Notes under the pieces: generated by a model
What the model was told of the DNA's origin: nothing
Database searches by the model: none
What the model saw: the letters and a program-made list of their open reading frames with translations, nothing else
Source of the DNA: Phycisphaeraceae bacterium
GTDB taxonomy: Bacteria; Planctomycetota; Phycisphaerae; Phycisphaerales; UBA1924
Direction of reading: 5' to 3'
Length of the DNA stretch: 64,000 nucleotides
Assembly: GCA_007693965.1 (NCBI GenBank)
Contig: RECQ01000024.1
Coordinates: 1-64,000 of the forward strand
Translations under genes and position numbers: made by a program
Shown: piece after piece, positions 1 to 64,000 of the stretch
Numbering within the stretch: the first letter of the stretch is position 1
How the letters are laid out: each line of letters starts with the position of its first letter

Positions 1-152
1 TGAAGCCCATGCACAACCCCCCGCGACGCGATGATCTTTTCGATGAGCGGGGGCCGCTCGGCAGCTCCATACGTCGGACCCTGGGCGGTGACACCATGGA
101 TCCATATTCCGCAGATCAGCGTCGCCAGAATGACAGTCGCGATCTTGTTCAT
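1..152 (-). CDS. Secreted protein of unknown function, 5' end only
   Basis: The minus strand from the ATG at 152 is open to the window edge and encodes 50 residues beginning MNKIATVILATLICGIWIHG, then VTAQGPTYGAAERPPLIEKI. Lys3, a hydrophobic stretch and a TAQ-like site suggest a Sec signal peptide with cleavage near residue 24. A GGAGG-type ribosome binding site (ggatggaggc) lies about 7 nt before the ATG, which supports the start. The rest of the gene is outside the window, so no family can be given. It runs in the same direction as the lipoprotein gene to its right. Confidence 0.6.
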   Translation of the reverse strand, partial: MNKIATVILATLICGIWIHGVTAQGPTYGAAERPPLIEKIIASRGVVHGL

Positions 153-243
153 GCCGATTGCCTCCATCCCGCCACGGGTGATACGGCCAGGCGCGTATGA
201 CCACACCCAATATCGTACGCCTGCAGGGCGAGACAGGCTCCCC

Positions 244-1305
244 TCAGGGCGGGTCGGGCGCCGCCTCCCGCTCGCGGCGGATGCGCTCGCGGATCTGGCG
301 GCCTCGCTCGGCCATTGAATCGTCGATCTTCCGGCGGAGTTCGTCGTCGATGTCGGCGCGGAGGGTTTCGAGGATTGAGGAGAGCCTGTAGATGTTGTCT
401 GAACCGAGGTCTTCGGCCATGATCTCTTCGCGTGCGCGTTCGGCGAACATGTCGACCAGGCCGCGGCGGCGCATGGCCTGGTAAATCCGCGTTCGAACAT
501 TGGCGGTTCGCAAGCCAATTCTGTCCGATTCCCGCCTGTCAAAGACGCTCTGTACAACGACGGCGGGGTCGTCCTCATCGGCCCAAGCATATTCCTCGGC
601 GATTGTGAGCGCGGTTCTGACGCCGGTTCTCAAGAAATAAAGCGGCCTTCGTTCTTCTCTATTTTCTCCAGTAGGCACACCGATGCGCTCAAGCTCACTC
701 TCGGCGAAATCAAGCAGTTTCTTTGCATTTTCGATGGCTAGTTCAGAGCGTTGGTAGTGGAGCATCCTCGGCTGAAAACTTAGATATGGATAGGGCGGCC
801 CTTCGAGGACGCGTTCGACGCCGCGGGCGATCCGTTCGTCGATTGCAGGGTCGTTCGGCGCCAGTTCCGCCAGGAGATAGAACGAGTCAATGGAGTAATT
901 CGAGTCGGCGTACAGCAGCTTGAGCAGCGCCGGCGCCGCCCTTTCGTCGCCGAGTAGATCAAAAAGCCGCAACAGATACATAACACGCGAGTGTGCGACC
1001 ATCTCTTCCCGCGTGACTCCGGGAGGAATGACCTCGTCCCCGTGCTGCGCGGTGTAGATCGCCGCCTGACGAAAGAACTCGTCGCTCAACAGAGCATTCG
1101 GCCCAAGCGACCGTTCCGCCTCTTCGTGCAGACTGCGGCGACGTTCATGCGCAGGGCTCTCCAGTTGGTGCAGCGCCTGAAACGTGAGCGCTTTCTCGAC
1201 GAGCGGAAACTGCTCAAGCTGAACGGGTTCGGAGCGGTCGCAGCCGCCGGAGAGAAGCAGGCAGGCAAGGGCAAGACTCAGCGCTCTTTTCTGAACCATC
1301 CACAT
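244..1305 (-). CDS. Predicted lipoprotein of unknown function, helical
   Basis: I chose the ATG at 1305, giving 353 residues, because MWMVQKRALSLALACLLL followed by SGGC is a good lipoprotein signal with the lipobox Cys near residue 22. The longer reading from 1389 adds 28 residues in front of it. The mature part looks alpha-helical, with a stretch like a HEAT-type repeat (LLGDERAAPALLKLLYAD), and ends in a very basic and acidic helix (IDDSMAERGRQIRERIRRER). I do not recognise a family. A second copy of the C-terminal segment lies just upstream at 1407-1539, showing that a paralogous gene once sat here. Cell location is predicted to be membrane-anchored and periplasmic. Confidence 0.6.
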   Translation of the reverse strand: MWMVQKRALSLALACLLLSGGCDRSEPVQLEQFPLVEKALTFQALHQLESPAHERRRSLHEEAERSLGPNALLSDEFFRQAAIYTAQHGDEVIPPGVTREEMVAHSRVMYLLRLFDLLGDERAAPALLKLLYADSNYSIDSFYLLAELAPNDPAIDERIARGVERVLEGPPYPYLSFQPRMLHYQRSELAIENAKKLLDFAESELERIGVPTGENREERRPLYFLRTGVRTALTIAEEYAWADEDDPAVVVQSVFDRRESDRIGLRTANVRTRIYQAMRRRGLVDMFAERAREEIMAEDLGSDNIYRLSSILETLRADIDDELRRKIDDSMAERGRQIRERIRREREAAPDPP

Positions 1306-1406
1306 GGCGATCCCCAAGGGCTGAGCGCCGATCAGACGGTTCCGAACCGGCGCGCACCACCCCTCCATCTGAGAATGATAGCTCCGCATTCTCCGTCGGA
1401 CACCCC

Positions 1407-1539
1407 TTCCCGCTCGCGGCGGATGCGCTCGCGGATCCGGCGGCCTCGCTCGGCCGTCGAATCGTCGATCCTGTTGGGAAGTTCGTTGATGAAGCCGGCG
1501 CGAAAGGTCTCGGAAATGAGGGCCGGCCCGGTGATCGCG
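1407..1539 (-). pseudogene. Remnant of a paralogue of the neighbouring lipoprotein gene (C-terminal part)
   Basis: Read on the minus strand, this stretch encodes PALISETFRAGFINELPNRI then DDSTAERGRRIRERIRRERE, closely matching the last ~40 residues of the gene at 244-1305 (SSILETLRADIDDELRRKI, DDSMAERGRQIRERIRRERE). The DNA of the final 60 bases is nearly identical in the two copies. The frame then runs past the old C-terminus without the matching stop, and no start or body of the gene is present upstream, because the next gene (ending at 1540) occupies that DNA. It is therefore a decayed tandem duplicate. Confidence 0.7.
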
Positions 1540-2406
1540 TCAGTGCGTCAGCGGATCGATCTTCGGCGTGGGGTCGCCGTGGTTTCGGATTGCTTCGGAG
1601 ATGCGGCGCCAGCGTTCCTTGTGATCGTGGTCGGCGCCGGGTTCGGTTTCGCAGGCGCGCAGGCAGCGCATAAGCAGGGCGCGGCGGGGGAGGGCGCGGG
1701 CGCCGAGGAATTCGATGGTGAGGTTGGCGAGCATGCGTTCGTCGCCGCGGGGGCGGCGGCGGCGGACTCCGGCGGCGTCGATGAGCGTGAGTCTTTTTCC
1801 TGCCGGGGCGCCGGCGTCGATGATGATGTTCGAAGGTTTGTGGTCGCGGTTGTGCAGCCCGGCCAGGGCGATGCGCGCGGTCAGGACTCCGAGTTCGGTT
1901 GACAGTTCATGTTCGTCGCGGGGCGTGGTCGCTGCGCGGGCCGCGTGGCGGAGGAGGGTTTCGCCGGGAAGGCGGTAGGTGGCGAGGGCTTCGATGGCGC
2001 TGCCGTGTGCGCTGCGGGCGCGGAGCAGGGCGATGGGTTCGGCGCAGGGGAGGCCGGCGTTGCGCAGCGCGAGGTAGCCCTTCCATTCGCGCTGGAGTCG
2101 CGTGCCGCCGAGCAGCCTGGCCGCGGCGTCGCCGGCGCCGGAGAGGCGGTGGATCTTGAGGATGGCGGGGCGGCCGTTGAATTCGCCGGCGAGGACGGCG
2201 TCGCGGTCGTCCTGCTTGAGGATCTCGGCGCTGTCGAGCCATTGCGGCGAGAGGAGGGACGCCAGATCGCACTGGGGTTGGCGCTCCAGCGAGCGGAGAA
2301 CGCGGATGTGCGTGGCGTGGAGGGCGTGCACGGGGTCACTGTACCGATGCGGCGCGTGCGCGGGCGCATCAGGTTGACAGCCCGCGGCGGCGGGCGGACG
2401 ATCCAC
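1540..2406 (-). CDS. LPS kinase-like (KdkA/WaaP/RIO-type) protein
   Basis: A protein-kinase-fold protein of 288 residues resembling the lipopolysaccharide (Kdo or heptose) kinase group, which phosphorylates inner-core sugars at the cytoplasmic face. A beta-strand lysine is seen in GRPAILKIHRL (K84), then REWKGYLALRNAGLPCAEPI, and the catalytic loop GLHNRDHKPSNIIID (D188, N193), followed by a short LIDAAGV in the DFG place. The start is uncertain: the longest frame uses a GTG at 2406 with no clear ribosome binding site, and a GTG at 2331 would remove a poorly conserved 25-residue leader. The gene diverges from a glycosyltransferase whose start is only a few bases away, which fits shared control of envelope genes. 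The exact substrate is unknown. Confidence 0.7.
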   Translation of the reverse strand: MDRPPAAAGCQPDAPAHAPHRYSDPVHALHATHIRVLRSLERQPQCDLASLLSPQWLDSAEILKQDDRDAVLAGEFNGRPAILKIHRLSGAGDAAARLLGGTRLQREWKGYLALRNAGLPCAEPIALLRARSAHGSAIEALATYRLPGETLLRHAARAATTPRDEHELSTELGVLTARIALAGLHNRDHKPSNIIIDAGAPAGKRLTLIDAAGVRRRRPRGDERMLANLTIEFLGARALPRRALLMRCLRACETEPGADHDHKERWRRISEAIRNHGDPTPKIDPLTH

Positions 2407-2411
2407 GCTTC

Positions 2412-3251
2412 ATGAACGCACCGGCAGATGAGAAGCCCCTGCCCCTGGCCGTCTCCATCGTCTGCCGCAACAGCGAGCGGACGATCCTGCGGACGCTCGA
2501 GTCCGTCGCCGGGCTGGCGGATCAGATCGTGGCGATCGATTCGGGCTCGACGGACGGCACCATCGGCATGCTGCGGGACCACGGCGCCGAGGTGATCGAG
2601 CGCGAATGGATGGGGTATGTGCGCACCAAGCAGGCGGCGCTGGTGGCGTGCGATCGGCCGTGGATCCTGTGTCTGGACAGCGATGAATCGCTCGAGCCGG
2701 AGCTGCGGCGGTCGGTGCGCGCGACGGTCGAGCGCGACGAGCCGCAGTTCGCGGGGTGGGAGCTGAACCGGAAGATCTGGTGGGCGGGTGGATTCCTGGA
2801 ATATGCGTGGCAGCCTGAGTGGCGGCTGCGGCTGGTGCGGCGCGGACGGGCGAAGTGGGGCGGGTATGACCCGCATGATGCGCTGGAGATTGTGCCGGGT
2901 GAGGATGGCGGGGGGGGCGACCGGGTCGGGCGATTGCGCGGCGATCTGCGCCATGATTCGTTCGAGACGATGTCGGAGCATCTGTCGCGGCAGGTCTCGC
3001 ACTCGCGTCTGGCGGCGAAGAGTTATGTGGAGATGGGGCGGACTGCGAGCGTGTCGAAGCTGATCACATCGCCGGTGGGCGCGTGGCTGAAGCAGATGGT
3101 GGGGCGGCAGGCGTGGCGTGATGGATGGCGGGGGTGGTCGGCGGCGTCGGCGACCGCCGCGGCGACGCTGATGAAGCATCTTATTTTGTTGGAGGAGACG
3201 CGCAGCGCCTCGGCGAAGCGGGATGACGCCGGCGAAGGGGACGACGCGTGA
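2412..3251 (+). CDS. Family 2 glycosyltransferase, WaaE/KdtX-like
   Basis: A 279-residue GT-A fold transferase. The N-terminal LAVSIVCRNSERTILRTLES, the nucleotide-binding IVAIDSGSTDGT and the metal-binding LCLDSDESLEPEL are typical of the small GT2 enzymes of LPS inner-core synthesis (WaaE-like). Aromatic-rich segments (ELNRKIWWAGGFLEYAWQPEW) and the RLVRRGRAKWGG.D.HD block are also seen in that group. Such enzymes add a glucose or similar residue to core sugars at the inner membrane. It overlaps PlsY by 4 nt (GTGA), so the two are probably co-translated, and it is divergent from the LPS-kinase-like gene. The sugar donor cannot be told from sequence. Confidence 0.8.
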   Translation: MNAPADEKPLPLAVSIVCRNSERTILRTLESVAGLADQIVAIDSGSTDGTIGMLRDHGAEVIEREWMGYVRTKQAALVACDRPWILCLDSDESLEPELRRSVRATVERDEPQFAGWELNRKIWWAGGFLEYAWQPEWRLRLVRRGRAKWGGYDPHDALEIVPGEDGGGGDRVGRLRGDLRHDSFETMSEHLSRQVSHSRLAAKSYVEMGRTASVSKLITSPVGAWLKQMVGRQAWRDGWRGWSAASATAAATLMKHLILLEETRSASAKRDDAGEGDDA

Positions 3252-3919
3252 GCGCCGAGGCGGGCTGGATTTTGTGGATCGTGGTCGGCTATGTCGCAGG
3301 GTCGATCCCGTTCGGGTTGATCATCGGGCTGATGCGCGGTGTGGATCCGCGGGCTGTGGGCTCGGGGAACATTGGCGCGACGAACGTGTGGCGCGTGGTG
3401 GGGCGTCCGTTCGGGATGCTGTGTTTCGCCCTTGATCTTGCCAAGGGGTTCGCGCCGGTTTTTATTGCGGGATGGACAATGGGGGCGCTCGGGGCGGTGC
3501 TCAGCGGCGCCGGACTGGCGCCGGCGCAGGCGTGGTGGTGGCTGGCGGTGATGGGCGCGCCGATCGTGGGGCACATCTATCCGGTGTGGCTGCGCTTCCG
3601 CGGCGGCAAGGGTGTGGCGACCGGCTTCGGGGCCACGCTGGGCGTCTGGCCCGCGATGGCTCTTCCCGCTCTCGGCGCGCTGGTGGTGTGGATCGTGTGC
3701 AGGCGATTGACCAGGAATGTGGGCTTCAGTTCGAGTGTGGCGGCGGCGTTGTTCCCGGTGTTCTTCCTCGCGATGGAGGCGGGGGGATTGCTGGGCGATC
3801 TGAGCGGGGGCGCGAAGGCGGCGTTTCTGATCGTCTCCGGGGCGCTGGCCGCGCTCGTGATCTGGCGGCACAGGGAAAACCTTTCTCGGACGTTCTCGGA
3901 TTGGTTCGGGAAGGGGTGA
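3248..3919 (+). CDS. plsY: Acyl-phosphate:glycerol-3-phosphate acyltransferase PlsY
   Basis: PlsY transfers an acyl group from acyl-phosphate to glycerol-3-phosphate in the inner membrane, the first step of phosphatidic acid synthesis. The 223-residue length and hydrophobic profile fit. Family motifs are present: GSIPFGLIIG, the glycine-rich GSGNIGATNVWRVVG, and GHIYPVWLRFRGGKGVAT. The start is the GTG of the GTGA overlap with the glycosyltransferase stop, which indicates coupling. Several membrane helices follow. The last ~15 residues (HRENLSRTF) are as in family members. Confidence 0.93.
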   Translation: MSAEAGWILWIVVGYVAGSIPFGLIIGLMRGVDPRAVGSGNIGATNVWRVVGRPFGMLCFALDLAKGFAPVFIAGWTMGALGAVLSGAGLAPAQAWWWLAVMGAPIVGHIYPVWLRFRGGKGVATGFGATLGVWPAMALPALGALVVWIVCRRLTRNVGFSSSVAAALFPVFFLAMEAGGLLGDLSGGAKAAFLIVSGALAALVIWRHRENLSRTFSDWFGKG

Positions 3920-4105
3920 GGGCCTGAATCGGCCGCGGAATTGCAGGTTCCCTGAAACCGGACCAACAGGTGGCGAGGCGGGCAAGTGGTTCTGTCTGCG
4001 CGGAGCGTGCGTGGTCCGATCACGGATGGGGGCTTATTTCACGCCGTTCTCGTGTCGAAAGTGAGGGATGGAGCCCGGAAGTCCCCCCGGGTGGAGGTCC
4101 CTGAT

Positions 4106-4372
4106 ATGACCGAACTCAAGCTGTGTGCGTATTCTGACGTCGACAACGAGCCGGAGGTTTATCCTTTCCCTGCCGCCGGAGACGCCGAGCGTTCCGAAGG
4201 CGCCAGGTCAACGCCGCTCGATTTTGACGGGCGCATCGACTCGATTGATATGGCCCGTCACATCGAGAGCGCGCTGGATGATCTGCAGCGGCGCCTCGAT
4301 CGTGTGAAGGAAGAGATGGACGCGGCGTACCGCTTCCCCGGCCCCGAGGACTGGCCGCCCAGCGCGGCGTGA
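4106..4372 (+). CDS. Small protein of unknown function
   Basis: An 88-residue protein starting MTELKLCAYSDVDNEPEVYP. I chose the ATG at 4106 because ggtggaggtcc lies directly upstream and the in-frame sequence before it looks non-coding. It has a charged helical segment (HIESALDDLQRRLDRVKEEM) that may form a short coiled coil, and ends in PGPEDWPPSAA. No signal peptide or known motif is seen. It lies between plsY and the convergent fur gene. Its function is unknown. Confidence 0.5.
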   Translation: MTELKLCAYSDVDNEPEVYPFPAAGDAERSEGARSTPLDFDGRIDSIDMARHIESALDDLQRRLDRVKEEMDAAYRFPGPEDWPPSAA

Positions 4373-4408
4373 GCCTCTCTCGAGCGGAAGCGCTGCGAGG
4401 CTTCGGCC

Positions 4409-4873
4409 TCAGTCGGCGCTTCGCTCCGCTGCATCGTCGTCTGCTGAGCAATCGTCGCAGGCGCCATGCAGGTAAACATTGCTCTGCGTGATGGTGACTT
4501 CGCGTTCTTTGTGCGTGTCGTCGAAGGCGATGCGGATGGAGGCGTCGTCGAGGCAGCGCACGGCGCCGCAGGCGTCGCAGACCAGGTGTGGATGTTCGTC
4601 GTGGCTCTTTTCGACGAGGTTGAAGCGCCACACGCGATCGCCGGGATCGGTGCGATGGGCGAGGCCGGCGCGGACGAGGGTGTTGAGCGTCCGATAGACG
4701 GTCACTCTGTCGGCGGCGCCTTCGGGCAGCGCTGCGAGCACATCCTGAGCGTTCATGGGTGAGACCCGCTCAACCATGGCGCGTATGACGTCAAGCCGGA
4801 TGGACGTGATCCGAAGATCCGTCTCTCGCAGCCGTTGACGCCATGTGGCTTCGTCATACGTCCCGGACTGCAT
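4409..4873 (-). CDS. Fur-family metal-dependent transcriptional regulator
   Basis: A 154-residue Fur-family repressor. An N-terminal winged helix (LRITSIRLDVIRAMVE, then TVYRTLNTLVRAGL) precedes a metal-binding dimerisation domain with HDEHPHLVCDACG (H94, H96, C99, C102) and the second pair HGACDDC (C139, C142). This four-Cys structural zinc site is typical of Fur, PerR and Zur. Which metal it senses cannot be decided from the sequence. It faces plsY and the small gene, and is divergent from the PfkB-type kinase. The C-terminus ends in an acidic tail (SADDDAAERSAD). Confidence 0.88.
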   Translation of the reverse strand: MQSGTYDEATWRQRLRETDLRITSIRLDVIRAMVERVSPMNAQDVLAALPEGAADRVTVYRTLNTLVRAGLAHRTDPGDRVWRFNLVEKSHDEHPHLVCDACGAVRCLDDASIRIAFDDTHKEREVTITQSNVYLHGACDDCSADDDAAERSAD

Positions 4874-4917
4874 CCCGGAAGTGTAGCAGCAGCGGCGGCC
4901 TCAGAGCGGCGGGCGGC

Positions 4918-4946
4918 CCCCCGGGTGGCGTTTCGAAGCCCGGGGG
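4918..4946 (+). promoter_or_regulatory. Leader hairpin covering the likely ribosome binding site of the PfkB-type gene
   Basis: CCCCCGGG at 4918-4925 pairs perfectly with CCCGGGGG at 4939-4946 around a 13-base loop. The 3' arm contains the purine run GGGGGAG, which is the best Shine-Dalgarno candidate before the ATG at 4961. The structure could therefore limit translation. No uridine run follows, so it is not a terminator. It may also be chance in GC-rich DNA. Confidence 0.3.
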
Positions 4947-4960
4947 AGTGAAATGGGGAA

Positions 4961-6139
4961 ATGAGCGATCAGGCCCAACAATCGAGGCGGCGGGCGGAAG
5001 CCGCGGCGGATTCGCTGAGTTCGGCGAAAGATCGGCCCGACGACGCCTGCGCGGTGGTGGGGTTCGACGGCTTCGTGGACACCATCGTGCGCATGGTCCG
5101 CAGCCGCGGGGGATCCGGGTACGACGATTACGAGCCGATGGAGCGGATGGAGGAGCTGGCCCGCCGCATCGAGCAGGCGGCGGGGCGAAGCGCCAACCTG
5201 GAGCTGGCGGTGCAGCGGGTGAAGGCGGGGGGCAACGGGGTGCTGATGGCGTCGGGGCTGGCGGCGCTGGGGGCCCCGGTGACCTACTTCGGCAACCTGG
5301 GCGGATCGCAGGGTTCGAAGTCGCTGCACCCTGTCTTCGAGTCTTTCGCCGGCGCGTGCCGGCGCGTCTACAACCTCGGCCCCGCCGGTTTCACCGACGC
5401 CGTCGAGTTCAACGACGGCAAGCTGATGCTGGGCAAGCTCGAATCGCTGGAGGGCGTCACATGGGAGGCGGCGCTCGAGGCGGCTGGAGGCGTCGAATCG
5501 ATGCGCGAGTTGGTCTCCAAGGCGCGCATCATCGCCACCGGCAACTGGACCATGCTCGAGGGGATGGACGAAATCTGGCGCGGCCTGACTGAGGATGTGC
5601 TGGCGAAGCTGGATGACGGCCCGGAGGCCCGGCACGTCTTCGTCGACCTGGCCGATCCGGCCAAGCGGTCGGATGCGGATCTTGAGGCCGCCGCGGCGAG
5701 GCTGGGCGCGATGAACACCCGGGCCCGCGTCACGCTGGGGTTGAACATGGCCGAGAGTGTGCGCATGGCGAAGATCGTGGGCGCTGAGCGCCATGAGGGC
5801 GACGAGCCTGACGATGCGGCGCTGGAGACGTCAGCCGCATCGCTGCGTGAGAAGATCAGGCTGAGGGCCGTGGTGATTCACCACCAGCGCGGCGCCTCAG
5901 CCGCGGAGGATGATGGGAGCGCCTCGATGCTCGGGCCCTACACGCGGAATCCGAAGCTCTCGACCGGCGCCGGCGATCATTTCAACGCCGGATTCACCTT
6001 CAGCGCGGCGCATGGACTGCCTCTTGAGGAGCGACTGGCGGCGGCGGTGGGCGTAAGCGGCTTCTACGTCCGTCGAGGCGAGGCGCCGAAGCTGGATGAG
6101 CTGATCGAATTTCTACGGGATCTGCCGTCGCCGGATTGA
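4961..6139 (+). CDS. PfkB-family (ribokinase-like) sugar or nucleoside kinase
   Basis: A cytoplasmic kinase of the ribokinase fold, 392 residues and so longer than the usual ~300-330. The N-terminal part has AVVGFDGFVDTIVRMV, then GGNGVLMASGLAALGAPVTYFGNLG, the substrate-binding GGN region. The C-terminal PfkB signature STGAGDHFNAGFTF carries the catalytic Asp of the GAGD motif and the anion hole. Extra length lies in an N-terminal tail and in an insertion around residues 270-310. The substrate cannot be inferred from context. It is divergent from fur and separated from the convergent DinB gene by only a few bases. Confidence 0.82.
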   Translation: MSDQAQQSRRRAEAAADSLSSAKDRPDDACAVVGFDGFVDTIVRMVRSRGGSGYDDYEPMERMEELARRIEQAAGRSANLELAVQRVKAGGNGVLMASGLAALGAPVTYFGNLGGSQGSKSLHPVFESFAGACRRVYNLGPAGFTDAVEFNDGKLMLGKLESLEGVTWEAALEAAGGVESMRELVSKARIIATGNWTMLEGMDEIWRGLTEDVLAKLDDGPEARHVFVDLADPAKRSDADLEAAAARLGAMNTRARVTLGLNMAESVRMAKIVGAERHEGDEPDDAALETSAASLREKIRLRAVVIHHQRGASAAEDDGSASMLGPYTRNPKLSTGAGDHFNAGFTFSAAHGLPLEERLAAAVGVSGFYVRRGEAPKLDELIEFLRDLPSPD

Positions 6140-6148
6140 CGCAGGCGA

Positions 6149-6664
6149 TTACATGCAGGGGCCGAGGCCCATCATGCGTCGCCAGGCGCTGACCTGGCCG
6201 AGGTGCATCATCGAGTGCGGGCCGAGCATGAAGTTGACGACGGAACCGACGGTGGGAAGCCGCTCGCGGAGGGGATTGCTCTCCGGCGTGGCGGCGAGCA
6301 GGGCCGCATCGTCGACTTCGGCGAGGGCGGTCAGCGCGGCGTCGGTGCGGCTGAGATAGCGGGCGGTGATCTCCTTCATCGAGGGATAGATCTCGCCGTT
6401 CGGATCGTCGCGGCACTGGGAGTCGTGCCCGAAGAGCGGGTGGAGCGATTCATCGGGCGCCGCCAACTCGGGACGCCCGATGAGGGGGAGAATGAAGGCG
6501 TCGGGGTAGACGCTGAGGTGCCCGAAAACCCACGCGGGGTGGTTGGTCTGCACGCCATTCGGCGTCCGCGCGAACTGGTCGGGCCTGATGTCGGTCAGCA
6601 GCCTTTCGCCGTAGCCGAGCGTGAGGCGGGCCGGGGCCATGATGACGTCGCGCGCGATGGACAT
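6149..6664 (-). CDS. DinB-family four-helix metal-binding protein
   Basis: A 171-residue DinB/YfiT-like protein beginning MSIARDVIMAPARLTLGYGE. The start at 6664 has ggagaacc just upstream; the longer frame adds a proline-rich leader. The fold's usual features are seen: an early helix, the NHPAWVFGHLSVY block and the late LGPHSMMHLGQVSAWRRMMGL, giving His residues expected to bind a divalent metal. Members include thiol-dependent transferases and enzymes of unknown activity. The reaction here is unknown. It converges on the PfkB-type gene. Confidence 0.75.
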   Translation of the reverse strand: MSIARDVIMAPARLTLGYGERLLTDIRPDQFARTPNGVQTNHPAWVFGHLSVYPDAFILPLIGRPELAAPDESLHPLFGHDSQCRDDPNGEIYPSMKEITARYLSRTDAALTALAEVDDAALLAATPESNPLRERLPTVGSVVNFMLGPHSMMHLGQVSAWRRMMGLGPCM

Positions 6665-6720
6665 GGGTGGTTCTCCGTGGGGTTGGGGGAGCGTGACTGT
6701 AGGTGGTTCGTGGGAAGCAG

Positions 6721-6746
6721 GCATCGGGCATCAGGCATCGGGCATT
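6721..6746. repeat. Short iterated GGCATCRGGCAT repeat, copy 1
   Basis: Intergenic stretch with tandem units of the type GCATCGGGCATCAGGCATCG. It sits upstream of the DinB gene on the minus strand. A closely similar unit occurs in the phage module at 57509-57532. Confidence 0.5.
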
Positions 6747-6802
6747 GGTGGGGAGCGGTGGGCTGTTCGGAGCGCGGCGTGCGGGGTGCGTAGGATTGTG
6801 GG

Positions 6803-9175
6803 ATGCAGGTGACACGACGACTCGCGATGGCCGCCACTCGGCGATGGTTCCTGCGCGAGCTGCTGGGGCGGCTCGGGCCGTGGCTGTCGATCGGCTTGGG
6901 CGTGGGGTTGATCCTGGCGCTGGCGGATCGGTTGTTCGGCCCGGGGCTTCCGGGGTGGTTGCTGGTGGCGCCGCCGGCGCTGGCGGGGGTGGTGATTGCG
7001 ATCGCCGGGGCGTGGCGGGCGCGTCGGGGGCCGGTGTCGGCGCTGGGCGAGGTTGATCTTGCGATGGGGCTGCGGGACCGGTTGTCGTCGGCGTATGCGC
7101 TCAGTGAGACGGCGCCGGACGATCCCTTCGTCGCGTACGCCTCGGACGATGCGGAGCGGGCGGCGGGGGATGTGCGCCTGCGGCGCGCGATGCCGATCCG
7201 GCTGGGTGAATCGTGGTGGGTGTGGCCAGTGCTCGGCGCGATGGCGGTGGCGACGGCGATGTTCATGCCGGTGATGCGCATCGGATGGGACACGGAGGCG
7301 ATCGCCGAGGCCGAGGAGCGTGATCGCGAGGTGACCGAGGCGTCGCGCCAGATTGAGGAGACGAAGGAGAAAATCGAGCAGCGCCTGGCGGAGACGTTCG
7401 GCGATCCGCGGCGCGAGGAGCAGTTGCAGCGTCTTGAGGACATCCGGCGCCAGCTCGAAGAAGGCCGGAGCGATCCGGACTCCGCTCGCTCCACCGCCGC
7501 CGGCGCTCTTGATGAGCTGGCCAGCGATCTTGAGCGTGAGTCGGAGGACTCCGAACGCCGCTTCGATGCGCTCTCGGAGCGATTCTCCGGGCTCGATCGT
7601 CCGAGGCCGGAGTCGCCTGCTTCGCCGCTGGCCGATGCGCTTCGTGGCGGCGATGAGCAGGCCGCCCGCGAGGCGATCGAGCAGATGCAGCGCGAGCTGG
7701 AGCAGATGGATGAAGAGGATCGCCGGCGCCTCGCCGAGGAGCTGGAGCAGCTCGCCGAGCGGCTGGAAGCGCAGGACGACCAGGCGCGCCGTGAAGAGGA
7801 TCGGCGCAGGGAGCAACTGCTCGACCAGGGCATGACGCAGGAGGAAGCGGATCGCCTGCTCGAAGAGACCAACCGCGACGCCATCCGCGATGCGCTGCGC
7901 GACCAGGGCATGGACGAAGAAGCGGCGGAGCGGCTGGCGGATCGGCTTGCCGATCAGAACCGGCGCCGCCAGGCGGAAGAGCAGGCCGAGCGGGACGCCC
8001 GCGACATGGCCGATGCGCTCCGCGACGCCGCCGAGGAGATGCGCGAGCAGGAGCCACCCCGGCCCGAACCGGAACCCGAGCCAGAACCCGAGCCGACGTC
8101 CGACGATGAGCCGCGGCGACCGGATGAGCCGGGTGACGATCCTGAACAACGACCAGGCGACGACGAGGACACGACCGAGGACACGGAAGATCGCCCCGCT
8201 GATGAGCCCGGCGATTCAGAAGCTGGCGACGAGCGCGACCCGTCGCGCACCGAGCCGTCGGAAGAACCTTCTGAAGACACGGGCGACGAAGACCGTGAGC
8301 GCCCCACGCCCGATCCGAACGGCGAAGGCGAAGCGGAGGGACAGGAAGAGCGGCCGCAGGAACAAACGGATGAACAGCCCGGCGAACGTCCGGAGGAGCG
8401 CGAGGGTGAGGAGGCCGATCCGGCGCCGCCCGGTGAGCGCACGGAGGAGGCCGAGCGCAAGGCGGAGGCCGGGGAAGAGGACCCCGACGGCGAGCAGCGT
8501 CCGTCTCCCGGTGAGTCATCCGGCGACCAGGAGTTCGAGCAGGAGCAGGACGTCGGCGAGGGCGAGCCTGATGGTGAAGGACGCGAAGACGGCGTGGGAG
8601 AGGGCGAAGCGGAAGGCGAGCGCGCTGCTGAAGATCAGGACGGAGCGACCGGGGAAGATGGCCGCACCGGCCGCGGCCTGGACCGTGTGCGCGACAAGAT
8701 CGAGGAGCTGGAGCGCGAGCGCGATCGCCTGAAGAGGAATCGCGAAGACGCCCAGGGCGTGCGCGAGGAAGCGCAGCGCCTCATGGAGCAGATGAGCCCG
8801 GAGGAGCAGGAGCGTCTGCGGCGGTGGCGTGAGCAGATGGCGCAGGAACAGGGCGAAATGCCCGAGCCGGCGCCCAGGCCGCGCGACCGCGAAGCCGACC
8901 GGCCCGAGACGGTCGACCTGCGCCGCCCCGATGGCCCCGGCGACGATGAGCGCGTGATCGCTGAGTGGTTCTCAGATGAGGAGGCGCCGGAGGATGGCCC
9001 GGTGAGCCGGCGCGATCCTTCCGAATTGCTGCGCGAGGCGGCGGAAGCGGCGGAGCGAGCCGTGGAGGATCAGCCGTTGCATCCGCGCTACCGCGATCTG
9101 ATCCGCCGGTATTACAGAAGGCTCCCGGATATCACGCCTCCGCCGCCCCCGCCTCCGGGCGATGACGGCGAATGA
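6803..9175 (+). CDS. Large membrane-anchored acidic coiled-coil protein (DUF4175-like)
   Basis: A 790-residue protein. Residues ~15-75 contain two hydrophobic segments (WLSIGLGVGLILALADRLF; WLLVAPPALAGVVIAIAGAW), followed by a conserved-looking ALGEVDLAMGLRDRLSSAYAL block and a third hydrophobic segment (WVWPVLGAMAVATAMFM). From ~170 to ~420 it is a heptad-like coiled coil rich in Glu, Arg and Gln. From ~420 to ~620 it is low complexity, full of E/P/D/G runs such as EPEPEPEPEPTSDDEPRRPD. A second coiled coil follows, then a proline-rich tail. The layout resembles DUF4175-type proteins often found near MoxR/BatA systems, but no such genes are adjacent here. The function is unknown. The many charged repeats produce long shadow frames on the other strand. 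Confidence 0.7.
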   Translation: MQVTRRLAMAATRRWFLRELLGRLGPWLSIGLGVGLILALADRLFGPGLPGWLLVAPPALAGVVIAIAGAWRARRGPVSALGEVDLAMGLRDRLSSAYALSETAPDDPFVAYASDDAERAAGDVRLRRAMPIRLGESWWVWPVLGAMAVATAMFMPVMRIGWDTEAIAEAEERDREVTEASRQIEETKEKIEQRLAETFGDPRREEQLQRLEDIRRQLEEGRSDPDSARSTAAGALDELASDLERESEDSERRFDALSERFSGLDRPRPESPASPLADALRGGDEQAAREAIEQMQRELEQMDEEDRRRLAEELEQLAERLEAQDDQARREEDRRREQLLDQGMTQEEADRLLEETNRDAIRDALRDQGMDEEAAERLADRLADQNRRRQAEEQAERDARDMADALRDAAEEMREQEPPRPEPEPEPEPEPTSDDEPRRPDEPGDDPEQRPGDDEDTTEDTEDRPADEPGDSEAGDERDPSRTEPSEEPSEDTGDEDRERPTPDPNGEGEAEGQEERPQEQTDEQPGERPEEREGEEADPAPPGERTEEAERKAEAGEEDPDGEQRPSPGESSGDQEFEQEQDVGEGEPDGEGREDGVGEGEAEGERAAEDQDGATGEDGRTGRGLDRVRDKIEELERERDRLKRNREDAQGVREEAQRLMEQMSPEEQERLRRWREQMAQEQGEMPEPAPRPRDREADRPETVDLRRPDGPGDDERVIAEWFSDEEAPEDGPVSRRDPSELLREAAEAAERAVEDQPLHPRYRDLIRRYYRRLPDITPPPPPPPGDDGE

Positions 9176-9205
9176 CGCAGACGGTCTTCTCCTTGTTTTC
9201 CATGT

Positions 9206-10951
9206 TCAATCGTTCGCGCCGACAGCGCGTCCCGCGTCCTTGATGGCGATGTCGCTGCGCGATCGCAGTTGGCGCTCCACTTCACCGCGGGAGGCGGCGC
9301 CGGTGAGCACGAGGATGCGCTCCGGAGCGCCCTCGGCGATCATCCGATCCAGGGCGCGGTGGATGCGGGCCACATCGCGCTCGATCATGGCGGGCCGCGA
9401 CGCCGGGCCGAGATCGCGATCGAAGAAGCGGTCGGACGATGCGTGGCCATCGCGCACGGCGCGGTCGTAGGCATCGCTGTGGATCACGCGCGGGTCGTCG
9501 GGTGCGCCGAGGGCGTCGATGCGGCGGTTCATCTCTGAGAAATCTTCCTGCCGCGCCCGCCACTCGGGCGCCCGATCGGGGTCGGACGCGATCGCCGCCA
9601 GTTGCGCATGGCGATGGGCGCCGATCTCGGCGGTCCATGATGAATACGGTGTGACGCCGAAGCCCAGCTCATCCATCAGTGGAAAGACGACGCGTGTGTA
9701 TTCCGGGAGGCGGGAGACGCGGGGGTCGGCGATCGCGCGTCCGGCGCGGTGGTCGCGCAGCGCGTGCTCGTGGCGGGCAGGGGGGATCTCGACGAGGACA
9801 TGGCCGGGGTTGAAGTCGCGGACAGCGCGGCGCAGGACGTCGACGCCGTAGCGTTCGCTCGTGATGTGGGCGCCGTGCAGGGCGCCGAGGATGAGGACTT
9901 CCGGGCGCATCGTCGGCGTCGTCGGCGTCGGGCGTTCGATGCGCACCACCGCGACGGTGTTGTCGCCCTCGCAGGAGATGAAAATGCGCTCGCCGTCGGG
10001 GTGGGGGCGGACGACCACGGGGCGCTTCCCGATGCGCAGGCGGCCCACGACGGCGCGTGCATCGAGGTCGAGAATGGAGATGGTGTCGGCCTCGGCGTTG
10101 GCGATGACCGCGTAGTCGGGGCCGGTCGCGGCGGGGGGCCTCGGAATCATGGCGATGGAGAAGGGGCGCGGTCCGACATCTTCGCGGATGATCGCGGTGG
10201 TTTCGAAGGTCGCGGTGTTGACGAGGTGGAGCTCGTTCGACCCGCCGCAGACGACGATGCAGTGCGCATCGTCGGGCGTGATGGCGGCGCCTTCGGGCTG
10301 GGCGCCGACGCCGACGCGGGCGCGGACGCTTCCGCTGAGCGTGTCGATGACGACGAGGTGGTTGTCGTCGCGCGCCGGGACGAAGAGGAGGACGCCGTCC
10401 GAGGTGAAGTCGGCGGGGTAGGGGCGGGCGCCGATGCGCCAGGAGCGTCCGGGGCGGCCGGTGTCGGCGTCGATCTCGACGACCGATCCGTCGAACTCGC
10501 AGACGAGGGCGCGACGTCCGGCGACGGCGCGGGAGAAGAGCGTCGGGCCGCGGCCGACGGCGCTGCTGTTGATGGCGCGATCTCCGGCGCGGGGGCGCAC
10601 GCGGGCGAGCTTGTTCTCGCGGAACTGGGTGATGATGAGGGCGCCGTCGCGGGCGAAGTAGAGGTCGAGTGGCGAGGCGCCGCCGTCGAGGCGATTGATG
10701 ACTTCGCCGGTTTCGATGTCGATGACGGCGACGGCGTCCGCCGCGGCGCAGGCGACGTAGGCGCGGTCGGCGCCGGGGCTGAACGCGACGCCGTGGGGGC
10801 CGGCGGGCGTGGGGATGAGGCGCTCGAGGCGGAATGTGGCGTGTTCGAGCTCGAGGGTTTCGGGTGGCGAAGCGGCGGCATGAGCGCTTGCGAGCGCGGC
10901 CACGGCGGCGGCTGTTCGCCAGAGCCGGGATGACCTTGCTGTTGCGGCCAT
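9206..10951 (-). CDS. Exported YVTN beta-propeller fused to a TraB/ChaN-like domain
   Basis: I chose the ATG at 10951, giving 581 residues, because MAATARSSRLWRTAAAVAAL followed by ASAHAAA is a signal peptide; the longer frame adds a poorly structured leader. Residues ~35-345 form a YVTN-type propeller with repeated units like GPHGVAFSPGADRAYVACAA, AVAVIDIETGEVINRL and EGAAITPDDAHCIVVCGGSN. After a PTPTTPTM linker, residues ~348-581 begin MRPEVLILGALHGAHITSE and contain a GHVLVEIPPARHEHAL segment, recalling the TraB/GumN/ChaN metallo-hydrolase-like group. Both halves may once have been separate genes, since the linker contains a Met. The activity is unknown; it is probably periplasmic or extracellular. 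Confidence 0.68.
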   Translation of the reverse strand: MAATARSSRLWRTAAAVAALASAHAAASPPETLELEHATFRLERLIPTPAGPHGVAFSPGADRAYVACAAADAVAVIDIETGEVINRLDGGASPLDLYFARDGALIITQFRENKLARVRPRAGDRAINSSAVGRGPTLFSRAVAGRRALVCEFDGSVVEIDADTGRPGRSWRIGARPYPADFTSDGVLLFVPARDDNHLVVIDTLSGSVRARVGVGAQPEGAAITPDDAHCIVVCGGSNELHLVNTATFETTAIIREDVGPRPFSIAMIPRPPAATGPDYAVIANAEADTISILDLDARAVVGRLRIGKRPVVVRPHPDGERIFISCEGDNTVAVVRIERPTPTTPTMRPEVLILGALHGAHITSERYGVDVLRRAVRDFNPGHVLVEIPPARHEHALRDHRAGRAIADPRVSRLPEYTRVVFPLMDELGFGVTPYSSWTAEIGAHRHAQLAAIASDPDRAPEWRARQEDFSEMNRRIDALGAPDDPRVIHSDAYDRAVRDGHASSDRFFDRDLGPASRPAMIERDVARIHRALDRMIAEGAPERILVLTGAASRGEVERQLRSRSDIAIKDAGRAVGAND

Positions 10952-10969
10952 GGGTGTGGTGTGCCTGCT

Positions 10970-11190
10970 TGAACGCAGTGGTCGCGGAGGGAGGGGGAGA
11001 ACGCGGAGTGAGAGGGAGGAAGACGAGGGAAACGGAGTCGGAGAAGTAAGAGTGGCTTTCGAATGCGTAGCGCACACGAGAACTGGCGGCGCTGCACCGA
11101 TGTCAAAATCACGACACTCTCTTTTTTCTGACTCCGTTTCCCTCCGTCTTCCGCTGTGTTCCTCCGCGTTCCTCCGACTGCTCCGCGCCG
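10970..11190. repeat. Dispersed palindromic intergenic repeat, copy 1
   Basis: The left arm has AACGCGGAGTGAGAGGGAGG and ACGGAGTCGGAGAAG. The right arm has TGACTCCGTTTCCCTCCGTC and CCTCCGCGTTCCTCCG, roughly the reverse complement, around a diverged centre. Two better preserved relatives lie at 17331-17513 and 18475-18658. It fills the gap between two minus-strand genes. Confidence 0.65.
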
Positions 11191-11200
11191 GTTCAAACCG

Positions 11201-13630
11201 TCAGGGGCCGAGCATCTGGGGGTAGATGATGATCCGGTCGTGGACGACGAGGGTAAGGTCGTTGGCGCCGTTTCCGGTGAGATCTTCGATGATGATCTGC
11301 GATGGTTCGAACTGCCGAGTGTCGCCGGCGGTGAAGAGGCGCGACTGAAAGACCTGGAACTCGATCGCCTCGTGGATGCGGCGCTGCTCGGAGAAGGTGA
11401 GGATCTGGCACATCTGCTCGCGGGCGTCGAGGATCACCACGTCGGTGAAGCCGTCGCCATTCACATCGCCCGCAGCCATTTCGTGCTCGAGGCGATCATC
11501 GCGGTCGGAGCGCCAGGCGCCGAACGATTCGAGAGCCGCCCGCTCGCCTGCGAGTCGCACCACGCCGAAGCCGGTGTCGCCGATGACGAGCAGCCCGGGT
11601 TCGCCATCGCCGGCGAAGGCGCCGGCGTGCACAGCGCTGACCGTGACGCCCGGCAGCCGCAACGTGTCGACGATGCGCCATTCCGGCGCGCCGTGGCGCG
11701 GTCCATCCGGCGACATCAGGACGATGCGGCCGTTGGCGCGGTCGGTCGCGACGATGGTCGGGCCGAGGCCGATGCGCTCGGCGTAGCGCTGCTGCATGAT
11801 GGCGAGCGCGGCGAACTCGGTCGAGGCGTCGGGCATGGTGATCTGCTCGACGACGCGCCAGCCGGCGACGGGGTCGAAGCGGCAGGCGCGCACGAAGTTG
11901 CGGTGCGCGATCAGCAGCTCCTTCTCACCATCGCCGGTCATGTCGAAGAGCGCCGTGTTGTTCGGGCCCGCGGCCTGGACGAGTCCGAACTGTCCCATGG
12001 TGCGCTCGGTGAGCACATCAATCGGCGCCCCCTCGCTGTCGAGGCGAACGACGACCATCGGCTCACCCGGCGTGAAGAGGAGCAGATCCATGGCGCCGTC
12101 GTGATCGATGTCGGCGGGGAGAATCGACTGAGGAGGGCGGCGCACACCTTCAAGGGCGATCGTCACCGGTTCGCGCCCGTCGGGGCGGTGCAGTTCAAGG
12201 GTGTGATCGCGCCGATCGCGCACAACGATGGCGACGGCGGGGCCGTCGGTCAGGGCGACGTGGCTCATGGCGACGGGCGTGGCGCCGCCGGTGGCGAGGG
12301 GGATGGGCTGGGGGAATTCGAGGCGGTTGGTCCGGGGATCGAACGCGCTGACGCCGACGGTCTTCTCTTCTTCGCTGAGGACGAAGACGCTGGGGCGATC
12401 GGAATCCCACGGGCCGGTGGAGATGGTCTTGGGTTCGCGGAAGGCGCTGAAATTTTCAACAGCGCCGAATTCGGAGCGGCGCGCCTGCCGGCGCATCTGG
12501 ATGCGGTTGGAGGCGGGGTCGGTGGTGAGCAGTTCGAGTGAACCGTTGCCGGTGAGATCGGTCATGGCGACGGAGCGATCGCCGGTGGCGCCGGAGAATG
12601 CATACATCTCGGCCTGTGCTTCGCGCTCCGATCCCGTCGCCGATGCGGCGCGCTGCCCGATCGGCTCTGTCGAAAGGTCGTAGAAAACGATGCGGCGCGA
12701 GGCGCGCTCGATGACGCCGATGGACGCGGCGTCGCGTTCGGCGAAGCGGACGGGGATGACTTCGCGGAGCGCTGGTGACTCAAATCGCAGCTCGGGGCCG
12801 AGGGCGCCGAGCTTGAGATTCTCCCGGTTCGAACCCTGCAACTCTCCCTGCGTGTAATTGTGTTGAATCCACAGCCGCAGCGGCGCCGAGTTCTCGGGGA
12901 TGACGGCGAGGATGTCCGTCAGCCCGTTGCCGTTGAAATCTTCGACGTGGAAGAACGAGATCTGTTCATTGGCGGCGCCGGCGCCGAGCTCGACGGGGTC
13001 GCCGAGGACGCCGCTTTCTGAGATCGGGAAGACATGAATGCGTCCCCCGACCAGCGCGATGGCCTCAGGGCGATCGTCGCCGAGCACATCGGCGACGGCG
13101 AACCCTTCGCGCGTCGGCGTCAGTTCGCGCACGCGCCGGCGCGAGGCGATCTCGAACTCCAGCGGCGCGTGCTGGCGCAGCGTGACGATTTCCGCGGGCA
13201 GGCCGGCGTAGAGGATGTCCATGCGGCCATCGCCATCGAAGTCGTGCGCGGCGAGGCCGCCGACGCGGTGGGAGACGCTGACATCGTGGCGATCGAACCA
13301 GGGGTTCGGCGCCAGCTCGTTGATGCGTCGGCCCCGTTCGAGTTCGGATTCGGTGCGGGGCGTGGAGCGCTGGATGTAGAGCTCGATGCGGCTCTTGCGG
13401 TTGTTCACGACGGCGAGATCGATCAGGCCGTCGCCGTCGAAGTCCGCGGCGATGGCGGGGCCGGCGCCGGGATCGATGACGAGCATGCGCGGCGGGTCGA
13501 AGCCGAAGTGGCGGGCGAGGGCGGTCTCGGGCTGGGCCGTCGAGACAGGCGCCGTGGCGAGAAGGGTGGCTCCCGAGAGTCCTGCGAGCAGGCGTCGGGC
13601 GTGGTGGTGTCCTCTAAATCGCTGCATCAT
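11201..13630 (-). CDS. Large secreted FG-GAP/VCBS-repeat protein
   Basis: An 809-residue exported protein. The ATG at 13630 is supported by a GGAGGAATTC sequence directly upstream. A basic N-terminus (MMQRFRGHHHARRLLAGLSG) and a hydrophobic segment ending in VSTAQPE form the signal. The body holds many calcium-binding-like FG-GAP/VCBS units spread along its length: IAADFDGDGLIDLAVV, AAHDFDGDGRMDILYA, HVEDFNGNGLTDILAV, DLTGNGSLELLTT, PADIDHDGAMDLLLF, DMTGDGEKELLIA, AAGDVNGDGFTDVVIL and IEDLTGNGANDLTLV. These build a beta-propeller like integrin alpha chains. It may bind polysaccharide or surfaces, but no catalytic domain is seen. Confidence 0.85.
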   Translation of the reverse strand: MMQRFRGHHHARRLLAGLSGATLLATAPVSTAQPETALARHFGFDPPRMLVIDPGAGPAIAADFDGDGLIDLAVVNNRKSRIELYIQRSTPRTESELERGRRINELAPNPWFDRHDVSVSHRVGGLAAHDFDGDGRMDILYAGLPAEIVTLRQHAPLEFEIASRRRVRELTPTREGFAVADVLGDDRPEAIALVGGRIHVFPISESGVLGDPVELGAGAANEQISFFHVEDFNGNGLTDILAVIPENSAPLRLWIQHNYTQGELQGSNRENLKLGALGPELRFESPALREVIPVRFAERDAASIGVIERASRRIVFYDLSTEPIGQRAASATGSEREAQAEMYAFSGATGDRSVAMTDLTGNGSLELLTTDPASNRIQMRRQARRSEFGAVENFSAFREPKTISTGPWDSDRPSVFVLSEEEKTVGVSAFDPRTNRLEFPQPIPLATGGATPVAMSHVALTDGPAVAIVVRDRRDHTLELHRPDGREPVTIALEGVRRPPQSILPADIDHDGAMDLLLFTPGEPMVVVRLDSEGAPIDVLTERTMGQFGLVQAAGPNNTALFDMTGDGEKELLIAHRNFVRACRFDPVAGWRVVEQITMPDASTEFAALAIMQQRYAERIGLGPTIVATDRANGRIVLMSPDGPRHGAPEWRIVDTLRLPGVTVSAVHAGAFAGDGEPGLLVIGDTGFGVVRLAGERAALESFGAWRSDRDDRLEHEMAAGDVNGDGFTDVVILDAREQMCQILTFSEQRRIHEAIEFQVFQSRLFTAGDTRQFEPSQIIIEDLTGNGANDLTLVVHDRIIIYPQMLGP

Positions 13631-13726
13631 GAATTCCTCCGGCTCTCGCCGCGGGCCGCGGCCGCCGCTACTGTAACCGGACGGGACGGCCTGCGATCAA
13701 AACCCACGACCTGGAGGGGGTTCTGC

Positions 13727-14713
13727 ATGGATCGAGTGATGAGAGGTGTGTTCGCCGCGCTGACGCTGGTGGTGGCGGGCGCCGGGACGGCGGCGGCGGA
13801 CGATGCGGCGCTGGATTCGATCACGCTCACCGACGGGCGCACCATAGCGGCGCCGATCCTCAAGGAGACGTCCGAGGCCCTGTGGCTGGACCTCGGCCAC
13901 GATGTGCTGCGCATCCCGCGGGATCGCATCGAGAGCATCGTCCGGGCCGATTTCGATGACGCCGATGCAGATGGAGCCGACGCGGGGGCGCTCTACCGCG
14001 TGAGCGCGGGTCTGGCCGAGCGCACGCCGCAGGATCTGGCCCGGCGGTTCGGCGAGGCGGTCATCAAGGTCTCGACGCCGAGCGGGCTGGGGTCGGGGTT
14101 CATCATTCATCCCGACGGCTACGCCATCACCAACGCGCACGTGATCCAGGGCGAGACGCGCATCCGCTGCACGGTGTATCAGCAGGGCGAGCTGGATTTC
14201 CGGCGGCGTCAGCTCGAGGACATCGAGATCATCGCGGTGAACAACCACCTGGACCTGGCGCTGCTCAAGATCACCCACCCCGAGGGCGAGGCGTTTCCGT
14301 ATGTGTATGTGCAGGGCGCCGAGGATCTGGCGTCGGGGCAGGAGGTCTTCGCCATCGGAGCGCCGCTGGGACTGGAGCGCACGCTGAGCCAGGGCGTGGT
14401 GGCGACGACGCAGCGGAACTTCGAGGGAATGACCTACATCCAGACGACGACGCAGATCAACCCCGGCAACTCGGGCGGGCCGCTCTTCAACTACCGCGGC
14501 GAGGTGATCGGCGTGACGAACATGAAGATCCCCTTCGGCGAGGGCCTCGGCTTTGCGATCCCAGCGCGGTACATGCGAGATTTCATCCGCAACCGCGAGG
14601 CCTTCGCCTACGACAAGGACAACCCCAACAGCGGGCACATCTACAACCCGGCGCCGGAGCGTGTCGAGTTCGACGAGCCCTCGATTCTGCGCGATGGTTC
14701 GAGCGGTTCGTGA
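13727..14713 (+). CDS. Exported HtrA/DegP-like trypsin-type serine protease without PDZ
   Basis: A 328-residue serine endopeptidase of the S1C type, expected in the periplasm for protein quality control. The ATG at 13727 follows a clear ctggaggggg site, and MDRVMRGVFAALTLVVAGAG is the signal peptide (cleavage near AAA-DD). The catalytic triad is visible: His138 in ITNAHVIQ, Asp176 in HLDLALL, Ser249 in INPGNSGGPL. Residues ~28-75 form an extra N-terminal segment (SITLTDGRTIAAPILKETSE) that looks like a small beta domain. The protein stops shortly after the protease domain, so no PDZ domain is present, unlike classical DegP. It precedes a large exported protein in the same direction, about 50 bp away. 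Confidence 0.88.
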   Translation: MDRVMRGVFAALTLVVAGAGTAAADDAALDSITLTDGRTIAAPILKETSEALWLDLGHDVLRIPRDRIESIVRADFDDADADGADAGALYRVSAGLAERTPQDLARRFGEAVIKVSTPSGLGSGFIIHPDGYAITNAHVIQGETRIRCTVYQQGELDFRRRQLEDIEIIAVNNHLDLALLKITHPEGEAFPYVYVQGAEDLASGQEVFAIGAPLGLERTLSQGVVATTQRNFEGMTYIQTTTQINPGNSGGPLFNYRGEVIGVTNMKIPFGEGLGFAIPARYMRDFIRNREAFAYDKDNPNSGHIYNPAPERVEFDEPSILRDGSSGS

Positions 14714-14763
14714 GCCGGATCCTTCCGCATCCATTTCACACGTGACGAGAGGTATCTTCAATC

Positions 14764-16617
14764 ATGGCACGCAACATGCTGATCGGGGCGGCCTTCGCCG
14801 CGGCCATTGCGATCGCGCCGGACGCCGGCGCCGAACGTCTCACCATCGCCGACTTCGCCCCGCCGGAGACGATGCTGCTCATCTCCATGAATGACTGGTC
14901 CGCATTGGAGGACGGCATGGAGCGATCCGGGCTGCGCGCCATGATGGACACACCGGAACTGCAGCGATGGCTCCGATACATGAGTGAAGAAGGCGACTTC
15001 GATTGGCGTAAGGCGATGGAGGACATCGGCGTCGACCCTGATGATGTCGGCTTTCCCGAGGGCATGGCGGGCGCCGCGGCGTGGTTCGATGTCGATCCTG
15101 ATCGGCGCCGCTTCGGCATTCGATGGATGGCGGTCGCCGAGTATGGCGATCAGGCGGCGATGATGGAGGAGATTGCGCTGGACATGATCGATCGAGCCGA
15201 GCGCGACGGGCGCCTGGAGCTCGATGAGACCGAAATCGCTGATGTGCGCATCCACACCATCGAGTTCGCCGAAATCGAAGAGGAAGCGAACGAGTGGGCT
15301 GACGAATGGCGCGACTGGGAAGGGCCCACGCCCTTCGTCGGCCGCGGCGGCATGCTCGATCCCAACCGATTTCACATGGCGCGCGTCGGCGGCAAGCTCA
15401 TCATGGCGGGCGACCTGGAGGCGATGGAGCGCGCCATCGACGCCGCCGGCGGCGAGCGGCTGCGGACCATCGCCGGGGAAGCCGCTTTCGGGGCGGCGGA
15501 CCGTTTGGTCGGCGACGCCCAGGCGTCATTGATGATCTTTGCGCCGCGACTTCTCGACATGATGACGCGGATGTATGAGGATGCGGGCGAGTTCGACATG
15601 ATCCGCTTCGTGTTCCCCACGCCGCCGGCGCCGCTCTTCGGAGCGCTCGGCCTCACCGACATCAACTCGGTCTCCTTCGGCGCCCGCCTCGGCGAAGGGG
15701 GACATGTGGGCGAAGTGACGATGTCGATGCTGACCTCGGGCAAGCAGGGCCTGCTGTCGCTGATGGACACCACGCCCGCGGCCCCGGCGCCGGCGCCCTT
15801 TATCGGCGCCGACGCCGCCAGCGTGAACGCCTTCCGCATCGACTTTCCCCGGATTCTCCAGGTCGTGCAGCGCGTGGTGGCGTCATTGCCCGCCGAGGAG
15901 CGCATGCAGGCGCAGGCGGGTGTCGGGATGGCGGCGGCGGCGGTCGAGCCGCTGCTGCGCAACATCGGGCCCGAGGTGTATGTCTGGAGCGTCATCCGGC
16001 GCCCCTTCGCGCATGACAGCCGGCGGATGATGTCCGCCGTGCGCCTTCGCGAGCCGCAGATCCTGACCGACCTGCTGGCGCAGTGGGGACCCATGATCGG
16101 CATGCAGGCCCGTGATTTCGACGGCCTGCAGATCTGGGAGAGCCAGGGCTTCGGCGGCCCCGGCATGGGAATGCCGGCGATCGGCGTCGGCGCGGGCCAT
16201 GCCTTCATCGGCATGCGCGATGGCGTCGAGGAGGCGCTGCGGGCCGCCGGCAGGCCCGATGCGCTGCGACTCGCCGATGAGGAGCGCGTCCGGCGCGCTC
16301 TGGGCGTTCTGGGCGATCGCAACGTGGCCTTCTCCTGGTCAGAGACGCGCCAGCGGATTGAGTATGCCATGTGGTCGGCGCGCAACGCCAGAGCCATCTT
16401 CCGCGAGCAGATGCGCGAGGTGATGGCCGACCTGGATCCCGAAGTCCGGGATGAAATGCTGGAAGACTGGGACGAGGCTTTCCGGGCCCAGGAGCAGATT
16501 GCCGAACAGTTGCCGTCGGCGGAGGTGTTCAGCCGCTTTCTCGGCGATGTTGTCAGCGAAGTCCGCCCGATGGACAACGGCTACATCTGGCGGACCATCA
16601 TGCTCAAGCCGGAGTGA
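14764..16617 (+). CDS. Large exported protein of unknown function
   Basis: A 617-residue protein with a signal peptide (MARNMLIGAAFAAAIAIAPD, cleavage near AGA-ER). The mature part begins RLTIADFAPPETMLLISMND, and a GGKLIMAGDLEAMERAIDA segment is followed much later by a similar GAGHAFIGMRDGVEEALRAA, suggesting two related halves. It is rich in Met and acidic residues and has no membrane anchor near the end. The pattern recalls the DUF3352-type exported proteins of planctomycetes, but I cannot confirm this. It follows the HtrA-like protease closely in the same direction, so the two may share a transcript. Confidence 0.72.
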   Translation: MARNMLIGAAFAAAIAIAPDAGAERLTIADFAPPETMLLISMNDWSALEDGMERSGLRAMMDTPELQRWLRYMSEEGDFDWRKAMEDIGVDPDDVGFPEGMAGAAAWFDVDPDRRRFGIRWMAVAEYGDQAAMMEEIALDMIDRAERDGRLELDETEIADVRIHTIEFAEIEEEANEWADEWRDWEGPTPFVGRGGMLDPNRFHMARVGGKLIMAGDLEAMERAIDAAGGERLRTIAGEAAFGAADRLVGDAQASLMIFAPRLLDMMTRMYEDAGEFDMIRFVFPTPPAPLFGALGLTDINSVSFGARLGEGGHVGEVTMSMLTSGKQGLLSLMDTTPAAPAPAPFIGADAASVNAFRIDFPRILQVVQRVVASLPAEERMQAQAGVGMAAAAVEPLLRNIGPEVYVWSVIRRPFAHDSRRMMSAVRLREPQILTDLLAQWGPMIGMQARDFDGLQIWESQGFGGPGMGMPAIGVGAGHAFIGMRDGVEEALRAAGRPDALRLADEERVRRALGVLGDRNVAFSWSETRQRIEYAMWSARNARAIFREQMREVMADLDPEVRDEMLEDWDEAFRAQEQIAEQLPSAEVFSRFLGDVVSEVRPMDNGYIWRTIMLKPE

Positions 16618-16646
16618 GAGACACCGGAGCGGAAGGCGGCGTGGGC

Positions 16647-17297
16647 TCAGCCCTCCGAACCCACCAGCATCTCCCGCTTGTTCTGGGCCTCTTCGCCCTC
16701 GGGCCAGTTGAATACGACCTCGACCTCGAAGAGCGACAGCAGCGCCGTGAGCTGGCGCTCGATGCTCCGCCGCGCCTCGGCGAGGTAGCGCTGCTCATTT
16801 GTCTCGTACAAGCTCGCGGCCTGGCTCTGGGCGTGCTTCATCAGGTCCTGTTGCGTGGGGGCGTCGACCTGGATGATGTCGAGCAGCCCCAGCACGCGCC
16901 CGGCCTGGATGTCGTATGGGGTGACATCAATCAGCCGCAGGGCGCCGTCGATGGCGGGCAGCGAAATGCGAAAGCGCCCCGGCGAGGTTTCGCGCACATC
17001 ATCGCGGCGCAGCCGAGCGAGGTCGATCGAATACTGCTTCTCGAAGTTGAAGATCATGGCGAGGCGGGCCTGGCTGAGGAGGATCGGCGGCAGCCAGCCC
17101 CAGCCCTTGCGCGATGTGGCGATCTCCTTGGCGCACACCTCAAGGCCGACAAGCCGCCCGACGGCTGTGACACGCTCGAAGATCATCTGCGACTCGATGC
17201 GCTCGACCGGCGCCTTCGCGCCGAAGCGGCGCAGGATCAGCAGCGTCGCCAGCCCGCCCGCGATCAGGGAGACCAGGATGAGAAGGAAGTTCGTCAT
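16647..17297 (-). CDS. Membrane-anchored DUF4230-like protein
   Basis: A 216-residue protein with an N-terminal membrane anchor (MTNFLLILVSLIAGGLATLL), then a soluble domain containing RVTAVGRLVGLEVCAKEIAT, ILLSQARLAMIFNFEKQYSI and DGALRLIDVTPYDIQAGRVL, and a C-terminal helical region (SIERQLTALLSLFEVEVVFN). The arrangement of one anchor plus a VxxVGxL start and a late amphipathic helix resembles DUF4230, a family without known function. The assignment is by eye. It converges on the exported protein to its left. Confidence 0.6.
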   Translation of the reverse strand: MTNFLLILVSLIAGGLATLLILRRFGAKAPVERIESQMIFERVTAVGRLVGLEVCAKEIATSRKGWGWLPPILLSQARLAMIFNFEKQYSIDLARLRRDDVRETSPGRFRISLPAIDGALRLIDVTPYDIQAGRVLGLLDIIQVDAPTQQDLMKHAQSQAASLYETNEQRYLAEARRSIERQLTALLSLFEVEVVFNWPEGEEAQNKREMLVGSEG

Positions 17298-17330
17298 CGG
17301 CGGGTGATTCTACGCCTGGGGACGGGGGAG

Positions 17331-17513
17331 GGGATGGAACGCGGAGTGCGCGGAGTTTTTGAGTGAGACGGAGTCGGAAGGAAAGAGAAAGTGATCAGAA
17401 CCGCAATCGGCATCCAATGAACGTCGCAGCGTCCAGAAGCGCCCGCCCGCACTGCCCACAATTCCCCCCTCCGTCTTCCTCAAAAACTCCGCGCACTCTG
17501 CGTTCATCCCCTC
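17331..17513. repeat. Dispersed palindromic intergenic repeat, copy 2
   Basis: The left arm GGAACGCGGAGTGCGCGGAG continues TTTTTGAGTGAGACGGAGTC. The right arm CCTCCGTCTTCCTCAAAAAC continues TCCGCGCACTCTGCGTTCAT, a close reverse complement, so RNA or single-stranded DNA from here could fold into a long hairpin. The left ~75 bases are almost identical to copy 3, while the central ~60 bases differ. Confidence 0.8.
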
Positions 17514-17554
17514 TCCGGGGATTCCACGTTCCATCCCCCCGGAAGCCGGAGGAG

Positions 17555-18436
17555 TCAACCGGGAGCTTTTTCGGTTTCGGCGCCGGCGGGTTTCGCGCTG
17601 CGCTCCCTGCCCCGGCGTTCGAGCTCGGCCTGGCGTTTGCGGACCATGTGGCGGACGCCCATGTCGGCGATGCGGGGGGTGGCGGCGCCGAAGGCCATGC
17701 CCCAGAGGGTGAGTTTGCTGGTCCACACCTCCGGCCGCGGCCGCCGCAGGCAGCGGACGACCGCCCGCGCCACGCGCTCCGGGGTCTGCATGAAAAAGTC
17801 CGGCGAGTGCTCGACCAGCGTGGTGCGCCGGCTGTGCCCCTTCACCTGGTCGAAGAACTCGGTCTTGGTGCCGACGGGGTGGACCGTGGAGACGTGCACG
17901 CCGTGGGGTTCGAGCTCCAGACGCATGGCGCGGCCGATGTGGTGCTGGGCCGCCTTCGTCGCGCTGTAGGCGCTGTAGTAAGGAATCGGAAAACGCGCCA
18001 GGCAGCTCGAGCAGATCAGCAGGTGCCCGGCGCCCCGCTCCAGCATGTGTGGCGTGGCGGGTCGCAGCGTGTTGAGCGTGCCGAAGTAGTTCACCTCGAA
18101 GATGCGGCGCATCTCTTCATCGCTCATCTCGTGGACGGCCTTCTCCAGTCCGTACCCTGCGTTGGCGAAGACGGAGTAGATGGATCCGAACTGCTCGATG
18201 GCGCGCGCAATCATGCGTTCGCACGCCTCGGCGTCGGCGACATCGACGACCTCCGCCGCGGCCTCGCCTCCTTCGGAGCGGATGCGCTCGACGATCTCAG
18301 CAAGCTTGTCCTCGCGCCGTGCGGCCAGCAGCACGGGCATGCCCGCTCGGGCGCAGGCCAGGGCCGTCGCCGCTCCGATGCCGCTGCTGGCGCCGGTGAT
18401 GCAGATTGGCTTGTCCTTCAGATCGATCGGGGGCAT
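17555..18436 (-). CDS. Short-chain dehydrogenase/reductase (classical SDR)
   Basis: A 293-residue NAD(P)-dependent oxidoreductase. The cofactor motif TGASSGIG is at residues 14-21, the NAG motif at 92-94, the catalytic Ser near 143-144 (ICSSCLA) and the YxxxK pair at Tyr157-Lys161 (YSAYSATK). AARREDKL after the second strand has an Arg pair, which favours NADP. A C-terminal extension of ~40 residues is basic (MVRKRQAELERRGRERSAKP). The substrate is unknown. It lies between two copies of the dispersed palindromic repeat. Confidence 0.88.
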   Translation of the reverse strand: MPPIDLKDKPICITGASSGIGAATALACARAGMPVLLAARREDKLAEIVERIRSEGGEAAAEVVDVADAEACERMIARAIEQFGSIYSVFANAGYGLEKAVHEMSDEEMRRIFEVNYFGTLNTLRPATPHMLERGAGHLLICSSCLARFPIPYYSAYSATKAAQHHIGRAMRLELEPHGVHVSTVHPVGTKTEFFDQVKGHSRRTTLVEHSPDFFMQTPERVARAVVRCLRRPRPEVWTSKLTLWGMAFGAATPRIADMGVRHMVRKRQAELERRGRERSAKPAGAETEKAPG

Positions 18437-18474
18437 GGCTCCATCGTATTCATGTCAGGGGGCGGGCGCCGGGG

Positions 18475-18658
18475 GAGGGATGAACGCGGAGTGCGCGGAG
18501 TTTTTGAGTGAGACGGAGTCGGAAGGAAAGAGAGAGTGATCAGAACCGCAATTGATCGCAACAGGCCTCCGTAGCGCCGAATCGTGTCCGCATCCACTGC
18601 CCACAATTCCCTCCTCCGTCTTCCTCCGCGCACTCTGCGACCTCCGCGTTCCATCCCC
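18475..18658. repeat. Dispersed palindromic intergenic repeat, copy 3
   Basis: The left arm matches copy 2 almost base for base (GAACGCGGAGTGCGCGGAGT, then GATCAGAACCGCAAT). The right arm has ACTGCCCACAATTCCCTCCT and CCGTCTTCCTCCGCGCACTC. The centre is unrelated to copy 2. It fills the gap between the SDR start and the nadD stop and runs right up to the nadD stop codon. Confidence 0.8.
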
Positions 18659-19330
18659 TCAATCGCAATACAACCCCCGCTCGCGGATGAGTTCCAGCAC
18701 CGGCGTCGGCAGCAGTTCGCGCAGGGCCGGATCATCGGGGCCGCGTTCGCGCAGGATTTGCCGGATCTGGGTCGACGAGGCTTCGATGGTCGGCAGCCGC
18801 ACGATGCGGCCGCGCCAGCGTTCCCATTCGGCCTCATCGCAGTGGTCCGCCATGGCCTGGCGCAGGGCCGAGCGTGTCTCCATCGGTGCCCGCAGCACCA
18901 CCACCGGCTCGGCGAGATCGATCAGCTCGCCCGCGCTCTTCCACTTGTGGAACTGGGCCGCCTGGTCGGCGCCGATGAGCAGACGCATCTTCTTGACGAA
19001 GGGCAGGGCCTCGCGCAGGGAGCGCACGGTGTCGATGGTGTAGCTCGTGCCACCTCGCACCAGTTCGAGATCGGTGGCGCTGGCGCGCAGGTCGCCATCG
19101 ATCGCGGCCCGCACCATCGCGAGGCGGTCCGCTTCGCTCGCCACCGGCCCGGAATCGCGCAATGGCGGGGCGGCGGCGGGGATGTAGAGCAGCCAGTCCG
19201 CCCCCAGCGCCCCGCGCACCTGCCGCGGCAGCTCGATGTGGCCCCGGTGGGGCGGATCGAACCCGCCGCCGTAGAGCAGCAGCGTGCTCACGAAGTCGGG
19301 GACGGGGATGTCGGGGCGGGCGCTCGTCAT
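18659..19330 (-). CDS. nadD: Nicotinate-nucleotide adenylyltransferase
   Basis: NadD joins nicotinate mononucleotide and ATP to give deamido-NAD in the cytoplasm. The nucleotidyltransferase motif GGGFDPPHRGH is at residues ~21-31, with the late EASSTQIRQ motif in the family's usual (I/V)SSTxIR place. The length of 223 residues fits. The start at 19330 overlaps the upstream stop by the ATGA type, so it is translationally coupled to the nucleoside-phosphorylase-fold gene. The frame stays open upstream but that sequence is a shadow of the preceding gene. Confidence 0.92.
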   Translation of the reverse strand: MTSARPDIPVPDFVSTLLLYGGGFDPPHRGHIELPRQVRGALGADWLLYIPAAAPPLRDSGPVASEADRLAMVRAAIDGDLRASATDLELVRGGTSYTIDTVRSLREALPFVKKMRLLIGADQAAQFHKWKSAGELIDLAEPVVVLRAPMETRSALRQAMADHCDEAEWERWRGRIVRLPTIEASSTQIRQILRERGPDDPALRELLPTPVLELIRERGLYCD

Positions 19331-20016
19331 GACGCTCGGACACGGGCGGCGCCCTTCCGGTCGAGGGCGCCGGCGAGCTCCATGATTCTCCCCGCCGCGG
19401 CTTCGAGCGCGGGGCGCGAGCGCTTGCGGATGCGCATGATCGTGGGGATGTGCCTTGGGTTCAGCAGCATGCCGCAGAGAGCGCGCAGCGCGAGCGTGTT
19501 CCCGTCGTCGTCGACCCAGTCGACGGAGGCTTCGGGCAGGATGTCGCCGGGCCCGTCGCTCACGGCTCGGACGATGCACCACGGCAGGGCCAGCTCTTCG
19601 CAGACGCGGGCGAAGGCGTGGGACTCGCAGTCGGCCAGGGCGGCGCCGGTGGCCTCGTGCAGCATGCGCTTGGCCTTGGGCGTGAAGACGGGCGAGCGCA
19701 GGCCGACGATGGAGACGGTTTCCTCGTTCCCCGGGGGCAGGCGCGTGGGGAACCACCGCCCGCCGCCGACGGGATCGATCACCTCGCCGATCCGCGGCGA
19801 GGGGGGCGTGAGCGACAGGCCGCCGGCGAGGCCGGCGAGAATGACGAGCTCGGGCGGCTCGTCGGCGAGGGCGTCGAGAGCGTCCTCGATGGCCTCGGCG
19901 CCGGGCCCGGTGCGCCGGACGAGGATCGCGGGGGCGTGGGCGGACTTCCTGAGGCGACGCGCGATGGCGGCGCGCTCGAACTCCAGCGGGCAGAGGACCA
20001 CGATGCGCGGAGTCAT
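19327..20016 (-). CDS. Nucleoside phosphorylase/nucleosidase-fold protein (MTAN/futalosine hydrolase-like)
   Basis: A 229-residue PNP/UDP-phosphorylase-fold protein. The ATG at 20016 starts MTPRIVVLCPLEFERAAIAR, as in 5'-methylthioadenosine/S-adenosylhomocysteine nucleosidases and futalosine hydrolases. LVILAGLAGGLS gives the glycine-rich ribose or phosphate loop, and CESHAFARVCEELALPWCIV with RAVSDGPGD corresponds to the MESAA...RxISD region. Here the usual Met-Glu-Ser is Cys-Glu-Ser. The Asp of VSDGPGD would be the nucleosidase acid. It is coupled to nadD, so a role in purine nucleoside or NAD salvage is plausible but unproven. Confidence 0.75.
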   Translation of the reverse strand: MTPRIVVLCPLEFERAAIARRLRKSAHAPAILVRRTGPGAEAIEDALDALADEPPELVILAGLAGGLSLTPPSPRIGEVIDPVGGGRWFPTRLPPGNEETVSIVGLRSPVFTPKAKRMLHEATGAALADCESHAFARVCEELALPWCIVRAVSDGPGDILPEASVDWVDDDGNTLALRALCGMLLNPRHIPTIMRIRKRSRPALEAAAGRIMELAGALDRKGAARVRAS

Positions 20017-20091
20017 GGCGGCAGGGTACAGGGGGGCGGGGGGGTGTGCTGTGGAGGGGGCGGGGGCCTCAACTGAGGTGTCCATACGGGC

Positions 20092-20115
20092 GAGGCGCCC
20101 GAAATCTGACACAGG
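20092..20115 (+). repeat. Short repeat GGCGCCCGAAATCTGACA, copy A
   Basis: GCGAGGCGCCCGAAATCTGA followed by CA. It matches the core of the copies at 21525-21570 and 22250-22291. It marks the left edge of the low-GC patch. Confidence 0.45.
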
Positions 20116-20170
20116 CTCGGGTCGCTCGCCGTTTTTACGACGAAATCAGGTGGGTTGCTCAGTGGACCAA

Positions 20171-21205
20171 CTACTGATCAATATTCCCGAGGGAAACTAG
20201 CCGCACTGAACCGTCCAGGATTGTGACAACATACACATCGTGATTCAGTGTAGAGATATACAAACCTCGTGCCCAAACCCCACGTGCGGACACATCTCCT
20301 GCAAACCTTTTGACACTCTGAGGCGCTTCGTCGGGCATTCGGAGTTCATACACATTACCTTCGTCGCTGAACAGCGCGATGACATTGCCCTCTTTCAATG
20401 CATATGTGAGAGTGAACGGAAGTTGAGCCAGGGGCTCCTCGACACCTTCTTCGTATAAACGGTTACCGCCATCGCTGAACAACAGCCCCCTGTCTCCAAC
20501 TCCTACAATGCGACCCATTTCGAAGTCCGAACGCTTCACGACGGGACCGCCGTCGGCATTGCCCGGCGGAACATATTCCAACCGCATCAAAGATGGGTCG
20601 TCAAGAAATTCCAAATATGCGAGGTATCGAACGGGGTCGCCGGAGAGCCAGAGCGCTTTTGGAAGTCGATCCACGCCAGTCCTCACCGTTTCCACCAATT
20701 TTCCATCTTTGGCCACCCTGTAGAATACGACTGAACCACGATTGAGATTCATGTCGTGATGGTAAACGGCCATGAGTTCGTTGTCATTCGATATCGACCA
20801 TCGTAGCGGCCACCCTGTCTTCGATACATTTTCAACAGTAATGACATCTTCATTTCGTACGACAGAATAGATTCCATCCGGCTTCATCACGTACAAGGCA
20901 CGGTGAATTTCGCAGTACACCGCCCCAAACATAATCCCGAGCGACCGCCGCTGCTCCACCCGCCCGCTTCGCCACCATAAGACTTCTGAGAAGATCCCCC
21001 CGCGATCACCCCAATCGTCGGGCACTGTCGTACGCAGAAGAACAGCCTCATCAGATTCGCTTGAGAAATGAAGCACTGCAAGAGAGACATCTGCGTTTTC
21101 AGCTGCGTCAGCCCTTGACGCCGTACAGGTGAACAAACAGGCAGCCAATGCATACGCCAAGATGTAAAAAGCGATTGAGTCATAGCTGTTCTTCACTAGA
21201 TTCAT
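20171..21205 (-). CDS. Exported beta-propeller-like protein of unknown function in a low-GC patch
   Basis: I start at the ATG at 21205, giving 344 residues, because MNLVKNSYDSIAFYILAYAL and AACLFTCTASRADAAE form a signal peptide. The mature part is rich in beta-strand-like units such as VFYRVAKDGKLVETVRTGV, GLLFSDGGNRLYEEGVEEPL and GLYISTLNHDVYVVTILDGS, which looks like a six- or seven-bladed propeller but matches no family I know. GC content and codon choice are clearly lower than in nearby genes, with many A/T-ending codons. This, and the short repeats on both sides, suggests acquired DNA. Confidence 0.6.
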   Translation of the reverse strand: MNLVKNSYDSIAFYILAYALAACLFTCTASRADAAENADVSLAVLHFSSESDEAVLLRTTVPDDWGDRGGIFSEVLWWRSGRVEQRRSLGIMFGAVYCEIHRALYVMKPDGIYSVVRNEDVITVENVSKTGWPLRWSISNDNELMAVYHHDMNLNRGSVVFYRVAKDGKLVETVRTGVDRLPKALWLSGDPVRYLAYLEFLDDPSLMRLEYVPPGNADGGPVVKRSDFEMGRIVGVGDRGLLFSDGGNRLYEEGVEEPLAQLPFTLTYALKEGNVIALFSDEGNVYELRMPDEAPQSVKRFAGDVSARGVWARGLYISTLNHDVYVVTILDGSVRLVSLGNIDQ

Positions 21206-21373
21206 TTTGGAAGTGGAGCGCCGACACAGCGCAAGAGCTGTCTCGCGACACTTCGAGAGCGTGATGATTCGAATCGCCCCTGATTCAGGGCGGAGTTCAG
21301 ACAGCATGCCATTGCTCCCTCTGGATAAAATCTGGCCCTATGGGGCGGATGGCGCCTCCTGTCGTGCCCATAC

Positions 21374-21536
21374 GGGTGCCACGCCCAGCGAGGTCTTCCG
21401 AGTCGGGCGTGCGAATGGGGACAGCGCATTTTACCAACACATGTTATCAATAGGAGGCTCGAAAATCGGTAGAAACTCCGGCGCATCCTGCGCGAAGCCA
21501 CGCCCGACTCGGAAGACCTCGCTGGGCGTGGCACCC
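21374..21536. repeat. Perfect 38-bp inverted repeat with 87-bp spacer
   Basis: The arms are 21374-21411 (starting GGGTGCCACGCCCAGCGAGG) and 21499-21536 (ending CCTCGCTGGGCGTGGCACCC), and they are exact reverse complements. The spacer is AT-richer and unlike the arms. The region 21206-21568 carries no gene that I can support, so this element is its main content. It may be a miniature mobile element, a strong hairpin-forming terminator or a decayed insertion. Confidence 0.9.
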
Positions 21537-21570
21537 AAAATCTGACAATGAGTGAGGCCACCCGCCCGCT
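21525..21570 (+). repeat. Short repeat, copy B
   Basis: GCGTGGCACCCAAAATCTGA continues CAATGAGTGAGGCCACCCGC. It matches copy C at most positions. It overlaps the outer end of the right arm of the 38-bp inverted repeat, and covers the stop codon of the 186-residue gene to the right. Confidence 0.55.
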
Positions 21571-22129
21571 AATCTTCAATGGGCACCTGCCGCGATTCTT
21601 GCACCATGGCGTCATAGCGAGCATTATAAATCAGCGACAACTCTTCACACATGACCGAACTGTCTCGCGTAGTGTCCACATACGCCTCGCTCATTTCGAT
21701 CAATATATCGAGCAAGCGATTGGCAAATGCCACCTTTCTTTCATCAACGCCACTTGACAATTCTCTGCACACCCTGCGGACAATTACGTATTCCGACAAT
21801 AGGCCGGATTCGCGAAAAATACGGACAACCACACCATGCTGGGCATCATCCATTTCGGCATCATGAAATTTGTACAGATAACTCAGTAGATTTTCAATGT
21901 CACCTTCAACAAGTGAATGGGACTTATAAGAATAGTCAATCAATGCCCATTTGCGAACAGATTCGCTATCATGCAAGAGCCGTTCGGACAGCGGTAAATT
22001 GTGAGGCCTATGATCGTAGACAAAGAAGGTATTTGCGATGGGGATACCAATCAGAATAAGAAGCGCAGCCAGTATCCCAACAGAACACAGGAGGCGAATT
22101 CCAATCTGTTTACGACTGCGAGTAGTCAT
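21569..22129 (-). CDS. Single-pass membrane protein of unknown function in a low-GC patch
   Basis: A 186-residue protein: a basic N-terminus (MTTRSRKQIG), then one membrane helix (LLCSVGILAALLILIGIPIA), then a soluble helical domain (SLVEGDIENLLSYLYKFHDA, VAFANRLLDILIEMSEAYVD). The ATG at 22129 is the natural start. Base composition is clearly AT-richer than the window, as for the gene at 20171-21205. I recognise no family. It is bounded by the short-repeat copies B and C. Confidence 0.55.
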   Translation of the reverse strand: MTTRSRKQIGIRLLCSVGILAALLILIGIPIANTFFVYDHRPHNLPLSERLLHDSESVRKWALIDYSYKSHSLVEGDIENLLSYLYKFHDAEMDDAQHGVVVRIFRESGLLSEYVIVRRVCRELSSGVDERKVAFANRLLDILIEMSEAYVDTTRDSSVMCEELSLIYNARYDAMVQESRQVPIED

Positions 22130-22249
22130 ATTGCAAGGCTAATTTGGGGGTTGTTGTCCCAGGGATTCACTTGGCCGCCTGAGTTTCGGCATGCCTCTGC
22201 TGCATCCCGGAGCCTTCCTCGATAATAATGATACAGATTTGAACGCGGG

Positions 22250-22291
22250 TGTGGCGCCCGAAACTGACAATGTGTGGGGCCGCCCGCCCGC
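22250..22291 (+). repeat. Short repeat, copy C
   Basis: TGTGGCGCCCGAAACTGACA continues ATGTGTGGGGCCGCCCGCCC. It is the counterpart of copy B and marks the right edge of the low-GC patch. Confidence 0.55.
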
Positions 22292-22378
22292 CTCCGTGGT
22301 AGTCGGGGTCGACGCCGGGGAGGGGGCTGCGAATGCGAGCTGCTGGAGTTGTTCAGGGGTGCGGCCGCGGGCGCTGCT

Positions 22379-22849
22379 TCAGTGGTCGGTGACCATCATG
22401 AGTTGCGAGCCGGGGGCGAAGGGGGGGAGGATCATGCCTTCGATGTCGATCTCGGGGAACTTGGAGTCGACTTCATCGGCGCTGAGATCTTCCGCGAGGA
22501 CGGCGCCGGTGATGTCGGTCACCGTATAGCGCGGTCCTTCGGTGGTGGCGTGGATCTGCAGGATGTAGCGCGAGCCTTCGAGCGTGCCGAGGCTGGCGCG
22601 GCCGCCGCGGCGGGCGTCGTCGGAGTCGGGGGCGCCGGGGGCGCCGGGGGTGTAGGTGTCGAGGTTGCCGGGGCCGGGTCCGTAGCCGGGGCGCGGGGCG
22701 GGGCCGGGGCCGGCCATGTCGTCGGCGGCGGTGGGGCCGGGGTCGATGACGCTGGCGGTATAGAGGAAGGCGCTCGCCACAACCAGGGCGACCAGGATGC
22801 GGACGAGTGTCCGTGAGGGATGCGCATTGCCGAGCATTCCGGTCTTCAT
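22379..22849 (-). CDS. Membrane-anchored small protein of unknown function
   Basis: A 156-residue protein starting at the ATG at 22849: MKTGMLGNAHPSRTLVRILV, continuing into one membrane helix (RILVALVVASAFLYTASVID). A Gly/Pro-rich low-complexity segment (GPGPAPRPGYGPGPGNLDTY) precedes a C-terminal globular part with RYILQIHATTEGPRYTVTDI and PEIDIEGMILPPFAPGSQLM. The frame upstream of 22849 looks non-coding. No family is recognised. It is divergent from tRNA-Glu. Confidence 0.55.
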   Translation of the reverse strand: MKTGMLGNAHPSRTLVRILVALVVASAFLYTASVIDPGPTAADDMAGPGPAPRPGYGPGPGNLDTYTPGAPGAPDSDDARRGGRASLGTLEGSRYILQIHATTEGPRYTVTDITGAVLAEDLSADEVDSKFPEIDIEGMILPPFAPGSQLMMVTDH

Positions 22850-22955
22850 GCAATTCACATCGGCCAACCGGGCCCGGGGCTGCGGGGAAAACGGGCCGAA
22901 AACCGATGGAGAGGAGCGATTCGGCTCTTTATTGAGCCGCGGCGGATTTCGGACG

Positions 22956-22983
22956 TTGTGGCCTCCGCCGCGGCCGCTAGAAT
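22956..22983 (+). promoter_or_regulatory. Possible sigma-70-type promoter of tRNA-Glu
   Basis: TTGTGG and TAGAAT are separated by 16 bases, and the TAGAAT box ends about 60 bases before the tRNA. The -35 box differs from TTGACA at two places. Assigned by eye only. Confidence 0.35.
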
Positions 22984-23044
22984 CGATCGCCTCGATCGTC
23001 AGAAGCCCCGGCCGGGACCAAGCCGGAATTGGGGCGAACAACTG

Positions 23045-23119
23045 GGCCCCATCGTCTAGTCTGGTCCAGGACATCACCCTTTCAAGGTGAAGACACGGGT
23101 TCGAATCCCGTTGGGGTCA
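23045..23119 (+). tRNA. tRNA-Glu (anticodon TTC)
   Basis: A 75-base cloverleaf. The acceptor arm pairs GGCCCCA with TGGGGTC, with discriminator A at 23119. The anticodon stem TCACC/GGTGA encloses the loop CTTTCAA, giving anticodon TTC. The T arm is CGGGT/ACCCG-like around TTCGAAT. CCA is not encoded. A run of seven T bases starts right after the gene at 23120 and may help termination. No second copy of its 3' end is visible, so there is no sign of a prophage attachment duplication. Confidence 0.95.
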
Positions 23120-23178
23120 TTTTTTTGGAGGTAGGTCAAGTATATAGCAGGTGGGGGATGGGTGAAGTTTGTTATTTG

Positions 23179-24852
23179 TTAGTTGAATGCGGTGCGGACT
23201 TGTTCGATTGCGTGGGGCGCGGTCATGTCGGCGGGCCACGTGCCGGGGGAGCGGTTGTGAACGCGGTTGAGCCATGTCTCGACGTTTTCGCCGAGTATTG
23301 TGTTGAGCGATGTAGGCCAGGTGGCGGGGGGGATATAGACCCAGATCGCGTCGGGTTCGCGATGTGCGCGCCAGACGGGTATCTGCCAGCCTGCGTCGGC
23401 GTCGAGAATCGCCTGCATGCCGCGGGGCGTGTGGTAGCGGTTTCCTTGGAATATGACGTTTGAAAGCGAGACCGAGGCCATCGTGATCCACTGGCTTTGT
23501 GTGTGGATGAAGGTGTTGTTCACGACCTTGAGGTGTCCGGTATAGCCGCCGATGCGGAAAGCCGGGTTCCAGTCGGCCTCGTTCTTGGCGCCCCATCCGT
23601 AGATGATGTTGTTTGAAACCAGCGTGTCATTCGCACTGGATTGAATAATGATCCCGTTGTGATAGCCGCCGTCAGTGCCATGAAAAATGATGTTGTCATC
23701 GATGAGAGACGCACTGCTCCGCCCGAGATCGATGCCAATTCCCAGTTGCTGGCCGTCCCAGTGGTTGCGGCTATGCGTGATAACATTGCCGCGGACGATA
23801 GCGGGAGCGTTCTGCTCGTCGGTGCGGCTTACGGCTACAGCAATGCCCTGCCCGCCGCGGATGAGAAGATTTCCCTCGGCGCGGCCGCCGGTGCGCATGG
23901 TGAGGTTGGTGCGAGCATTGTAGAAAATGCTGTCGGTGACTGTAACGTCATCGATTCCGCAGCTCTCGTGGATGTAGACGTTGTGGGACACCTTGGATCC
24001 GTTCAGTTCGTTCGCCATCACATTGATGAAGGCGCTCTGATCGATGGTGATTCCGTCGGTGGATTCGATGTAGATGTTTGTACATCCGGAGTCGAACCGG
24101 CGCGGATTTGCGAGGATTGTCCTGCGGAGTCGCAGGTCTTTGCGTCCGCCGATCGCCATGCCCTGCACGGCGATGTTGTTGGCGAATCCCTCGATGAGGC
24201 AGTCCTCAATGAGCAGGTTCTCGCCGGTGCGCTGCACCCAGACGCCAACTGCGTCGCCGCCCTGTCCGTCCCAGTCATCGGGCGCGCGGAGGTGGAGACC
24301 AACGATGGCGATGTGGTTGAGCGGATTGCCGCTGTTAGCTGTGCGGATCGGGAAATTGTCAATGATGATCGGGCGGGGGCCGTCACCGAAGGCGCCGATG
24401 ACGAGTGGGTACTGGAGGCTGCGGCCAGATTTGTTCAGGCGCGGCAGTGATTCGTTCCAGACGCCGCCTCGTTCGAGGAGAATGTGGTCCCCCATTCCGT
24501 CTAGCAACTGGGCGTAAGCGTCGGCGAGCGACTCGCCCGCGGGCACGTGGATCGCACGGGCGTCGGGATGACGAGGCAGGTCGGTCCAGAAATTATCAGG
24601 CTCTACTTCAGGGGTCGAATCTCGACGAACTTGGATGACAATATCCGCTTCGCCCCAGAGTTGCAAGAGCACGCTCATCGCCTGAGAGTTTCCGGGGCCT
24701 CTGTACCATTCCATATGGTGTGTGCTCTGGGCGAGCGACGGCGGCGTCATAACGGACGAGAGCGGTGCGGCCGCAATCGCTGCGCCGACGCTCGCGGCGA
24801 GACCGGGCCGGCGCAGTGGAGTGAACAGCATCAATCGGAGTACTGACATCAT
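23179..24852 (-). CDS. Exported right-handed parallel beta-helix protein
   Basis: A 557-residue exported protein; the ATG ATG at 24852/24849 gives MMSVLRLMLFTPLRRPGLAA with a signal ending near SLAQS. The longer upstream frame is not protein-like. The body has a series of beta-helix rungs: NHIAIVGLHLRAP, GENLLIEDCLIEGFANNIAV, RLRRTILANPRRFDSGC, ITIDQSAFINV, IDDVTVTDSIFYNAR, ALIRGNVITHSRNH-like segments and LVSNNIIYGWGAKNEADWNP. Such proteins include pectate-lyase-like polysaccharide lyases and epimerases. No catalytic motif is clear. The last ~90 residues leave the helix and contain WAHREPDAIWVYIPP-like aromatic sequence. Confidence 0.78.
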   Translation of the reverse strand: MMSVLRLMLFTPLRRPGLAASVGAAIAAAPLSSVMTPPSLAQSTHHMEWYRGPGNSQAMSVLLQLWGEADIVIQVRRDSTPEVEPDNFWTDLPRHPDARAIHVPAGESLADAYAQLLDGMGDHILLERGGVWNESLPRLNKSGRSLQYPLVIGAFGDGPRPIIIDNFPIRTANSGNPLNHIAIVGLHLRAPDDWDGQGGDAVGVWVQRTGENLLIEDCLIEGFANNIAVQGMAIGGRKDLRLRRTILANPRRFDSGCTNIYIESTDGITIDQSAFINVMANELNGSKVSHNVYIHESCGIDDVTVTDSIFYNARTNLTMRTGGRAEGNLLIRGGQGIAVAVSRTDEQNAPAIVRGNVITHSRNHWDGQQLGIGIDLGRSSASLIDDNIIFHGTDGGYHNGIIIQSSANDTLVSNNIIYGWGAKNEADWNPAFRIGGYTGHLKVVNNTFIHTQSQWITMASVSLSNVIFQGNRYHTPRGMQAILDADAGWQIPVWRAHREPDAIWVYIPPATWPTSLNTILGENVETWLNRVHNRSPGTWPADMTAPHAIEQVRTAFN

Positions 24853-25510
24853 CGTGTGGTTCCTTCGCCGGTTCGACAAGAGATGAATGCCGCACGTGCA
24901 AAGCACGGGCGGTGGGGGGGAAATCGGCAGAACATACGCAGCGTTCGAAGCGTGGTTGCAACACCGATCGGCGAGATCGGACACAGTGGCGGTTTTGATC
25001 CAGAACGGCTCAATTCGCCTCGATTGTTCGATGAAAACACCCGGAACAAGGCTCCGGGCAGGCGGGTGCGTCGTGAAGTTTTTCGAAGTTCGATCGGGTG
25101 ACAGCGCTGCGCATCGCGCGCCGCGAGATGGCTGGGGAGCCTGGGCGCCTTCGCCGCGGCCGAGGCGCCGCCGGTCGCTGGGTGAGCGCGTGCGACATCG
25201 TTCGCGTGCGCCGGAACGCACGAGCGGCCAACACCCTGTTTCGGTGTTGTCTGCAAACTGATCAATTCGGCGGCGCCTCCAAGGCGCCGTCCGTGCGACT
25301 GCTCTGCATCCTCTCCAACCTCTCCTCGTCGTCAATCGGCAGATGGCCTCATGCCGCAAGACGTGTCGGCCGGTCCGGCGCGGTCAGGGGCCGGTGGCGG
25401 TTTCGCCGAGCGGTGAGCTCAACATGATGGCGAGTCGACGCTGCGAGCAACAGTGAAATCTCCGGCGCAGTGGCCGATTTTGCAGTTTTTTTCGGTCCTG
25501 CCGGAATTGT
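24853..25510. other. 658-bp stretch without a supported gene
   Basis: Upstream of the beta-helix gene (minus strand) and downstream of the kinase gene. Several short frames exist on both strands but none has protein-like composition or a good start site. It probably holds the promoter and leader of the beta-helix gene. I see no clear hairpin followed by a T-run. Confidence 0.5.
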
Positions 25511-27799
25511 TCAGTTGTCGTTCGGTGGGGATGGTTTAAGATGGAGAAGCTCGGGCTCCGGCGGGCGCGAGGGCGCCTTTCGTGCGGCTTCGACGCGGGC
25601 GATCTGACTGGGGAGCTGGTTGAGCAGCATGCGGACATCGGTAAGTCTGGCTTCGTAGGGCGAGATCGTTTCGATAAGGCGCCGCGATGCGCGCAGGTGC
25701 GCCAGCGCCGCGTCGATATCGCCCCGGTGTTCAGCCTCCAGCCCCTTGAGCTGGAGCACGCGCGCCATGTGAATGGTGAACTGGCGTGAGTGTGGATATT
25801 CGAGCAGGAGTTGTTCGCCGTATTGCGCCGCACGCTCAAGCGCGGGCCTCAGATTCGGATCGTCGCGGCCCGCGTGACGCCATGCGTAGAGCGCCTGTGC
25901 GTAGTGCGCCTGACAGGAAGCGAACAAAGTGAGGTAGTGATCGGGGAAGCGCTCGATGAGCAGATCTGCGATTCCGAGCGAATCATCAAGCCACGGTTTG
26001 GCTGCGGCAGCGTTTCCATGGTGAAGATGCATTCCGATACGTTGTTTGCTCCAGAACAGGTTGTCAAGGAAGCGGCGTTCGTGCGGGTGTTCGTCGGCGA
26101 GTTCGGCGTCGATATCGTGCGCAATGAGAAAGTCGGGGATGGGATCCGAAACGTCTCCGGTGCGGGCGCCGACCTGGGCGCGCATCACGATTGCGACTGC
26201 GTAGCGCATGCGCTGCCATGGATCGTCCGGGCGGAGTTCGGTCAGCCTGCTGCGAATCCGGACGGCGCTGTCGATCGCTTGATACGCCTCGCGATTCTGC
26301 TCCTCGTCATAGGTCAGCAGGGAGACCGCCGCTTCAAGAGCGCGTGCGTGATTGCCGAGCAGCGTGACGTCGTCGGGGCGTTGCTTGAGCTGGGCGCTGG
26401 ATTGTCGAAGGATTTCATTAAGCAGGTCACGGCGGATTTCCAGTGCGCCGGGAACACGCTCCAGGCGTGTGACCACGTCGCTGAGAAAATAATTGGAGAG
26501 CCGGATTGCCTCGTCGTACTGTGTTTCGGCTTCGAGATGGGCGTGTATGGCCCTGACGCGCTCTCGATTTATGGCGAGGACGGCGCCGAAGAGGAGCGCG
26601 GCGATGATCGCGATCGACGCCGCGAGCACACGGTGACGCCGTATGAGTTTTCCGAAACGGTAGAGGGCGCTTGGGGCTCGGGCGTTGATGGGCTGGTGAT
26701 CGAGAAACCGGCGGACATCGTCGGCGAGCGCGGAGGCAGAGTCGTAGCGGCGCGCCGGGTCTCGCGACATTGCCTTGTGCGTGATGATGTCCAGATCGCG
26801 GGGAATCGTGTGATCGAGCGACGCCAGCGTCGTCGGATCGTCCTCGCTGATCATGCGCATCGCCTCTGGAATCGGCTTGCTGCGCACATCGAATGGAAGC
26901 CGTTCTGCGAGCAACTCGAAGAGCAGGACGCCGAGCGCATAGACATCCGATCTGGCGTCGACCTGTCTGAACTCTCCTTTGATCTGTTCAGGGCTCATGT
27001 AGGCGACCGTTCCGATGATGGCGCCGGAGTCTCCGTGAACCGTGGTGTGCTGGATGTCAGAGTCGGTGGCGCGGGCGACGCCGAAATCGAGCACCTTCGG
27101 CTGCGGTTCGGATTCACCGTCATCGCCCGTTCCCCTTCGCTCCACCACCAGGATGTTCCCCGGCTTGAGATCGCGATGGATCACGCCCTTCATATGCGCA
27201 TGATGCACCGCTTCGCAGATGCGGACGAAGAGTTTCAGCCGATCGCGCCGGGAAGGGTTGTGCTTCTTCACATAATCAAGCAGCGTGTCGCCTTCGACCA
27301 GCTCCATGGCGAAGAACGGCTGTGGACCTTCGCCGAGATCCGCAGCGCCGGCCTCGATGATCTGCGCAATGCCAGGATGATTCAGCCGCCCCAGAGCCTC
27401 GGCCTCGATCGCGATGCGTCTGCTCGCCGAGCGCGAGAGCCGCCCCTGCCGCAGCACCTTCAGCGCGACCCTCCGCTTGGGGCTGGACTGCTCCGCCTCG
27501 TACACCACCCCCATGCCGCCGACGCCGATCCGGCGCGTGACGTGATAGTGTTTCAGCCGGCGTCCGATCAGCGACGGCCCCGCCTGGTCCTCCGCCAGCG
27601 GCCAGAGGCTGGTGCGATCGCTCGTGTCGAGGAAGCCGCTCGCGTCGTCATGAGACTTCAGCAGCGATTCAACGCAGTCTCGCAGCGCACCGTCAGGACA
27701 CTCGCGGTCGAGAAAGTCGGCCCGCTCCGGCGCCGGCATCTCCATGGCGCGCTCGAAGAGAAACTCCAGGAGCGTAGTGGATTCAGTCCTGTGGTCCAT
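25511..27799 (-). CDS. Membrane Ser/Thr protein kinase with TPR-like C-terminal region
   Basis: A 762-residue PknB-type kinase. The N-terminal ~80 residues (LEFLFERAMEMPAPERADFL) form the usual leader of planctomycete kinases. The kinase domain (~85-365) has GVGGMG at 92-97, Lys114, HRDLKPGN with Asp210, DFG at 238-240 and the GTVAYMSPEQ activation segment. A single membrane helix lies at ~390-410 (VLAASIAIIAALLFGAVLAI), and the outer ~350 residues are helical and TPR-like. It starts inside the sigma factor gene with a 17-bp overlap, so the two are coupled. The kinase probably controls, or responds with, the ECF factor. Its external signal is unknown. Confidence 0.93.
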   Translation of the reverse strand: MDHRTESTTLLEFLFERAMEMPAPERADFLDRECPDGALRDCVESLLKSHDDASGFLDTSDRTSLWPLAEDQAGPSLIGRRLKHYHVTRRIGVGGMGVVYEAEQSSPKRRVALKVLRQGRLSRSASRRIAIEAEALGRLNHPGIAQIIEAGAADLGEGPQPFFAMELVEGDTLLDYVKKHNPSRRDRLKLFVRICEAVHHAHMKGVIHRDLKPGNILVVERRGTGDDGESEPQPKVLDFGVARATDSDIQHTTVHGDSGAIIGTVAYMSPEQIKGEFRQVDARSDVYALGVLLFELLAERLPFDVRSKPIPEAMRMISEDDPTTLASLDHTIPRDLDIITHKAMSRDPARRYDSASALADDVRRFLDHQPINARAPSALYRFGKLIRRHRVLAASIAIIAALLFGAVLAINRERVRAIHAHLEAETQYDEAIRLSNYFLSDVVTRLERVPGALEIRRDLLNEILRQSSAQLKQRPDDVTLLGNHARALEAAVSLLTYDEEQNREAYQAIDSAVRIRSRLTELRPDDPWQRMRYAVAIVMRAQVGARTGDVSDPIPDFLIAHDIDAELADEHPHERRFLDNLFWSKQRIGMHLHHGNAAAAKPWLDDSLGIADLLIERFPDHYLTLFASCQAHYAQALYAWRHAGRDDPNLRPALERAAQYGEQLLLEYPHSRQFTIHMARVLQLKGLEAEHRGDIDAALAHLRASRRLIETISPYEARLTDVRMLLNQLPSQIARVEAARKAPSRPPEPELLHLKPSPPNDN

Positions 27800-28358
27800 G
27801 ACGCCGTTTGATCTCCGCGTGCAGCCAGGCCCGCGCGGTGTGCCACTTGCGCCGGGCGCTGTGCTCCGGAAGTTCGAGCGACTCCGCCGTCTGCTCGTGG
27901 GTGAGTCCCGCGAAGTAGCGCAGCTTCACCACCATCGCCCACTGCGAATTGTGCGCCTCCAGCGCTTCAAGGGCTTCATCGAGGTGGAGCAGTTCATCGA
28001 TGCGATCTTCGAGGAGCACTTCATCGGGGTTCAGATAGGCGCGTCGATGGTCGCCGCCACGTTTCTTCGTCTTCCTCGCCCTGGCCCGATCGATCAGGAT
28101 GCGTCGCATCGCCTCCGCCGCGGCGATCATGAATTCGCCGACGTTCGCCCACTGCGTTCTTCCTTCGTTCGCCAGCCGCACGTATGCCTCGTGGACGAGC
28201 GCGGTCGTCTGCAGTGTATGGTCGGGACGTTCGGCGCCCATGTGAATCCTGGCCACGCTTCGCAGCTCGTGATACACCGTGGCGAAGAGTTCATTTCCGT
28301 GCAGGTCTGCGACACCGTCCTGTTGCGACTGCGCACGATCAGTTTGTTCCTCATGCAT
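27783..28358 (-). CDS. ECF-type RNA polymerase sigma factor (kinase-linked group)
   Basis: A 191-residue sigma factor. Region 2 is seen in ELFATVYHELRSVARIHMGA and TTALVHEAYVRLANEGR, and region 4 in LRYFAGLTHEQTAESLELPE and HSARRKWHTARAWLHAEIKR. The TTALVHEAYxRL pattern and the charged RARARKTKKRGGDHRR linker are typical of the planctomycete ECF group linked to Ser/Thr kinases. It would direct core RNA polymerase to its own promoters. The kinase gene follows with a 17-bp overlap. No anti-sigma factor gene is adjacent, in line with control by phosphorylation in this group. Confidence 0.92.
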   Translation of the reverse strand: MHEEQTDRAQSQQDGVADLHGNELFATVYHELRSVARIHMGAERPDHTLQTTALVHEAYVRLANEGRTQWANVGEFMIAAAEAMRRILIDRARARKTKKRGGDHRRAYLNPDEVLLEDRIDELLHLDEALEALEAHNSQWAMVVKLRYFAGLTHEQTAESLELPEHSARRKWHTARAWLHAEIKRRHGPQD

Positions 28359-29301
28359 GATGATTTGTCTGTTGCCTGTTCTGATCAGACGTTCCCACGA
28401 AGGCGGCGGTCAGTATGGCGCCTCGCCGCGGCTCCGGCAACAATATTCCGACGCATTTGCAGGATTGCCTGACATGCGGCGCCGGTCATGCCTCGCCGCC
28501 GCGGCGAAGAGACACGGCGGACTCATACCCCCCGCTTCGCCGACATTCTCATTTGAGGCACATTTTGATGATCCGGGCCGAGTTGAGGACTGCGCCATTC
28601 CTGAACTGGTCTTTCGCGGCCAATGAGCAGCCATCTTCGGCGTCCACCAAGTCCCACGGCCACACCGGCGGATTGGGGGCGAAGGCGACCGACCAGATAC
28701 CACCTCGCCTGGCCTCGCCTCGCAGCGCCTTGCAGCGCGAGCGTTGAAAATTTGGGGGCGTGCGCACTTGACACTGCGTAGCGTTTCTGAAGGCGTCAGG
28801 GACAGGCGAGACCGAAAGCGACACATGGGTCGGGCGTGAGCAGCGCGTCCACCTTGTGACGAATCCCGCAGCAATCGCGGCTTCGACCGCATGGTTCACC
28901 CGCACGTTGTTCAAACGTGGGCTTCCCTCGGCGCTGTTGCGGCCTTCACGCCGCCCAGAAGCCGCCCGGGCCAAGGGCCGTGCGGGACTTCTGAAGCCTG
29001 GCGGGAGTTCGCCGGCAATCGCTGGCGTGTCAAAGGTTCATCGGCGATGTCTGCGTCGCTGCGGCCGTCCGGAATGGGTGGAAACGGTGAAATCTTGTCC
29101 AGATGACCTCGGAATCACCCCTCCGGCTGGATTTTTCTCGCCGGGCGCCCTAATCTTGCCGATTCAACTCTGTGGACGATCGGGTCGCGGTCGAATGTAT
29201 CGACCAACGCGGCTTTCCAGAACGCTTCCTGCGTTCGGAGATTTCCGGTTTTCCAGAGGCGCCGGACGCCTGAACAAACCGGATATCGAGATCGAACCAG
29301 C
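28359..29301. other. 943-bp stretch without a supported gene; possible decayed frame and long helicase leader
   Basis: This gap lies between two divergent genes. On the minus strand around 28552-28700 one frame reads IWSVAFAPNPPVWPWDLVDA and EDGCSLAAKDQFRNGAVLNS, ending at 28549. It looks more protein-like than its surroundings and may be the end of a decayed gene. The rest shows no convincing frame. The ~200 bases before the DEAD-box helicase may be a long 5' leader, which helicase genes often have. Confidence 0.4.
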
Positions 29302-30654
<1,353 letters not shown>

Positions 30655-30755
30655 ATCGTCCCGGGTTTTGTTCGAACAGATGATTACGCCATCGGTGCGC
30701 CTGTGCGCACGGACGTGGCGCGGCTGGATGCATTGTCCGGCCGCGGCGGCCGTCG

Positions 30756-31766
30756 CTACAGCCACTTCATGAACTTGAAGAGCACGATCTGCCCGATCGC
30801 GATGAGCACGAGAATCAGGCACACCATGGCGAAGCCCCAGACCGATCCTTCCAGGGGGATGCCGCCGACGTTGATGCCGAGCAGGCCGGTGATCAGGCCC
30901 AGCGGCAGCGCGATGGTGGCGACGACGGTGAGCATGTAGACGGTCTTGCCGACGCGGGCGTCGTGCCGCGCCCGCATCTCCTCCTGCGTGACGGCGGCGC
31001 GGTCCCGCATTTCCTCCAGAGCCTCGGCGACGCGCGTGGACTGCTCCATCGCCACGCGCAGCTCCGCCTGGTCGCGGGTGGAGAGGATCGCGGGGGCGTT
31101 GTGCACCAGTCGGGCCAGGGCGTCGCGCTGGGGGACGATGTGGCGCCGGTAGGAGATCGCCTGGCGCCGGATGGTGGCGAGCTGGGATCTCCAGCGCGGG
31201 TCGTCGGTTTCGTGCTCGAGCATGCGCTCCTCGATCTCATCCAGCCGCTCTTCGAGGTTGACGATGGTGGGGCTCATGTTGGAGGCCAGGCTGCCCGCGA
31301 CCGCGACCAGGAAACCGCCGGCGGTGGTGGGGGCATCGCCTTTCTGGGCGCGCACCCGGAGGGCGGCGATGGTCTGGAATCGGTATTCGCGGAGGGTGAT
31401 GATCCGGGTCGGCTCGAGCCACAGGCGCATGGCGATCAGCTCATCGTGCTCTGCGCCGGGGTTGGAGTTGATCCCGCGCAGGATGACGAGCACGCCTTCA
31501 CCGAACTCCTGCACGCGCGGGCGCGTCTCCTCCGCCAGCAACGACTCGGCGACGATCGGATCGACACCGGACTCCGAGCGGAGCCACGACTGGGAGTGCG
31601 GCCGCGTCAGGTCGAGATGCACCCAGAGGGGCGGGCCGGACTCGGGATACCCCAGATCGCTCCAGCCGCGTTTCTTCTCATCGAAGTCGCCCGGCTCGCC
31701 GGGCATGCGCGTGGCGAAGACGAGGCCGCCTTCTGCATCGAAGGGTGTGATGGGGGGGATGTCCAT
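30756..31766 (-). CDS. CorA-family divalent cation transporter, ZntB-like
   Basis: A 336-residue inner-membrane channel or transporter; the ATG at 31766 gives MDIPPITPFDAEGGLVFATR. A large cytoplasmic domain with long helices (LDEIEERMLEHETDDPRWRS, SYRRHIVPQRDALARLVHNA) is followed by two membrane helices at the end (TVYMLTVVATIALPLGLITG; GFAMVCLILVLIAIGQIVLF). The loop between them reads GINVGGIP rather than the GMN of CorA magnesium channels. GIN occurs in the ZntB zinc group, so zinc is a likelier substrate than magnesium. Confidence 0.85.
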   Translation of the reverse strand: MDIPPITPFDAEGGLVFATRMPGEPGDFDEKKRGWSDLGYPESGPPLWVHLDLTRPHSQSWLRSESGVDPIVAESLLAEETRPRVQEFGEGVLVILRGINSNPGAEHDELIAMRLWLEPTRIITLREYRFQTIAALRVRAQKGDAPTTAGGFLVAVAGSLASNMSPTIVNLEERLDEIEERMLEHETDDPRWRSQLATIRRQAISYRRHIVPQRDALARLVHNAPAILSTRDQAELRVAMEQSTRVAEALEEMRDRAAVTQEEMRARHDARVGKTVYMLTVVATIALPLGLITGLLGINVGGIPLEGSVWGFAMVCLILVLIAIGQIVLFKFMKWL

Positions 31767-31845
31767 ATCGGGCAGGATATCTGAAGACCGGGGGAGTCGA
31801 TGCGTGTGCGGCCAACAGAGAGAAAGAGGGTGATCGGCCTCCGGC

Positions 31846-31998
31846 ATGGCCACGACGGATCGTCTGTATCATCGGATGGGCTGGACGTGTGCCGGCGCGA
31901 TCCCCGGCTATGCGCTCGACCCCGACGGCGGGGCGATGCACGATGCAGTGTTCTATTACAAGCAACTCGGCCGACGTGAGGCGGCGCCGCCGGCGTGA
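31846..31998 (+). pseudogene. Remnant of a GNAT N-acetyltransferase (C-terminal ~50 residues)
   Basis: The frame from the ATG at 31846 reads MATTDRLYHRMGWTCAGAIP, GYALDPDGGAMHDAVFYYKQ, LGRREAAPPA and stops at 31996-31998. This matches the usual end of small GNAT acetyltransferases (LYxRLGWxxVGxIPGYALxPDGxxxDTVFYYKxL). The preceding acetyl-CoA-binding part is missing: an in-frame TGA stands about 5 codons upstream and the cation transporter gene starts 80 bases away. The fragment is therefore a decayed or truncated gene. Confidence 0.75.
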
Positions 31999-32059
31999 TG
32001 AACCCCGAGCATCAGGCTCGCGTGAGACAATCCACCGCAGACTGAATCAGGAGCAAGAC

Positions 32060-32548
32060 ATGATCCGCATCTTCACGCTCGTCATCCTGTGCATCATGAC
32101 AGGCTGCGCCTCATCGCACACCGGAGGCTCTGCAGGAGAGCAGGAGCGCGGGGACGAGCGCATCAGGCTGGGAAACTTCTCCGTGAGCCTCGCCGTCAGC
32201 GATCTCGAGGCTTCGCGCGCATTCTATGAGAAGCTCGGATTTCGCGCGATCGGCGGCGACCCCGCGCAGAACTGGCTGATCCTTCAGAACCAGACCGCCA
32301 CGATCGGACTCTTCCAGGGGCTGTTCGAGCGGAACACCCTGACGTTCAACCCAGGGTGGGACAGATCCGGGAGCGCACTCGCCGACTTTGACGATGTGCG
32401 CGAGCTCCAACGCACGCTCAGGAGCCGCGGCGTCGCCCTGGAGTCCGAGACCGATGAGTCATCGACAGGCCCCGCCTACATCTTCCTGCTCGACCCCGAC
32501 GGCAATCCGATCCTCATCGATCAGCACGTCCCCGCCCCGCGCAGGTGA
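32060..32548 (+). CDS. Lipoprotein with a glyoxalase/VOC-fold domain
   Basis: A 162-residue protein. The start at 32060 follows aggagcaag, and MIRIFTLVILCIMTGCASSH is a lipoprotein signal with the lipobox Cys at residue 16. Residues ~40-160 form one VOC unit pair: VSLAVSDLEASRAFYEKLGF, WLILQNQTATIGLFQGLFER, SGPAYIFLLDPDGNPILIDQ-like ending. VOC proteins bind a metal and act on small molecules, for instance in fosfomycin or bleomycin resistance or as dioxygenases. A membrane-anchored periplasmic version is unusual. The substrate is unknown. Confidence 0.8.
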   Translation: MIRIFTLVILCIMTGCASSHTGGSAGEQERGDERIRLGNFSVSLAVSDLEASRAFYEKLGFRAIGGDPAQNWLILQNQTATIGLFQGLFERNTLTFNPGWDRSGSALADFDDVRELQRTLRSRGVALESETDESSTGPAYIFLLDPDGNPILIDQHVPAPRR

Positions 32549-32565
32549 GTGCGTCACGGCGAGCA

Positions 32566-33627
32566 TCATTCGAACGGCCTCGATGCGAAGAGGTTCAGCC
32601 CCAGCCGCTCCGAGAGAAACTTGCTGACGCGCTGGCCCTTCACGCTGTTGCCGGCCTCGTCGAGGCGTGGCGCGAAGGTGCCCAGGCCGCCCTTGCCGGG
32701 CGCGACCGTGAAGATGCCGCCGCTGACGCCGCTCTTGCCGGGCAGGCCGATCTCGAAGAGCCAGTCGCCGGAGAGCTCGTACAGGCCCGCGGTGGCGAGG
32801 GAGGCGAGGACGCGTTTGCAGTGTGACGCATCGATCACGCGTTGCCCGGTGATCGGGTTGACGCCGCCGTCGGCGAGGGTGGCGCCCATGACGGCGAGGT
32901 CCTTCGCGGTGACCTTGATGGCGCACTGCTTCGTGTAGACATCGGTCGCCTGGAGGGCGTCGAAGTAGACGCGTCCGTATCCCTCGAGCAGCTTGGCGAT
33001 GCCGCGGTTGCGCTGGTTGGTGGCGGCCTCGGACTCGTACACCTCTTCATCCATCGACAGCTCGCGCCCCGCGAAGCGGGAGAGGCCGTCGAGGATGTAT
33101 TTCCACTTGTCCTCGGCGGTGTCGCCGGGGATGAGGCTGGTGGTCGCGATGGCGCCGGCGTTGACCATCGGGTTCATGGTGCGATCGCGGTTCAGCTCGA
33201 TCGCCATGACCGAGTTGAAGGGCAGGCCGGTGCTGTTGACGCCGAGCTTCTTGCGGGCCTCCTCGGCGCCGATCGCCTGGCACACCAGCGCGAAGACGAA
33301 GGGCTTCGAGACGCTCTGCATCGAGAACTCGTGCGCGATGTCGCCGGCCTCGTGCACCGCGCCGTTGACGCCGACAACGCAGATTCCGAACAGATCGGCC
33401 GGGGTCTTGGCGAGGGCGGGGATGTAATCGGCGACCACGCCCTCATCGACGTCCTTGAAGAGCGCGTGCGCCTCGGCGATGAGGGCTCGGACGATCTCGG
33501 GCTTGGGCAGCGCGCCGGTCGAGATCGCGGCACGAGACGCCGCGGCGTCGACGGGAACTTTCGTGAGCATCGCCAGCTTCTTCTGCGTCACGGTCGTCGC
33601 CGGTTTTCTGTGGCGGCTGTCGTTCAT
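32566..33627 (-). CDS. glsA: Glutaminase A
   Basis: Hydrolyses glutamine to glutamate and ammonia in the cytoplasm. The serine-dependent glutaminase fold is clear: ADYIPALAKTPADLFGICVV, the nucleophile motif SVSK with Ser105 and Lys108 in FSMQSVSKPF, GLPFNSVMAIELNRDRTMNP, NPMVNAGAIATTSLI, and GLPGKSGVSGGIFTVAPGKG. At 353 residues it has an N-terminal extension of ~35 residues over the usual ~310. GGAGGG lies ~9 bases before the ATG. It is the last gene of the probable MFS-asparaginase-glutaminase operon, 28 bp after the asparaginase. Confidence 0.93.
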   Translation of the reverse strand: MNDSRHRKPATTVTQKKLAMLTKVPVDAAASRAAISTGALPKPEIVRALIAEAHALFKDVDEGVVADYIPALAKTPADLFGICVVGVNGAVHEAGDIAHEFSMQSVSKPFVFALVCQAIGAEEARKKLGVNSTGLPFNSVMAIELNRDRTMNPMVNAGAIATTSLIPGDTAEDKWKYILDGLSRFAGRELSMDEEVYESEAATNQRNRGIAKLLEGYGRVYFDALQATDVYTKQCAIKVTAKDLAVMGATLADGGVNPITGQRVIDASHCKRVLASLATAGLYELSGDWLFEIGLPGKSGVSGGIFTVAPGKGGLGTFAPRLDEAGNSVKGQRVSKFLSERLGLNLFASRPFE

Positions 33628-33655
33628 CGTGGAACACCCTCCGGAATGGTTCTGG

Positions 33656-34645
33656 TCACTGGTACGGCGCGAACGCCGTCTTGGCCTGCGCGGCGTCGGC
33701 GCCCTGGCGCAGGCAGAGCCCGAGCAGCAGGCGGGCCTTGAGCCCTGAAAGATATCCCGAGGGGATCAGGCCGCGGCTGATCAGATCGATCTCGGAGCCG
33801 GGATAGCCGTAGGTGCTGGTGAAAACCGGGCCGGTCATCGAGCGCGACGCCAGGACGACGGGGATCTTCTTCGCGACCTCGCCGAGAATCGGCGCCACCT
33901 CCGCGGGCACGTGCCCCGCGCCCATGCCCTCGACGACCAGCCCCGCGTAGCCGAGCGTGTCGGGGAGCGCCTTGAGGATGCGCGCGTCGTACCCCATCGC
34001 CATCTTGAGCAGCGCGATCGGCGCCGGGGAGCCGCGGCCGGTGGGAAAGACGGGCGAGCGCTCCACGCGCGCGTACAGGCGCGGGCGCCCCTCCGCGACA
34101 ACGCCCAGCGGGCCGACCAGCGGCGATGTGAAGGCGGAGGGCACGGCGGTGTGCGACTTCTGCACGAAGCGGGCGGCGTGGATGTCGTAGTTCAGCACCA
34201 CCAGCGCGCCCAAGCCGCGGGCCTGTTGCGAAACCGCGAGCCGCGTCGCCGCGAGGAGATTGGCGGGCCCGTCCGCGCCCGGCGCCTCGGCGCCGCGCAT
34301 CGCGCCGGTGACGACGACCGGCCGCTCGCCGCCAACGAGCAGGTCGAGCAGGAACGCGGATTCCTCGATGGTGTCGGTGCCCTGGATGACGACGGCGCCG
34401 TCGAACCCTTCTTCGGAGAATCCCTTCTCGATGACCTGCGCCACCTCGAGAATGTTGTCGAGCGAGATCGACGGGCTGGGCAGGCGGAAGAGCGAGCGGG
34501 CGTCGAGCTCGGCGACCTCGCCGAGCTGCGGGATGGACTGCACCAGCTCCTCGGCGCCGAGACTGGGCGCGATGCCGCCGGAGTCGTCCTTCACCATGGT
34601 GATGGTGCCGCCGAGAGACAGGATGAGCAATCGGGGCCGGGCCAT
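33656..34645 (-). CDS. L-asparaginase (type I/II family)
   Basis: Hydrolyses asparagine to aspartate and ammonia. The first catalytic threonine is Thr14 in LSLGGTITMV, and the second is Thr90 in VIQGTDTIEESAF. VVVTGAMRGAEAPGADGPAN carries the Asp-Gly and the position of the catalytic lysine triad, here slightly altered from the usual SADG. No signal peptide is visible, which favours a cytoplasmic enzyme. The 329-residue length fits. It follows the MFS gene with 2 bases between stop and start, and precedes glutaminase. Confidence 0.88.
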   Translation of the reverse strand: MARPRLLILSLGGTITMVKDDSGGIAPSLGAEELVQSIPQLGEVAELDARSLFRLPSPSISLDNILEVAQVIEKGFSEEGFDGAVVIQGTDTIEESAFLLDLLVGGERPVVVTGAMRGAEAPGADGPANLLAATRLAVSQQARGLGALVVLNYDIHAARFVQKSHTAVPSAFTSPLVGPLGVVAEGRPRLYARVERSPVFPTGRGSPAPIALLKMAMGYDARILKALPDTLGYAGLVVEGMGAGHVPAEVAPILGEVAKKIPVVLASRSMTGPVFTSTYGYPGSEIDLISRGLIPSGYLSGLKARLLLGLCLRQGADAAQAKTAFAPYQ

Positions 34646-34647
34646 GC

Positions 34648-36321
34648 TTACGCGTCCTCTCCCGCCAGCTCCATGAGATGCGCCGGATCTTCATCGGGGT
34701 GCGGATTCGGCGGGATCTGGCCGGGCTTGTAGCCGGGCAGCCAGCCGCTGGGAATGAATGCGATCAGCGACAGCCCGGACATCACCAGGAATCCGACGCG
34801 CAGCGCCCGCAGACGGGCCTCGGTGTTGATGCGCACCGCCTCCTCGACCTCTTCGTGCGTGGCGTAGGCGCCCTCGAGAACCGAATACAGCCGGTCGTTG
34901 CTCACGAAATTGATGTTGTTCAGGTTGAGCTGGGCCTGCAACTCGGGGGTGATGGCGGTGGCCCGCGAGAGGTTCGAGAGCACGACAGCGCTGAGCACGC
35001 CGACGAGCAGCGCGCCGGCCATGGCCGTGCCGACGGCCGCCGCGAGGTTCTGCGTCACGCCTCGGAGCGAGCCGACATCGCCCGCCGCCTCCTTCGGCGC
35101 CGCGGTGACGAGCACGTTGAAGAGCAGCGTCACCAGCGCGCCCTGACCGAGGCCGACCACGACCAGGCCGAGCATCACCGGGAAGGTGCTCCAGTCGTTC
35201 GTCACGACGAATGCCAGCCACAGCGTCCCCACGAGCACGAGCGAGAAGCCGCCCCGCGCGATCTGCCGCGGCGTGAAGCGGTTGTAGAGGCGCACGATCA
35301 GGATCGCGGTGAAAAAGACCGTGACCAGGAAGGGCATCATCGCGATCGAGGTCTGGAAGGCGGAGCGCCCCTGCACGATCTGGATGTAGAGCGGCACGGT
35401 GAAGTTGATCGCGGCCTCCATCGACACGATCAGGAAGAGCGCGATGACCGCGGCCCATTCCCGGTGCGAATCGATCACCTCCAGCGCCAGGAGCGGCGGC
35501 TTGCCCGCCGCGGCCCGCCGGTGCGACCATCGGAAGAAGGCGGCGACGATGAGAACGCCTCCGACGATCATCAGCGGCGCCGGCGAGACGCCCACCAGGT
35601 CGAAGGGCGCCGCCGGGCTCGCAAGCGTCAGCCCCCAGCCGCGGACGTTGTTGAAGCCGAACGTCATGAGCATGATGCCCGCCGCGGCGAGCACGACGCC
35701 CACAACGTCGATCTTCAGATCAAGCCGCTGCTCGGACGCCTTCAGGCGCGTGCTCAGAAACAGAATCGCCAGACAGTGGATGACCAGCAGCCCGAACGCC
35801 AGGCGCCAGCTGATGAACGTGGCGACCGAGCCCACGATCAGGAACGCCAGCACGCCCGCGATGGCGCGGGCCGAGCCGAGCCATCCGACCGCCTCCGCCT
35901 GCTGCTTGCCCGAGTAGTGGTTGGCGATGAGGGCGACGAGCGAGGGCACGAGGGCCGCCGCCGCCAGACCGCAGGTGGCCTGGGCCATGACCATGATCAT
36001 GGCCGTGGGGCTGAGCGCGACCACCGCCACCGAGGCGCCGAACATGGCGATGACGATCTGGAAGATCCGCTTGGCGCCGTATCGCTGCCCCAGCTTGGCG
36101 CCGAGCATGACGAAGCCCGAGACGCCGAGTGAATACATCACGATGGCCGTGCCGACGGTGGTCGGGGGCGTGTCGAAGCTCTTGACCATGCCCGCCATCG
36201 ACACGGGGATGGCCGCCACGTTGAAGGACATGAGCGCCTGGGCCATGCCGATGACGATCATCGGAACCCAGGATGCGCGCACCTCGTTCGCTCCGAGGTC
36301 CGTCGTCTGCGTGGTCGCCAT
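34648..36321 (-). CDS. MFS transporter, DHA2-like with 14 predicted helices
   Basis: A 557-residue inner-membrane transporter; the ATG at 36321 (MATTQTTDLGANEVRASWVP) fits better than the 48-residue longer frame. The first helix starts MIVIGMAQALMSFNVAAIPV, with the motif A-like LGAKLGQRYGAKRIF after helix 2 and TCGLAAAALVPSLVALIANH further on. About 14 helices can be counted, as in DHA2-type proton antiporters. A periplasmic segment near the end (LNLNNINFVSNDRLYSVLEG) is longer than usual. It heads the asparaginase-glutaminase genes, so it might carry an amino acid or amide, but the family mostly exports drugs. The substrate is unknown. Confidence 0.82.
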   Translation of the reverse strand: MATTQTTDLGANEVRASWVPMIVIGMAQALMSFNVAAIPVSMAGMVKSFDTPPTTVGTAIVMYSLGVSGFVMLGAKLGQRYGAKRIFQIVIAMFGASVAVVALSPTAMIMVMAQATCGLAAAALVPSLVALIANHYSGKQQAEAVGWLGSARAIAGVLAFLIVGSVATFISWRLAFGLLVIHCLAILFLSTRLKASEQRLDLKIDVVGVVLAAAGIMLMTFGFNNVRGWGLTLASPAAPFDLVGVSPAPLMIVGGVLIVAAFFRWSHRRAAAGKPPLLALEVIDSHREWAAVIALFLIVSMEAAINFTVPLYIQIVQGRSAFQTSIAMMPFLVTVFFTAILIVRLYNRFTPRQIARGGFSLVLVGTLWLAFVVTNDWSTFPVMLGLVVVGLGQGALVTLLFNVLVTAAPKEAAGDVGSLRGVTQNLAAAVGTAMAGALLVGVLSAVVLSNLSRATAITPELQAQLNLNNINFVSNDRLYSVLEGAYATHEEVEEAVRINTEARLRALRVGFLVMSGLSLIAFIPSGWLPGYKPGQIPPNPHPDEDPAHLMELAGEDA

Positions 36322-36397
36322 GCGGAGCCTTTCTGTTGTCGATGCGAGCTGCCGCGGCGCCCGGCCGCGCCGCGGGAGCATCGCCGTCGCCTGCGCG

Positions 36398-37771
36398 TCA
36401 GAACGTGATTCGGTATCGAACGGTGAAGACGGCGAGAGAGTCCGCGTCCGAGTTCGAGGGATCAAAGATGCCCTGCACGCCGAGCGTGAACTGCGAGTGC
36501 CTGGTGAGCTGCCAGCGCTGGAAGGCCTCGATGACCTTCTCGTCGCTGCCCTGCGTCGGCTCTGAATAGGCGAAGGCGACGCCGGTCATGTTGTCGGGGC
36601 TTCCCAGGAGGCCGCGGATCCCGCCGCCGATCTCGAACGAGCTGCGGATGCTGGTGATGGCCTCGTCGGCGTAGCCGTAGCGGGCGAAGGCGAGGAGCTG
36701 CTCGCCGAGGTCCTGATCGAGGATGATGGAGAAGCCCTTGTCGGAGGGAATGTCGCGCCGGCCGCGCGCGTCCATGTGCCACAGGACGGCGCGGTAGCGG
36801 CCTGAGCCGAGGCCCTCGATCTCGGGTGTGAAGCCGAACTCGCCGAAGGTGAAGAAATCGCCCTCGCTGAGATACTTCATGTCGTTGATTGAAGTCTGGC
36901 CGTAGGCGTTGGCGCCGCCGATGGTGGCATAGAACTGATCGCTGGGGCGCACAGAGAAGCCCGCGAAGAGGCCGTGTCCGGGCGAGGGCACGACGGTGTT
37001 CGCCGAGAAGGCGCGGTTGGAGAAGGACACGTTCAGGCTCTGCATGCGGTGGGCGCCGAAGAAGTCGGACGTGTCGCCGCGGCCGAAGGCGAAGCGGAAG
37101 CGGTCCTCGAAGAGGCGCTGGATCCAGTAGATGTCGCGCACCACGAAGCCGCGATCGTTGAAGCCGTTGGTGGGGGGATGGAGGGTTCCGAGCTCGCCTC
37201 GGAGGGCGTTGGCGGAGAGCGGCCCGATCTTGTGCCGCTCCTCGAAGGAGAAGACGAGCGTGCCGGTGTCGGGCGTGTCGCGCCCGAGGAGCGTCCAGGC
37301 GCCGATGATGTCGAAATCGCCCGAGGCGCCGCGTCGGCGGCCGGGCCCGCCGCTGGCCTGCTGAAAAATCATGGTGTAGGCGAAACCGAGCCGCAGACCC
37401 GTCGCCTCCTCGAGCGAAGCGGTCGCCTCGAGAAACCTGTCGATCGGTCCGTCCAGCGGCGGCGCCTCCAGCAGCGCCTCGGCGGGCTTGTAGATCGCGT
37501 CCAGCTCGGACGTGGCGCTGGCCGGCGACTCGCCCGGAACCCAGCGCTGGTACGGCTCATACACCCGCCCGACAATCTCGCCCTCCCAGACCACTTCCGA
37601 AGAGTCACCCTGCCGTGCCGGCTCGTCGGGCCGGGACGTCTGCGCCGCCGATGGCGCTGCGCCGAACACAGCGAGCGCGAGCGACAGGAGAAGCAAAGCC
37701 CTGAACGGCGCGCACACGATGCGCGCAGAGATGTTCCAACTACGCCGCTCAATCCACTGTTGAGTACACAT
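36398..37771 (-). CDS. Outer-membrane porin, OprB-like
   Basis: A 457-residue outer-membrane protein; the ATG at 37771 has a GGAGGG site upstream, and a signal peptide is seen (FRALLLLSLALAVFGAAPSA then AQT). The barrel part has GLRLGFAYTMIFQQASGGPG, a WTLLGRDTPDTGTLVFSFEE strand pair, IYWIQRLFEDRFRFAFGRGD and VVPSPGHGLFAGFSVRPSDQ, as in OprB carbohydrate-selective porins, and ends in the C-terminal aromatic residue (FTVRYRITF). It precedes the MFS gene by 76 bp, which suggests an uptake route for the operon's substrate. Confidence 0.8.
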   Translation of the reverse strand: MCTQQWIERRSWNISARIVCAPFRALLLLSLALAVFGAAPSAAQTSRPDEPARQGDSSEVVWEGEIVGRVYEPYQRWVPGESPASATSELDAIYKPAEALLEAPPLDGPIDRFLEATASLEEATGLRLGFAYTMIFQQASGGPGRRRGASGDFDIIGAWTLLGRDTPDTGTLVFSFEERHKIGPLSANALRGELGTLHPPTNGFNDRGFVVRDIYWIQRLFEDRFRFAFGRGDTSDFFGAHRMQSLNVSFSNRAFSANTVVPSPGHGLFAGFSVRPSDQFYATIGGANAYGQTSINDMKYLSEGDFFTFGEFGFTPEIEGLGSGRYRAVLWHMDARGRRDIPSDKGFSIILDQDLGEQLLAFARYGYADEAITSIRSSFEIGGGIRGLLGSPDNMTGVAFAYSEPTQGSDEKVIEAFQRWQLTRHSQFTLGVQGIFDPSNSDADSLAVFTVRYRITF

Positions 37772-37996
37772 CCTCGTCGCCCTCCGGCCCACAGAGCTTG
37801 TGGGAATGTGGAGCAAGCTATGACGGAGCGGATCATCCTGTCAAACAGCTTCAGGACCCTCATGGCCTAACATTGAAAACAGAGGCACGCACCGAATACG
37901 GCTTCCGTTCGCACCTTATGCTCAAGCGCGCAGAAACAACCACGTCCCCGGACGGGATGCGTTCACCGAGTTCCGTCGCCGGATTCATGAATTAAG

Positions 37997-38034
37997 AAAA
38001 AAAGTCTTCCGGACCTCGAACGGCGAGTCCGGAA
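37997..38034 (-). terminator. Rho-independent terminator of the membrane protein gene at 38035-38589
   Basis: On the minus strand TTCCGGACTCG pairs with CGAGGTCCGGAA around a 5-base loop (38007-38034, one bulge), followed by seven T bases (37997-38003). It starts immediately after the stop codon. No other clear terminator of this quality is visible nearby. Confidence 0.85.
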
Positions 38035-38589
38035 TCAGTCCGCGGCCCGGCTCTCGACGCTCACGTCGGCCAGCCGCTCGAAGATTTTCACACTGTCTCC
38101 GAGCGGGCGCCATTCGTAGACCAGCATGTCCACGGGCTTCCACAGCGTCACCCAGACGATCAACGACAGCCCGGCGGCGATCTTCTCCATGAGCAGACTT
38201 TCCGAGACCGCCGCGATCGTCTGGGCAATCGCGATCAGCGCCAGCGCGATGAACACGCCGCGCAACAAAAGCCGCAAACCGCACGTAAAGTGTTGCCGGA
38301 ACTCGGCTTTCCGCCTGGCGGCCGCGGCCGCGAAATGACTGCGGAAAGCGCTCTGCACCGCCTCGCAGCTCGCTTCCTCGCTCCCCGGCAGCAGGATCCG
38401 GATCCGCAGCGGCTTCCCGTTCGGGACTTGGGCGACCCGGGCCAGTATGTACGCCTCGGCTTCGGGAGCGATCGCCCGTTGATCAACGGGGGCAGGATCG
38501 AAACGCGCAAAGAGTTGTTCGACGCCTGTGGCCTGCAGCTCAATGACTGCGGCGTCTGTCGACGGGTTGGGCAGGTTCGGCTGGGACAT
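38035..38589 (-). CDS. Integral membrane protein of unknown function
   Basis: A 184-residue protein from the ATG at 38589 (MSQPNLPNPSTDAAVIELQA); the frame stays open much further upstream only as a shadow of the SLC13 gene. The N-terminal half is soluble with APEAEAYILARVAQVPNGKP and LRIRILLPGSEEASCEAVQS. Two membrane helices follow (LLLRGVFIALALIAIAQTIA; IAAGLSLIVWVTLWKPVDML) and the end is charged. No family is recognised. It is divergent from the SLC13 permease gene. Confidence 0.6.
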   Translation of the reverse strand: MSQPNLPNPSTDAAVIELQATGVEQLFARFDPAPVDQRAIAPEAEAYILARVAQVPNGKPLRIRILLPGSEEASCEAVQSAFRSHFAAAAARRKAEFRQHFTCGLRLLLRGVFIALALIAIAQTIAAVSESLLMEKIAAGLSLIVWVTLWKPVDMLVYEWRPLGDSVKIFERLADVSVESRAAD

Positions 38590-38658
38590 GCGAGGCTCCC
38601 TCTCCAGGCCGCCCCGACGCCCGGGACTGCGTGACCGGCATGGTACCTGCATGCCCGT

Positions 38659-38685
38659 CGCCGATTCACCCGGCGGTTTTTTTTT
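38659..38685 (+). terminator. Terminator-like hairpin upstream of the SLC13 gene
   Basis: CGCCG and CGGCG pair around ATTCACC, followed directly by G and nine T bases. No plus-strand gene ends here. It lies 150 bases before the SLC13 start, so it could be an attenuator in the leader, the end of a small RNA, or an AT-rich element of the divergent promoter. The 5-bp stem is short. Confidence 0.4.
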
Positions 38686-38832
38686 CTGATGACCTTGCGA
38701 ATTCACGCGCTTTCCGCGCTGGAGTTCTGTACATTTCGACGGCATTGCGTCCGGGGCGTTCGCAGCTGGCGCAGCCGACTCCCGCGGCACAGGGATTCCT
38801 AAGAGCTCACTCTCCAGCGGCGACATACGGAT

Positions 38833-40662
38833 ATGAACACCGAGCTTGCACTTGTCCTGGCGCTCCTCATCAGCGCGATCGTCATGTTCGGGTTCAACAA
38901 GCCTCGCATGGACGTCGTGGCGCTCATGATGATGACGGCGCTGCCCTTCACCGGCGTCATCTCGATGAGCGAGGCGCTGGCGGGCTTCAGCGACTCGAAC
39001 ATCGTCCTGATCGCGGCGCTGTTCGTCATCGGCGAGGGGCTTGTCCGCACCGGTGTCGCCCGCGGCCTCGGCGATCTGATCATCCGCAAGACCGGCGACA
39101 GCGAGGTGCGCCTGCTCGTGCTGCTCATGGTCAGCGCCTGCGGCCTCGGCTCGCTCATGAGCTCGACCGCGGTCACCGCGATCTTCATCCCCGTGGTTCT
39201 GCGCGTCGCCATGCGCACGAAATCGGCGCCCGGCAAGCTCATGATGCCGCTCAGCTTCGCCGCCCTCATCAGCGGCATGATGACGCTCGTCGCCACCGCG
39301 CCGAACCTCGTCGTCAGCAGCGAGCTGGTCCGCCAGGGCGAAGAGGGTTTCGGATTCTTCACCATCACCCCGTTCGGAATCCCAATCCTCATCCTCGGCA
39401 TTCTGTACATGCTCGTGGCCCGGCGCTGGCTTCCGGGAGCGAAGGACGAGGGCCAGGGCTCCGGCGCCAGCGTCAGCCTCGCGGACTGGATACGTGAGTT
39501 CAAACTCGCCGACCGCGAGCACCGCGTGCGCGTCCCTTCGCACTCTGAGCTGGTGGGGAGGACGCTCTCCGAGATCGATCTCCGCGGCGGAGCGAGCGTC
39601 AACATTCTCGCGATCGAGCGAAGCCGTCGCTTCGGCCGCGCCCTGATCCAGCCCACGCCGCAGACGATCCTGCAGGCCGACGACGTGCTGCTGATCGACC
39701 TGCTGGAGCAATGCCCGAATGTCGAGGCGCTGCGCGAGCGTTATGCGCTGGAGAAGTTGCCTCTCACCGGCGCCTATCTCAACGATCGCGCTCAGGAGAT
39801 CGGCATGGCCCAGGTGATCGTGCCGGCCGAGTCGCATCTGCTCGGCAAGAGCTTGCTGGAGTCGGAGTTCCGCTCGCGCACCGGCCTCACCGTGATCGGC
39901 CTCCGCCGCGGCGGCGATGCGCTGGGCAAGGAGCTGCTGACCGAGCCGCTGCGCATCGGCGACACGCTGCTGGTGGTGGGGCCCTGGAAGCAGATCAAGC
40001 GCATGCAGGCGGACGACATCGGCGTGGTGCTGATGCGGCTGCCGGTCGAGATCCGCGAGGTGCTCGCCGCGCCGGGCAGGGCGCCGTACGCGATCATCGC
40101 GCTCCTCGTCACCGTCGGCCTCATGATCAGCGGGCTCATCCCCAATGTGCAGGCGGCGCTGATCGGCTGCCTGATCATGGGCGCGACAGGGTGCATTGGC
40201 GTCGAGAGCGGGTATCGATCGATCAACTGGAAGACGATCGTGCTGATCGTGGGCATGCTGCCGTTCTCTCTGGCGCTGCAGCGGACGGGCGGCGTGGAGC
40301 TGGCGGCCGGCGCGGTGACGGCCGTCACCGGCGGCGCGGGGCCACACGTCGTGCTCGCGACGATCTTCGCCCTCACCATGGTGCTGAGCATGTTCATGTC
40401 CAACACCGCCACCGCGGTGCTGCTGGCGCCGGTCGCCATCGCGGTGGCCCGCGAGATGGACGCCTCGCCCCTTCCCTTCGCCATGATCGTGGCCCTGGCG
40501 GCTTCGACGGCGTTCGTCACGCCCGTCGCGTCGCCGGTGAACACGCTGGTGGTGACGCCGGGCAACTACAAGTTCGGCGACTTCGTCAGGATCGGCGGCC
40601 CGTTCGCCGTCATCACGCTCATCGTCTGTGTCTTCCTCGTCCCGCTCGTGCTGCCGCTCTGA
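38833..40662 (+). CDS. SLC13/DASS-family anion permease with two RCK_C (TrkA-C) domains
   Basis: A 609-residue inner-membrane transporter of the divalent-anion:Na+ symporter group (sulfate, dicarboxylates). The first half has LALVLALLISAIVMFGFNKP and a GSLMSSTAVTAIFIPVVLRV re-entrant motif. Two TrkA-C-like domains lie in the middle at ~220-380 (VPSHSELVGRTLSEIDLRGG; VIVPAESHLLGKSLLESEFR), and the second half repeats the motif as MSNTATAVLLAPVAIAVARE. The layout is as in bacterial sulfate or citrate-type permeases. The two regulatory domains may sense a nucleotide. It leads into the AbgT and peptidase genes. Confidence 0.88.
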   Translation: MNTELALVLALLISAIVMFGFNKPRMDVVALMMMTALPFTGVISMSEALAGFSDSNIVLIAALFVIGEGLVRTGVARGLGDLIIRKTGDSEVRLLVLLMVSACGLGSLMSSTAVTAIFIPVVLRVAMRTKSAPGKLMMPLSFAALISGMMTLVATAPNLVVSSELVRQGEEGFGFFTITPFGIPILILGILYMLVARRWLPGAKDEGQGSGASVSLADWIREFKLADREHRVRVPSHSELVGRTLSEIDLRGGASVNILAIERSRRFGRALIQPTPQTILQADDVLLIDLLEQCPNVEALRERYALEKLPLTGAYLNDRAQEIGMAQVIVPAESHLLGKSLLESEFRSRTGLTVIGLRRGGDALGKELLTEPLRIGDTLLVVGPWKQIKRMQADDIGVVLMRLPVEIREVLAAPGRAPYAIIALLVTVGLMISGLIPNVQAALIGCLIMGATGCIGVESGYRSINWKTIVLIVGMLPFSLALQRTGGVELAAGAVTAVTGGAGPHVVLATIFALTMVLSMFMSNTATAVLLAPVAIAVAREMDASPLPFAMIVALAASTAFVTPVASPVNTLVVTPGNYKFGDFVRIGGPFAVITLIVCVFLVPLVLPL

Positions 40663-40699
40663 GCCGCAACGCGCGCCACACCAATCGCAGGACATCGTC

Positions 40700-42322
40700 A
40701 TGGACACATCACCCGGCGCCAAGAAGACGTTCATGCAGAAATTCCTCGACATCGTCGAGGTGGTGGGCAACAAGGTGCCTCATCCTGCGGTGATCTTCCT
40801 GCTGCTCGTCGCGGCGGTGGTCGTGCTCTCCCACGTGCTGCACTGGACCGGCGTCAGCATCGAATATGACGTGATGGTCCCCGAGGCCCGCGAGCTCGAG
40901 ACCACGCCCACCACCGACCCCATGCTCACCGGCATCGGTTCCTATCCCGGGTACGCGGGAATCGATGAGAAGAAGATCGTCATCGAAACTCGGACGGCGA
41001 CGATCAACAGCCTGCTCACGGCCGACGGCGTCCGCTTCATGTACACGTCGCTCATCCCCAACTTCATGAGCTTCACCGCCGTCGGGCTCATCATCGTGGC
41101 GATGCTGGGCGTGGGCGTTGCGGAAGAGTCGGGGCTGATCAAGGCCCTGATCCGCAAGCTGGTGGTGATCGCGCCGCCGAAGCTGCTCATCTACATCCTG
41201 GTCTTCGTGGGCATCCTCTCCAGCATCGCGGCGGACGCGGGGTACCTGGTGCTGATCCCGCTCGCCGGCGCCGCCTTCATGAGCGTGGGGCGCCATCCGA
41301 TGGCCGGAATCGCCGCGGGCTTCGCCGCGGTGGCGGGCGCGTTCACCGTCAACATGCTCATCAAGCCTCTGGACGCCGTGCTGGTCGAATTCACCAACGA
41401 CGCCATCGCACTCGTCGACCCCGACACCTCGATTGACCTGGCCTCGAACTTCTGGTTCTCAGTAGTCTCGGTGCTCTTTCTGACCGTGATCATCGCGCTC
41501 ATCACCGAGCGCGTCATCGAGCCGCGGCTGGGCAAGTACGAGGGCGAGAACCCGCTGCAGGACAGCAGCGCCCTCAGCAGCGAAGAGAAACGCGGCCTTC
41601 TCTTCGCAGGCGTTGGCCTGCTGGGCGTGCTCGCCTTCTTCGCGCTGCTGACCATCCCCTCCGGCGCCCCGCTGCGCGATGTGGAGAGCGGCGCACTCAT
41701 CGGCAACACACCCTTCATGAACGGCCTGATCGCGGCCATCGCCTCGATCTTCCTCGTCTCCGGCTTCGCCTACGGCATCGGCGCCGGGACGATGAGAAAG
41801 ACGTCGGATGTCATCAAGGCGATGGAGAAGGCCACCTCCAGTCTCGGCAGCCTCATCTTCCTGCTCTTCATCATCGCCCAGTTCATCGCCTACTTCAATT
41901 ACTCGAACATGGCGACCATCCTGGCCGTCTCGCTCGCGGACCTGCTGACAGAGGCCAACATCGGGCCCTTGTGGCTGCTGCTGGGCTTCATCCTCGTCGT
42001 CGCCATCCTCGACCTGCTGATCACCGGCGCCATCGCCAAGTGGGCCCTCTTCGCGCCCATCTTCGTGCCGCTCCTGATGCGCCTGGGCGTCGAGCCCGAG
42101 GCGGTGCTGGCGGCGTATCGCGTGGCCGACTCCCCCATCAACATGATCACGCCCCTCAACGCCTACTTCGCCCTCGTCGTCGTCTTCTGCCAGAAGTACG
42201 ACAAGAACGCGGGCGTGGGCACGGTCGTCGCCCTGATGCTGCCCTACGTCGTCGTCCTGCTCGCGGTGTGGACAGCGCTCTTCGTCGTGTGGCACATGGC
42301 CGGCCTGCCGTGGGGAATTTGA
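40700..42322 (+). CDS. AbgT-family transporter
   Basis: A 540-residue inner-membrane transporter starting at MDTSPGAKKTFMQKFLDIVE, 37 bp after the SLC13 stop. The family pattern is clear: VGNKVPHPAVIFLLLVAAVV near the N-terminus, SLIPNFMSFTAVGLIIVAML, then the inverted repeat region AGFAAVAGAFTVNMLIKPLD, and VADSPINMITPLNAYFALVV near the end. AbgT proteins import p-aminobenzoyl-glutamate or export sulfonamides. With an M20 peptidase following 60 bp on, uptake and cleavage of an aminobenzoyl-glutamate-like or small peptide substrate is plausible. Confidence 0.92.
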   Translation: MDTSPGAKKTFMQKFLDIVEVVGNKVPHPAVIFLLLVAAVVVLSHVLHWTGVSIEYDVMVPEARELETTPTTDPMLTGIGSYPGYAGIDEKKIVIETRTATINSLLTADGVRFMYTSLIPNFMSFTAVGLIIVAMLGVGVAEESGLIKALIRKLVVIAPPKLLIYILVFVGILSSIAADAGYLVLIPLAGAAFMSVGRHPMAGIAAGFAAVAGAFTVNMLIKPLDAVLVEFTNDAIALVDPDTSIDLASNFWFSVVSVLFLTVIIALITERVIEPRLGKYEGENPLQDSSALSSEEKRGLLFAGVGLLGVLAFFALLTIPSGAPLRDVESGALIGNTPFMNGLIAAIASIFLVSGFAYGIGAGTMRKTSDVIKAMEKATSSLGSLIFLLFIIAQFIAYFNYSNMATILAVSLADLLTEANIGPLWLLLGFILVVAILDLLITGAIAKWALFAPIFVPLLMRLGVEPEAVLAAYRVADSPINMITPLNAYFALVVVFCQKYDKNAGVGTVVALMLPYVVVLLAVWTALFVVWHMAGLPWGI

Positions 42323-42381
42323 AACCGTCCGCTGACATCCAAGCCTGAACAATTCACACACCGACACCCGGAGAGAGAATC

Positions 42382-43584
42382 ATGGGCGCCACCAACATTC
42401 CCCTCGACGTCAAGGCCGCCGAAGACCGGCTGATGCGTTATCTCGCCATCGAGGGCGTCAGCGGCGAGGAGAAAGCCATCGCAGAGGCGATCGCCGCCGA
42501 CCTGAAGTCTCTCGGCGTCCCCGCCGACGCGATCCGCTACGACACCGTCCACAAGCGCATCAACGTCCCCACCCAGACCGGCAACCTCTACGCCGACCTG
42601 CCCGGCACGCGCCCCGGGCCGCGGCTGCTCTTCTCCACCCATCTCGACGTCGTGCCCCTCTGCGCCGGCGCGAAGCCGACGCGCGAGGGCGGACGCATCG
42701 TCCCCCAAGGAAACACCGCGCTCGGCGGCGACAACCGCACCGGCTGCGCCGTGCTCGTCACCCTTGTTGAAACGCTCCTCAAGAACAACCTGCCGCACCC
42801 GCCCATCACGCTCCTCTTCACCGTGCGCGAGGAGAGCGGCCTGCAGGGCGCCCACCAGATCGAACCCGCCGACCTGAAGGGCGCCGTCATGGGCTTCAAC
42901 GTCGACGGCAAGATCCCCGCCGAGCTGATCACCGGCGCCGTCGGCGCCGAGCGCTGGGAGGCCGAGATCCGCGGCAGGGCCGCCCACGCCGGCGTCGCCC
43001 CCGAGAAGGGGATCTCTTCGACGCTGATCGCCTCGATCGCCATCGCCGAGGCGCACAAGGGCGGCTGGTTCGGCAAAGTCGAGAAGCCCGAAGGCCGCGG
43101 CACGAGCAACGTCGGGATCTTCGGCGGCAAGGACCGCAAGCCCGCAGGCGACGCCACCAACGTCGTCACCGACTTCGTCTACCTGAAAGGCGAGACCCGC
43201 AGCCCCGACACGACCTTCGCCGCCGCCATCACCGCCGCCTACCGCGACGCGCTCAAAAAGGCCGTCGCCCAGGTCACGACCGCGGACGGCGCCGCGGGGG
43301 AGCTGAAGTTCGACGGCGCCGCCCAGTACCCTTCCTTCAACCTCCCCGACGATTCGCCCGCCGTCCGCCACGCGAAGAGGGCCGCGGAGTCGCTGGGCAT
43401 GAAGCCGACGACCGTCTTCTCCAACGGCGGCCTCGACGCCAACTGGCTCGCCGGCCACGGCGTGCCCACCGTCACCATCGGCGCCGGCCAGTACGAGATC
43501 CACACCGTGAACGAATACGTCGAGCTCTCCGAGTTCACCGATGGCTGCCGACTCGCCGTGGCCCTGGCGACGCTGGAGATGTGA
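42382..43584 (+). CDS. M20-family peptidase, peptidase T-like
   Basis: A 400-residue zinc aminopeptidase or carboxypeptidase-type enzyme. Metal ligands are visible in LLFSTHLDVVPL (His, Asp), GNTALGGDNRTGCAVLVTLV (Asp), the catalytic VREESGLQGAH (Glu-Glu) and late His residues. The lid domain has TGAVGAERWEAEIRGRAAHA and the GEKGISS-like stretch AGVAPEKGISS. The end, FSNGGLDANWLAGHGVPTVT and AGQYEIHTVNEYVEL, is like peptidase T. It probably trims small peptides brought in by the neighbouring transporters. ggagagag precedes the ATG. Confidence 0.87.
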   Translation: MGATNIPLDVKAAEDRLMRYLAIEGVSGEEKAIAEAIAADLKSLGVPADAIRYDTVHKRINVPTQTGNLYADLPGTRPGPRLLFSTHLDVVPLCAGAKPTREGGRIVPQGNTALGGDNRTGCAVLVTLVETLLKNNLPHPPITLLFTVREESGLQGAHQIEPADLKGAVMGFNVDGKIPAELITGAVGAERWEAEIRGRAAHAGVAPEKGISSTLIASIAIAEAHKGGWFGKVEKPEGRGTSNVGIFGGKDRKPAGDATNVVTDFVYLKGETRSPDTTFAAAITAAYRDALKKAVAQVTTADGAAGELKFDGAAQYPSFNLPDDSPAVRHAKRAAESLGMKPTTVFSNGGLDANWLAGHGVPTVTIGAGQYEIHTVNEYVELSEFTDGCRLAVALATLEM

Positions 43585-43615
43585 CCCCGACCCCCGATCA
43601 CAAACCCGCCCGCCG

Positions 43616-44914
43616 CTACTTTTTGTGACCCGACCGCCCGATCTGGAGCTGCCACGGGCCGAAGCGCTCGGTCAGCCACTTGTACAGCGAGGCGCCGAGC
43701 AGTGTGCCCAGCGCGATCGACGCAAAGACGAAGACCGCGGAAATGAGTCCGTCGACGCCCGCGGCGGTGTCGCTCAGCATCTGCTTGACGCTAAGTAGCC
43801 CGAGCGCTCCCGGCACCAGCAGCCAGAAGCTGGGCAGGAACGTCACCATCGGGGGCGGGCCCTTGAAGCGAAGCTGGATCAGGTATCCCAGCGGCGTCGC
43901 CAGCAGCGTGCCGAAGAAGCCGCTGAACTCGTTGCCGAAGAACATCGCCGAGACCCGCTGGGCCGTGAAAGCGACCAGCAACACCAGCAGCATCCACGGC
44001 AACGCGTTCCGCGGCGCCGAGAAGTGCAGAAACACACCAACCCCGAAGACCATCGCCCCCACCCACGGGATCCACGGCGATGTCACGAGCGGAACGATCA
44101 CGTCCGGCGCCAGCGTCGCATTGAGCCCCACCCCCGCCAGCGCCGCCCCCGCCGCCAGACCGAACGTCAACAGCACGAGCTGCACGAATCCCGACACGAG
44201 CCGGCTGGTGCCGCTCACCATGTCGCCGTACGCCAGCTCGATCATGCCGAACGTCAGCATGGCGCCGGGCAGAAACGTCACCAGCGGCGGCACGAGCACA
44301 TGCAGCGGGTCCACCGGAATCCCGTAGCGCACCGCCAGGAAGACCAGCGTCGAGACCACCGTCGCCGCCACCACGGGCAGCGGCACCGAGAAGAGCGGCC
44401 GCTCGCGCATCGACAGCTTCATCATCCCCACCGCCCCGCCCAGCCCCGCCGCAACCAGGATGTTCACCAGCGCCGGATTGAGCACCATCGCCACGCCGAC
44501 CGTCAGCACGACGTGACCGATCAGCGTGCCGACGACGCCGAAGCGGGCGGGCCTCTTGTTGATTTCGGTGAGGCGCTGAAGCCCGTCGGCGATTGTGATG
44601 TCGCCGCGCTGCGCCTCGGCGCCGAGCGTGTACACCTCGGCCATCTGGTCCAGCCGCATCGACTGCAGCGGCCCCTCGGCGAGCGTGACCCGCTCCGACT
44701 CGCCGTCGTGCAGGCTGATGAAGATGGCGGTCGGGAAGGCGACCACGCGCGGGCGACGAGCCCCGTACGAGGTGGAGACACGGCGCAGCAGCAGCTCGAC
44801 ATGCGCCGTCTGCTCGCCGCAGGCGAGGTACGCCTGCCCGAGCCTGTAGAGGAACTCGAGCAGCTCGCCGGTGTCCTGGGATCTGGGTTCGGCGGCCGTC
44901 ATGCGATCTGACAC
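43616..44914 (-). CDS. ThrE-type threonine/serine exporter family protein
   Basis: A 432-residue inner-membrane protein holding both ThrE halves. The N-terminal soluble part LLEFLYRLGQAYLACGEQTA, VAFPTAIFISLHDGE and ITIADGLQRLTEINKRPARF, followed by ~5 membrane helices, is the DUF1212 half. The second half (LMRxLL-like VFLAVRYGIPVDPLHVLVPP, GAMLTFGMIELAYGDMVSGT) is the DUF3815 half. It exports threonine and serine in the characterised member. The start is GTG at 44914 or ATG at 44902. It converges on the peptidase gene. A role in releasing surplus amino acids from peptide breakdown is possible. Confidence 0.88.
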   Translation of the reverse strand: MSDRMTAAEPRSQDTGELLEFLYRLGQAYLACGEQTAHVELLLRRVSTSYGARRPRVVAFPTAIFISLHDGESERVTLAEGPLQSMRLDQMAEVYTLGAEAQRGDITIADGLQRLTEINKRPARFGVVGTLIGHVVLTVGVAMVLNPALVNILVAAGLGGAVGMMKLSMRERPLFSVPLPVVAATVVSTLVFLAVRYGIPVDPLHVLVPPLVTFLPGAMLTFGMIELAYGDMVSGTSRLVSGFVQLVLLTFGLAAGAALAGVGLNATLAPDVIVPLVTSPWIPWVGAMVFGVGVFLHFSAPRNALPWMLLVLLVAFTAQRVSAMFFGNEFSGFFGTLLATPLGYLIQLRFKGPPPMVTFLPSFWLLVPGALGLLSVKQMLSDTAAGVDGLISAVFVFASIALGTLLGASLYKWLTERFGPWQLQIGRSGHKK

Positions 44915-44960
44915 CCGGGTGGTGAAGCGGTGAGGCAGGTGGACACAGGCCCGCGCCGAC

Positions 44961-47900
44961 TCAGTCGGTCGCAGCAGAGGAGGAGGTCGGAGCGGTCGAG
45001 GGCGGCGCCTGCACCCGGTAGAACAGCGCGTACAGCACGGGAACGAGAATCATGGTGATCACCGATCCGATCGCCAGCCCGAACATGATCACCACCGCCA
45101 GCGAGACCCAGAACACATCGCCCAGCAGCGGGATCACGCCCAGCACGGTGGTGCCGGCGGCGAGCACCACGGGGCGCAACCTGGCCACCGCCGCGTTGAC
45201 CACCGCGTCGTACTCGGGCTCGCCCGCCTTCTTCAGCGCATTGATCTCGTCGAGCAGCACCACCGCGTTCTTCACCATCATCCCCGCCAGCGACATGGCG
45301 CCGAGGATCGCGACAAAGCCCAGCGGCTGGCCCGTCACCAGCAGGCCCACCACCACCCCGATCAGCGCGAAGGGGACGATGCACAGGATGATCAGCGGCT
45401 GGCGATAGTTGTTGAAGAGGGCGACGATCACGATCGCCATGACGATGAAGGCGGGGACCACGCCGGGGACCAGCGACTTCTGCGCATCCCGCGACGAGCG
45501 ATATTCACCGTCCCAGTTCAGCGTGTAGCCGGGCGGGAGTTCGATCGCATCAATCCTGGCGCGCACATTCTCCTGGAAGTCCGTCGCCAGCCCCACCGGA
45601 ACGCCCTGGGCTGAGATCGTTCGCTTGCGGTTGAACCGGAAGATGAACGGGTCGCGCCAGCCCGTCTCGATGCTCGATGTCACCTGCGACAGCGGCGCCG
45701 AGCGGCTGGAGAGCAGCGGCCGGATCTGGAGGATGTCGAGGTTCCGCGCCGCCTGCTCCCGATCGCGCTCCGAGCTGCGCAGCACGATGGGCAGCAGCTT
45801 GTCATCCTCTCGATAGAGGCCCACGATCGTGCCGTCGTGCGAGCGGCGCAGCGCCGAAGCCACGTCCGAGCGCGAGACGCCGGTCCATCGCGCGTTCGCC
45901 TGGTCGAAGTGCATCGTGACCAGCGGCGTGCGATCGCGCCAGTTGGTGCGGACCGCCATGGCGTGCGGGCTCTCATGCAGAACATCCGCGGCCTGCTCGC
46001 CAAGCTCGCGCAGCGTGTCAAGATCCGCGAAGGCCGGGCCGCTGATGCGCGCCTCGATGGGCCACGACTTGAATGGCCCGAGCCCGTACTTGCGCGCGAT
46101 CACAACCGCTCCGGCCATCGTGTCGTCCGCCCACGCCTGTGCCGCGGGCAGCATCTGGTTCACCGCCCGAGCGTCGACGGTGTTGACGATGAGCTGGGCG
46201 TATGACGAGTTCGGGCCCTCTGGCTCGACGGGGAGGTAGAAGCGGGGCGGGCCGCGGCCGATGAAGGCGCTGACGGCCGTCACACCCTCGAGCTTCAGGA
46301 AATACTCCTCCATCTCGCGCAGCGCGGCGGAGGTCGTCTCGATGCGCGTGCCCTCGGGCAGCCACACGTCCACCATGAACTGCGGTCGGTCCGCCGCGGG
46401 AAAGAACATGCGATCCACCCAGCGGAACGAGAACAGGCTCGCCGCGAGCGCTCCGACGAAGATCAGGACCACCAGCGGCTTCGCCCGCAGCGAAAGCTCG
46501 AGCAGGCGCCGGAAGCCGCGGTACATCGCGCCGCTGTAAGGATCTTTGGCCTCGCCCTTCGGCGTCGGCAGCAGGGCCACGCACATCAGCGGCGCCACGG
46601 TGATCGCGAAGAGCCACGACACGAGCAGGGCGATGCCCGCCACCGAGAAGAGCGCCTGGGTGTACTCTCCCGCGTTCTCCGTCGATGCGGCGATCGGGTA
46701 GAACGCCATCACCGCGACGATCGTCGCGCCCAGCAGCGGGATCGAAGGCTGCGAGGCGGCCTCGATCGCCGCCTTCATACGGTCCATGCCCCGCTCCATG
46801 CGAGTGAGCACGCCGTCCGCCACCACGATCGCGTTGTCCACCATCATCCCCATCGCGACGATGAGGGCGCCGAGCGACATGCGGTGCAGATCCTCGCCGA
46901 TCATGCTCAGCACCAGGAAGGTGGCGATGATGACCATCAGCAGGCCGGTCAGGCCGACGACGATCGAGGATCGAAGCCCCATCGAGAGCCACAGCACGCC
47001 CAGCACGATGGCGATCGCCAGGATCAGGCTCATCATGAACGAATTGATGGCGCCGCTCACCTGATCCGACTGCCATGAAATGCGCTCGATCTCGACGCCC
47101 ACGGGCAGGTCTGCGATGATCTGCTCAAGGCGGCGGTCGATGGCGCGCCCCAGCGTGACGATGTTCACGCCCGACGCATTGGAGATGGCGATGCCGATCG
47201 AGGGGCGCCCGTTCAGCCGCATCTCCTCGCGGGAGGGCGTGAGATAGCTCCGCGTGACCAATGCGACATCCCGGATGCGGATCAGCCGGCCCTCGCCCTC
47301 GCCGCGGAGCGTGCGCCCTGGGATGACCAGCTCGCCGATCTCCTCCGGTGAGGTGAACTCGCCGGTGACCTCGAACCGCATGCGCATCCCGTGCAGGTCC
47401 ATCGCGCCCGCCTGCACCACGGTGTTCTGCTGCGCCAGCGTGTTCTGCACATCGAGCATCGACAGACCGAGCTGCGACAGCCGCGCCTCGGAGACGTCCA
47501 GATGCACGCATTGCTGCTGCACACCCCACAACTCGACCGTGGCGACGCCGGGAATCAGCGAGAGCTGCATCTTGATGTCGTCGGCGTAGCGCTCCATCTC
47601 CGCGGGCGTGAAGCCGTCCGACTGCAGGGCGAAGAGGAATCCGAAAACATCCCCGAAGTCATCGAAGACCATCGGCGGGCCGGCGCCGGGCGGCAGCTCA
47701 CGCGCCGCGTCCGAGACCCGCTTGCGCAGCTCATCCCACACCTGCGGCAACTCGTGCGAGAGCACCTCGGCCTTGATGATAACCTTCACCGTGGAGAGGT
47801 CGGCGCTCGAATACGACTCGATCTCCTTGAGAACGGCGATCTCCTGCACCGCCTTCTCGATGATGTCGGTGACCTCGAGCTCCACCTCCTCGGGCGAGGC

Positions 47901-48059
47901 GCCGGGGTACGGCGTGGCGACGACCGCCACCTTCACCGTGAATTCCGGATCCTCGAGCTGCCCGAGCCCGAAATACGACATGGCGCCGGCCAGCATCACG
48001 ACAGCGATCGTGAAGACGGTCAGCGTGGATTTCTCGAAGACCTTCGCGACGATCTTCAT
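44961..48059 (-). CDS. RND-family efflux pump, inner-membrane permease
   Basis: A 1032-residue proton-driven transporter of the AcrB/MdtB type. The N-terminal helix STLTVFTIAVVMLAGAMSYF, the ATPYPGASPEEVELEVTDII porter motif, GRPSIGIAISNASGVNIVTL, and ALIVAMGMMVDNAIVVADGV in helix 4 (Asp in the proton path) are all present. The second half repeats with VDVWLPEGTRIETTSAALRE and MSLAGMMVKNAVVLLDEINA. It overlaps the adaptor stop by 4 bases. No outer-membrane channel gene is adjacent, so it must use one encoded elsewhere. The substrate is unknown; the hydrophobic and amphiphilic efflux group is likelier than heavy metals. Confidence 0.93.
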   Translation of the reverse strand: MKIVAKVFEKSTLTVFTIAVVMLAGAMSYFGLGQLEDPEFTVKVAVVATPYPGASPEEVELEVTDIIEKAVQEIAVLKEIESYSSADLSTVKVIIKAEVLSHELPQVWDELRKRVSDAARELPPGAGPPMVFDDFGDVFGFLFALQSDGFTPAEMERYADDIKMQLSLIPGVATVELWGVQQQCVHLDVSEARLSQLGLSMLDVQNTLAQQNTVVQAGAMDLHGMRMRFEVTGEFTSPEEIGELVIPGRTLRGEGEGRLIRIRDVALVTRSYLTPSREEMRLNGRPSIGIAISNASGVNIVTLGRAIDRRLEQIIADLPVGVEIERISWQSDQVSGAINSFMMSLILAIAIVLGVLWLSMGLRSSIVVGLTGLLMVIIATFLVLSMIGEDLHRMSLGALIVAMGMMVDNAIVVADGVLTRMERGMDRMKAAIEAASQPSIPLLGATIVAVMAFYPIAASTENAGEYTQALFSVAGIALLVSWLFAITVAPLMCVALLPTPKGEAKDPYSGAMYRGFRRLLELSLRAKPLVVLIFVGALAASLFSFRWVDRMFFPAADRPQFMVDVWLPEGTRIETTSAALREMEEYFLKLEGVTAVSAFIGRGPPRFYLPVEPEGPNSSYAQLIVNTVDARAVNQMLPAAQAWADDTMAGAVVIARKYGLGPFKSWPIEARISGPAFADLDTLRELGEQAADVLHESPHAMAVRTNWRDRTPLVTMHFDQANARWTGVSRSDVASALRRSHDGTIVGLYREDDKLLPIVLRSSERDREQAARNLDILQIRPLLSSRSAPLSQVTSSIETGWRDPFIFRFNRKRTISAQGVPVGLATDFQENVRARIDAIELPPGYTLNWDGEYRSSRDAQKSLVPGVVPAFIVMAIVIVALFNNYRQPLIILCIVPFALIGVVVGLLVTGQPLGFVAILGAMSLAGMMVKNAVVLLDEINALKKAGEPEYDAVVNAAVARLRPVVLAAGTTVLGVIPLLGDVFWVSLAVVIMFGLAIGSVITMILVPVLYALFYRVQAPPSTAPTSSSAATD

Positions 48060-49165
48060 TCGGGTGCGCCTTCCATCGCGGCGGCGTCCGTCATGAGGCG
48101 CACCCGCTGCCCCTCACGCAGGAATCCGGCGCCGGCCGTCGCAACGATGTCGCCACGCTCCAGGCCGCGCACGCGCACGCCCGCCGGCGAGATGGCGCCC
48201 GTCGTCACCGGGCGCTTCGAGACGATCCCCGTCGCGCCGTCGATAATCCACACGTGCCGCCCGCCCCCGGCCTCCTCGACAATGGCGCCCGGCGGGATGT
48301 CGAAGGCGTCCGCCTCCTCATCCGGCATGGCCAACTTCGAGACCCACGCCCGCCCGCTCATGCCGGAGAGAATCCGCATGCCCTCCGGCTGCTCCATCAC
48401 CAGCGTGATGGGGAAGGTGCGTGTCACCTCGTCGGCCTCGCGGCCGATCTCATCGATCTCGGCCACGATCTCGCGCCCCGGGAAAGAGTCGAACTCGCAG
48501 AGGATCTCCTCGACATAGATCGCCATCGCCATCATGCTCTCGGGCACGAAGACTGTGAATCTGATCCGCTGATCGTTCAGCAGCCGCAGCACGCGCTGCC
48601 GGGCCTGCACATCCTCAAAGTTCTCGACGAATCGCGACGCCACCTCGCCTCCGAAGGGCGCCCGAAGCATGGTGTCGGCCAGATCGTCGCGCGCCGACTG
48701 CAGATCGGCCCCGATCGCGTCCGCGGTGGCGCTGGCGATGTTCATCGCCTCGCGGACGCGCACCATCTCGATCTCAGAGACGGCGCCGCGTTCGAAGGCG
48801 TTCGACGCCCGGGTGAATTCCTCACGGGCCCGGGCCAGATCAGCGGTGGCGCGGGCGAGCGCAGCCTCGGCGCCGCGGACGCGCACCTCGAAATCGCGCG
48901 GATCGAGCTGCGCCACCACCTGCCCCTCTTCGACCTCCGATCCGACCGGCGCCGGCAGCGACATCAGCGTGCCCGCGACGCGGAAGGAAAGATCCGCATG
49001 CTGAATCGCCTCCGCCCGACCCGGGAACTGGCGTCCGCTGAAAGCCGCGAGGTCGCCCACGGCCATGGCTCGCACCGGGCGAACCGGCTCCTCCCGCTCC
49101 ACCCGCTCCGAGCACGACGCCAGACCAAGCCAGCAAAGCATGCCGAACGCGATCCACTTCCACAC
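48056..49165 (-). CDS. RND periplasmic adaptor lipoprotein (HlyD/AcrA family)
   Basis: A 369-residue adaptor that links the permease to an outer-membrane channel. I prefer the GTG at 49165, with AGGGA upstream, giving VWKWIAFGMLCWLGLASC with the lipobox Cys at residue 18; the longer frame (to 49282) would put ~39 odd residues in front. The lipoyl half-motif AIQHADLSFRVAGTLMSLPA and EEGQVVAQLDPRDFEVRVRG, the helical hairpin (AEAALARATADLARAREEFT) and the second lipoyl half DDLADTMLRAPFGGEVASRF follow. The C-terminal beta domains end at EGAPE. It is translated together with the permease (4-base overlap). Confidence 0.88.
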   Translation of the reverse strand: MWKWIAFGMLCWLGLASCSERVEREEPVRPVRAMAVGDLAAFSGRQFPGRAEAIQHADLSFRVAGTLMSLPAPVGSEVEEGQVVAQLDPRDFEVRVRGAEAALARATADLARAREEFTRASNAFERGAVSEIEMVRVREAMNIASATADAIGADLQSARDDLADTMLRAPFGGEVASRFVENFEDVQARQRVLRLLNDQRIRFTVFVPESMMAMAIYVEEILCEFDSFPGREIVAEIDEIGREADEVTRTFPITLVMEQPEGMRILSGMSGRAWVSKLAMPDEEADAFDIPPGAIVEEAGGGRHVWIIDGATGIVSKRPVTTGAISPAGVRVRGLERGDIVATAGAGFLREGQRVRLMTDAAAMEGAPE

Positions 49166-49609
49166 CGTCCCTGCGGGCGACGCATCGCGTCGACACGGGT
49201 GAGGACAACACCCATGTACATTGCCAGTTGGTTGCATGTCGGCATCGTAGCGACTGGCGTGACAGTCAACCTGAGTCCACACCCGCCCAACCAGCCTTCC
49301 CCCTTGCGCCGTTCAGGAAGCTGTCGTTCGGAGTCGCGCGGACGTACCCAACCTCTTTAAGGAGACTGGGTCCCAGCCCGGCGATTCCCCACCCGGGCAC
49401 AGCACCTAACCAATTGCAGCCTTATGACTTATGTCAGCGACTGGCAAAGCCCCTCCCACAGGCCTTTGGCCTGTCGAGCGGTCGTGGTCGGTGGGCGACG
49501 GCGGGATCACGCCTCCAGCGATCGCGTCTGCACCATCGGTCGCTCGCGGGTCGGGCGGTGAGGCAGCCAAGGACGAACGATGCGCCCGCGCGCAGCAGGC
49601 GGTTGATAT
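49166..49609. other. 444-bp stretch without a supported gene
   Basis: It lies upstream of the adaptor gene and downstream of tspO. It contains the likely promoter of the RND operon. A few short frames exist but none looks coding. The sequence CTTATGACTTATGTCAGC near 49423 is a small imperfect repeat. No hairpin with a T-run is visible. Confidence 0.45.
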
Positions 49610-50095
49610 TCAGACGTTCATCCGCCAGATGGTGAAGTTCAGGAATGCCGCGAAAATCGACCACACGAGGTAGGGCGCCATCAGCGCCGCCGCGGCCGTT
49701 GAGATGCGCCAGAAGAGCGCCGTCGTGACCACGATGGCGCTCAGCAGGATCAGAATCTCCACGAACGCCCAACCCGGCGCCCGAGCGCCGAAAAAGATGA
49801 AGGACCAGGCGATGTTCAGCGTAAGCTGCGCCGCGAACGCAACAAGCGCGCCCGTGACAGCCCTGCCCCGCAGCGGCCCTTCGCGCCACACCAGCCACGC
49901 CGCGGTCCCCATCATGATGTAGAGCAGCGTCCACACCGGTCCGAAGACCCATCCCGGCGGCGTCCAGACCGGCTTCTCGATCCCCGCGTACCACGTCCCG
50001 ACGGATGAGGCCGTGGCCAGCGAGCCGATGCCGCCCGCCAGCAGGCACACGCCCACGAACAATCCCAGAATGATCGTCTGCTTCAATGCGCTCAT
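49610..50095 (-). CDS. tspO: TspO/MBR-family membrane protein
   Basis: A 161-residue, five-helix tryptophan-rich membrane protein. The ATG at 50095 follows a GGGGAG site; the longer frame adds five residues. Typical motifs are GTWYAGIEKPVWTPPGWVFG, VWTLLYIMMGTAAWLVW, LNIAWSFIFFGARAPGWAFV and the late YLVWSIFAAFLNFTIWRMN. In bacteria TspO binds porphyrins and regulates stress and outer-membrane functions. It lies among stress-type genes (DinB, DJ-1). Confidence 0.92.
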   Translation of the reverse strand: MSALKQTIILGLFVGVCLLAGGIGSLATASSVGTWYAGIEKPVWTPPGWVFGPVWTLLYIMMGTAAWLVWREGPLRGRAVTGALVAFAAQLTLNIAWSFIFFGARAPGWAFVEILILLSAIVVTTALFWRISTAAAALMAPYLVWSIFAAFLNFTIWRMNV

Positions 50096-50146
50096 ATCGA
50101 CTCCCCACATGCCGCGACGTCCGCGGCGTCTCCACCAATCATGCCG

Positions 50147-50626
50147 TCACACCGCCGGCGTCCGCTGCTCTTCACGTGTAAAGACGATGAATCCGATCGA
50201 CGGCGGCGCCTCCACCACGCCGCGGAGATCCACCATGATCTGCCCGCGATGGTGGGCGCCGTGCACGGCGAGATGGGTGAGCACATCGGCCGCCTTCGAG
50301 CGGAACGAAACGCCATCCCGCCCGGAATAACTGATCACCCTCTGCAGATCCTGATTCGAGAGCGCCCCGATGTGTTCGATCAGATCGCGGGCGATGCGCT
50401 CACCATGATGCTCGATCTGGTCCAGCGTCCATCGCCCGGGCGCGTCCTCCGGCGCAGCTCGTCCGGGATCGAGGCGGAAGAGCCAGATGCGCTGGGCGTC
50501 GATGATGTGCGTCATGCGCTCCAGCGCCCGCTCCGGCGGCGATCCGCGCAGGCCGCGGAGCGTGTCGACGATGCGCTGATTCGCCCATGCCTCGTACTCG
50601 AAGAGTGTGATGAAGTGGTCGCGCAT
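50147..50626 (-). CDS. DinB-family protein
   Basis: A 159-residue four-helix protein. The first helix LFEYEAWANQRIVDTLRGL is typical of DinB (YxxWxNxR), and MTHIIDAQRIWLFRLD has the first metal His. The C-terminal VLTHLAVHGAHHRGQIMVDL carries the other His residues in the usual HxxxHHRGQ pattern. Members bind a divalent metal; some are bacillithiol- or mycothiol-dependent transferases. The reaction is unknown. It is only distantly like the other DinB-type protein at 6149-6664. Confidence 0.88.
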   Translation of the reverse strand: MRDHFITLFEYEAWANQRIVDTLRGLRGSPPERALERMTHIIDAQRIWLFRLDPGRAAPEDAPGRWTLDQIEHHGERIARDLIEHIGALSNQDLQRVISYSGRDGVSFRSKAADVLTHLAVHGAHHRGQIMVDLRGVVEAPPSIGFIVFTREEQRTPAV

Positions 50627-50690
50627 GTGTTGTGAACTCCGGAGACCCGGTCGATCCGCCGACGCAGAGGCGGCGGTCAGCGCTCGGCGC

Positions 50691-51257
50691 TTAGCCTAGA
50701 ACCTTCAGGAACGCCTTCAGCCACGCCGGGTGCGCCGGCCACGCGGGGGCGGTGACGAGCGAGCCGTCCGTATGGGCCTCGGCCCAGTCCTTCTCCACGA
50801 ACTTCCCGCCCCCGGCGGTCACCTCCGGAGCGCACGCGGGATAGCAGGAGATGGACCGCCCCTTCACCGCGCCCGCCGCCGCGAGAAGCTGCACGCCGTG
50901 GCAGATGCACGCGATCGGCTTGCCCTCGTCCGCGAAATGGCGCACCGCCCGCAACACATCGTCGTTCAGGCGCAGATACTCCGGCGCACGCCCGCCGGGG
51001 ATCACCAGCGCATCGTGCTTCTCGGGGCGCACATCGGCGAAGGTCGCGTTGAGTGTGAAGTTGTGGCCCGGCTTCTCGCTGTAGGTCTGCTCGCCCTCGA
51101 AATCGTGGATCGCCGTGCGGACGGTGTCCCCCGACTTCTTCCCCGGGCACGCGGCGTGCACGGTGTGGCCCACCATCTGCAGCGCCTGGAAGGGAACCAT
51201 GACCTCGTAGTCCTCGACATAGTCGCCGACGATCATCAGGATGCTCTTTCCGGACAC
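50691..51257 (-). CDS. DJ-1/PfpI-family protein
   Basis: A 188-residue class I glutamine amidotransferase-like protein. The nucleophile elbow is [10 protein letters not shown] with Cys119 and His120, the acid Glu15 or Glu18 lies in [10 protein letters not shown], and [18 protein letters not shown] precedes it. Family members act as proteases, glyoxalase III, deglycases or chaperones, so the reaction is not fixed. [17 protein letters not shown] is an insert near residues 51-67. It sits between the DinB gene and the GH57 fusion. Confidence 0.9.
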
Positions 51258-51384
51258 GGCCCGCTCCTTTCAACGTTCGACCCCGGAAGGCCCGTCGCGC
51301 TCTCCGGATGCGCAAGGATAGCTCCCCGGGCCGGAAAGGGGCGGCGTCGAGGCATTGTGCCGGCGGCGCAAGAATCCCAGCCCG

Positions 51385-52494
51385 TCAGACCGCGCCCACA
51401 CGCGTCCGCAGGTTGTCCAGCACGTTCATGAAGTTGATGTACGACTCGTACGGCGATTCATACGGGCTGAAATACCGGTGAACGGCCCCGTCACCCGACT
51501 CCTTCGTGCACATGAAGTAGAAGTGGTCCGAGGTGGTCAGGCGCCGCCAGTCCTGCAGCAGCCCCGCGGCCTCGGCGGGGTCGATCGCCGCGGCTCTGCG
51601 GATGCGTCGCTCCAGTTTGTGCAGCTCGTACAGCGCGTTCGACTGCATCGCGTTGCCCAGCCACGCCGAAAGGTCCCGCTCCGTATCGGCCCACGAGATC
51701 ATCGCCGGCGCGTCGTACACGGCCCGCGCCTCGAAGCGGTCGAACGCCTCGGACGGCGTGCAGAAATCGTTCCGCCCGGCGCCCGCCTCCAGCACCGCCC
51801 CCGGCAGCTCATCGAGGAAACGCAGGACGCCCGTGTCCTCCCAGTGGTGCTCGCCGAACGTCTCCGAATCCATGAAGAGGCAGCACACGCGCTCCTGCGC
51901 CTCGGGAACAGCACCCGACGCCGCCCCGCCGCCGACGCCCGCGTCGTTGATCCCATCAATCCACCGCGCAAACTTCTGCGGCGTCAGCGGCCACTCGCTC
52001 CACGAGCGGTTCGCAAAGCGAAACGCGATGTCGTCGCTCAATCGGTGGTTCTTCAGCAGCAGCGCAAACGGCCGCCCGCCATACCCCACCCCAGTATGCG
52101 GCGGGCGATAGACCAGGTCCGGCGTCCGCCCGCGGAGCACGCTCTCGACCCCCTCCGTCAGCGCCCCCCTGAACCGCGGCCCGCCCGAGGCGTCCTTCAT
52201 CCCGTTCACGAAGTGCGCCAGGTCGTTGTTGTAGATCAGCTCGGTGTTGCGGAACACCCGCGGCGTGACGCCGAACAGCGCCTCGATCCGCGCCGTGTGC
52301 ATGTCCACCTGCTCGACGAACTCCTCGCGCGAATAGACGAAGGCCAGCGAGTGGTGATACGTCTCCGCCAGCAGCTCGTCGCGCACCTCTTGTGGATCGT
52401 CGGAGCCGAGGATGAGATAGCGGCGCTCGACGAAGGCGCGGGATCCGGTCTGGATGACCGGGCTCTCGAACTTTTCCTCGACTGTGATCGCCAT
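51385..52494 (-). CDS. Chimeric frame: phage tail gene start joined to C-terminal part of a GH57 glycosidase
   Basis: The 369-residue frame begins MAITVEEKFESPVIQTGSRA then FVERRYLILGSDDPQEV, which looks like a phage protein and starts 20 bp after the tape-measure stop behind a GGGAAG site. From about residue 43 (ELLAETYHHSLAFVYSREEF) onward it is an alpha-amylase of family GH57: RVFRNTELIYNNDLAHFV, VYRPPHTGVGY, LSDDIAFRFANRSWSEWPLT, FMDSETFGEHHWEDTGVL with the acid Asp, ISWADTERDLSAWLGNAMQ and YFSPYESPYESYINFMNVL. GH57 proteins of this type normally have ~110 more residues at the N-terminus, including a first catalytic-domain segment, and these are missing. The enzyme is therefore unlikely to work. 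The junction is in the codons for DELLAET. Confidence 0.85.
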   Translation of the reverse strand: MAITVEEKFESPVIQTGSRAFVERRYLILGSDDPQEVRDELLAETYHHSLAFVYSREEFVEQVDMHTARIEALFGVTPRVFRNTELIYNNDLAHFVNGMKDASGGPRFRGALTEGVESVLRGRTPDLVYRPPHTGVGYGGRPFALLLKNHRLSDDIAFRFANRSWSEWPLTPQKFARWIDGINDAGVGGGAASGAVPEAQERVCCLFMDSETFGEHHWEDTGVLRFLDELPGAVLEAGAGRNDFCTPSEAFDRFEARAVYDAPAMISWADTERDLSAWLGNAMQSNALYELHKLERRIRRAAAIDPAEAAGLLQDWRRLTTSDHFYFMCTKESGDGAVHRYFSPYESPYESYINFMNVLDNLRTRVGAV

Positions 52495-52514
52495 GGGTCA
52501 GTCTGCTTCCCTCA

Positions 52515-54383
52515 TCACGTGAACGTCAATCCGCCCTGCTGGGCGCTCTCGAGGAGCCGCCGCGTGTTCCGCGCTGTCTCTTCGCTCGCCTTGGCCGTTC
52601 GATCTGCCGGCCCCGTTCCCCCGGCGCCGAGAAGCCTCTGGATGAGCGCGGGGTTGAACGTGCCGCGGACCTCGACGCGGCGCGCGATCCCCTCGCCCAC
52701 CGAGTCCAGCTCCGCGATGAGATCGCGGAAGCGGTCGAGGACGGGCGGGCGTCCGGCGTCGTCCGCCTCGACCTGCTCGCGCCGGCGCCGGGATTCATCG
52801 AGGGCCCGGTCCAGCTCGCGGCGGGCGTCCTCGAGCGCCCTGCGCCGCTCCTCCATCTTTTCCGCAGCGCCATCGAGGATCCCCCTCGTGCGTTCGTCCT
52901 GCTCGCGCGAGATGCGGCCGAGTGCGTCCTCGGTCTCGCGGGCCAGCGACTCCAGCGCGCTGCGCGACCGGGCGTCGAGCTGGGCCTTGGCGGCCTCGAC
53001 ATCGAGCGATTCGTCGAAGAGTCCGAAGAGCTCGGTGAAGCGCTTGGCGAGGAAGTTCTGCGTCCGCTCCCACACGCCCTGCACGCCCGAGGCGAAACGC
53101 GTCCACAATCTCGACATCCCGCCCAGCACATCCACGAAGGCCAGGCGCATCACGAGCAGGCCCTCGGTGAAGGTCTCGCGGATCTCGCGCGTGCCCTCGA
53201 GGAAGACCAGCCGCAGGCCATTCCACAGGACGCGCGCCGCCAGGGCCAGATCGCCCGCGGCCAGGGCGTCACGGATCCCGCCCAGCGTCCTGCCCACCAC
53301 CGCGCCCAGCGATGCGAAGCGATCGCGCAGGAACTCCAGCGCCGCCGATCCGGACCCGCCGAAGCGGAGAAAGGCGACGCCCGCGCCTACCACAGCCGCG
53401 ACCACGAGGCCGATGGGGGAGAGGAGCGCGCCGAGAACAGCGCCAACGAGGCCGAACGCGCCGCCCACAGCGGAGACAATCGTCGCCAGACCGCCAAAGG
53501 CGGCGCCGATGAGCGTGATCGCCACGCCCAGCGCGAGCAGCGCTGCGCCGACGGCGACGACGCCGACGGCGATCTTCGCAGCCGTGACGATCAACTGCCG
53601 GTTCTGGCGGATCCAGTCGTTGGTGACCACGGCGATGCGCGTCACGCGCTCGACGAGCGCCTCCAGCGCCGGCGCCAGGGCGGCGCCGATGGCGACGGCG
53701 GTGATGCGGAGAACACGCCGCAGAATGTTCATCGCGTCGGTGAACCGCGCGGCGTCGCGGGCCGTCTCGGTGGAGATGGTCAGCCCCAGCCGCCGGGCCT
53801 CTTCCTGCATCGCCTCGATCCCGCGCGCCCCCTCCTGCATGAGCGGCAGGAGCTGCGAGCCGGCGCGGCCGAGGATCTGCATGGCCACCGCCGCCCGCCG
53901 CGTCGGGTCCTCGATATTGCTCAACCGCTCGGCGACGAGCTTGAACTGCTCCTCCGGCGCCAGATCGCGCAGGTCGTTGATGGAGAGGCCGAGGGCGCTG
54001 AACGCATCGGTCTGCGTCGAGAGGCCGCGTTCGAGGTCGATGATGGAGCGCTGCAGCGTGCGCACGCCCTTTTCGAGCGTGCCGAGATCGGCGCCCGACT
54101 GCTCGGCGGCGAAGCCGAGCTCGCTGAGCGATTCGACGGAGATCCCCGTCCGCCGCGACATCTTGTCGAGCTCATCGCCCGCGCGGGCGAAGACGCGCAC
54201 CATCGGCGCGAAGGCCGCCAAAGCCGCGCCGCCCGCGGCGACGAGGCGCGTCCCGACAGCGCGCACACCGGCGCCGAAGGCGCGGAGCCGCCGCTGGGCC
54301 CGGCGAAGGCCGGCGCTCAGGCGGTCGGAGACGCCCAGCTCGACGAAAGCGCGGCCGGCGCGGATTCCCCTGGGATTCGGCAT
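52515..54383 (-). CDS. Phage tail tape measure protein
   Basis: A 622-residue protein that sets tail length and helps DNA entry. The N-terminus RAFVELGVSDRLSAGLRRAQ and GAGVRAVGTRLVAAGGAALA is the usual start, followed by MSRRTGISVESLSELGFAAE and GASELEKG-like helices. A hydrophobic stretch in the middle ([40 protein letters not shown]) gives membrane-like helices, and the end is a Glu/Arg-rich coiled coil (EDARRELDRALDESRRRREQ). At 622 residues it is short, which suggests a tail near 90-100 nm. It is 3 bp from the upstream gp10-like gene. Confidence 0.9.
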   Translation of the reverse strand: MPNPRGIRAGRAFVELGVSDRLSAGLRRAQRRLRAFGAGVRAVGTRLVAAGGAALAAFAPMVRVFARAGDELDKMSRRTGISVESLSELGFAAEQSGADLGTLEKGVRTLQRSIIDLERGLSTQTDAFSALGLSINDLRDLAPEEQFKLVAERLSNIEDPTRRAAVAMQILGRAGSQLLPLMQEGARGIEAMQEEARRLGLTISTETARDAARFTDAMNILRRVLRITAVAIGAALAPALEALVERVTRIAVVTNDWIRQNRQLIVTAAKIAVGVVAVGAALLALGVAITLIGAAFGGLATIVSAVGGAFGLVGAVLGALLSPIGLVVAAVVGAGVAFLRFGGSGSAALEFLRDRFASLGAVVGRTLGGIRDALAAGDLALAARVLWNGLRLVFLEGTREIRETFTEGLLVMRLAFVDVLGGMSRLWTRFASGVQGVWERTQNFLAKRFTELFGLFDESLDVEAAKAQLDARSRSALESLARETEDALGRISREQDERTRGILDGAAEKMEERRRALEDARRELDRALDESRRRREQVEADDAGRPPVLDRFRDLIAELDSVGEGIARRVEVRGTFNPALIQRLLGAGGTGPADRTAKASEETARNTRRLLESAQQGGLTFT

Positions 54384-54386
54384 CGC

Positions 54387-54854
54387 TCATCCTCCCCGCA
54401 CGCTGTTGGCCCACGCCTTCGGGATGTTCGGCAGCTCCTTCTGCAGCGCCGGGCCCATGTAGGGACGGGCCTCGATGCGGACGCGCTTGGACTCGATCAC
54501 ACGGCCCCCGCCGCGGCGCGTGCGGCGGCGCTCGACTCTGGTCCGTCCGCCGAACTCGAGGACGCTCGGCGCCTCGCCCGGCTTGTTCAGCCTCGCCGGC
54601 CCGACGACGACCGAGTCCGAGGCGCGGTCGTAGCCGAAGAGGATGAGCCTGCGCAGCGAGCCCTCGTGCGAGTGCGGCGGTGATCCAGGAGGCGATGACC
54701 CTCGGCGCCGGCGGATGCTCGTCCGGGCCCGCTGGCGGATGAAGGCGCCGGCCCTGGAGAGGGCGCGTAGTTTGGCGCGGTTCACGGCCCGCCGCACCTT
54801 GGGGCGGTCGAGGAAGATGTTCTTCACACGCATGTCGAAGAGGGGCGAGGCCAT
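54387..54854 (-). CDS. HK97 gp10-like neck or tail completion protein
   Basis: A 155-residue basic protein. The start at 54854 overlaps the previous stop (ATGA). VRRAVNRAKLRALSRAGAFI, RTSIRRRRGSSPPGSPPHSH, LRRLILFGYDRASDSVVVGP, LEFGGRT and ARPYMGPALQKELPNIPKAW follow the HK97 gp10 pattern (ARPFMRPAL near the end). It normally lies between connector and tail genes; here it is between the chaperone and the tape measure. The upstream frame extension to 55448 is a shadow of the chaperone gene. Confidence 0.72.
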   Translation of the reverse strand: MASPLFDMRVKNIFLDRPKVRRAVNRAKLRALSRAGAFIRQRARTSIRRRRGSSPPGSPPHSHEGSLRRLILFGYDRASDSVVVGPARLNKPGEAPSVLEFGGRTRVERRRTRRGGGRVIESKRVRIEARPYMGPALQKELPNIPKAWANSVRGG

Positions 54855-55162
54855 CAGTGTTCGCTCCGGTCGTCGCTGGTTGTCCTCGCCGCGGGAGGCT
54901 TCGCGCCTGTGAAGAGCGTCTTGAGCTCCATCATGTCGCTCCGGCCCGTGCGCTTCGTGAATGGGTCGAAATCCCCCGGCTTGAAGGCGCGCGTCTTCTT
55001 CGGATCCCGGTGAACGTTGGCGATCAGGGCCAGCAGAGAGCTCGTCCGCGCCCATTCGCTCCTCTCGCGCTGCTCGGCCATCGCCAGCAGCTCGCGCAGT
55101 GTCAGTGCGGCGGGGTCGAGTCCGACGACGCCGGCGCAGCGATGGATGAGCGACCATGCGCC
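54854..55162 (-). CDS. -1 frameshift extension of the tail-assembly chaperone (GT-type)
   Basis: This segment encodes about 102 residues: AWSLIHRCAGVVGLDPAALT, LRELLAMAEQRERSEWARTS, SLLALIANVHRDPKKTRAFK and PGDFDPFTKRTGRSDMMELK. It is strongly protein-like, but its frame has no ATG, GTG or TTG before the AWSLIH segment apart from a distant ATG at 55384 inside the chaperone gene. It lies in the -1 frame of that gene, and the frames meet at CCGGGGGCG. Tail chaperones of many siphoviruses are made in a short and a frameshifted long form from this position before the tape measure. Confidence 0.7.
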   Translation of the reverse strand, partial: GAWSLIHRCAGVVGLDPAALTLRELLAMAEQRERSEWARTSSLLALIANVHRDPKKTRAFKPGDFDPFTKRTGRSDMMELKTLFTGAKPPAARTTSDDRSEH

Positions 55163-55605
55163 CCCGGAAGTGTCGCCTGCTCCAGCGCCTCGTCGATCGC
55201 CCGATCGAGTTCGCCGCTCTCGAGGCGCGCCTCGACCAGGTCGCGGGCCCTCTCCATCGCGGTCCGCGTGGCCTTGAGCACCCGCCCGAGGGCGGCCCGG
55301 TCCCTCGGGCTCGGGCAGAAACCCACCACTTCCTCCAGCAGCGCCTCGGTGGCGTGCTCGATCGCGTCCCCCGCCATGGCGCAACCGAACTCCTCATCGG
55401 TGACTCCCTTCGCGTCCGCCTCGGTCTTGCACGCGGCGTAGAGCACATCGCACAGCAGCACCGGGTCGCGGATAAGCCGCTCGATGAGCGTCCCGTCGAG
55501 AACCTCCAGGAGATCGACGCCAGTCAGCCCCTTGACGCGCTTCAATGCCGCGACGTTGATCTCGACGGTCCATGCGCGCCCCGCGTTGTCATGAAACTGC
55601 TTCAT
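55102..55605 (-). CDS. Tail-assembly chaperone, short form (G-type)
   Basis: A 167-residue protein from the ATG at 55605: MKQFHDNAGRAWTVEINVAA, LKRVKGLTGVDLLEVLDGTL, VLLCDVLYAACKTEADAKGV and EVVGFCPSPRDRAALGRVLK. The pattern of helices and its place directly after the tail tube gene fit the lambda G-type chaperone that coats the tape measure. The last ~20 residues after LEQATLPG look non-conserved (SSIAAPASSDSTPPH), while the -1 frame from that point is protein-like. The start overlaps the tail tube stop by 1 base. Confidence 0.78.
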   Translation of the reverse strand: MKQFHDNAGRAWTVEINVAALKRVKGLTGVDLLEVLDGTLIERLIRDPVLLCDVLYAACKTEADAKGVTDEEFGCAMAGDAIEHATEALLEEVVGFCPSPRDRAALGRVLKATRTAMERARDLVEARLESGELDRAIDEALEQATLPGAHGRSSIAAPASSDSTPPH

Positions 55606-56036
55606 CAGGAGACTCCGTTCTCGGTCCACTGGTCGAACTCGGCCAGCTTGGCGGTGACGCTGACGGTGATGCCCTCTTCCAGCGGCTCACTGCGCGAGAA
55701 GTTGGTGATGGACCAGTCGCCCACGGGGCCGTTGCCCTGCGCGCCGGGTGAATCGAGCGCGGCGAGGCCGATGATCCCGCTGGTGAGGAAGGCGTCCTTG
55801 ATGGCGTCGAAGCCGTCATCGCCCGGCTCCCACACCATCTCGAACTCGATGGTGGCCTCGCGCAGGCCTGCGATGGTCTGGCGCCAGCCCTGGTTGCCGC
55901 GGGTGGTGACATCCGCCTCGTTGGCCTCGGCGGACACCGTGACATCGCGGACGTTGGTGAGATCCACCCACGAACCGACGGAGTCGAAGCCGCCCACCTT
56001 GTACCTGAGAACCGCGAACATGCCCTGGATGGCCAT
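55605..56036 (-). CDS. Phage major tail (tube) protein
   Basis: A 143-residue protein from the ATG at 56036: MAIQGMFAVLRYKVGGFDSV, then LTNVRDVTVSAEANEADVTT, REATIEFEMVWEPGDDGFDA and DWSITNFSRSEPLEEGITVS. The N-terminal strand, the ANEADVTTRGNQG loop and the E-rich closing strand (TVSVTAKLAEFDQWTENGVS) are those of siphovirus tail tube proteins. Copies would stack as hexamers to form the tail. It stands directly before the chaperone and after the neck protein. Confidence 0.82.
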   Translation of the reverse strand: MAIQGMFAVLRYKVGGFDSVGSWVDLTNVRDVTVSAEANEADVTTRGNQGWRQTIAGLREATIEFEMVWEPGDDGFDAIKDAFLTSGIIGLAALDSPGAQGNGPVGDWSITNFSRSEPLEEGITVSVTAKLAEFDQWTENGVS

Positions 56037-56059
56037 GTGGATCTCCTCCCTCCTTGTCC

Positions 56060-56491
56060 CTACCGCGCGATGCGGTAGGTGACGGTCAGAACGGATGTGA
56101 AGACGCTGAAGCGCTCGATGTGCTCGGCGGCGAGCACCGGCTCGTGCTCGCTGGTGAGCCACTGGGCCTCCGGCATCGTGTCGAGGCGCTTGAGGCGCAG
56201 GTGGTCGCCGATCTGCTCGACCAGGTCGAGCAGGGCGTCGATCTGCGCCGGCGCCTCGGGGTCGATGCGCTTCTGCACGCCGATGTCGATGGCGAGGTCG
56301 AAGAAGTTGCTGGCGCGCGAGGCGGGGCTCACCGTGGCGCTGCGGGGCACGATGCTGAGCTGGATATTGTCGCCCACCTTGCCGAGGTCAAAGATCGGCA
56401 GGTGAGACCGTTCAGCGGTCACCGGCGGATCGAAGGTCTGACCGTTGAGGGACGCGGTAATGGCGTCGGCGAGTTCGACGATGGCGCTCAC
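56060..56491 (-). CDS. Phage neck or tail-terminator protein
   Basis: A 143-residue protein beginning (GTG) MSAIVELADAITASLNGQTF. KVGDNIQLSIVPRSATVSPA, DLAIDIGVQKRIDPEAPAQI and DALLDLVEQIGDHLRLKRLD have the alternate strand-helix layout of tail terminator proteins, and FTSVLTVTYRIAR closes the fold. Its GTG overlaps the previous stop (GTGA). Its place directly before the tail tube supports the role; sequence similarity by eye is moderate. Confidence 0.65.
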   Translation of the reverse strand: MSAIVELADAITASLNGQTFDPPVTAERSHLPIFDLGKVGDNIQLSIVPRSATVSPASRASNFFDLAIDIGVQKRIDPEAPAQIDALLDLVEQIGDHLRLKRLDTMPEAQWLTSEHEPVLAAEHIERFSVFTSVLTVTYRIAR

Positions 56492-56751
56492 CTGGTCCCC
56501 CTCTCAAGGCCTGAACTCCCGCTCCCGTAGGTGAGGCCCTCCAGGAAGGACAGGCGCCGGTCGAAGTCGGTGTAGACGAGGCGCATGGACTGGATCTCCA
56601 CGATGATCTCGTCGAGGCGCTTCTCCACACCGTCGAGTCGGGCGCTCACCACGCCCCACTGGATGGTGAACGCGACCAGCGCCAGCAGCGCCGTCAATCC
56701 CAGCGCCGCCCGGTGAACACGGCCATCGCCATTGTGTGCGGACTTCGTCAC
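56488..56751 (-). CDS. Small single-pass membrane coiled-coil phage protein
   Basis: An 87-residue protein (GTG start, overlapping the preceding stop as GTGA): one membrane helix (LGLTALLALVAFTIQWGVVS), then a short coiled coil (LDGVEKRLDEIIVEIQSMRL). Similar small proteins occur in the head-to-tail gene block of several planctomycete phages; its role is unknown. A holin-like or spanin-like role is possible but the place in the neck block argues against lysis. Confidence 0.6.
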   Translation of the reverse strand: MTKSAHNGDGRVHRAALGLTALLALVAFTIQWGVVSARLDGVEKRLDEIIVEIQSMRLVYTDFDRRLSFLEGLTYGSGSSGLERGTR

Positions 56752-57146
56752 GGCGCTGACTCCTCTCCGATGAACTTCGTATGAATCCGCAGCGTCCTGC
56801 GGAATGGATCGCTGAAGCGGAAGGGCGGCTCATTGCCTCCCTGCGCACCCGGCGCCATGACCTCGTAGACCAGCACGCGCCCGTCCACGTTCTCGCGCAC
56901 GCGGTCGCCCGCCCGCGGCGTCGCCTGCTCGCCATCCAGCACAAGATTCGCAGCGCGCACGAGGTAGTCGCGCATCTCGCTGCGATGGATCACGCCGAAC
57001 TGATCCTGCTGGTCGAAGATCGTGCGCCCCACCGTGGCCTGCACCTCGACGCTCACCACGCCCCGCGCATACACCACCGGCCGCGTCATGTGCGCGTGCC
57101 GCTGGTCTTCGAGGAACGCCGAGCCCTGTTCGAGCAGGTCCGCCAC
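56748..57146 (-). CDS. Phage head-tail joining-type protein
   Basis: A ~132-residue protein. I place the start at the GTG at 57146, since GAGGTGA lies 5 bases before it; a GTG at 57155 is the alternative. ADLLEQGSAFLEDQRHAHMT and RPVVYARGVVSVEVQATVGR are followed by QDQFGVIHRSEMRDYLVRAA and DPFRRTLRIHTKFIGEESAP. It is a compact beta protein like the phage head-tail joining proteins placed after the capsid genes. The longer frame to 57872 is a shadow of the DUF2190 gene. Confidence 0.6.
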   Translation of the reverse strand: MADLLEQGSAFLEDQRHAHMTRPVVYARGVVSVEVQATVGRTIFDQQDQFGVIHRSEMRDYLVRAANLVLDGEQATPRAGDRVRENVDGRVLVYEVMAPGAQGGNEPPFRFSDPFRRTLRIHTKFIGEESAP

Positions 57147-57156
57147 GTCGATCACC

Positions 57157-57498
57157 TCACTGGTCGAGCCGGATGCGCACGGTGGCGTCGCCATCGCCCG
57201 CCGCGGCGACGCTCTTGCCGATGAGCTTGTTGGCGCCACCATCGGCGTCTGTGGTCGCGAGCTCGTTGGCGGCGTCCCAGTGAAGCAGCGCCCCGGCCGC
57301 GATCGCCGTAGCGCCGCCCGTCGCCTTGGGGAAGTCGAAGACGCCCTGCACCGCCAGCGCGCCCAGCGCATCGGCGGCGATGGGCTGTTTGGCCACACCC
57401 ACCAGCTCGCCCTGCACCACCACATCGCCCGCCGCCACGTTGGACGAAGGCGTGTAGTCCACCATCCCGCCCTCATGAACAAAGATCGCCGTCGCCAT
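57157..57498 (-). CDS. DUF2190-family phage protein (capsid decoration-like)
   Basis: A 113-residue protein: MATAIFVHEGGMVDYTPSSN, VAAGDVVVQGELVGVAKQPI, VFDFPKATGGATAIAAGALL and LIGKSVAAAGDGDATVRIRL. This is the DUF2190 pattern, with a short beta barrel thought to decorate or stabilise capsids in some phages. Its start follows AGGAGG, part of which overlaps a short GGCATCAGGCAT repeat at 57509-57532. Confidence 0.82.
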   Translation of the reverse strand: MATAIFVHEGGMVDYTPSSNVAAGDVVVQGELVGVAKQPIAADALGALAVQGVFDFPKATGGATAIAAGALLHWDAANELATTDADGGANKLIGKSVAAAGDGDATVRIRLDQ

Positions 57499-57508
57499 GA
57501 TTCAACCT

Positions 57509-57532
57509 CCTGATGCCTGATGCCCAGTGCCC
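57509..57532. repeat. Short iterated GGCATCRGGCAT repeat, copy 2
   Basis: Minus-strand units of the type GGGCACTGGGCATCAGGCAT lie in the gap before the DUF2190 gene and merge with its ribosome binding site. The unit is like that at 6721-6746 outside the phage module. Confidence 0.45.
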
Positions 57533-57544
57533 GGCGCCTCTCTT

Positions 57545-57850
57545 CTAGAACCTGATCTCTTCCACGCCCCCGGTGGCCGCGCCGCCGACGCCGCGCATGA
57601 CCACGTGGCGGATGAACTGGTTGGATCCTGTGATCCGCGCCGCCTCGCCCGGCTTGAGTTCGGCCTGTTCGTCCTCTGGATCTGCGGGCGCTTCGAGGCG
57701 GTACTCCAGCGCGTTCGCCGAGTCCGCAGCGCAGGTGAGCAGCAGCTCGCGCGCCCCCGCGCCGTCCGCGCCGCCCGCATCCTGTGAGCGGAAGACATCC
57801 GTCCAGCTCGGCCCCGCGGCGATCGAGATGCGGTTGCTCCGCCGCGCCAT
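57545..57850 (-). CDS. Small phage structural-region protein of unknown function
   Basis: A 101-residue protein: MARRSNRISIAAGPSWTDVF, then GARELLLTCAADSANALEYR and NQFIRHVVMRGVGGAATGGV. A beta-rich, compact protein with no known motif. It lies between the 199-residue gene and the DUF2190 gene in the capsid block, so it may be a decoration or joining protein. Confidence 0.6.
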   Translation of the reverse strand: MARRSNRISIAAGPSWTDVFRSQDAGGADGAGARELLLTCAADSANALEYRLEAPADPEDEQAELKPGEAARITGSNQFIRHVVMRGVGGAATGGVEEIRF

Positions 57851-57864
57851 CTACGCTGACTCCT

Positions 57865-58464
57865 TCACGCATGAACCCCGTTCATGATCACCGCGCGTGA
57901 TCTGCCGCGAGAGCGGGCTGCGCCGCCTCCCGTGGGCGGTGGCGGATCGTCCCAGTGGACTCTGAATCGCACGCTGTCGATGCGCAGGACGTTGCCCTGG
58001 AAGTGCGTGGTGCTGCTCTCCCCCCGCAACTGGAAGCCGAACGACGGATCGAAGAGGTCCGCCGGCGCGAGGTTCATGTCGTTCCCGGCGCTGCCGAGGA
58101 TGAAGACGCCGGGCGTGTCGATCGGAAGCGAGCCCGCGCCGAGATCGGCTCGGACGGACCCATTCACCACCGCCTCGACATCCACGATCCGGGTTCCATC
58201 GGGATTGCCCGTCCAGCGGCCCCGCACCTCGACCTCGACGCCGAGGAGCATGAACTGTCCCGCCGGCGGCAGCGCGCCGTTGCTCAGCGCATCGGAAGCC
58301 CGCAGACGGTTGGTCACCGTGTGGAAGGAGGACAGTCCCAGCGAACCCGACACCGCCTCCGCGCTGTCGAAGGCCAGGATGTTGTCCGCATCCGTCCACG
58401 ACGCGTGGAACTCGTCGAGCTCCTGCGCGTTCTGGAAGATCAGCCACGTTGTGACCTCGGCCAT
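57865..58464 (-). CDS. Phage structural-region protein of unknown function
   Basis: A 199-residue protein: MAEVTTWLIFQNAQELDEFH, ASWTDADNILAFDSAEAVSG, GVEVEVRGRWTGNPDGTRIV and HFQGNVLRIDSVRFRVHWDD. It is beta-rich, with a proline and glycine turn near the end (PPPPTGGGAARSRGR). The role is unknown; its place right after the capsid gene suggests a decoration or head-neck part. It starts 3 bp after the capsid stop. Confidence 0.65.
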   Translation of the reverse strand: MAEVTTWLIFQNAQELDEFHASWTDADNILAFDSAEAVSGSLGLSSFHTVTNRLRASDALSNGALPPAGQFMLLGVEVEVRGRWTGNPDGTRIVDVEAVVNGSVRADLGAGSLPIDTPGVFILGSAGNDMNLAPADLFDPSFGFQLRGESSTTHFQGNVLRIDSVRFRVHWDDPPPPTGGGAARSRGRSRAVIMNGVHA

Positions 58465-58467
58465 CGC

Positions 58468-60561
58468 TCATGCCTCCCCCTTGGCCTTCACGCCGCCGCG
58501 GGAGTCCTGGAGGTTGACGCCGAAGTCGTGGTAGCCGCGCATCTGCACGCCCAGCACGTTGAAGTCCGCCTCGGCCGTCTCGATGGTGGGCGACTCCTGG
58601 CCGTTCAGGAACGCGGTCTCGATCACCGGCAGGTCCGCGGGCTCGGCCAGCAGGTACCACGCCTTGTTCGAGAAGCCGGGGAACTGCGCGTTGGCCAGGT
58701 ACCTGCTCACCTCGACGCGGAACTTGCCCTGGTGGGGGTTGGCGACGGGGAACTTGGTGTTGGCGGTGGTGTCGCGGAGCTCGAGCGAGCGGAAGAGCTG
58801 CGTGCCGATCGCCGAGAGCGATGTGGGCACGAGCATCATGGCGGGCATGATCCCGATGGGCTTGCCGTCGGAGTCCACCTGGTCCATGAAGGCGACCTCG
58901 GCCCGGGTCAGCCCGTCGATGGAGAGGGCCGTGTCGGCGCCGTCGATGAAGTTGTTGTTCCCCGCGGTGAAGAACGAGGCGTTGTTCAGGAAGGTGGTCC
59001 AGAAGACGTCGTTGATCTTGAGGCCCGAGCCGCGGCCGAGCTTGCGGGGCACGGTGGTGATGGCCCCGAGGTCGTCGTTGATGATGTCGCGGCGGTCGAT
59101 CGCCAGCAGCAGGCCGTAGGTGTCGGCCTTGTTGGTGTACTGCTCTTCGCCCAGCGTCCCGTGCTTGAGCTCGCCCCCCGGCGCCACGATCTCGTACTGA
59201 TCCTTGCCGATGAGGCGGTAGCTGGTCACCGTCTTGAAGTCGCTGACGTTGCGGACGGCGGTGATGTTGCGCCACGTCCGCTCGACGCTGAAGAAGCCCT
59301 CGAGGAGGAACTTGTTGGCGACGTTGGAGAGGATGCCGCCGATGTCGATGGTCGAGAAGCCCGCGGCCACGTCCGGCGCCTCGGGCTTGAAGGCGTAGCG
59401 CAGCACCGCCCGGCTGTCGCGGAAGGACCGGCCCGTGTACCCGTTGGCCCACGCGGCCTCGAGCAGAAGCTCCTGCAGGCCGATGCCGCCGCGGAAGCGC
59501 TTGGCGGCCAGGTCCAGTGCCCGCGGCTCATACAGCGAATCGAGCTCACTCAATCCCGCCGTCATCATGCACGCGGCCTCGAGGACGCCGGCGCTCATCG
59601 TGTTGTCGGGCGCGTGGATCGCCGGCGCGCCGGCCACCTTGGGCCGGCCGGCCCGCAGCACCTCCAGCTCGCAGCGCGTGGCGTCCCACCCCTCGCGGAT
59701 GGCCTGCGCCTCGATCTCGGGGCGCCCGGCGCAGAGCCTGCGGACCGTGTTGATCCGCTCCGACTCCGCCGCCGCCTCGGCGCGGATGTCGCGGACACAG
59801 TCCGCAGCCTGCAGTCTGGAGTCTGCAGCCGGAAGATTGGCGCTGCTCGCGCGATCAGCGCCGCCAGCGCTCTCCGGCGTCGCGGCCGAAGCATTGTCGT
59901 TCGAAGTCGTCTCTTCGAGACGGTCATTGTCGTTCAGATCCATCGTGTCTTCCTCCAGACTGCGGACTCCAGACTCCGGACTGTTCCCTGCCGCCACGCT
60001 CACACTCGTCTGCCCGTCCGCGCCCAGGTCCACGAAACTGATCTCGCCCAGCGTCGAGCGCCGCACCACGTTCAGCGGCCCCTCGAAGCTGCGGCCGTTG
60101 ACGATCGCGCTGCGCCCCTCGGGCACGAACTCGAACTCGTCCACACTCGCGCCGATCGACGCCTGCCACGGGAAGCCGTTCTTCGAGGACGCCACCACCT
60201 CGCGCGCCACCGGCGTGTCGCGCGAGATGACGCCGCTGGCGACAAGCCTGCCCCCCTCGACGCGGATGGCGTCGGTGTGCCCGACGCCCGCGCTTGGATC
60301 GTGCGTGAAGCGGATGGGGCGCTTCGGCGAGGGGATCGCCATCCCGGCAAGATCGACGACGACGGGGAAGCGCCAACCGGCCAGACGCATGGCGCCGCCG
60401 GTGTACGCCACAGCGCTGAAGCGCGGCAGGCGCTGTGCGCCGCCATCTTCACCCGCAGCGGCCTCGACCTCGATCGCTGCTTCGGCGGTCAGATTGAGAC
60501 TGGTCGGAATGTCGGGCGCATCAGGCCGCGCGGGCGGCCGCGCCTTGGCGTTCTTCGGCAT
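58468..60561 (-). CDS. Prohead protease joined in frame to a Mu gpT-like major capsid protein
   Basis: A 697-residue frame. Residues ~45-190 resemble a prohead protease: RFSAVAYTGGAMRLAGWRFP, IRFTHDPSAGVGHTDAIRVE with possible catalytic His87 or His95, and the serine motif GFPWQASIGASVDEFEF (Ser135). From Met207 (59943) it is a capsid-type protein: ELDSLYEPRALDLAAKRFRG, then STIDIGGILSNVANKFLLEG, SVERTWRNITAVRNVSDFKT, VTSYRLIGKDQYEIVAPGGE and a C-terminal MRGYHDFGVNLQD. The Met207 ATG has CTGGAGGAAGACACG before it, a strong ribosome binding site, so the capsid protein may start there independently. The in-frame linker contains repeat-like sequence at 59803-59832 and 59953-59983. It overlaps the portal gene by 41 bp. 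Confidence 0.85.
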   Translation of the reverse strand: MPKNAKARPPARPDAPDIPTSLNLTAEAAIEVEAAAGEDGGAQRLPRFSAVAYTGGAMRLAGWRFPVVVDLAGMAIPSPKRPIRFTHDPSAGVGHTDAIRVEGGRLVASGVISRDTPVAREVVASSKNGFPWQASIGASVDEFEFVPEGRSAIVNGRSFEGPLNVVRRSTLGEISFVDLGADGQTSVSVAAGNSPESGVRSLEEDTMDLNDNDRLEETTSNDNASAATPESAGGADRASSANLPAADSRLQAADCVRDIRAEAAAESERINTVRRLCAGRPEIEAQAIREGWDATRCELEVLRAGRPKVAGAPAIHAPDNTMSAGVLEAACMMTAGLSELDSLYEPRALDLAAKRFRGGIGLQELLLEAAWANGYTGRSFRDSRAVLRYAFKPEAPDVAAGFSTIDIGGILSNVANKFLLEGFFSVERTWRNITAVRNVSDFKTVTSYRLIGKDQYEIVAPGGELKHGTLGEEQYTNKADTYGLLLAIDRRDIINDDLGAITTVPRKLGRGSGLKINDVFWTTFLNNASFFTAGNNNFIDGADTALSIDGLTRAEVAFMDQVDSDGKPIGIMPAMMLVPTSLSAIGTQLFRSLELRDTTANTKFPVANPHQGKFRVEVSRYLANAQFPGFSNKAWYLLAEPADLPVIETAFLNGQESPTIETAEADFNVLGVQMRGYHDFGVNLQDSRGGVKAKGEA
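59803..59832. repeat. Dispersed CTGCAGTCTGGAGTC-type repeat inside the capsid gene
   Basis: CAGCCTGCAGTCTGGAGTCT on the plus strand, part of a short palindrome-like motif also found at 59953-59983. It encodes the low-complexity NLPAADSRLQAADC segment of the protease-capsid frame. Confidence 0.45.
59953..59983. repeat. Dispersed CTCCAGACTGCGGACTCC-type repeat between protease and capsid parts
   Basis: CTCCAGACTGCGGACTCCAG on the plus strand continues ACTCCGGACTG. It lies just before the internal capsid start at 59943 and provides the GGAGG of its ribosome binding site. Confidence 0.5.
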
Positions 60562-62029
60562 CCTCTTCGTCCTCTTCCTGTGTTGGTGTCGGCTCGGCGG
60601 GCGCTTCCGGGGGCGCCTGCGCCGGACTCAATCCGAGCCGCTGCATCAGCGCCGCCTCCTTGGCCCGCTGCTTGAGCTCTTCTTCCCAGTCGCGCCCCTG
60701 CCGCGCGAACTCCGCCGCCAGCGTGGTGGTGTGGTTGGCCAGCCGTGTCGCCTGCGCGTTGGCCTCCTTGGCCGGGTCGACGTGCTCGACGCCGTCCCAG
60801 AACCAGGCGTGGGGCGCATGCGCATCCGTCCGCCGCATCGACTGCGGCAGCAGCCCTTCGACCAATGCCGCCTCATCCAGCCAGGCGCGCAGGATCCGGT
60901 CCAGCGCCGCCAGCTCGAGGTGGCGCTGCTCGACGCGGATGCTCTTGAAGTAGGTCTGGTGATCGAGCCGGCCCGAGGCGTAGTTGTAGCCCGAGCTGTT
61001 CCCCGCCGCGACGTTGAAGGGCATGCTCAGGCAGCGCGCGATCTCGTTGAGGATCTCGCGCTTGAACTCGCCGTAGGTCGTCGTCGGCTGCTCGGCGTGG
61101 ACCTGGCCCAGTTTCCAGCCGCCGGGGAGGACCGTGGCCAGGCGCTTCTCCAGCTCGACCATGTCCATGGGCTCGAGGGGATCGGCCTCGCCGTTGGCGG
61201 GGGCGTCGGTGTAGATCACCGCCGCGAAGTCCGCCGCCGTCTCCGCCGCGGCGATGACCGCCAGCGTGTACCGGCGCAGCTGCGCAAAGAGCGGCAACGC
61301 GGGCGTGATGTCGGGAATGCCGCGGCGCTGACCCGGGCGGTCGGCGCGGAAGTAGTGGATCACGGACTCGGCGCGGATGATGTCGAAGTCGAAGACACCC
61401 GATGCCCCACCGACGCCGAACGCCCCCGAATCGCCGGGGTGGTGGCGCAGGACGTGGTACGCGACGGGATTGCCGTATTCATCGAAGACGATCCCATCGA
61501 TCTCATTGGGACGAGGCAGCGCCGCCCGCGGCGAAGCCACCTGGTCCGCCTCGATGAGGCGCAGGTCGAGCTTCACCGGCGAATCCACCAGCGGGTTGCT
61601 GGTGAGCACCGCGAAGGCCTCGCCGCTGTCGGCCCGGGCCATGCGCATGGTGCGGAGCTTCTCGGGCAGGTCGACGGCGCAGGCCCATCGCTCAAAGGCA
61701 TGCTCGACGCGGTCGTTGGCCTCGGAATCCTCAGTGAGCAGCTGCAGCCGCGGACCGGTTCCGATGGTGTCGTTGGCGAGCGTGAGGATGATGCCGCGCG
61801 CGTAGCTGTTGTTGGCCACCTCGTAGCGGGCCCGGTTGCGCAGCGTCCGCCGCACCTGCGGGCTGATGGCGGCGTTGGGCGAAAGCCCGTCCGCCGCCGC
61901 CCAGTGGCGCCGGTTGTCGGGCGTGGTCTGGGCCGAATCGAATCGCGCCCGCACGACGGGGCGCACGATGCGCGACCTCGCGGATGGCGGCTTGTCCTGG
62001 CCTCGGGATGCGAAGAGTCGCTTGAGCAC
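60521..62029 (-). CDS. Phage portal protein (lambda family)
   Basis: A 502-residue portal that forms the DNA channel at the capsid vertex. VRRTLRNRARYEVANNSYAR then GIILTLANDTIGTGPRLQLL is the lambda-type motif, ARADSGEAFAVLTSNPLVDS is the next block, GQRRGIPDITPALPLFAQLR follows, and LNEIARCLSMPFNVAAGNSS then GYNYASGRLDHQTYFKSIRV is the conserved late block. The end is an Ala/Glu/Pro-rich tail that overlaps the protease start. It is downstream of the terminase and small connector genes, as usual. Confidence 0.93.
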   Translation of the reverse strand: MLKRLFASRGQDKPPSARSRIVRPVVRARFDSAQTTPDNRRHWAAADGLSPNAAISPQVRRTLRNRARYEVANNSYARGIILTLANDTIGTGPRLQLLTEDSEANDRVEHAFERWACAVDLPEKLRTMRMARADSGEAFAVLTSNPLVDSPVKLDLRLIEADQVASPRAALPRPNEIDGIVFDEYGNPVAYHVLRHHPGDSGAFGVGGASGVFDFDIIRAESVIHYFRADRPGQRRGIPDITPALPLFAQLRRYTLAVIAAAETAADFAAVIYTDAPANGEADPLEPMDMVELEKRLATVLPGGWKLGQVHAEQPTTTYGEFKREILNEIARCLSMPFNVAAGNSSGYNYASGRLDHQTYFKSIRVEQRHLELAALDRILRAWLDEAALVEGLLPQSMRRTDAHAPHAWFWDGVEHVDPAKEANAQATRLANHTTTLAAEFARQGRDWEEELKQRAKEAALMQRLGLSPAQAPPEAPAEPTPTQEEDEEDAEERQGAAARAA

Positions 62030-62030
62030 G

Positions 62031-62228
62031 TCAGTCAGCCCCCGGCGGCTCGAGCTTGACGAGCTTCACGCCCACGCCCTTGCGCCGCGTCGCCTTCTTT
62101 GACTCCAGGTACCGGTCCGCCTCGACCTGATCGCGCAGGCCGTGCTGCTCGACGGAGCCCGAGTCGCCCTGGGCGCGCTTGGGTCCCGCGGCGTTGTCGG
62201 CGATGGACTGTTCCAGCGGCTCAGGCAT
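62031..62228 (-). CDS. Small phage protein between terminase and portal
   Basis: A 65-residue protein, MPEPLEQSIADNAAGPKRAQ, then QHGLRDQVEADRYLESKKAT and a basic end RRKGVGVKLVKLEPPGAD. Small genes at this place often encode a gpW-like head-completion or joining protein, but the sequence is too short to confirm. It ends just before the portal start and overlaps the sigma-like gene by 8 bases. Confidence 0.6.
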   Translation of the reverse strand: MPEPLEQSIADNAAGPKRAQGDSGSVEQHGLRDQVEADRYLESKKATRRKGVGVKLVKLEPPGAD

Positions 62229-62553
62229 GCTTCACCTCTCCCACGCCGACGCCCCCGATCGCCGCGACCACCACCGACATCAGCTCGCCCGCCGCCGTCT
62301 CGCGGAGGCGATGCCGTCGCTCCCTGTGGCGGAAGGCGCTGACGGCCCTGGCCGCGTCGCGCCCCTCCAGGTGCGCCAGCCACGCCTCCTGCGCAGCGTC
62401 CTCGCGGTCGCCGGGGCGCACGAAGCGCATCTCCAGCGCGACCTTGCCCGGCGTCGCCGATGGCGGGATCGCGGCGTTCATCCACCATGTACGTGCGCGC
62501 TCAGGGCGCGAATCCATGAAGATGGCTTTATCGAGGCGGCAATGCGTCCACAT
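62221..62553 (-). CDS. Small protein with a sigma-factor region 2-like segment
   Basis: A frame of up to 110 residues; the start is uncertain. Its middle, RFVRPGDREDAAQEAWLAHL and EGRDAARAVSAFRHRERRHR, resembles region 2 of ECF-type sigma factors (EDxxQExxLxxLEG), with a basic end. Region 4 is absent, so it cannot act as a full sigma factor. It is between the zinc-ribbon gene and the connector-region gene. It may act on transcription of the phage genes or be a DNA-binding packaging helper. Confidence 0.55.
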   Translation of the reverse strand: MWTHCRLDKAIFMDSRPERARTWWMNAAIPPSATPGKVALEMRFVRPGDREDAAQEAWLAHLEGRDAARAVSAFRHRERRHRLRETAAGELMSVVVAAIGGVGVGEVKHA

Positions 62554-62571
62554 CTGGACGAAGCGCGCCTG

Positions 62572-62757
62572 TCACCGCTCGCGCGTGACGATGCGGCGGC
62601 CGCAGTGCCGGCACTGGCGCACACGCATGATGAAGCCGCTGCGCCGGCGCGTGTACTGCACGGGCAGATGCGCGCAACCGCAACTTGGACACACGACGCC
62701 CCGCCGCTCCTCCGCCGCGGCCCCGTTCCTCTCCGCATGGCGCGATCCCTGCGTCAT
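62572..62757 (-). CDS. Small zinc-ribbon protein
   Basis: A 61-residue protein from the ATG at 62757 (MTQGSRHAERNGAAAEERRG). It has two CxxC knuckles: CPSC at 23-26 and CRHC at 49-52, with basic residues between (YTRRRSGFIMRVRQ). This is the pattern of small zinc ribbons that bind nucleic acid, for instance Ogr/Delta-type late regulators of P2-like phages. The start overlaps the terminase stop (ATGA). Its role is likely in DNA binding or phage transcription. Confidence 0.68.
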   Translation of the reverse strand: MTQGSRHAERNGAAAEERRGVVCPSCGCAHLPVQYTRRRSGFIMRVRQCRHCGRRIVTRER

Positions 62758-64000
62758 CGCCTTCCCCCCTGCAGTTCCGACAGCCTGATGCGCGGCCTTG
62801 CGATCGGCTTCGTGTCCGTCCCGAAGAGCACCGATCCCTCCATCGACGCCGCCACCGCGCAGCCGACCAGGCAGTCGAGCCAGTGGTTGTCCATCCCCGG
62901 CTGCTTCAATCGCCATTCATCCACCGACCTCCCCCGCGCCTCGACGCGCACGCGCCGCTCGCTGGTCAGGTGCTCGGCCAGCAGCATGTGCCGCTCTGGC
63001 CTTGCCCCGAAGAGCGACAGCGCCCCGGGATCGCCCATGGGCGTGGCAAAACGGGCGAAGGTGAATGTTTTCCACCAGTTGGCGTCGAAGAGGATGTGCC
63101 GCACCGCACGCCTGCCCGTGTTCGTCGGCACGCGCCAGTTGAGTCCCACCCGCTCGCCGCGCTTGCGGCGGTATTCGCCGAAGGGCACGCTCGAGGCCCC
63201 AACGTACCTGCCGTGCGCCGGCATCACGATCCCGGCGTGCTTCGACTGGCGGCAGAACTGGTGCACCACATCCGTCGAAGCGCCCCAGTTGGCGTCGATG
63301 AGGCAGCGGTCGACTCGCATGGTCCCGCCCCCATCGCGCTTCCACTCGCGCCCGATCGTCCGCTCGCTCAGGCGCTCCAGCCCCGCGTAGATCGCGCCCT
63401 CCAGCCCGGCATGCTCGGAAGCGTCCTGGAGCGTGCGCCGCACATCCCGGAGTGTGAAGTAGGCGCCATCGCGCAGTTTCTGATCCGGCTCGACGCCGTA
63501 GTCCACCACGAATCCGGTGAAGTCCTCCTCCCACGCGCACAGCAGCCAGAAGAGGCACTTGCCCTGCACATCGATGAACATCGTCATCCGCGTCGCCGCG
63601 TGCGGCGCGAGGCCGCGCTCGTGGTTGTTCACACGGGCCGCGATCGTCTCCGCATCCGGCAGATCGTCGTCGATCCCCGTCGCCTCAGGAAGGGGCTCGT
63701 TCTGGTACTCGGCGAAGAAGGCGGCCTCGTCCTGGAGCTTGAGGTTCATCGCGTGCTGGATGGCGCTGAGCTCGTCGTGGTTGAAGCGCGAGTCCCACGC
63801 CACGGCGGCGCCCTCGTCCATCGCGGCGCGGTTCTCGCGGTAGAAGGCGGTGGCGTCCACGATGCCGCGGTCGGATCGCAGGCCCTCGGCCCGGAGCTGC
63901 GCGTACCGCGCCCACAATCCCTCGTTCGTCGGGAACGAATACACCATCTTCGTGCGCTCACCCTGCCAGGCCGGGTGCTTGTCGCGGTCGAGAAGGCGGT
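62754..64000 (-). CDS. Phage terminase large subunit, GpA-like, C-terminal part (5' end outside window)
   Basis: The frame is open to the right edge: before the internal Met at 63947 it reads LLDRDKHPAWQGERTKMVYS. The visible ~415 residues are mostly the nuclease half: AFFAEYQNEPLPE, then the first acidic strand MTMFIDVQGKCLFWLLCAWE (Asp), DRCLIDANWGASTDVVHQFC (Asp) and MDNHWLDCLVGCAVAASMEG (Asp), the RNase H-like acidic triad of terminases. The ATPase half must lie beyond the window. The protein cuts and pumps genome DNA into the capsid. Confidence 0.88.
   Translation of the reverse strand, partial: RLLDRDKHPAWQGERTKMVYSFPTNEGLWARYAQLRAEGLRSDRGIVDATAFYRENRAAMDEGAAVAWDSRFNHDELSAIQHAMNLKLQDEAAFFAEYQNEPLPEATGIDDDLPDAETIAARVNNHERGLAPHAATRMTMFIDVQGKCLFWLLCAWEEDFTGFVVDYGVEPDQKLRDGAYFTLRDVRRTLQDASEHAGLEGAIYAGLERLSERTIGREWKRDGGGTMRVDRCLIDANWGASTDVVHQFCRQSKHAGIVMPAHGRYVGASSVPFGEYRRKRGERVGLNWRVPTNTGRRAVRHILFDANWWKTFTFARFATPMGDPGALSLFGARPERHMLLAEHLTSERRVRVEARGRSVDEWRLKQPGMDNHWLDCLVGCAVAASMEGSVLFGTDTKPIARPRIRLSELQGGRR

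Follow-up and report, generated by a model that had tools for sequence, protein, structure and literature searches.

The 369-aa frame at 51385-52494 on the minus strand, uninterrupted by stops, reads as a chimera in which the start of a phage tail gene runs into the back three-quarters of a bacterial GH57 glycosidase gene. It lies in a window of 64,000 nucleotides, the whole stretch of DNA analysed here, from contig RECQ01000024.1 of a Phycisphaeraceae bacterium (GCA_007693965.1). The chimera is well supported. Most likely it marks a real deletion that left the GH57 gene dead. The type of event is already known, and the frame illustrates it clearly: the process is ordinary and no new system is involved. 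Its interest is threefold. The boundary between phage and host DNA is fixed at the joint in this frame; the genome's sole gene of this GH57 type, of which most relatives have one, is broken, so that the enzyme is not to be credited to the genome from annotation; and the locus appears to provide a clean case, in an uncultured planctomycete, of a prophage fused with an adjacent host gene through a deletion at a short sequence common to both. The first-pass annotation had proposed both the chimera and the position of the true phage/host boundary, and both proposals stand: each parent is recognised by many homologues, and non-phage genes lie on one side of the joint with phage late genes on the other (Table 1).

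The two parents of the frame

Of 120 genomes in the family, its own counted, 44 have phage genes, mostly open frames of 272-279 aa, whose starts match the first 45 residues of the frame. Intact relatives of this fragment are mostly 268-279 aa long, and the fragment, cut at ~43 residues, agrees with this ~270-aa phage gene both in its N-terminus and in its position directly after the tape measure gene, a position which the gene also holds in IMG/VR phage contigs and on contig C30 of the same genome. Two full-length members of the ~270-aa family (L002:754-1590 and L183:8948-9754) gave no match to NCBIfam or PHROG. Among Phycisphaerales prophages this family is widespread in the position after the tape measure, and C30 (4951 bp, L032), a fragment of a different but related prophage, carries an intact 278-aa copy there; C30 and the end of contig C55 (L212) represent one or two such different, related prophages. 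C55 was considered as a further truncated tape measure and rejected, as the contig merely ends inside that gene.

The closest prophage relative is internal to a 555-kb contig (C6) of genome G111. It is colinear from terminase through portal, capsid and tube to tape measure, after which it carries on with intact 268-aa and 451-aa genes, and the late operon of the window is therefore cut. Indeed, the late phage genes here stand in the usual order and break off inside a phage gene against host genes, as in a prophage remnant. The terminase starts at contig position 65135, outside the window, and the contig ends at 65852, 1.9 kb past the window and just upstream of the terminase, still in phage DNA.

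The remainder of the frame belongs to GH57. Residues 40-263 align to positions 104-291 of the 291 in the Pfam Glyco_hydro_57 profile (PF03065; E=1.9e-41), and because the match starts at position 104 the first 103 positions, the first third of the domain, are missing. When 61 genomes (its own and 60 relatives) were searched, 53 gave GH57 alignments, nearly all of which start only at query residue 40; in 80 named GH57 loci, nearly all of them planctomycete by title, the alignment likewise starts at residue 40, with two exceptions at 38 and 32. The relatives' proteins open with MASVVFYFQVHQP, and ~100 residues precede the point of match. The fused architecture is absent from the 80 named loci and from the 52 relatives' genomes with a match. 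Homologues joining the first 43 residues to a full-length GH57, which had been named beforehand as the finding that would speak against a chimera, were looked for and none was found.

Table 1. Features of the chimeric frame and its surroundings (positions in the window).
Feature	Position	Strand	Basis
Phage gene downstream of the tape measure, 5' fragment only (residues 1-~43)	52366-52494	-	homologues; 278-aa homologue in own contig C30
Joint: codons 42-45, CTG GCG GAG ACG on the coding strand (CTGGCGGAGACG); could be supplied by either parent, at most ~12 bp	52360-52371	-	changeover of per-codon matches, 98 GH57 and 29 phage homologues
3' three-quarters of the GH57 glycosidase gene (residues 42-369; 5' ~100 codons lost)	51385-52371	-	Pfam PF03065 positions 104-291; homologues in 52 of 60 other genomes
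Catalytic nucleophile Glu85 (FRNTE), kept	52240-52242	-	alignment with GH57 relatives; role from PMC6037648, assigned by motif
Proton donor Asp209 (FMD), kept	51868-51870	-	alignment with GH57 relatives; role from PMC6037648, assigned by motif
15-residue insertion (residues 188-202) immediately before the proton-donor strand	51889-51933	-	homologue alignment
Tape measure protein (622 aa), the phage gene nearest the joint that is still complete	52515-54383	-	PHROG tape measure families, E=1.3e-47; 73% identical to G111 prophage
Remaining late module: tail completion, tail tube, head decoration, capsid/protease, portal, terminase	54387-64000	-	profiles; colinear with G111 prophage, ~64-78% DNA identity
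DinB-like gene, non-phage	50147-50626	-	Pfam
DJ-1/PfpI gene, non-phage	50691-51257	-	Pfam

The joint and the sequence that the parents may have shared

Read in codon register, the changeover from phage to GH57 falls at 52360-52371, inside the interval 52350-52380 to which the joint had first been assigned. At codon 41 the joint has Leu, a residue found in three of 98 GH57 homologues against Phe in 94, and Asp39 is also unlike the GH57 family, in which codon 39 specifies Cys or Val. In the phage family, Leu occurs at codon 41 in about half of the members and Asp at codon 39 in some. From the other side of the joint, Thr45, Tyr46, His48 and Ser49 are GH57-like and are absent, or almost so, from the phage family. 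Glu40 is invariant in GH57, but this is probably a coincidental match, since Leu41 separates it from the GH57-like part. The residue frequencies make it almost certain that codon 41 of the GH57 parent specified Phe instead of Leu, and the parents' shared sequence would for this reason be at most ~12 bp. The 17-bp microhomology suggested earlier (GAGCTGCTGGCGGAGAC) has to be given up, as it needs the Leu found in only three of the 98 GH57 homologues. Both protein families can supply LAE at the joint, with ~12 bp as the upper limit and the parental bases deduced from homologues. The joint sequence is not repeated elsewhere in its own genome, and it gave no exact match in IMG/VR, from which the genome's own records may be left out.

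The state of the GH57 remnant

The features of the GH57 family, including the roles of the catalytic nucleophile and the proton donor, have been described (PMC6037648), and the HQP, FRNTE and FMD motifs were matched to them by alignment. The N-terminal HQP motif, which lies on the first barrel strand and is taken here to be conserved region 1, is invariant in the relatives and absent from the fusion. A model of a full-length relative (L005; pLDDT 85.1, pTM 0.88), for which a fold search returned the GH57 structures 1k1x, 3p0b and 5wu7 as best matches, places strand β1 at residues 3-10, β2 at 66-70 and β3 at 98-100, with β4 and its FRNTE Glu at 139-146 and the strand of the FMD Asp at 247-253; a PDB sequence search with the GH57 gave no match. 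The GH57 part of the fusion starts near residue 101 of this model. It aligns along the family over residues 42-369 and retains, by motif, the catalytic Glu of β4 and Asp of β7, whereas the first ~100 residues are gone and conserved sites have been lost; the (β/α)7 barrel is incomplete, lacking β1, β2 and most of β3. Because these strands and the HQP motif are lost the product should be inactive, and the earlier advice that the frame is no intact enzyme is borne out.

The kept part has itself changed. The 100 alignment columns in which at least 97% of the other sequences agree were counted as near-invariant sites, and seven of them are altered here, against a maximum of three and a median of zero among 95 homologues, some of which have longer terminal branches than the fusion's GH57 in a midpoint-rooted tree, which one long branch dominates and from which only the lengths of terminal branches were taken. 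The segment before the proton-donor strand is 35 residues long, compared with 20 in 93 of 98 homologues. Loss of constraint together with an insertion is what a broken gene should show, whereas an intact gene that has been misjoined should not; the GH57 remnant reads as a decaying pseudogene. Some of the excess change could be lineage-specific, since the genomes searched held no other of its genus.

A probable deletion scar and the alternatives

The joint is probably the scar of a chromosomal deletion that linked the late operon of a prophage to the GH57 gene downstream. In the ancestral state the GH57 gene would have been intact and preceded by a prophage whose late operon, of the long-tail type, read towards it on the same strand. 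A single deletion would then have taken the first ~100 GH57 codons together with any intervening host DNA and, from the prophage, the distal tail genes and the arm on that side. The ends would have been joined at the stretch of at most ~12 bp, with CTGGCGGAG as its core; slippage or alternative end-joining at short repeats is the likeliest route. The deletion would have killed both genes, and by chance the join would have fallen in frame, so that one open frame spans the two; an outcome both in frame and on the same strand has a chance of roughly one in six, and selection is not required. We infer both the former gene order and the repair mechanism. Gene order around GH57 is not kept among 20 relatives, and the former host neighbour of the prophage is not identifiable from it.

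The missing pieces were sought in the genome itself (3.48 Mb, 97.7% complete, a 74-contig draft), in which the joint is known from the assembly alone, by single queries. The 5' part of GH57 is absent, and the same query finds it in five of five control relatives. Neither the rest of the window phage's tail gene nor the tail gene that follows it is present in the genome other than in the different phage of C30, and the assembly holds no reciprocal product; a reciprocal inversion was rejected on this ground.

The first-pass annotation had left recombination and a chimeric assembly join side by side. The recombination half is the better supported, with deletion favoured by the missing 5' piece, the sub-k-mer overlap, the decay and a truncated remnant on contig C41, whilst the assembly half is not favoured and is retained at a low probability. 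An assembly chimera would have joined an intact GH57 locus to intact phage sequence, in silico or through chimeric reads. The genome is a draft, its bin holds several related phage fragments (C30, C41, C55 and C67), one such block ends this very contig, and a junction of host and phage DNA is a likely spot for a misjoin. Usual assembly k-mers are of 20 or more, however, and the overlap of at most ~12 bp falls below them; the joint lies outside repeats, the host arm with the 5' end of GH57, expected elsewhere in so complete a genome, is absent, and the relaxed constraint on the kept GH57 part is unexpected for an intact gene. A chimeric join is accordingly unlikely, although it is the least improbable of the alternatives. 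Far less probable is an insertion or a reciprocal rearrangement in which phage DNA entered the GH57 gene, or was exchanged with it, without loss, the 5' half now lying beyond the contig end. The far side is indeed out of view, as the contig stops within phage DNA, but the assembly holds neither that 5' half nor the remaining tail-gene sequence, and a cut at codon 43 of a phage gene is no natural end for a prophage.

It is also conceivable, with very small probability, that the fused protein is functional, the start of the phage gene giving expression or targeting to a shortened, useful GH57. The reading in frame, the ~330 stop-free GH57 codons and the two catalytic residues would suit such a protein; the loss of β1-β3 and HQP, the architecture's occurrence in none of the 80 loci or 52 genomes, the seven broken near-invariant sites and the insertion before the proton-donor strand all tell against it. 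No greater chance is given to the idea that phage late-gene signals drive expression of the hybrid frame and that the truncated GH57 persists because it has taken on a new role, be it non-catalytic or altered.

A deletion scar is in keeping with what has been documented elsewhere. Prophages have been described as prone to deletion, and defective, 'grounded' prophages decaying in this way (PMC6379469) are alike in being partial, with late genes kept, one arm lost and the boundary within a phage gene; what sets the present case apart is that the deletion would also have reached into the neighbouring host gene, removing its 5' end and producing an in-frame chimera. The cut through a tail gene had been remarked upon as unlike integrase-mediated insertion, and it creates no conflict, since it can be accounted for by later loss of a prophage arm and of the host DNA beside it. 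Deletions at repeats of 4-11 bp are likewise documented in bacteria: the large deletions in Deinococcus radiodurans recA, compatible with alternative end-joining (PMC8149714), resemble the joint in lacking a long repeat and probably in their short shared sequence, although they were seen directly in sequenced isolates, whereas the parental sequences here are reconstructed from homologues.

The window is not the only place in the genome with a deletion-truncated remnant of this phage type. Two other contigs of the genome, C41 and C67, repeat at 87-95% identity the block with which this contig ends, upstream of the terminase, and on C41 (22800-25393, L204/L205) a terminase of 95% identity breaks off at residue ~226 of 793, followed by a jump of ~410 bp. 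Beyond the jump C41 continues with non-phage sequence and then with an operon that looks, by eye and not by profile, like T6SS genes. The third copy of the block, on C67 (40848-43697, L206), sits beside what by eye are narH/narJ-like nitrate reductase genes, and no terminase match was found on that contig. Elsewhere in the window, G+C drops to 53% at 20001-22000 (within 20001-23000), compared with ~67% elsewhere, near the window's sole tRNA gene (tRNA-Glu, 23045-23119), and this low-G+C neighbourhood is a possible island.
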